Below, piece after piece: positions 1 to 21,922 of a DNA stretch of 21,922 nucleotides (position 1 is its first letter; each line of letters begins with the position of its first letter). The notes under the pieces were generated by a model. The model had not been told where the DNA came from. It saw only the letters and a program-made list of their open reading frames with translations, and ran no database searches. The translations under genes were made by a program, and so were the position numbers. The stretch lies in contig SCKQ01000040.1 of assembly GCA_004124535.1 (NCBI GenBank), positions 1 to 21,922 of the forward strand, given 5' to 3'. Source of the DNA: Fidelibacterota bacterium (GTDB lineage Bacteria; Marinisomatota; Marinisomatia; Marinisomatales; TCS55).

Positions 1-1
1 A

Positions 2-1735
2 GGAAAAAACGCAATTGAAATGCGGAGTGTATTACCCAATGCATTTTTATTTGGCTTTACTGGAACACCCATTGACAACGCAGATAGAAATACCCATCGC
101 AATTTTGGTTTGCGCGATGATGGCAATGTAGAACGATACATAGACCTCTATAACATCCGTCAAGCAATAGAAGATGGTGCCACAGTTCCAGTGCATTATC
201 AGTTGCGAAACAGCAAATGGCACATGGATGGAGAAGATTTAGATAAAATTGTTGAAGGCGCTTATGGTGAAATCTTGGATGAGGATGAATTAGCTGCTTT
301 GAAGACAAAGGCAGGCAAGTATGGTACGTTCATGATGACTCCAGAGCGGCTAGAGTCCATTGCACATGATATAGCGGAACATTTCAAAGGGCACGTTGAA
401 CCAAATGGGTATAAGGCTCAAGTAGTCTGTTTCAACCGTAAAGCATGTGTAATCATTAAAGAACATTTAGATGAATTGCTTGGTGATGGTGTATGTGACA
501 TTATCTACACAGGTGCACAGAATGATGAAGAAGCCTTACGGAAATACCATTATTCTCGTGAGAAGCAAAAAGATATTGTTAGACGATTTAAACAACAAGA
601 TGACCCGTTAAAGATTTTATTGGTACAAAGCATGTTGCTGACTGGTTTTGATGCACCAGTTGAGAAGGTGATGTACTTAGACAGGCCGATAAAGGACCAC
701 ACACTTTTGCAAGCCATCGCTAGGACTAACCGTCCTTACCTAAATAAACAAAGTGGCATCATTATTGATTATTGTGGAGTACTAAAGAATCTTCGGCAGG
801 CTCTTAATTTCAATGAGAATGATATAGAAGGTTGCCTGATTGATTTTGATGAGCTAAAAAGGCAATTACCCGACTTAATTGATGAGTTTATGAATTTCTT
901 CCGTGGTATGAATATGGATAACCTAGCGGCATGTTTAAAACATATTGAAAAGAATAAGCTCGAGTCGGATATATTAGATACATACAAGCGGTTGCAGCTC
1001 ACATATGAAACCATAGCGCCTGACCCATTCGTGCTTGAGTTCTATGATGATTATAAAATGGCAACCCAGATTGTATTGGCCTGGAAGCAAATGTCAAATG
1101 ATGGTGAACCTGCAGTTGATGATGAATATTTAGCCAATACAAAAAAGCTTATTCAGGAGCATATAGATGTTTCCGCTATTAATCAGGCTGCACCCATTTT
1201 CGTAGTAGATGATAATTATCTTAGACGAATTGATGAATTGCCATTAGACCAGGGACATCGAGAGATGCTAATTGAGAAGCGCTTGCGTTCAGTTCTTGTC
1301 GTACGCTTAGGAAATCTACCCGTATATAAAACTTTAATGGAACGGTTGGATGCGATAATTGAGCAAAAGGATTTAGATATTCAGCAATCCATTGGTTTGC
1401 TTACTGAGTTAACCGGTGAAGTAAACGAAGCGATGAAAGAAGAAGCTGATATGAAATTATCTAAAGGTGAGTTGGCGATAAATCAACTTGTTGCTGGAAA
1501 AACAAATTATGCTAAGCCTGATGAATTAGCTAGCCGTCTTACCAACATTATCGCAGAGCATACCTTTCCAGGCTGGCAAAACCAGCCCAGTGTCCAAGCG
1601 ACAATTAAACGAGATATAATTATTGGTATGGCAGAATATGCTAAAGAAAATGATGATACGAGTATGGACCCAGATGGATATTCAAAATTTGGAATGGAAG
1701 CCATGAAATATGTGGAGCAGCATTTCAGTGGCTGA
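2..1735 (+). CDS. hsdR: Type I restriction enzyme R subunit (HsdR), 3' part
   Basis: This is the motor and C-terminal part of the restriction subunit of a type I restriction-modification enzyme, which translocates DNA by ATP hydrolysis and cuts unmodified DNA. The reading frame is open from base 2, before the first ATG at 20, so the gene is cut by the window edge; the N-terminal nuclease domain and Walker A motif lie outside. Visible superfamily 2 helicase motifs are FGFTGTP (about nt 50-70, motif III), a motif V-like segment ending TGFDAP (about 640-661) and QAIARTNRP (about 710-736, motif VI). After these comes a long helical C-terminal region of the kind HsdR uses to dock on the methylase-specificity core. 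The last 26 bases overlap the next gene. No hsdM or hsdS is visible; they would have to lie upstream. Confidence 0.93.
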   Translation, partial: GKNAIEMRSVLPNAFLFGFTGTPIDNADRNTHRNFGLRDDGNVERYIDLYNIRQAIEDGATVPVHYQLRNSKWHMDGEDLDKIVEGAYGEILDEDELAALKTKAGKYGTFMMTPERLESIAHDIAEHFKGHVEPNGYKAQVVCFNRKACVIIKEHLDELLGDGVCDIIYTGAQNDEEALRKYHYSREKQKDIVRRFKQQDDPLKILLVQSMLLTGFDAPVEKVMYLDRPIKDHTLLQAIARTNRPYLNKQSGIIIDYCGVLKNLRQALNFNENDIEGCLIDFDELKRQLPDLIDEFMNFFRGMNMDNLAACLKHIEKNKLESDILDTYKRLQLTYETIAPDPFVLEFYDDYKMATQIVLAWKQMSNDGEPAVDDEYLANTKKLIQEHIDVSAINQAAPIFVVDDNYLRRIDELPLDQGHREMLIEKRLRSVLVVRLGNLPVYKTLMERLDAIIEQKDLDIQQSIGLLTELTGEVNEAMKEEADMKLSKGELAINQLVAGKTNYAKPDELASRLTNIIAEHTFPGWQNQPSVQATIKRDIIIGMAEYAKENDDTSMDPDGYSKFGMEAMKYVEQHFSG

Positions 1736-2291
1736 AGCAATAACAATTACTTTGCCTGATGTTGGGGATGTTTTGTTAGAACGGAGTTACCGTGCTAAAC
1801 ATATTAACATTTCCGTTAAGCCACCTTCAAAAGTGAGAGTGGCAGTACCCGTTGGTGTAGAATTTGAAAAAGCGCAGCGTATTGCTGAGCAAAGGACAGA
1901 CTGGATAAAAAAACAATTAAGAAAATATTCACAATCCAAAGCGAAGCGATTATTAAAAAAACCAGATGGTAATGAATTAATTGTGGTAAAAAAATATCTA
2001 AGAGATAGAGTTGATTATCTTGCGAAACGCCATGGATTTCAATATAATAATCTCGCTTTTAAGAGTATGATGACACGATGGGGGAGTTGCAGTCCAAAAA
2101 ATAATATTAGTCTGAATATTTTGATGGCACAGTTGTCAAAAGACATTCAAGATTACATTATTCTTCACGAATTATTGCATACAAGAATTAAAGACCACGG
2201 AAAAGCTTACTGGGCAGAACTAGACAGATTAACAGGTGACGCAAAGGGAATTCATAAAGAACTAAAGGAAAAGTATAATATTTATAATTAA
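1710..2291 (+). CDS. YgjP-type (DUF45, M48-like) zinc metallopeptidase
   Basis: A 193-residue protein of the YgjP/DUF45 family (SprT/WLM-like zincins). The signature is intact: RWGSCSPKNN at about residues 123-132, then HELLH at 153-157 with H153 and H157 as zinc ligands and E154 as the catalytic base, and a third ligand H163 in KDHGKAYW. The N-terminal half (about 15-75) is the usual small beta-rich lead-in with an RxxDWIKKQ-like helix. The start codon lies inside the end of hsdR (26-base overlap), so the two are probably translated together. Such peptidases are often encoded next to type I restriction operons; a role in turning over the restriction enzyme is plausible but unproven. The family assignment is firm; the substrate is unknown. 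Confidence 0.9.
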   Translation: MWSSISVAEAITITLPDVGDVLLERSYRAKHINISVKPPSKVRVAVPVGVEFEKAQRIAEQRTDWIKKQLRKYSQSKAKRLLKKPDGNELIVVKKYLRDRVDYLAKRHGFQYNNLAFKSMMTRWGSCSPKNNISLNILMAQLSKDIQDYIILHELLHTRIKDHGKAYWAELDRLTGDAKGIHKELKEKYNIYN

Positions 2292-2297
2292 GATAAT

Positions 2298-2336
2298 ATG
2301 GATGTAAATGAGTTCATTGAATTAGTAGAAAAATAA
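2298..2336 (+). pseudogene. Possible 12-codon gene remnant at the restriction operon border
   Basis: Seven bases after the metallopeptidase stop, an ATG opens MDVNEFIELVEK and stops 8 bases before the first intergenic repeat. Its composition (acidic and amphipathic) resembles the start of a real protein. It may be the first codons of a gene lost when the repeat-bounded region was joined to the restriction operon. It is too short to identify and could be chance. Confidence 0.2.
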
Positions 2337-2343
2337 TATCAAG

Positions 2344-2405
2344 CTCCACGCATTAGCGGGTTTTTTGTTTATAGACATTTAGGACTGGCAAGGTGTAAAA
2401 TTGCT
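2344..2405 (+). repeat. Intergenic terminator-promoter repeat, copy A
   Basis: First of eight related copies. It has an imperfect hairpin (CGC-ATTA-GCG core, arms extended with one mismatch) and six T residues (2361-2366), then GTTTATAGACATTTAGG, then GACTGGCAAGGTGTAAAATTGC. The hairpin can end transcription from the restriction operon, and the second half holds a promoter for the large secreted protein. Confidence 0.8.
2372..2401 (+). promoter_or_regulatory. Predicted sigma70-like promoter in repeat A
   Basis: TAGACA (2372-2377) and TAAAAT (2396-2401) are separated by 18 bases, with TG immediately before the -10. The ATG at 2424 is 22 bases beyond the -10, so the transcript would have a leader of about 15 bases without a Shine-Dalgarno sequence. 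The same arrangement recurs in repeats B, D and E. Confidence 0.6.
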
Positions 2406-2423
2406 CTTCAAGTAAATAATAAA

Positions 2424-5400
2424 ATGAAAAAGACATTAATATTATTACCATTATTACTGATTGTCTCAATAGCAAATGGTGTAGATCTAATTGTCGATCA
2501 AAGCGCGCTTTCGCAATATGGGACGGATAACTACCTTTTGTTTGATGGATTCGGCGACGGCCCTAGCCACAGTGTAACAGGTGTCGATGAGGTCCATCTA
2601 TGGAATGGAGAAGAAGAACCGCCTGACAATGCACCCACAGACTGGATCAATTATACCCAGGAAGCATTAGTCTATATGGACACATATGTGGCAGATGGTG
2701 CTACAGCCCATCATCGCGAAATCATGGGTAATGGCTGGCCGGGTGTCGGCGGTAATAGCTCGCAAAGGCCACCATCAATATCGATTCATTATGGCAACCA
2801 GATTAGATATGGATTTGGATTTGGGGTGGGCACTCAGGGAGCACGTGAAATAGTTGAGGGAACAGAAATACAACAAGAAACATGGCAACATATAGCCGTT
2901 ACGTTTGATGGTGAAACTTTAAAATTATATGTAAATGGTGAACTGGCACAAAGTGACAATCACGCAGGAGAGACTCCAGTCGCAGTACCGGTAAAAATGC
3001 TAGGCTCATCTTTCCGGGGAAAAATGGATGAGGTCCGAATGTGGAATGTGGCCAGGACCCAGGAACAGATTCAGGCAGCAGTGAATGATACTTTGAGTTT
3101 AGATGACAGAGAAGGACTGGTATCCTATTTTACAATGGATCTCAATGAAGATTGGAAGTTAATTGATAAAAGCGGAACTGTTGATCCTATTGGAATTTTT
3201 CCTGGGGACGTCCACGATGACTTTGATAATAATGAGATTTTACAAGAATATTATTCTGATGATTGTCCTAATGGACCCGATGGAAGCACCAATTGCCCAT
3301 ATCCCACCATCCGCAGTGCGATGGATGATGCACAGCCCGGGGACCGTATTTATATCAAGGGAGGGAGATATAATGAGCTTCTCAACAAATATCGGTTTAA
3401 TGGTTTTGATTGGCCTACTGGTTCAGTAGCTGCTCCAACAATCACTTTTGAAGGGTATCCCGGTGAAGATGTGAGGATCGATGGTACTGTACCCATTAAT
3501 GCAGAGTGGGAGTATCATGAAAATGGTATATGGAAAGCGGTTCTGGATATGGATGCCGTTTCAAAACATATCTTGAGGCCGGTTGATACCCTCTACAGTG
3601 TGTTTGTGGATGACCGGTATATGATTCCTGCTCTTCCCTTTAATATAAAAAATCCTACCGATCCCACCACCGGTAATCCAATGAACCCTGAGCCGAATAC
3701 TGTTTGGGAAAATATTGGAAAAAATCCTTTCTTATATAGCCCAGATAGTTCCGATGCATGGCCGTATTTAGACTCCCCGGCCTATCCTAATGGCATTGAT
3801 TATTATTTACCTGGGGAATATGCAAATTTAGATACAGTGGAAGAGTGGTCATTTAATGCTAGCACGAGCACCTTATACATCTACCCAGGTGAAAATTTCA
3901 ACTTTGCATCCCCAAATGTCCGGGTAAGGGTGAGGGTAATAAATATAAATTTTTTAGACTCGGATAATCTTGAATTCAGAAATATCCATTTTTTTGCCGG
4001 CGCACAAATTTTCAGTAATTGCAATTATAGGACTATGGAAGATTGCAGATTTTCATTCGGTGCGTTCTTTGGCGCAGAATCCAAGATAAACACTGGCAAC
4101 AGTAATGGTTACAGTGACCATATGACCATTAGAAATTGTATCTTCGAGTATAGCAATGGCCGATCTCCTTTTTGGGGTATTGGCCATAGATCAACCGTTG
4201 AAAATGTTCTAGTCAGATATAATGATTGGTTTCATGGTTCTGCTAACTATATAGGTGGAGACCATGCAGGCCCTGCATACTATCGTTATCTTACAGTAGA
4301 GAATAGCACCAATGCCGGTCTCTGGCCAGGAAGGGGTGCTTTGGTAGAATATAGCCGCTTTGAAAATCTATATGATGGCGTAGACGGCAGTGGCATTCAA
4401 CGAAATGGAGCGAATGCTGAATATAGCACAACGCGTTACTCGTGGATCATAAATATGCCGGGTTTGAATGGTATGCGGTTTAATAGTGCCTGCGGCGGCT
4501 CTGAAGGAGATGTGCATCATGTTGTTGCCATAGGTGCCGGTCGTGGTATGAAACTGAAAGGTGACTATCATGAAGTGTACCATGTTACTGCATACGATAA
4601 TAGGAGGAACGATATCTCTCTTGGATGGGGTAAGTATTGTGGTCCGGATAGGGGAGGGGCTTCTGAACCTGGGAATCTTAACTCCAGAATCCTTAACAGT
4701 ATTGCAGAAAGCTCATTGGATTGTAGCTCACCCGACTGCAAGCCCACAGCAGGCCTGACGGAAGCTGATTCCCTTATTGAAGACATTTTGAATTATGAAA
4801 CATTTGCAGCTTCGGGCATCTGGTATGGTCGATTTTTGAGGCGTTGTGTGTCTAATTGGTGCTCTTACTTTCCTGCACCGCAAATTGAACTGGCAGCCCC
4901 CTGGTATGCCTGGCATGCTGAATCTGAAGAAACTCTTATGGAAGAGTTTGGTGAAGTACCATGGGATGACCAAAGGCAGAGTTATGATTTTCGCCCCAAG
5001 AAAGGATCTAATTTGATTGATGCTGGCGTGATAGTGCCAGGAATCAATGATGGTTTGGATAGTCGCGACAATGCCCCAAGTCATGGCCTTTGGCTGGATA
5101 GCCGTCCGGATGAACCATGGCTGGGAGTATACAATCCAGTTGGTGCGGATTTTAATCACCCGCCTACGTATCCTGGACAGAACCGCAGGTTTGTAGGAGC
5201 TGCGCCCGACATTGGCGCCTATGAATATGGCGATTCCGTCTACTGGATCCCGGGATACAGGTATCCTTATCCCAGTGTTCCCATACCCAATGATAATGCA
5301 ATGGATGTTCCCATAGATTACAGTGTAGTCTGGAATTATCCCTATAAAAAGGATTATACCGGCACAACGGCGACAGTTACTTTAAGCGGGCCCGGCGTAA

Positions 5401-6761
5401 ACAGAACTGAGACTTTTCAGTATCCAAATAATGTGCTTTTCCAAACGTTTAAACCGGGCGGGACCTACACCTGGTCCGTTTCGGTGGACGGCATCAGTGG
5501 GGGCAACTGGACTTTCACGGTCGCTGATAAAATGTATCCCACGAATGATCGATCAATAGATACAGTGGCTGTAGATAGTGCCCTCATTCCATTTATCCAC
5601 ATTGATGAATTTCATGGGGAAACCATTCTGAGAGTGAAGAAAAATAATTTGGCCTTTTTACGTTTTGATATTCCAACATCTCTCAATTACAGCTGCACCA
5701 TTCATTTAAACTTAGTCCCGCAAAACGTTTCACTAGCTGAAGGTGGCGGCATCATTCTTTACGCATTTGATTCGGACTGGGGAGAAAGATTGACTGATGA
5801 AAATAACATAGGCATTATTGATCATAGTTTATTAACACCGTTAGATACGCTGTATGCCTTGGAGCCGGAAACCCCGGTATCTTTCGATTTAACTGATAAT
5901 ATTAATTCCGCTTGTAGCGATCACTCTTTTGCTTTGGGCGTTTTGGATTCTACAGATAACGTAACTTTTTACAGTAAAGAAAAAGAATATGATCAAAGGG
6001 CTAATAACTATGCCCCCCGAATGAATCTTTGGCCCAGTCTTTCTTTTCAGGAATGTATTTATACTGTTCTACCATCAGTTTACCCTGGTGATACGGACAA
6101 CAATGGAGTTGTGAATGAATTTGATATTCTGCCTTTAGCCACTTATTTTTACCAAACCGGCCCACAACGTTGTACAGCTGGTTATGGCTGGTTACCGTCG
6201 CCTTTTGACTCTCTCTGGGTATTGAATTCTGCTGCCACATATGCCGATGCCAACGGAGACGGTATTATTGATGAGAGTGATTTATTCGGGATCGCGCTTA
6301 ACTGGGGCAAGAGCCATGGGGACCGTTCGGACAATTTTGTAATTGATCCAGGTGACAGTACATTGGTTACCCTACATAAACCTGCACTTGAAGAATTATA
6401 CCAGGCATTGGGTGGAGATGGTGAGCCGGCACGGAAGATGAGATCACTTTTGGAAAGAATTTTAGGCATGGCAAACATACCTGATAAATTCTCTCTGTAT
6501 CAGAACTATCCCAACCCTTTCAACCCCATCACTACAATCAGATACGATCTTCCAGAACAGAGTCACGTAAATATTGTCATTTATGATATGCTGGGTAGAG
6601 AAGTAACTCACCTTGTCAACGCCACCTTGGAAGCCGGCTACAGGTCAATACAATGGAATTCTACCAATAGTTTTGGCAAGCCCGTAAGTGCGGGAGTCTA
6701 CATCTACCGGATACAGGCTGGGAAATTCATGCAGGCCAGGAAGATGGTGCTGTTGAAATGA
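2424..6761 (+). CDS. Large secreted beta-helix protein with LamG, dockerin and T9SS sorting tail
   Basis: A 1445-residue exported protein. In order: signal peptide (1-19, ends SIANG); a LamG/concanavalin-like domain (about 30-240, with WQHIAVTF at 154 and the MWNVARTQEQI ending typical of LamG at about 206); a right-handed beta-helix region opening with YPTIRSAMDDAQPGDRIYIK (about 293) and running to about 860; an Ig-like stretch; a DNRLRE-like beta domain (about 1040-1190); a dockerin-type pair of calcium loops (GDTDNNG at about 1222, DANGDGIIDESD at about 1274); and a type IX sorting domain from about 1356 (LYQNYPNPFNP, then AGVYIYRIQAG, ending KMVLLK). Beta-helices of this type usually bind or cleave polysaccharide; no specific catalytic site could be assigned. 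It lies 25 bases upstream of a cohesin-bearing lipoprotein gene, suggesting a binding pair. Confidence 0.88.
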   Translation: MKKTLILLPLLLIVSIANGVDLIVDQSALSQYGTDNYLLFDGFGDGPSHSVTGVDEVHLWNGEEEPPDNAPTDWINYTQEALVYMDTYVADGATAHHREIMGNGWPGVGGNSSQRPPSISIHYGNQIRYGFGFGVGTQGAREIVEGTEIQQETWQHIAVTFDGETLKLYVNGELAQSDNHAGETPVAVPVKMLGSSFRGKMDEVRMWNVARTQEQIQAAVNDTLSLDDREGLVSYFTMDLNEDWKLIDKSGTVDPIGIFPGDVHDDFDNNEILQEYYSDDCPNGPDGSTNCPYPTIRSAMDDAQPGDRIYIKGGRYNELLNKYRFNGFDWPTGSVAAPTITFEGYPGEDVRIDGTVPINAEWEYHENGIWKAVLDMDAVSKHILRPVDTLYSVFVDDRYMIPALPFNIKNPTDPTTGNPMNPEPNTVWENIGKNPFLYSPDSSDAWPYLDSPAYPNGIDYYLPGEYANLDTVEEWSFNASTSTLYIYPGENFNFASPNVRVRVRVININFLDSDNLEFRNIHFFAGAQIFSNCNYRTMEDCRFSFGAFFGAESKINTGNSNGYSDHMTIRNCIFEYSNGRSPFWGIGHRSTVENVLVRYNDWFHGSANYIGGDHAGPAYYRYLTVENSTNAGLWPGRGALVEYSRFENLYDGVDGSGIQRNGANAEYSTTRYSWIINMPGLNGMRFNSACGGSEGDVHHVVAIGAGRGMKLKGDYHEVYHVTAYDNRRNDISLGWGKYCGPDRGGASEPGNLNSRILNSIAESSLDCSSPDCKPTAGLTEADSLIEDILNYETFAASGIWYGRFLRRCVSNWCSYFPAPQIELAAPWYAWHAESEETLMEEFGEVPWDDQRQSYDFRPKKGSNLIDAGVIVPGINDGLDSRDNAPSHGLWLDSRPDEPWLGVYNPVGADFNHPPTYPGQNRRFVGAAPDIGAYEYGDSVYWIPGYRYPYPSVPIPNDNAMDVPIDYSVVWNYPYKKDYTGTTATVTLSGPGVNRTETFQYPNNVLFQTFKPGGTYTWSVSVDGISGGNWTFTVADKMYPTNDRSIDTVAVDSALIPFIHIDEFHGETILRVKKNNLAFLRFDIPTSLNYSCTIHLNLVPQNVSLAEGGGIILYAFDSDWGERLTDENNIGIIDHSLLTPLDTLYALEPETPVSFDLTDNINSACSDHSFALGVLDSTDNVTFYSKEKEYDQRANNYAPRMNLWPSLSFQECIYTVLPSVYPGDTDNNGVVNEFDILPLATYFYQTGPQRCTAGYGWLPSPFDSLWVLNSAATYADANGDGIIDESDLFGIALNWGKSHGDRSDNFVIDPGDSTLVTLHKPALEELYQALGGDGEPARKMRSLLERILGMANIPDKFSLYQNYPNPFNPITTIRYDLPEQSHVNIVIYDMLGREVTHLVNATLEAGYRSIQWNSTNSFGKPVSAGVYIYRIQAGKFMQARKMVLLK

Positions 6762-6786
6762 TAAAATTCAAGGAAGGAATGGAAAG

Positions 6787-7563
6787 GTGTTAAAGAAAAA
6801 CACAATATTCATTTTGTTCTTTGGTGTAATATTAACCAACTGTGGGCTTTTTGATAATGAGGATGAATCAATCGATAGCCCTATTGCCGCATTCGAAGCT
6901 GAACCTGCAGAAGGTTATGTTCCGTTGACAGTGACATTTACTAATAAATCTGATCCTGGCACAGGTAGTAATGTTGAGTACTTTTGGGATTTCGGTGATG
7001 GTGGTACAACAACAGCGGAGAATCCAGTTCATACTTTCACTGATGTCGGGTTTTTTTCCGTTACGTTGACAACTACAACAACTCATGGCAGTGATATTTC
7101 TGACCCGCGAGTGATTACAGTAAATACTACGGTAAATCCTCCAGTTTTGTTATTGTCATCCAGTTCTTCTTCAATAACAGTTGGCGGATCAACATCAATA
7201 TCACTGGAAATAACTGATTTGGTGATTTCCGTTTTTGGCGTCGAAATGCAGATAAGTTACAATGCAAGTGTTGTTGAGGTAGACACTTTAAGTTTTGTGC
7301 AGGGATCTTATTTTGGGACTAATGCAATTTCACTGTTTCAAATAGTGGATGATAAAATACATCTTTCGATAAGTGCAATTCATGGTGATGCCATGGTAAA
7401 TGGCACCGGTCAATTAGCTGCGTTTGAAGTAACCGGGCTTTCTTCAGGAACGAGTACATTTACAATTATACCTGAAGAGCTTCATTTTATTGATGATAAC
7501 GGAAATGAGGTGGATATCACGGATTATTTAGAAGTGAGAGATTTAACGGTTACCGTCCCATAA
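6787..7563 (+). CDS. PKD- and cohesin-domain lipoprotein
   Basis: A 258-residue lipoprotein. It starts with GTG at 6787, supported by AGGAAGGA at 6771-6778 (8-base spacing). The signal peptide ends in LTNC, with C19 as the lipidated residue, followed by an acidic stretch. Residues 30-112 form a PKD domain with the hallmark WDFGDG at 67-72 and NPVHTFTDVG after it. From about 120 to the end is a cohesin-like fold: SITVGGSTSISLEI, an FGVEMQISYNASVVEV segment, and AAFEVTGLSSGTSTFTI. Cohesins bind dockerins, and the gene directly upstream encodes a dockerin, so this may be the membrane-anchored receptor for that protein. The promoter is probably shared with the upstream gene. The PKD call is firm; cohesin is likely; the partnership is inferred. 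Confidence 0.85.
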   Translation: MLKKNTIFILFFGVILTNCGLFDNEDESIDSPIAAFEAEPAEGYVPLTVTFTNKSDPGTGSNVEYFWDFGDGGTTTAENPVHTFTDVGFFSVTLTTTTTHGSDISDPRVITVNTTVNPPVLLLSSSSSSITVGGSTSISLEITDLVISVFGVEMQISYNASVVEVDTLSFVQGSYFGTNAISLFQIVDDKIHLSISAIHGDAMVNGTGQLAAFEVTGLSSGTSTFTIIPEELHFIDDNGNEVDITDYLEVRDLTVTVP

Positions 7564-7582
7564 TCCAATGAAATGCCACCAA

Positions 7583-7651
7583 TTTATATCTAGATATCAG
7601 ATACAGGCTGGGGGATACATTAGCACTAAAAAGATGGTACTGTTGAAATAG
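7583..7651 (+). pseudogene. Remnant of a T9SS sorting tail
   Basis: After the cohesin gene stop, one frame (7595-7651) reads YQIQAGGYISTKKMVLLK and then a stop, which is the very end of a type IX sorting domain. At DNA level it matches the end of the large secreted protein (GATACAGGCTGGG, then AAGATGGT-CTGTTGAAAT). Removing the four bases GATA at about 7592-7596 would join it to an upstream TATATCTA and restore the expected YIYQIQAG. It is therefore a decayed tail of a lost gene, or of an earlier, longer form of the cohesin gene, whose frame differs by one base. Confidence 0.65.
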
Positions 7652-7676
7652 ATTAATTAATTAGGTAAACATCAAG

Positions 7677-7700
7677 CCCTGCCCAGTAGCGGGGTTTTTT
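7677..7700 (+). terminator. Rho-independent terminator in repeat B
   Basis: CCCTGC (7677-7682) pairs with GCGGGG (7689-7694) with one U-G wobble and the loop CCAGTA, followed directly by six T (7695-7700). Confidence 0.8.
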
Positions 7701-7705
7701 GTTTG

Positions 7706-7735
7706 TAGACATTTAGGACTGGCGGGGTGTAATAT
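7706..7735 (+). promoter_or_regulatory. Predicted promoter in repeat B, probably leaderless
   Basis: TAGACA (7706-7711), an 18-base spacer, TG and TAATAT (7730-7735). Only seven bases separate the -10 from the ATG at 7743, so the expected transcription start falls on or next to the start codon. There is no Shine-Dalgarno sequence. Confidence 0.65.
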
Positions 7736-7742
7736 TGCTATT

Positions 7743-8840
7743 ATGAAGCGATTTCTACCAATATTAATATTATTCTTAACTATTTTTTTGATGCAATGCG
7801 AAGATGAAACAGCTGATCAAGTTCAGCAGGAGAGCTCTTCTTCTATGACCCTGGATACACTTTTTGAAGGAAAGAGTGTTTATATCTCTGGTTTTTATTC
7901 TGATTCCATACAGATTACCCCGATAGCCTGTTACTGGAAGGACGGTGCGCGTATTGACCTCGATTACGGATGGGCGGAAGACATTAAGGTAGTAGATGGG
8001 GATATTTACGTGAGTGGCCGTTGGACTGATGAAACTGGCTGGAATGGATCATATTGTTATTGGGAAAATGGAGCAAGAACTGATCTGCAGGGTGGTACAC
8101 AAGATCTTGAGGTTGGAGCTATATTTGTTGATAATGGAGATGTGTATGTTGCCGGTACCCGAATAGTTGATGAGGGGCCTTTTGGAACTCCTATCGCCTG
8201 CTATTGGAAAAATGGTGCCCGAACTGATCTAACAACTTCCGAAATGGATGCTATGGCCTATGGTATTGGTGTTAATAATGGTGATGTGTATGTTACAGGC
8301 TGGAGGATACAGAACCATACGACACTCGCCTGCTATTGGAGAAATGGTGAGATAAATAACCTTCATGGTACAGCATACTTTGGTGAAGGACGTGATATTG
8401 CTTTTAAGGGTAATAATGTTTACATATCAGGGCATGTGGATAAAGCTTCCACTGATAGCTGGAATGCCTGTTACTGGAGGAATGGTAGTCGAGTAGATAT
8501 GGCGAGGAATACTTCTACTGGTGGTCATGTTATAGGTTCTGAAGCATTTGGTATTTTTATAGATGGTAGTGATATTTACCTTGCAGGATACAATATGATT
8601 GTGAATTTAAATAGTGTAGCGGTAAAATGGAGAAATGGCAATACACACGAACTAAGCGGCAACAGTGCTAATGTAGAATGGCACCATTTATGGGATATTG
8701 CGGTGGAAGAGGGTATAAAAATTTCTGTGGGGTATTTTTCACCTGATATTTCAAATGAATACAATTACGATCTGGGCTTACCACAATTTCCAATTTATTA
8801 TGTAAACGGTAAGCGTTATCAATTAGAAGACAGTGAGTAA
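7743..8840 (+). CDS. Lipoprotein with seven YWxNG repeats, likely a beta-propeller
   Basis: A 365-residue lipoprotein of unknown role. The signal peptide MKRFLPILILFLTIFLMQC places the lipidated cysteine at 19, followed by EDETAD. The body from about residue 47 is seven tandem units of roughly 40-50 residues. Each has a strand like VYISG/VYVAG/VYVTG and, some 15-25 residues later, ACYWxNGxRxDL. Units one to five are clear, the sixth reads AVKWRNGNTHEL and the seventh is degenerate (IYYVNGKRYQL). Seven four-stranded units would fit a closed seven-bladed propeller, a ligand-binding scaffold; no catalytic residues are evident. The gene stands alone between repeats B and C. Its promoter and signal-peptide start resemble those of the gene at 10070. 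The lipoprotein call is firm; the fold is inferred. Confidence 0.8.
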   Translation: MKRFLPILILFLTIFLMQCEDETADQVQQESSSSMTLDTLFEGKSVYISGFYSDSIQITPIACYWKDGARIDLDYGWAEDIKVVDGDIYVSGRWTDETGWNGSYCYWENGARTDLQGGTQDLEVGAIFVDNGDVYVAGTRIVDEGPFGTPIACYWKNGARTDLTTSEMDAMAYGIGVNNGDVYVTGWRIQNHTTLACYWRNGEINNLHGTAYFGEGRDIAFKGNNVYISGHVDKASTDSWNACYWRNGSRVDMARNTSTGGHVIGSEAFGIFIDGSDIYLAGYNMIVNLNSVAVKWRNGNTHELSGNSANVEWHHLWDIAVEEGIKISVGYFSPDISNEYNYDLGLPQFPIYYVNGKRYQLEDSE

Positions 8841-8891
8841 CAGTTTGGGGATGCGACCGGCGTTTTTATAAAATAGCAGGTTGTTTTCATA

Positions 8892-8931
8892 GCCTCCTCA
8901 CGTGGGGTTTTTTGTTTATAGACATTTAGGT
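8892..8931 (+). repeat. Intergenic repeat, copy C (terminator and core only)
   Basis: Hairpin-like CCTCACGTGGGG, T6 (8908-8913) and GTTTATAGACATTTAGG are present, but the sequence diverges right after (TACACCAAG), so the -10 half of the promoter is absent. It ends the propeller lipoprotein transcript. The gene downstream starts 90 bases later with its own ribosome binding site. Confidence 0.75.
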
Positions 8932-9020
8932 ACACCAAGCACACCCTAAATAAAGTATTAATATCCTGTGTAAATTTTTGCCTGTAAAAAGGTATTATCG
9001 AAATAACAGAGGAGGTCGTT

Positions 9021-9290
9021 ATGAAAGATTTATTTCCAATATCTATCTTCACAATTATAGTTCTTTTCAGCATTTACCAAAATTTTAGAATATGGGAAAA
9101 GGTATCAGATGATAATCTAGTTACACATCAGGTGATTATTGAGAATAAAAAACTCATTAAACAATTAAAAATCGAACAAAAAGAACTAATACAACCGTTA
9201 GAAAAACAATTTGCTGATATTATCCAAAACCAAAAAATGATGATAATGACAATCGACGCAATTCGGTCAGATTTAATGTTTCTTAAATAG
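9021..9290 (+). CDS. Small membrane-anchored coiled-coil protein
   Basis: An 89-residue protein not recognised as a known family. Residues 4-20 are a single hydrophobic segment (LFPISIFTIIVLFSIY), and the rest is highly charged with heptad-like spacing (about 40-75, KKLIKQLKIEQKELIQPLEKQ), suggesting a coiled coil outside the membrane. A strong Shine-Dalgarno sequence, GAGGAGGT at 9010-9017, precedes the ATG with three intervening bases. This differs from its neighbours, whose starts lack such a site. It is flanked by repeats C and D. The coding call rests on the ribosome site and plausible topology. Confidence 0.65.
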   Translation: MKDLFPISIFTIIVLFSIYQNFRIWEKVSDDNLVTHQVIIENKKLIKQLKIEQKELIQPLEKQFADIIQNQKMMIMTIDAIRSDLMFLK

Positions 9291-9344
9291 ATTACAAAAT
9301 TAGAATGAAAAGACCAATCCAAAGGAATAGGATTTAAGCAAGAG

Positions 9345-9366
9345 CCCCGCAGTAGCGGGGTTTTTT
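9345..9366 (+). terminator. Rho-independent terminator in repeat D
   Basis: CCCCGC (9345-9350), loop AGTA, GCGGGG (9355-9360), then six T. The stem is perfect. Confidence 0.88.
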
Positions 9367-9371
9367 GTTTA

Positions 9372-9401
9372 TAGACATTTAGGACTGGTGGGGTGTAATA
9401 T
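9372..9401 (+). promoter_or_regulatory. Predicted promoter in repeat D
   Basis: TAGACA (9372-9377), 18 bases, TG and TAATAT (9396-9401). The ATG at 9411 is nine bases beyond the -10, leaving a leader of at most a few bases. A nearer ATG at 9403 opens only three codons before a stop. Confidence 0.62.
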
Positions 9402-9410
9402 TATGCTAGT

Positions 9411-9884
9411 ATGAGATTGTTCCTTGTTCAACATGGTAATGCGCTACCGAAGGATGTGGATCCGGAGCGGGGGCTGAGTGAGCGGGGAAAACAGGACGTT
9501 GCGAATGTGGCTGCGTTTTTAGCCAGAGGCAGCGTTCAGGTTGAACGGATCTTCCACAGCGGGAAGAAGCGGGCATGGGAGACTGCAGAGCTTTTCAGAG
9601 TGTGTCTGATAGGAGGTGTAAATTTTGATGAGCGAGACGGGATTGCGCCCCTTGACCCTGTTGTTGGTGTGGCGGAAGAAATCCAGAATCTAAGTATGGA
9701 CACAATGTTTGTTGGACATCTCCCGTTTATGGGCAAACTGGTGGCTCATCTGATCGCTGGTAATGAGGATATCAGTGTGGTATCTTTCACGCCGGGAACG
9801 GTTGTCTGTTTGGAGCGAGATGGCAATGATATATGGAGTGTAGCTTGGGTGGTAAGACCAGAATTGTTGAAGAGTTTAAGCTAA
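9411..9884 (+). CDS. sixA: SixA-like histidine phosphatase
   Basis: A 157-residue cytoplasmic protein of the histidine phosphatase (phosphoglycerate mutase-like) superfamily, SixA branch, which removes phosphate from phosphohistidine on signalling or phosphotransfer proteins. The N-terminus reads LVQHGNALPKDVDPERGLSE, with H8 as the expected phosphate acceptor. The canonical arginine of the RHG motif is glutamine here (Q7). The later conserved parts are present: HSGKKRAWETAEL (about 50-62) and VGHLPFMGKL with H103 as the second catalytic histidine. The length is normal for SixA. It is a single gene between repeats D and E. The family is clear; the Q7 change could alter activity or mark a known variant subfamily. 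Confidence 0.85.
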   Translation: MRLFLVQHGNALPKDVDPERGLSERGKQDVANVAAFLARGSVQVERIFHSGKKRAWETAELFRVCLIGGVNFDERDGIAPLDPVVGVAEEIQNLSMDTMFVGHLPFMGKLVAHLIAGNEDISVVSFTPGTVVCLERDGNDIWSVAWVVRPELLKSLS

Positions 9885-9900
9885 CCCCGACGTGTCGGGG
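9885..9900 (+). terminator. Hairpin after the SixA-like gene, without T tract
   Basis: CCCCGA-CGTG-TCGGGG forms a perfect six-base stem immediately after the stop codon. No T run follows, so it may stabilise the 3' end rather than terminate by itself. Confidence 0.5.
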
Positions 9901-9942
9901 AATCGACTTGTTAGATCTTAAAGTGAAGAGAGAAGTAGAGAT

Positions 9943-10035
9943 ATGAAACGACCTTTTGTATCGTGTTTCTTTATTTTTGTTGTCCTTTTCATAAGCTGTG
10001 CGGTCCAGCCGACTAGAGGGCTGTTTTGTCTATAG
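9943..10035 (+). pseudogene. Truncated lipoprotein gene, signal peptide only
   Basis: An ATG at 9943 opens MKRPFVSCFFIFVVLFISC, a convincing lipoprotein signal peptide with a cysteine at 19, then AVQPTRG. The frame then runs into repeat E and stops at the TAG inside CTATAG. It is therefore a lipoprotein head without a body, cut at the repeat border. The purine-rich GAGAGAAGTAGAG before the ATG could be a weak ribosome site. It could also be a tiny expressed lipopeptide of 30 residues. Confidence 0.5.
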
Positions 10036-10067
10036 CCATTTAGGACTCGTGGGGTGTAATATTGTCT
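10019..10067 (+). repeat. Intergenic repeat, copy E (promoter half)
   Basis: It keeps TTTTGTCTATAGCCATTTAGG and GACTCGTGGGGTGTAATATTG but lacks the hairpin: the sequence before it is the truncated lipoprotein. It is the most divergent copy in the -35 region yet has an intact -10. Confidence 0.78.
10033..10062 (+). promoter_or_regulatory. Predicted promoter in repeat E, probably leaderless
   Basis: TAGCCA (10033-10038), 18 bases, TG and TAATAT (10057-10062). The ATG at 10070 follows after seven bases, the same geometry as repeat B. Confidence 0.58.
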
Positions 10068-10069
10068 TA

Positions 10070-11182
10070 ATGAAGCGATTCCTAACTCTATTACTTATTC
10101 TACCATTACTGTTTTCTTGGTCATGTGAAGAAGATACAGCAGGCCCTGAGGCCGTAATCACATTCGAGAAAGATATTGGTCATGGGAAATTAGCTGTAAA
10201 ACAGACAAAGGATGGTGGGTACATTGTTGCTGGAGGTAATTCCGATGCTTGGCTGTTAAAAACGGATAAATATGGAAAGAAGGAATGGGAGAATACATAT
10301 AGTTTGGGCGCCTTTGGTAATAGTAGAGCTGTTATTCAAACCAGTGATGGTGGATATCTTTATGCAGGTTGGGAGGGAATAGTTAAAGCTAATTCAAATG
10401 GTGTAGAAGAATGGAAAAATGTAAGCCACGAAAATGGAGCGTATCCATATTATGAAGATGTAATTCAACATAGTAATGGGAATTATTATGCGGTAGGTGG
10501 GCCGGGAGCGGGTCAGGCTCAATTGGTTAAATTTAGTCAAACAGGAAGTGTGCTCACACGAAAATGGTATGGAGGGCAATGCGAAGACGATATATTTAGA
10601 TCTATTATTGAAACTCCTGATGAAATGTTGATTATTGTAGGAGAAAAATCTCATGGCAACCAGAGTTTCCCATGTGCTTTCAATTTCATGTATTATAAAG
10701 ACATTTGGATTGTAAAGACTAGAAAGAATGGTGGTGTCGAATGGGAGAAAACACATGGTGGTCCCTATATGGAAATGGCAGATGATATAGCTAGAATCGA
10801 ATCGGGTGGTTATATGTTAATTGGGAATAAATGTGATCATCTTTACGATATTAGCTCTTGCGGTCAAAGAGCAAAAGTTCTTGTCATGCAAATAGATGAA
10901 GAAGGGAATAACTTGAACCAAGAGCTTTTCTCAGGTTTAAATTGGATGGAGCGTATCCCATACTATTCAATTACGACGACTGATGGTGGTTTTGCTTGGG
11001 TGGCAGAACACAAGAATAATGGTACTTGGATTTATAAATCGAGACCAAATGAAGATACAACATATTTGTTCTCTAATGGATTTGGTGGATTTGAAATTAA
11101 CCAGACCACAGATGGTGGTTTTATCATTGGAACTTTGGGAGGTATTTTGATCAAAACCGATTCAGAATTATTTTATGAATAA
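10070..11182 (+). CDS. Lipoprotein with seven TxDGGY repeats, likely a beta-propeller
   Basis: A 370-residue lipoprotein of unknown function. The start at 10070 is preferred over an in-frame ATG at 9998 because it begins a proper signal peptide (MKRFLTLLLILPLLFSWSC, cysteine 19, then EEDTAG) and sits seven bases after the promoter; the upstream codons lie inside the repeat. The body contains seven spaced motifs: QTKDGGYIVAGG, QTSDGGYLYAGW, QHSNGNYYAVGG, ETPDEMLIIVGE, RIESGGYMLIGN, TTTDGGFAWVAE and QTTDGGFIIGTLG. Several are followed by a strand such as WLLKTDKYGKKEW or WIVKTRKNGGVEW. This pattern is known from secreted FCB proteins and fits a seven-bladed propeller. It stands alone between repeats E and F. 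Confidence 0.8.
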   Translation: MKRFLTLLLILPLLFSWSCEEDTAGPEAVITFEKDIGHGKLAVKQTKDGGYIVAGGNSDAWLLKTDKYGKKEWENTYSLGAFGNSRAVIQTSDGGYLYAGWEGIVKANSNGVEEWKNVSHENGAYPYYEDVIQHSNGNYYAVGGPGAGQAQLVKFSQTGSVLTRKWYGGQCEDDIFRSIIETPDEMLIIVGEKSHGNQSFPCAFNFMYYKDIWIVKTRKNGGVEWEKTHGGPYMEMADDIARIESGGYMLIGNKCDHLYDISSCGQRAKVLVMQIDEEGNNLNQELFSGLNWMERIPYYSITTTDGGFAWVAEHKNNGTWIYKSRPNEDTTYLFSNGFGGFEINQTTDGGFIIGTLGGILIKTDSELFYE

Positions 11183-11206
11183 GCATGTTTTGTTAGTTTA
11201 CTTATA

Positions 11207-11266
11207 GCCCCGCCCAGAAGCGAGGTTTTTTGTTTATTGATAATTAGGACTTGTTGTAGTTAATAG
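11207..11266 (+). repeat. Intergenic repeat, copy F (divergent)
   Basis: Hairpin, T6 (11226-11231), then GTTTATTGATAATTAGGACTTG. The promoter half is altered, but TTGATA (11237-11242) and TAATAG (11261-11266) keep the 18-base spacing. The next gene is on the opposite strand, so any transcript from this copy would be orphan and would meet a second terminator at once. Confidence 0.7.
11208..11231 (+). terminator. Rho-independent terminator in repeat F
   Basis: CCCCGC (11208-11213) pairs with GCGAGG (11220-11225) with one mismatch and the loop CCAGAA, followed by six T. Confidence 0.7.
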
Positions 11267-11298
11267 AAAAAACGTTACACATTGTAACGCTATTTTTT
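11266..11298. terminator. Bidirectional terminator
   Basis: CGTTACA (11273-11279), loop CAT, TGTAACG (11283-11289). The stem is flanked by GAAAAAA on the left and CTATTTTTT on the right, so it has a T tract when read on either strand. It can end the minus-strand lipoprotein transcript and stop read-through from repeat F. Confidence 0.78.
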
Positions 11299-11341
11299 GA
11301 TTTTTAGGTTGGCGGTGCTTCCCGAACCGGTCCGTACAGCT

Positions 11342-11725
11342 TTAGGGACCGTTTAACAGCAATACATCATCAATAAATTCGGTAACAAGGAGCAAATCCC
11401 TACTGGGTATTTTTACCAGTTCTCCATTTTCCAATCTAATGATGTAATATGCTCCTCCCGTCAACGAATATTCTCCATCCACTATGCCGCTTTGGCCTGT
11501 TAAATCAGCGTAAGTGTATTTTTTTCGGCCACTGATAGAGGCTGGGTTTTCTTTTAGTTCGTTTTTGGCTGCAATAAATCTCACATGTCTGCCGTCGTAT
11601 AATATATGATCTGGATCTACCTGGATAATACTGTCAGGCAGGATGGTGTCAGAAATAAAATACCTGCCGCATGCAGTAATGGATAAACATGCCGTCAAAA
11701 TAATAATAAAAGTAGGATAGTTCAC
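11342..11725 (-). CDS. Small lipoprotein of unknown function
   Basis: A 127-residue lipoprotein, the only convincing minus-strand gene in the window. The signal peptide ends SITAC, with the lipidated cysteine at 19. The mature part is hydrophilic, with a beta-rich look (YTYADLTGQSGIVDGEYSL, then YYIIRLENGELVKIPSRD), but no family is recognised. The likely start is GTG at 11725, with GGAG immediately before it; no ATG is available in frame before a stop. It lies between repeats F and G, with its own bidirectional terminator downstream. It may be a cassette inserted in reverse. Confidence 0.7.
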   Translation of the reverse strand: MNYPTFIIILTACLSITACGRYFISDTILPDSIIQVDPDHILYDGRHVRFIAAKNELKENPASISGRKKYTYADLTGQSGIVDGEYSLTGGAYYIIRLENGELVKIPSRDLLLVTEFIDDVLLLNGP

Positions 11726-11808
11726 TCCAGATTTTAACGGAACATTTTTTCATGTCGGAATCTTTTGTATAGAAAAAGTATGTTTTTAGCAAACCAGTCC
11801 GTCACCAT

Positions 11809-11850
11809 CCCGCCCATTAGCGAGGTTTTTTGTTTATAGACATTTAGGAG
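11809..11850 (+). repeat. Intergenic repeat, copy G
   Basis: Hairpin CCCGC-CCATTA-GCGAGG (one mismatch), T6 (11826-11831), then GTTTATAGACATTTAGG followed by AGGTAATTTTATACAAT, which no longer matches the common promoter half. On the plus strand there is no gene just upstream for this terminator to end. Confidence 0.78.
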
Positions 11851-11865
11851 GTAATTTTATACAAT
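11837..11865 (+). promoter_or_regulatory. Predicted promoter at repeat G
   Basis: TAGACA (11837-11842) and TACAAT (11860-11865) with a 17-base spacer. It drives the NmrA-like gene, whose TTG start at 11881 has AGGA at 11870-11873 as a possible ribosome site. Confidence 0.55.
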
Positions 11866-11880
11866 TATTAGGATGTTATT

Positions 11881-12825
11881 TTGACTAAGGAAAAACAGAT
11901 TCATACCGTAACAGGAGCTTTTGGATACTCCGGCAAGTACATTGCCCAGCGGCTTTTGGCTAAGGGGTATACCGTGCATACCCTGACAAATTCCACTGAC
12001 CGGCACAATCCCTTTGCCGATAAAATGACAGTACATCCATTTAATTTCGAACACCCCGAAAAATTGGCCGAATCCTTGCAAGGGGTATCGGTGCTATACA
12101 ATACTTACTGGGTCAGGTTTAATCACAAATTATTTACGCATGCCGATGCGGTCAAGAACACCCTGATTTTATTTGAGGCGGCAAAAAAAGCAGGGGTCGA
12201 GCGAATCGTTCATGTCAGCATTACCAATCCTGCTGCCGAGCCCGACCTCGAGTATTTTCAAGGCAAAGCCCATCTTGAAAAAAGCTTGGTGGAATCGGGC
12301 CTGTCATATGCAATTTTACGGCCGGCCGTACTCTTTGGAAAAGAGGATATTCTGATCAATAACATTGCCTGGGCCTTAAGACGATTTCCTATCTTTGGGG
12401 TATTTGGGGATGGTAATTATGGTATTCAGCCAATTTATGTTGATGACCTGGCAAAACTGGCCGTTGAGCAGGGAGAAATCAGAGAAAATAAGATCATCAA
12501 TGCTATCGGGCCTGAATCATTCACTTATAGAGAACTCGTCGAAGAAATTGGGGGAATCATTGAAAAAAATCGACCGGTCATAGCCACCCCTCCAGTCGTT
12601 GGTTATCTTGTGGCACTCATCACAGGCTGGTTCGTTGGTGATGTTTTTCTGACCTGGGATGAAATCAAAGGCTTAATGGCCGGCACGCTGGCCGTGGATA
12701 CACCCCCGACCGGCAGTACTAAATTGACAGCTTGGGCCAAAAAGCATGCAGATACTTTAGGCAGAGAATATACAAGTGAGTTAGCTCGCCGAAAAGATAG
12801 AGTAAAAGCGTATAGGTCGAACTAA
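11881..12825 (+). CDS. NmrA-like NAD(P)-binding protein (atypical short-chain dehydrogenase)
   Basis: A 314-residue cytoplasmic Rossmann-fold protein of the atypical/extended SDR group (NmrA/NDUFA9-like). The dinucleotide motif GAFGYSGKYIAQRLLAKG is at about 12-29. An acidic residue or small polar cluster after the second strand (TLTNSTDRHNP) probably sets cofactor choice. AAKKAGVERIVHVSITNP and ILRPAVLFG are the usual later core segments, and IQPIYVDDLAKL matches the C-terminal core of the group. The usual YxxxK active site is not clear (YFQGKAHLEKSL stands in its place), so it may be a redox sensor or an epimerase/reductase of unknown substrate. It starts with TTG because the ATG eight bases upstream is out of frame. 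It is a single gene between repeats G and H. Confidence 0.85.
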   Translation: MTKEKQIHTVTGAFGYSGKYIAQRLLAKGYTVHTLTNSTDRHNPFADKMTVHPFNFEHPEKLAESLQGVSVLYNTYWVRFNHKLFTHADAVKNTLILFEAAKKAGVERIVHVSITNPAAEPDLEYFQGKAHLEKSLVESGLSYAILRPAVLFGKEDILINNIAWALRRFPIFGVFGDGNYGIQPIYVDDLAKLAVEQGEIRENKIINAIGPESFTYRELVEEIGGIIEKNRPVIATPPVVGYLVALITGWFVGDVFLTWDEIKGLMAGTLAVDTPPTGSTKLTAWAKKHADTLGREYTSELARRKDRVKAYRSN

Positions 12826-12856
12826 GGCCCAGACCCCTTCGACCATGCCCAATCAA

Positions 12857-12906
12857 GCCCCATCCAGGGATTTTTTGTTTATAGACATTTAAGGCTGGCA
12901 GATATT
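12857..12906 (+). repeat. Intergenic repeat, copy H (last copy)
   Basis: Short hairpin CCCC-atcca-GGG, T6 (12871-12876), then GTTTATAGACATTTAAGGCTGGC. The -10 half is absent. It ends the NmrA-like gene and marks the right end of the repeat-bounded region; no copy is seen further downstream. Confidence 0.75.
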
Positions 12907-12999
12907 GAGTCTACACGGACATACTTCATTTAAAAGGATTATTGAAGTAGCTAAAAAATGAAGGTTAGTCTGGGTATCATTCCTTAATTTTTCCTGGTA

Positions 13000-13005
13000 T
13001 ATAAT
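13000..13005 (+). promoter_or_regulatory. Possible -10 box for the amidohydrolase operon
   Basis: A perfect TATAAT preceded by GGTA lies 27 bases before the ATG at 13033. No good -35 is visible at the usual distance. The 120 bases between repeat H and this site hold no gene; an eight-base inverted repeat (12924-12931 with 12956-12963) is of unknown meaning. Confidence 0.4.
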
Positions 13006-13032
13006 TAAAATTAAAATGTACGGTTAATAATT

Positions 13033-16000
13033 ATGAGACCAAGACTTTCAACAACTTTAATTTTTCTAGTATCTATTTGCTTTATTAATATTGTGAACGG
13101 TCAGGTGAAACCTGTTGATGCTGGCCAGACTATTCACCATAAAACGCCAAAAGTATTTCTACTAAAAGGCGCTACTATTATTCCTGAACCGGGAAAAGTT
13201 ATTGCGGAAGGTGACATAGTAATTCGTGATGGTCTGATCGAGTCAGTCGGGAAAAATGTAGAACACCCCGCAGATGCTTATGAAATCGACCTTTCAGGAA
13301 AACACGTTTACCCAGGATTTATTGAGCCTTATTTTATCCAGGAAGAAGAAAAATCAATGGATCGACCCCGCGGGAATCAGCAGAAACCAAAACCTAAAGA
13401 AATAGCTACTGCAACTTCACATTGGAACCCCAAAGTTACACCGGATCGCCGTGTTCTTGAGAATTTCACCCTTGCAGAGAAACAAACTGAAAACTTAAGG
13501 AATCTGGGGTTTACCACAGCTCACGTTGTACCCAGTTCTGGTATCTTCCGCGGGCAATCAGCACTTATCCATCTTGGTGATTGGTCACCAAGTTCTATAA
13601 TCAAAGAAGCCGGACCCGCACAAAGTATAGGCTATGAGTATGGGTCTTGGAGCGATCCAGCATATCCAAATTCTCTGCTTGGGGCTGTAGCCCTCATCCG
13701 TCAGACCTTTTATGATGCGCAATGGTATGATGCTGCCCGGAAAGTATATAAACGATATCCGCAAAATAATGAACAACCGGAAGAAGACAGGGCTCTTACT
13801 GCCTTGAACATCCATTTAAAGAATAATAATGCTTTTTTGTTCGAAACAGGGGAAGAACTAGCGGCATTGAGAGCAGGGAAAATTGCCGAGGAATTTGATC
13901 TGAATTTATGGCTGAAGGGTAATGGGTATGAATACCGTAGACTTGAGGAGATCAAGGAGCTAAAAAGTTTTATTATCCTGCCGTTGAACTTTCCCAAAAA
14001 ACCAGACGTAGCTACCTGGGAAGCGGCTCTTCAGGTGTCCAATGAAGAACTCCGCCATTGGGATATTGCACCTGATAACGCACAGAGAATGGGGGAAAAA
14101 GGTATCCCCTTCGCACTAACAACAAGCGACCTAGATGATAAAAAATCTTTCCGCAAGAATCTATTGAGATCTGTGGAGCGAGGTTTTTCCAAAGATGATG
14201 CTCTTGCCAGCGTCACGGTTACACCAGCAAAATATCTTGGTCTTTCGGAAGTGCTGGGAACACTGGAAAAGGGCAAAATTGCGAACCTAATGGTTACCAA
14301 TGGAGATTATTTTGACCAAAAAACAACCATAGAATCCGTTTGGATAGAAGGTTTGGAATATTTGCTCAGATCCACGCCCGATGCAGATGCTCGTGGAACC
14401 TGGTTAATACAGTGGAGCTTTGGAGAAGAAGTCAGGAATGATTCTTTGAAGATTACTGGAGAACACGAAAAACCAAAAGGAAAACTGATTGCCGGTGAGG
14501 CAACGATTCCACTAAAGTCTATATCCCTAACTTCAAATAATTTATTCGGTTTCTCAATAAAAGGTGATTCTCTGAATCTCGCTGGGATAGTGCGATTCTC
14601 TGGAACAATTATTAATGACTATGCTGAGGGCCAGGGTCTTACACCCAATGATGAAACTATCACCTGGTCTGCACAACGGGTGGCTCCAGACAAAAATGAT
14701 AAAAAAGATAGAAAAAAGAAAACAACGGAAAAAGCCAGTACCCTTGTGGTTCAGTATCCAGAAGGTGCTTTCGGTCTTGAGGTAAAACCTACTCAGCCAG
14801 AAATAATACTGGTGAAAAATGCTACAATCTGGACGATGGGACCAAAAGGTATCTTGGAAAATAATGATCTGCTGGTAAAGAGCGGCAAGATTTGGGAAGT
14901 AGGAAAAGACCTGAGTATTCCACTCATGGTAAAAAGTTCCGTAGTTATCGATGCAAAGGGTAAGCACGTAACTCCTGGTATCATCGATTGTCACAGTCAC
15001 AGTGCTGCATTTTCTATCAATGAGGGCTCGCAATCTGTGACAGCGGAAGTAAGGATCCAGGATGTATTGAACAGTGATGATATTAATATCTACCGCCAAC
15101 TTGCCGGTGGACTGACAACGGCCAACATACTCCACGGATCTGCAAATTCAATTGGTGGACAAAATGCGGTTATCAAATTACGCTGGGGATTGCCTCCAGA
15201 TGGTATCCTGTTTGAAGGGGCACCAAAAGGGATCAAGTTTGCGTTGGGAGAAAACGTGAAACGCGAACGTAGCTGGGGTCGTTACCCAGAAACAAGAATG
15301 GGAGTTGAACAGGTTATCCGGGATGCATTTACCGCTGCAGTAGAATACAAAAATAATCTGGGTTCTCGAATGCGCGGAAAAGGCGGAAAGTTAATTCCAG
15401 TCCGCCGGGATCTTGAGTTGGATGCGCTTGTAGAAATCCTAAATCGTGAACGGTTGGTTCACTGTCACTCCTATCGTCAGGATGAAATTCTTATGCTGGT
15501 GAGAGTTGCACAAGATTTTGGCTTTAAAATCGGCACGTTTCAGCATGTACTTGAAGGGTATAAAATTGCAGAAGCCATCGCTGAGATAGGTGCAGGAGCC
15601 TCTACATTTTCAGATTGGTGGGCCTATAAGTATGAAGTGGTGGATGCTATCCCTTATAACGGTCCACTCATGGAAAAGGCTGGTGTTGTTGTTTCCTATA
15701 ATTCAGACAGTGGTGAGTTAGCCAGACGACTGAATACTGAAGCGGCCAAAGCTGCAAAATACGGACCCATGAGCAGGGCAGATGCTTTCAGATTTGTTAC
15801 CATCAATCCCGCCATACAATTGGGTATTGATAACAAAGTCGGTTCACTGGAAAAAGGAAAAGATGCCGATTTCGTTATTTGGAGCGGAGACCCCCTATCG
15901 ATGTACAGCGTTTGTGAGCAGACATGGATAGATGGTACCAAGTATTTCGATCTGGACCGGGATAGTGAAGTTAGACAAAAAGTTAAAGAAGAACGAAACC

Positions 16001-16125
16001 AGCTAATCCAAAAGATATTAACCTCTCCAGAAGAAGATTCTCAGGATGATTCATTTAAACGAGGCAGACGCCGTGGTCCAAATGAAGTTGAAGCGTACAG
16101 TTGTGTGGAAGGATACCTGCAATGA
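13033..16125 (+). CDS. Exported tandem amidohydrolase (two domains, first lacking HxH)
   Basis: A 1030-residue exported protein made of two amidohydrolase units. The signal peptide covers about 1-24 (ends IVNG). The first unit (about 40-450) has the entry strand GKHVYPGFIEPYF where active members have PGxxDxHxH, so the first two metal-binding histidines are absent; it keeps the typical end LGTLEKGKIANLMV. After a linker comes a second unit (about 595-1000) with an intact site: HSH at 654-656, HCH at 810-812, H838 in FQHVLEGYK, D892 in YNSDSGE, and LEKGKDADFVIW. These are the metal ligands of imidazolonepropionase/dipeptidase-like amidohydrolases, which hydrolyse cyclic amides or peptides. The stop overlaps the next start (ATGA). 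The family is firm; the substrate is unknown and the domain boundaries are approximate. Confidence 0.87.
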   Translation: MRPRLSTTLIFLVSICFINIVNGQVKPVDAGQTIHHKTPKVFLLKGATIIPEPGKVIAEGDIVIRDGLIESVGKNVEHPADAYEIDLSGKHVYPGFIEPYFIQEEEKSMDRPRGNQQKPKPKEIATATSHWNPKVTPDRRVLENFTLAEKQTENLRNLGFTTAHVVPSSGIFRGQSALIHLGDWSPSSIIKEAGPAQSIGYEYGSWSDPAYPNSLLGAVALIRQTFYDAQWYDAARKVYKRYPQNNEQPEEDRALTALNIHLKNNNAFLFETGEELAALRAGKIAEEFDLNLWLKGNGYEYRRLEEIKELKSFIILPLNFPKKPDVATWEAALQVSNEELRHWDIAPDNAQRMGEKGIPFALTTSDLDDKKSFRKNLLRSVERGFSKDDALASVTVTPAKYLGLSEVLGTLEKGKIANLMVTNGDYFDQKTTIESVWIEGLEYLLRSTPDADARGTWLIQWSFGEEVRNDSLKITGEHEKPKGKLIAGEATIPLKSISLTSNNLFGFSIKGDSLNLAGIVRFSGTIINDYAEGQGLTPNDETITWSAQRVAPDKNDKKDRKKKTTEKASTLVVQYPEGAFGLEVKPTQPEIILVKNATIWTMGPKGILENNDLLVKSGKIWEVGKDLSIPLMVKSSVVIDAKGKHVTPGIIDCHSHSAAFSINEGSQSVTAEVRIQDVLNSDDINIYRQLAGGLTTANILHGSANSIGGQNAVIKLRWGLPPDGILFEGAPKGIKFALGENVKRERSWGRYPETRMGVEQVIRDAFTAAVEYKNNLGSRMRGKGGKLIPVRRDLELDALVEILNRERLVHCHSYRQDEILMLVRVAQDFGFKIGTFQHVLEGYKIAEAIAEIGAGASTFSDWWAYKYEVVDAIPYNGPLMEKAGVVVSYNSDSGELARRLNTEAAKAAKYGPMSRADAFRFVTINPAIQLGIDNKVGSLEKGKDADFVIWSGDPLSMYSVCEQTWIDGTKYFDLDRDSEVRQKVKEERNQLIQKILTSPEEDSQDDSFKRGRRRGPNEVEAYSCVEGYLQ

Positions 16126-17444
16126 GAAATTATGTAAATATTATCCTGATAATCGTTACCAATTATTCTTTCGCTTCGGATCAGGTGCCTGCTCCCGAGC
16201 AAAAGCACCCTATACTCCTGACAAATTGCACTATTCATCCCGTTTCTAGTGAGGAGATCCGGGGTGGTTCGATTCTTTTTGAGAAGGGTATAATCACAGG
16301 CGTTGCTCGTCGCATGGCGAATTGGCCTGAAAACACAGAAATTATTGATCTGAAAGGTAAACATGTCTATCCTGGCCTGATCGCTGCCGCCAGTGTAATA
16401 GGTCTGACCGAAATCGGTGCAGTTGCTGTTACCAGGGATTTTTCCGAACGCGGAGAGGTGAATCCTAATGTGCGGGCTGAGGTTGCTTACAATCCTGATT
16501 CTGAGATCATACCCGTTACACGGTCTAACGGGATCACACTGGCTCATTCCTGTCCAACTGGTGGCATTATATCCGGCACTTCTGCAATCATGATGCTGGA
16601 TGGCTGGACTTGGGAAAAGGCCACATTAAAAGCGCCTGCGGGACTCCACATCAATTGGCCGAACATGGGGGCAGTACGGTATAGGAGATACAGGGTAAGC
16701 GAAGAAGATGCTGCAAAACGGCGCGAAGAAACTCTGAAAAAACTTGATTCCGCATTTGATGAGGCACGGCGGTACCTTCTAGCGAAGCAAGCCGATACAG
16801 GGTCAGGTATTATCCAGCACAATAAAGACTTGCGCTGGGAAGCAATGGTCCCTGTGTTGAAAAAAGAAGTACCTGTTTTTATGCATGCCGGTGAGATTCG
16901 CCAGATTATTAGTGCGGTGGAATGGGCAAATCGTCAGAATGTAAAGATTGTTATCGTGGGTGGATATGATGCTTGGCGTGTGGCTGACCTGCTTAAGAAA
17001 TATGAGATTCCTGTAATTTATGAAGGAGTGAATTCACTACCTCGAAGACGGTGGGAGGATTTTGATACTCCCTTCACCGCACCCCTTAAGATGTATGAAG
17101 CAGGTTTGAAGTATTGTATCTCAATGGGGACTGGTGGAGCCTCCAATCATAGAAATACTCCATACGAGGCATCAAAGGCAGCTTCGTACGGTTTACCTAA
17201 AGAAGAAGCGCTTAAATCAGTTACACTCTATCCTGCAGAGATCCTTGGTATTGCCGATCGAGTTGGTTCGCTGGAGAAAGGCAAAGATGCCACTCTCATC
17301 ATTACTGATGGAGATCCCCTGGAGATCACCACCCAGGTAGAACAGATCTATATCCAAGGCAAAACGATTGATATGAGCGACCATCACAAGGGTCTATATG
17401 CAAAATATAAAGAAAAGTACCTGCAGCTGGGAAAGACTGAATAA
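16122..17444 (+). CDS. Exported amidohydrolase-like protein, probable pseudoenzyme
   Basis: A 440-residue protein. The start at 16122 is chosen over an in-frame TTG at 16101: it overlaps the upstream stop as ATGA, has GGAAGGA at 16107-16113, and begins a signal peptide (MRNYVNIILIIVTNYSFA). The fold is that of the same amidohydrolase family: GKHVYPGLIAAASVIGL replaces the HxH entry motif, VFMHAGEIRQI keeps one histidine, and GSLEKGKDATLIITDGDP closes the fold. At the expected aspartate position it reads SMGTGGASNHRN. With most ligands missing it is probably a non-catalytic partner of the preceding protein, or uses another chemistry. Translational coupling supports a complex between the two. 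Confidence 0.82.
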   Translation: MRNYVNIILIIVTNYSFASDQVPAPEQKHPILLTNCTIHPVSSEEIRGGSILFEKGIITGVARRMANWPENTEIIDLKGKHVYPGLIAAASVIGLTEIGAVAVTRDFSERGEVNPNVRAEVAYNPDSEIIPVTRSNGITLAHSCPTGGIISGTSAIMMLDGWTWEKATLKAPAGLHINWPNMGAVRYRRYRVSEEDAAKRREETLKKLDSAFDEARRYLLAKQADTGSGIIQHNKDLRWEAMVPVLKKEVPVFMHAGEIRQIISAVEWANRQNVKIVIVGGYDAWRVADLLKKYEIPVIYEGVNSLPRRRWEDFDTPFTAPLKMYEAGLKYCISMGTGGASNHRNTPYEASKAASYGLPKEEALKSVTLYPAEILGIADRVGSLEKGKDATLIITDGDPLEITTQVEQIYIQGKTIDMSDHHKGLYAKYKEKYLQLGKTE

Positions 17445-17560
17445 AACTTATTTCCAAAAATAGTGGACATTATATCCATTATACTAGACAGGAGTTAGTC
17501 ATCGAAGCCATCAAACAGGTTATTGATATGAACCACTAGGATGTTTGTTTACTCGATATA

Positions 17561-18439
17561 ATGATACCCGATAAAATTATCCTGAATGAAGTAGGCTTGC
17601 GAGAAGGGTTTCAGAACCTGCGCAGGGCTTACAGTACTGAATTAAAGCTGTCGGTACTCGATGGTTTGCTGCAAGCTGGGGTGCGGAACATTCAGCTGGG
17701 TTCTTTCGTGCATCCAGAGATTCTCCCGCAAATGGCCGATGCCGAAGTATTTTTCCATTCTGCTCCACAGCTGGACAATGTTGTTTACAGTGCATTCATC
17801 CTGAATGAGCAGGGGCTGCGCAGGGCCATTGACTGCAGTGTAAAAAAAGTGGAGACATCCATGTCCCTGCATGAGGGCTATGGTTTCAAGAATACGGGCA
17901 TGAAATCAGAACGCGCCTATGAAGAAATGGCTCGTCTGGTCCATCTGGCGCACCGGCATGACATTAGCATCAGGGTTGGCCTGCAATGTGCCTGGGGTGT
18001 TGCCGAGGAAACAGCACCCGGCGCGGATATCGTTCTTTCATGCATTGAAAAATTAATGACTTTGGACCCCGATACGATCTGCCTGGCAGACACGGCAGGA
18101 TTGGCGACACCAAAAATTGTCAAGGAATATTTAGAGGTAATCCTTCCTCAGATTGGTGGAAAGCCACTGGTCCTTCATTTTCATGAGACCAGGCAGGGAG
18201 GGCTGGCTAATATCCATGCCGCTTTGCAAATGGGGGTCCGAGAATTTGACTGCTCACTAGGTGGCTTGGGTGGTAGCCCATTCATGGCTAATACGACAGG
18301 GAATGTCGCGACGGAGCAAATCGTAAAGACAATGGATGAAACGGGTATTTACACCGGTATAGATAGTTTTGGTTTAGAGGAAGTTGCATCGCGTTTGAAA
18401 AGAATTCTGCAAAGCACCCCATTAAAAAGCGCTGTTTAA
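17561..18439 (+). CDS. HMG-CoA lyase-like protein of the HMGL/DRE-TIM family
   Basis: A 292-residue cytoplasmic TIM-barrel enzyme resembling hydroxymethylglutaryl-CoA lyase (leucine and ketone metabolism) in length and layout. LNEVGLREGFQNL at about 8-20 corresponds to the catalytic DxxxRDGxQ segment, with R present. HFHETRQGGLANI supplies the metal ligands H206 and H208. The lyase signature near the C-terminus reads GGLGGSPFMANTTGNVATE: the catalytic cysteine of true HMG-CoA lyases (GGCP) is S239 here. The enzyme may therefore cleave another hydroxyacyl-CoA or act as an aldolase. No Shine-Dalgarno sequence precedes the ATG. The 116 bases upstream hold no convincing gene. Confidence 0.84.
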   Translation: MIPDKIILNEVGLREGFQNLRRAYSTELKLSVLDGLLQAGVRNIQLGSFVHPEILPQMADAEVFFHSAPQLDNVVYSAFILNEQGLRRAIDCSVKKVETSMSLHEGYGFKNTGMKSERAYEEMARLVHLAHRHDISIRVGLQCAWGVAEETAPGADIVLSCIEKLMTLDPDTICLADTAGLATPKIVKEYLEVILPQIGGKPLVLHFHETRQGGLANIHAALQMGVREFDCSLGGLGGSPFMANTTGNVATEQIVKTMDETGIYTGIDSFGLEEVASRLKRILQSTPLKSAV

Positions 18440-18538
18440 TAACCTGACCTAAATTTAAGTGGTATGCAAACCGAAGGGGGTGCACTCATTTTTATTTATA
18501 TCCGCCGGTTATTTGGAAAATTTGATTGTATTAATTAT

Positions 18539-18553
18539 TTAACAATGTGTTAA
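18539..18553. promoter_or_regulatory. Palindrome upstream of the DUF1611 gene
   Basis: TTAACA-ATG-TGTTAA is a perfect inverted repeat, 50 bases before the ATG at 18603, in an AT-rich region. The position suits an operator. A related palindrome lies upstream of the SusC-like receptor. Confidence 0.35.
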
Positions 18554-18602
18554 TTTATATACACTTTTACACTACGTTATCCATTATAAAACATAAAGAA
18601 TT

Positions 18603-19631
18603 ATGCCTGAGTTTGTTATCCTATGTCCTGGTGCTTTCGATTATATTTTAAATAAAACGGGCAATATGCTAATCCGTTATCGCCCCCAGGATGTTTGTTG
18701 CGTAATTGACCCGGATAAAGCAGGTCGCACAGCGCAGGATGTATTGGGATTTGGAGGGAAAATTCCTGTTGTGTCAAATTTTAAAGAAGCAGAGGATTAT
18801 TCACCCAATGCCCTGTTGATTGGCAGTGCACCCCAGGGTGGTTATATAAATAAGGATTATCGAACAGAAATCACTGCCGCAATACAGTACGGCTGTGATA
18901 TCTACAGCGGAATGCACCAGTTTTTGAATGACGATCCGGAACTTGCCCCTCTGGCACGAGAGAAGGCCATTACTATCAATGATTTCCGTCGTCCACCAAA
19001 TCCTCCTCATTTTCCGAAAGGATCTTGGATAAATCGCAAGGTGAAAGTATTGCTTATAGTTGGGACAGACTGTGATACAGGTAAAATGACCACCGGCTGG
19101 GAAATAACGGAACGCCTCAAAAATCGAGGAAGAGATGTACGGTTTATTGGAACCGGGCAGACCGGAATAATGCTGGGAGGCTACGGTGTACCGATTGATG
19201 CTGTGGTTGGCGACTTTATGGCTGGCGAAATTGAATACGCAATTGATGAAGTTGGCGACCAGGTAGACCTAGTAATTGTGGAAGGGCAGGGCTCCCTGAC
19301 CAATATGTACTATGCGGGGGTTACTCTGGGGCTCATGCACGGTGCCATGCCCGACTATATGGTTATGACAGATGAACCAGGGCGAGCTATAGATGTGTCA
19401 AATAATCAGATGGCTTCTATCGGGGATGTTATGGATTTACATCTTTCCTTAATGAAAAATTTCAAGCAGTCTCAGTTCCTGGGGATAAACCTTTTAACTT
19501 TGAAAATGGCAGAAAATTTGGCTTTAAAAGAAATCAAGAATTTGGGGAAAAAGCATAAGTTACCTGCAACTGATCTGGTTCGGTTTGGTGACGGGAAGTT
19601 AATCGATCGAATTGAACAGGAACTGCCGTGA
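18603..19631 (+). CDS. DUF1611 (DgcN-type) P-loop protein
   Basis: A 342-residue cytoplasmic protein of the DUF1611/COG3367 family. The N-terminal Rossmann-like domain (about 1-125, with DPDKAGRTAQDVLGFGGKIP and LLIGSAPQGGYI) is followed by a P-loop domain with GTDCDTGKMTT at 154-164 (K161 as the Walker lysine). FIGTGQTGIMLGGYGVPIDA and IVEGQGSLTNMYYAGVTLGL are family hallmarks. A member of this family, DgcN, has been described as a D-glutamate N-acetyltransferase in marine bacteria; whether this protein does the same is inferred. Its usual partner DgcA is not visible. The stop overlaps a GTG that opens a broken gamma-glutamyltransferase gene, and a DauR-like regulator follows, both consistent with amino acid catabolism. 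Confidence 0.85.
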   Translation: MPEFVILCPGAFDYILNKTGNMLIRYRPQDVCCVIDPDKAGRTAQDVLGFGGKIPVVSNFKEAEDYSPNALLIGSAPQGGYINKDYRTEITAAIQYGCDIYSGMHQFLNDDPELAPLAREKAITINDFRRPPNPPHFPKGSWINRKVKVLLIVGTDCDTGKMTTGWEITERLKNRGRDVRFIGTGQTGIMLGGYGVPIDAVVGDFMAGEIEYAIDEVGDQVDLVIVEGQGSLTNMYYAGVTLGLMHGAMPDYMVMTDEPGRAIDVSNNQMASIGDVMDLHLSLMKNFKQSQFLGINLLTLKMAENLALKEIKNLGKKHKLPATDLVRFGDGKLIDRIEQELP

Positions 19632-19910
19632 CGAGGGTATACCCACTTTTCAATTTTGGTTCGTTTTATGCAGCAGACACGGCTAAAAGTAGACTAGATA
19701 TTGTAGTAAATTGGTTAATCCCGCAATGGGATAAGTTCTGCTGCCCATCCGCTGGCTACCCATATAGGTCTGGAAGTTGGTGAAAATGCCATGGTTGTTT
19801 TAATTGCTGCTGCATTTACACCGGAAACCATCGTACCAAGTATGGACGGAATGGGCAGTAGAACACCAATATTGAATCAAATTTTCTATGAGCGACACAA
19901 TGAATACTAG
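19628..19910 (+). pseudogene. Broken 5' end of a gamma-glutamyltransferase gene
   Basis: A GTG overlapping the previous stop (GTGA) opens a frame reading FGSFYAADTAKSRLDIVVN, like the end of a signal peptide and the start of a mature protein. The homology then continues in another frame (19719-19910) as RNGISSAAHPLATHIGLEV, AAAFTPETIVPSMDGMGSR and TPIL. This matches the N-terminal gamma-glutamyltransferase pattern (NGMVSSAHPLAT..GLEVLxxGGNAVDAAIAxAF..VEPSMxGxGGR), with GGNAVDA degraded to GENAMVV. The frame ends at 19908 and the catalytic body is missing. A frameshift at about 19710 and a 3' deletion are inferred. The family is recognised from the motif order. Confidence 0.7.
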
Positions 19911-19961
19911 TGCACTGATTTTAGTTTTTCCCCTTCAAAATTCAAGCAGTAAATTGGAAAA

Positions 19962-20612
19962 ATGGTAAATAAAAAATACCAATCCCAAGACCGTGAAATC
20001 CTCGAACATTATGTTAAAGCAGGGGAAATTATTGCTGAAATGTTTGCTCCGTACATGGAAGTGATTATTCATGATCTTCAGGACCCGGAACATTCAATTA
20101 TTGCTATTTTCAACAATCATGTCACTGGTCGTAAAATCGGTGACGGTACATCTGATCTAGGTTATAAAAAGCTGGCAGATGAACTTCCCGATAAAATTGT
20201 GAATTATAATAATCAAAGTCCATCCGGAGCGGATTTGAAGTCGTCATCCTTAACCATCAGAAACAGGAATGATGAAATAATCGGTTCCATGGGTTTTAAT
20301 TTTGATCTTTCTTCATTTTCAAATATCAAGGAATTTTTCGAAATATTTACCAAAACTGTTGTTCTGGAGAATTTGCCAAATAGAGAACAGTTTTTCATGT
20401 GGAGTGTTAGGGATGAAATCCAGCAAGCTTTAAATAAATATATTACAACCCATGATCTACATGGTAAGGCGTTGACCAGAAAAGATAAATTGAATGTGGT
20501 CGCCTTTATGAAAAAAGAGGGTCATATCAATAAAAAAGGCGCCATCACAATTCTCAGCGAATTGTTGGCAATTACACGACCGACTCTTTACAAATATATT
20601 AAGGAAGTATAA
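19962..20612 (+). CDS. YheO/DauR-type transcriptional regulator
   Basis: A 216-residue DNA-binding protein with a YheO-like PAS domain (about 10-125: VKAGEIIAEMFAPYMEVIIHDL, HSIIAIFNNHVTGRKIGD, SSLTIRNRNDEIIGSMGFNFDLS) and a C-terminal helix-turn-helix of the DauR/HTH_22 type (about 170-216: GKALTRKDKLNVVAFMKKEG, then GAITILSELLAITRPTLYKYI). DauR represses D-arginine catabolism; others in the family answer to unknown amino-acid-like ligands. It sits between the DUF1611/gamma-glutamyltransferase genes and a SusC-like receptor, so either or both could be its targets. No clear Shine-Dalgarno sequence is seen (TTGGAAAA before the ATG). The family call is firm; the ligand is unknown. Confidence 0.88.
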   Translation: MVNKKYQSQDREILEHYVKAGEIIAEMFAPYMEVIIHDLQDPEHSIIAIFNNHVTGRKIGDGTSDLGYKKLADELPDKIVNYNNQSPSGADLKSSSLTIRNRNDEIIGSMGFNFDLSSFSNIKEFFEIFTKTVVLENLPNREQFFMWSVRDEIQQALNKYITTHDLHGKALTRKDKLNVVAFMKKEGHINKKGAITILSELLAITRPTLYKYIKEV

Positions 20613-20641
20613 TTATTAGGATGATGATATGGAAAAGAATA

Positions 20642-20654
20642 TTACATTATGTAA
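20642..20654. promoter_or_regulatory. Palindrome upstream of the SusC-like receptor gene
   Basis: TTACAT-T-ATGTAA is a perfect 13-base palindrome 30 bases after the regulator gene. It resembles, with different spacing, the palindrome at 18539-18553. A TATATTTG at 20671-20678 fits the Bacteroidetes-type -7 consensus TAnnTTTG, but no matching -33 was found. Confidence 0.35.
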
Positions 20655-20750
20655 AATAATTTAATTTTATTATATTTGTATCTTAGAAATTTGGGTTTAT
20701 TTTATTGATTATATCATACAAAAAACACTTTACTAACAGGGAGTAGTCAA

Positions 20751-21922
20751 ATGATAATGAGAAACTGTTTATTTATTATTGCGTTTGTTTTCACCAGTTT
20801 TGTTTTTGCACAATCTACAATTGAGGGTACTGTTTCAGATGAATCTGGGAATCCATTAGTTGGTGCAAATGTAATTGTCGAGGGAACGTCCCTTGGCGCA
20901 GCCACTGGTGTCGATGGTGATTATATGATCAATGTTCCCGCAGGAACGGTTGATGGGAATACTGTTGTGCTTACGGCCAGTTATATCGGATATAAGAGTA
21001 CCTCTGCGTCAGTGGAAGTACCGGCGGACGGTTCGGTTAACCAGAATTTCTCCCTAGCTATTGATCCTATCGGTTTGAAGGGTGTCAGTGTAACAGCCTT
21101 GGGCTTTACGGCCAATCGTGATGAGCAGGGATCTTCCAGCGTTTCTGTGGCAGCGGCAGATATGACTCGTTCAGGTGAATCGTTAATGGCTAACTCGCTG
21201 GCGGCAAAAGCATCCAATGTGATTGTCAATGCGCAGGCCGGTGACCCAGGTGCATCCACATCAATAAGAATCCGGGGTGCCAACACCATTTCCGGAGCCA
21301 GTCAGCCCTTGATCGTTATTGATGGGATGCCGATAAACAATTCTACGGTTTATGGCGGTGGTAATAATATTTCTGGTGGTCGCAGTGCAGGTACTGTACA
21401 GCAGTCCCGGATAAATGACTTGAATGCGAATGATATTGAATCTGTTGAAATACTCAAAGGTGCTTCTGCAGCTGCTTTATGGGGTTCAAGAGCCGCCAAT
21501 GGGGTAGTTATGATCAAAACCAAGGATGGTGATGCTGGAAGGGTTAAAATGAATTATAAAAGAACCATGTCATATGATGAAATTCATGAACGTATTCCCA
21601 TGCAAGATACGTTTGGCCAAGGGCGTAATGGTTCATGGACTACGCACGCTGAATCCTGGGGCGATCGTATCTCTGATCGTGCTGGTGGTGCAGATGAAGT
21701 TGAAAGTTCTGGTCAGCATTTCGTTTCCGAAGATGGGGCATTTACTCAGTATGAAATAATCACCAAAAATTCAAAAGATACTTATGTAGACGAAAACTGG
21801 AATCTGGCGTTTCAAACCGGTCAATATACACAGGATGATTTTCAGGTCACCGGTGGTGATGCTTCAAGAACTTTTTTGTTTAGTTACAGTCGTCTTCGTC
21901 AGGATGGAATTATCAGGAATTC
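20751..21922 (+). CDS. SusC/RagA-like TonB-dependent receptor, 5' part
   Basis: The first 390 codons of an outer-membrane TonB-dependent receptor, open to the window end. The start is ATG 20751 with AGGGAG at 20738-20743. Residues 1-23 are a signal peptide (ends SFVFAQ). Next comes a carboxypeptidase-regulatory-like domain (about 25-105: IEGTVSDESGNPLVGANVIV, TGVDGDYMINVPAG, ASYIGYKS). The plug domain follows (about 120-265) with the SusC signatures IRIRGANTIS, PLIVIDGMPINN, IESVEILKGASAAALWGSRA and ANGVVMIKT. The first barrel strands follow, with FQVTGGDASRTFLFSYSRLR. Such receptors import oligosaccharides or peptides with a SusD partner, expected downstream outside the window. The upstream palindrome and the DauR-like gene suggest local control. 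Confidence 0.92.
   Translation, partial: MIMRNCLFIIAFVFTSFVFAQSTIEGTVSDESGNPLVGANVIVEGTSLGAATGVDGDYMINVPAGTVDGNTVVLTASYIGYKSTSASVEVPADGSVNQNFSLAIDPIGLKGVSVTALGFTANRDEQGSSSVSVAAADMTRSGESLMANSLAAKASNVIVNAQAGDPGASTSIRIRGANTISGASQPLIVIDGMPINNSTVYGGGNNISGGRSAGTVQQSRINDLNANDIESVEILKGASAAALWGSRAANGVVMIKTKDGDAGRVKMNYKRTMSYDEIHERIPMQDTFGQGRNGSWTTHAESWGDRISDRAGGADEVESSGQHFVSEDGAFTQYEIITKNSKDTYVDENWNLAFQTGQYTQDDFQVTGGDASRTFLFSYSRLRQDGIIRN

What the first reader, a model, noticed from the sequence alone, without database searches (positions are those of the whole stretch)
2344..12906. Family of eight terminator-promoter repeats bounding single-gene cassettes
Eight intergenic copies, all in one orientation (about 2344, 7676, 8892, 9343, 10019, 11207, 11809, 12857), share GTTTATAGACATTTAGG or a close variant; seven have a hairpin and T6 just before it. 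Copies A, B, D and E continue with a conserved GACTGGNGGGGTGTAATAT that reads as TAGACA-N18-TAATAT. The spacer is conserved as well as the boxes, which a generic promoter does not need. None of these copies is seen outside 2.3-12.9 kb. The genes between them are unrelated, often single, and one is reversed. This looks like a mobile or recombining expression cassette array in which one 60-base unit ends one gene and starts the next. No recombinase is visible.
Basis: partly seen in the sequence, partly recalled or inferred. Interest (0 to 1): 0.85.

Follow-up and report, generated by a model that had tools for sequence, protein, structure and literature searches.

The report
Shuffling gene cassettes of marine bacteria
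Uncultured marine bacteria of the phylum Marinimicrobia carry arrays of small gene packages, each joined to the next by a terminator-like and promoter-like junction, and these packages differ between relatives and recur almost unchanged in distant families, so they behave like a gene-swapping system although no enzyme for it has been found.

Summary
The eight repeats are real (0.10 expected by chance) and belong to a larger system. A profile scan found 118 such elements: 8 in the window and 110 in fetched stretches of related genomes, none in the reversed control. The motif is patchy in the phylum: 21 of 245 genomes, no control hits. Homology between genomes breaks at the junctions: 50 of 110 alignment ends lie within 45 bp of one, 6.5% expected; 60 do not. 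Whole cassettes are shared with different neighbours, some 94-99% identical between families whose rpoB DNA is about 68-71% identical. One locus holds 0.85 kb or 11 kb of cassettes between shared flanks. Exchange probably lies near TTTTG/TTT. It works like an integron array but fails the tested integron features. Closest in anatomy are the PeSLs of T4-like phages. The recombinase is unknown, homology-driven shuffling is not excluded, and promoter and terminator activity are inferred.

The parts
2346..2404 (+). Junction A: weak stem-loop + T6 + GTTTATAGACATTTAGGACTGG..GTGTAAAAT; left edge of the array
2367..7700 (+). Interval A-B: 1445-aa laminin-G-like protein with a C-terminal sorting domain (2424-6761) and 258-aa PKD protein (6787-7563)
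   Evidence: 2408-8930 is 99.0% identical to G001 C38 (L059 9279-15800)
7674..7738 (+). Junction B: strong stem-loop + T6 + GTTTGTAGACATTTAGGACTGGCGGGGTGTAATATTGC
7701..8913 (+). Cassette B-C: 365-aa ORF 7743-8840, no Pfam match, lipoprotein-like start (my reading)
   Evidence: shared with G001
8891..8930 (+). Junction C: identity with G001 is 97% upstream and stops here
8914..9366 (+). Cassette C-D: 89-aa ORF 9021-9290, no Pfam match
9343..9404 (+). Junction D: strongest stem-loop (-17.6 kcal/mol) + T6 + full class I 5' end
9367..10027 (+). Cassette D-E: 157-aa histidine-phosphatase-like gene 9411-9884, then the start of another lipoprotein-like gene that runs into junction E
10005..10065 (+). 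Junction E: T4 variant, GTCTATAGCCATTTAGGACTCG..GTGTAATATTG; stem-loop no better than shuffles
10028..11231 (+). Cassette E-F: 370-aa ORF 10070-11182, no Pfam match; 82% identical gene in G005 (L124 8276-7249)
11206..11250 (+). Junction F: most diverged core (3 mismatches), before a reversed gene
11232..11831 (-). Cassette F-G: reversed 127-aa ORF 11342-11725, no Pfam match
11809..11850 (+). Junction G: right flank 98.5% identical to G001 C107, left flank unrelated
11832..12876 (+). Cassette G-H: 314-aa NAD-dependent epimerase/NmrA-like gene 11881-12825; whole cassette 98.6% identical in G001 (L071 2124-3198) with both neighbours different
12856..12895 (+). Junction H: right edge; stem-loop no better than shuffles; 12867-18458 is 97.6% identical to G001 C28 (L055) with a different left neighbour

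Best explanation
The repeats are the junctions of a chromosomal mobile gene-cassette system of Neomarinimicrobiota. A cassette starts at about GTTT with its own promoter-like sequence, holds one or a few genes, and ends with a stem-loop and T-run. Cassettes line up head to tail in one direction. Shown in silico: cassette content differs between relatives and cassettes recur in other families, with many breakpoints in the junction. Inferred: exchange is conservative recombination at the short shared sequence around TTTTG/TTT, probably by a site-specific recombinase that I could not identify, with the stem-loop part of the site or a by-product of terminating the cassette. Also inferred: each junction terminates the upstream cassette and starts transcription of the next, so a cassette is expressed wherever it lands. 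I put the cassette exchange at about 0.9 and a dedicated site-specific recombinase at about 0.5.
For: 118 elements against 0 in the reversed control, on loci fetched because they held the motif. Stem-loop + T-run + GTTT 81 times against 3 in reversed sequence of the same loci. 255 of 263 junctions lie in the majority orientation of their locus. 50 of 110 ends of inter-genome matches fall within 45 bp of a junction, 6.5% expected. Five whole-cassette matches have both ends within 16 bp of a junction in both genomes: window/G001, G001/G041, G002/G122, G005/G002, G001/G005. G001/G041 is 98.7% over 1209 bp with rpoB DNA 67.7% identical. Same locus in G121 and G122: 0.85 kb against 11.0 kb between shared flanks. 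Left-shared class I pairs have no T-run mismatch in 14 of 14, while 4 of 10 right-shared pairs do. Position 5 of the core is genome-specific: A in 41 of 49 copies in G001, C in 21 of 24 in G005.
Against: No recombinase is among the 20 protein clusters found near junctions in three or more genomes. 60 of 110 alignment ends are not near a junction. Some intervals hold many genes, up to 12.9 kb, partly because weaker junctions were missed. Several window stem-loops are weak. Right-shared pairs also differ inside the core (positions 3-12 in several), so the exchange point is only loosely bracketed. In G057 the core is joined inside an integrase gene at a shared TAGGACA, which looks like short-homology joining. 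The relatives are fragmented drafts, and the named ones are MAGs.
Confidence: 0.6

Rival explanations
1. Same cassettes, but shuffled without a dedicated enzyme: repeated terminator-promoter units give short homology for RecA or end-joining after DNA uptake, as proposed for PeSLs of T4-like phages.
For: No candidate recombinase found. One junction joined within an integrase gene at TAGGACA. Breakpoints fall where sequences are identical, which homology alone would also give.
Against: In the G001/G041 cassette the sequence after the 3' junction is class I in one genome and not in the other, so the partners share little beyond the stem 3' arm and TTTTTTGTTT. One orientation per array, and precise two-sided whole-cassette matches between families.
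Confidence: 0.32
2. A true integron array lacking its integrase (CALIN) with very diverged attC sites.
For: Layout AAAC-6-CCCCGC-loop-GCGGGG-6-GTTT resembles attC, the G/TT exchange point fits, and integrases with an insert that I recognise as integron-type (recalled) exist in the same family: G007, G008, G010, G014.
Against: Fourth base is T, not R as in GTTRRRY. The upstream AAAC is only moderately conserved, C in 32% of 81. No integron-type integrase among the PF00589 matches of G001 (3; 90% complete) or G005 (3; 96%). No junction found in the five fetched loci of ~600-nt integrase matches, four of which carry the insert. Cassettes carry promoter- and terminator-like ends, unlike the usual integron cassette.
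Confidence: 0.06
3. Ordinary conserved promoter and terminator, with gene differences due to other transfer.
For: The element does look like a terminator followed by a promoter.
Against: Patchy: 21 of 245 genomes. Breakpoints at the element. A recognisable, though the most diverged, core before the reversed gene.
Confidence: 0.01
4. Metagenome assembly or binning chimeras at repeats.
For: The named relatives are MAGs; 26 of 110 elements lie within 500 bp of a contig end, 10.6 expected.
Against: Junctions also lie inside 20-80 kb contigs. Cassettes in different contexts recur across separate genomes. The G121/G122 locus has both flanks and the inserts on one contig in each.
Confidence: 0.03

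Closest known systems
PeSL mobile regulatory cassettes of T4-like phages (Arbiol 2010; Comeau 2014; known to me from their titles and one passage in PMC4503421, and from recall)
   Same: A composite stem-loop and promoter motif between genes, linked to shuffling of the genes.
   Different: Here in bacterial genomes, with cargo that is not phage-like, tRNA-linked in some cases, cassettes crossing families. Whether the motifs are related was not tested, and the originals were not held.
Integron gene cassettes / CALIN (PMC8876359 passages; CALIN recalled)
   Same: One-direction arrays of exchangeable cassettes, boundary at a G/TT, stem-loop at the cassette 3' end.
   Different: No integron-type integrase found in G001 or G005, no GTTRRRY, weak upstream half-site, T-run terminator-like ends, and promoter-like cassette 5' ends.
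dif modules of Acinetobacter plasmids (PMC13141974 passages)
   Same: Small modules shuffled at short sites.
   Different: Those sites are 28 bp, XerC site-6-XerD site, with alternating orientation (Table 1 there). The junction consensus lacks TTATGTTAA and junctions keep one orientation.
tRNA-integrated islands with tyrosine integrase (tycheposons recalled; a search for the word listed no paper holding it)
   Same: Some arrays begin just after a tRNA gene or end at an integrase next to a tRNA.
   Different: The shuffling unit is the single cassette at its junction, not the island.

Membership tests
Integron / CALIN | Integron-type tyrosine integrase | tested here: not met
   G001: two Xer-type enzymes and one 413-aa integrase beside a tRNA. 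G005: two Xer-type enzymes and a 130-aa fragment on an array contig. Of 14 further array genomes, one (G136:C79) has a strong ~600-nt match of integron-type length, and G150:C216 a weak 588-nt one; neither was aligned. Drafts, so absence is not proof.
Integron / CALIN | attC core GTTRRRY | tested here: not met
   Fourth base is a conserved T in class I, where the scan did not require it. In class II the scan itself required GTTT. Core definition.
Integron / CALIN | Paired upstream half-site RYYYAAC (recalled) | tested here: inconclusive
   AAAC upstream in part of the copies only; C at -7 in 32% of 81.
Integron / CALIN | One-direction array of exchangeable cassettes | tested here: met
PeSL | Composite stem-loop plus promoter between genes in a shuffled region | tested here: inconclusive
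   Stem-loop, T-run and breakpoints shown; promoter by sequence only.
PeSL | Located in T4-like phage genomes | tested here: not met
   No match to one element in 50,697 phage records nor to one 24-mer in the viral contigs; the 25 commonest Pfam families of the cargo are not phage families.
dif module | 28-bp XerC/XerD site with TTATGTTAA arm | tested here: not met
   Absent from the element consensus; site form.
Promoter-terminator unit | Transcript ends and starts at the junction | not testable with these tools
   No RNA data.

The most novel reading that the evidence does not exclude
A non-integron gene-cassette system native to marine Neomarinimicrobiota: an unidentified recombinase exchanges self-expressing cassettes at a terminator-type stem-loop/T-run/GTTT site, with a genome-specific base inside the exchange region acting as a compatibility tag, spreading metabolic, secreted and defence genes between families.
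Probability: 0.35. Interest if true: 0.93.

Novelty: new variant of a known kind. Interest (0 to 1): 0.82.

Why it matters
Gene-cassette arrays outside integrons are rare (recalled). Here each cassette seems to bring its own promoter and terminator, which would let a gene work wherever it lands, without a platform promoter. It gives a concrete route for gene flow across families of an uncultured ocean phylum, and a defined site with which to look for the enzyme. In the held papers I found no description: Marinimicrobia + gene cassette + integron gave 0 papers, and none of the papers listed by the wider searches (up to 20 listed each, seen as titles and abstract starts) describes it; most subscription papers are not in that library.

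Tried and rejected
Serine resolvases: a match in 1 of 6 array genomes, so not the general enzyme. A dif-like pattern gave about as many matches as its reversed control: uninformative. Repeats in three loci with or near ~600-nt integrase matches showed no attC-like family among those listed (one of the three, L195, turned out not to be integron-type). Rfam: nothing in the window; in three array loci a tRNA plus three weak matches below their gathering scores, two of them to a plastid UTR family. A k-mer search upstream of 144 genes outside class I elements did not show a -10/-35 motif, but turned up partial junctions, which led to class II. Class I start-codon spacing was not informative; in class II the ATG is 11 nt after the start of a TAnnT box in 12 of 43 scored copies, which suggests leaderless starts. 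I first took the class I motif as the whole site and dropped that. Pfam and PADLOC tables for 137 of 145 cassette proteins (four near-duplicates and four short ORFs left out, and one interval over 9 kb not used) show only the 25 commonest families, so a rare recombinase could be hidden. Blastp of ten recombinases against 836 proteins near junctions found four integrases or fragments plus one weak 72-aa match. Of the 20 clusters present in three or more genomes, none matches a recombinase family in Pfam; two have no match. The interval lengths used class I junctions only and so are overstated; with more junctions the median spacing of 86 intervals under 10 kb is 1.6 kb.
Full report
Observation. 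The window holds eight same-strand copies of GTTTATAGACATTTAGG, expected 0.10 by chance, in a 41-nt repeat family. Seven follow a T6 run. Stem-loops before them range from strong (7701, 9367) to no better than shuffles (10028, 12877). The window's own genome is not held. Of 21 stretches in the genome collection with an exact 24-base element, 20 are titled Marinimicrobia or Neomarinimicrobiota and one Gammaproteobacteria.

Scale. The nearest genome G001 has 54 hits to the 17-mer with 17 in the reversed control, and 45 to a 21-mer with none in the control; 19 of 61 relatives have the 21-mer. A 69-column profile, trained on the copies themselves, found 118 elements in the window (8) and 67 fetched loci (110) and none in reversed sequence; these loci were fetched because they held the motif or lay near it. 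Across the phylum, 21 of 245 genomes have the class I motif with no control hit. The left part plus GTTTNTRG occurs in 69 of 245 genomes with 4 control hits; the highest counts are G122 (31), G001 (29), G124 (28) and G151 (26). Presence is patchy even within families.

Anatomy. The highest information lies in GTTTnTAGACATTTAGGAC, more than in the putative -10. Further junctions share the stem-loop, T-run and GTTT and then continue differently; a second class reads GTTTGTGGGATGATGGGTAGATTTGG. Stem-loop + T4-8 + GTTT occurs 81 times in 0.98 Mb (43 of them class I) against 3 in reversed sequence, while seven other tetramers after the T-run occur 0-12 times. In loci with two or more junctions 255 of 263 keep the majority direction; six loci hold both. 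So the common part is the 3' end of one cassette plus GTTT, and the 17-mer is one class of 5' end.

Cassette exchange. Flank comparison gave 3 element pairs alike on both sides, 130 on the left only and 91 on the right only; many left-only pairs reflect a shared C-terminal sorting domain at gene ends and many right-only pairs only the motif itself, so I rely on the long matches. Window 2408-8930 is 99.0% identical to G001, then changes at junction C. The NmrA-like cassette 11832-12876 is 98.6% identical in G001 with both neighbours different. The right flank 12867-18458 is 97.6% identical with another left neighbour. Over 64 inter-genome matches of at least 250 bp and 80%, 50 of 110 internal ends lie within 45 bp of a junction in at least one genome, 6.5% expected; 60 do not, and 18 ends at sequence edges were set aside. 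Between families: G008/G130 98.9% over 795 bp, G001/G041 98.7% over 1209 bp, G001/G158 94.4% over 376 bp, G001/G130 94.1% over 1173 bp. rpoB DNA is 70.7%, 67.7% and 68.9% identical for G008/G130, G001/G041 and G001/G130; no rpoB match was found in G158. In G121 and G122 one locus has shared flanks on both sides and between them one interval of 0.85 kb or seven of 11.0 kb, each changing at the junction; the G122 upstream flank holds a further extra 1.9 kb with two junctions.

Exchange point. In 14 left-shared class I pairs (80% or more over 150 bases; several share the sorting domain) the T-run never differs; the first core difference is at position 2 in one pair and 5-18 in the rest. In 10 right-shared pairs differences reach the T-run (-3 to -5) in four. 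The rare bases T10 (G005/G002) and A16 (window/G001) are kept in one pair each, but other right-shared pairs also differ at core positions 3-12. That brackets exchange loosely, between the last Ts and about position 5. Position 5 itself differs in both kinds of pair and is genome-specific, as expected if it lies in a region that must match during strand exchange; this is inference.

Cargo and setting. Of 137 cassette proteins scanned, 13 carry a secretion sorting domain, four a cold-shock domain; single members are glycoside hydrolases, transporters and oxidoreductases, and a few give defence-model hits such as TIR and Pycsar. Six of 21 tRNA/tmRNA genes in 60 loci have a same-strand junction within 450 bp downstream. 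In two the tRNA's own terminator-like stem-loop is the left half. A 413-aa integrase (G001) and an integrase fragment (G002) lie directly before a tRNA-Gly called by ARAGORN; in G057 the integrase end and the start of a like tRNA reach the contig end, and in G124 a 370-aa integrase is followed by a tRNA-like stretch that ARAGORN did not call. A fragment also lies on a G005 array contig. These may move islands; nothing links them to single-cassette exchange.

Enzyme. G001 and G005 have two Xer-type recombinases each besides those, and no integron-type integrase. Four relatives with 0-3 class I elements do have one by its insert. No recombinase is among the 20 protein clusters near junctions in three or more genomes. 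The mechanism is therefore open between a dedicated unknown recombinase and short-homology shuffling.

Comparison. Integron cassettes are usually promoterless, recombine within GTTRRRY, and attC is not a T-rich terminator (PMC8876359 passages); this system differs on these points. dif modules differ in site and orientation (PMC13141974 passages). PeSLs match best in anatomy but are in phages (PMC4503421, one passage and its reference list). I file it as a new variant of a gene-cassette kind, and not as an integron.

Noticed in passing
window 9943-10027: The start of a lipoprotein-like gene (my reading of the sequence) runs straight into junction E; similar short gene starts lie just before junctions in G001 (L061) and L040.
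   Followed up: partly
L151 6806-6860 (G057): The class I core is joined inside a tyrosine integrase gene next to tRNA-Gly, sharing TAGGACA.
   Followed up: partly
L064 3518-4861, L128 15180-15566, L224 8205-9400: A tyrosine integrase or fragment directly before a tRNA gene on array contigs (tRNA called in L064 and L128 only); the L064 and L224 integrases are 24% identical.
   Followed up: partly
L065 5192-5270, window 11232-11300, L057 17341: Double junctions: a class I core followed within about 70 bp by a second TTTTTTGAT..TTAGG variant.
   Followed up: no
L226 6178, L223 521: A recurrent left end without the usual stem-loop, ACTGGTCATTT..GTAAG + TTTTTTGTTT.
   Followed up: no
L047 (NZNL01000056.1): The element near the contig end of a MAG labelled Gammaproteobacteria; transfer or misbinning not resolved.
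   Followed up: partly
window 1-2291: Type I restriction R subunit and a YgjP-like metallopeptidase flank the array on the left; a relative of the latter (72.7%) lies just after a junction in G002 (L130 610-50).
   Followed up: partly
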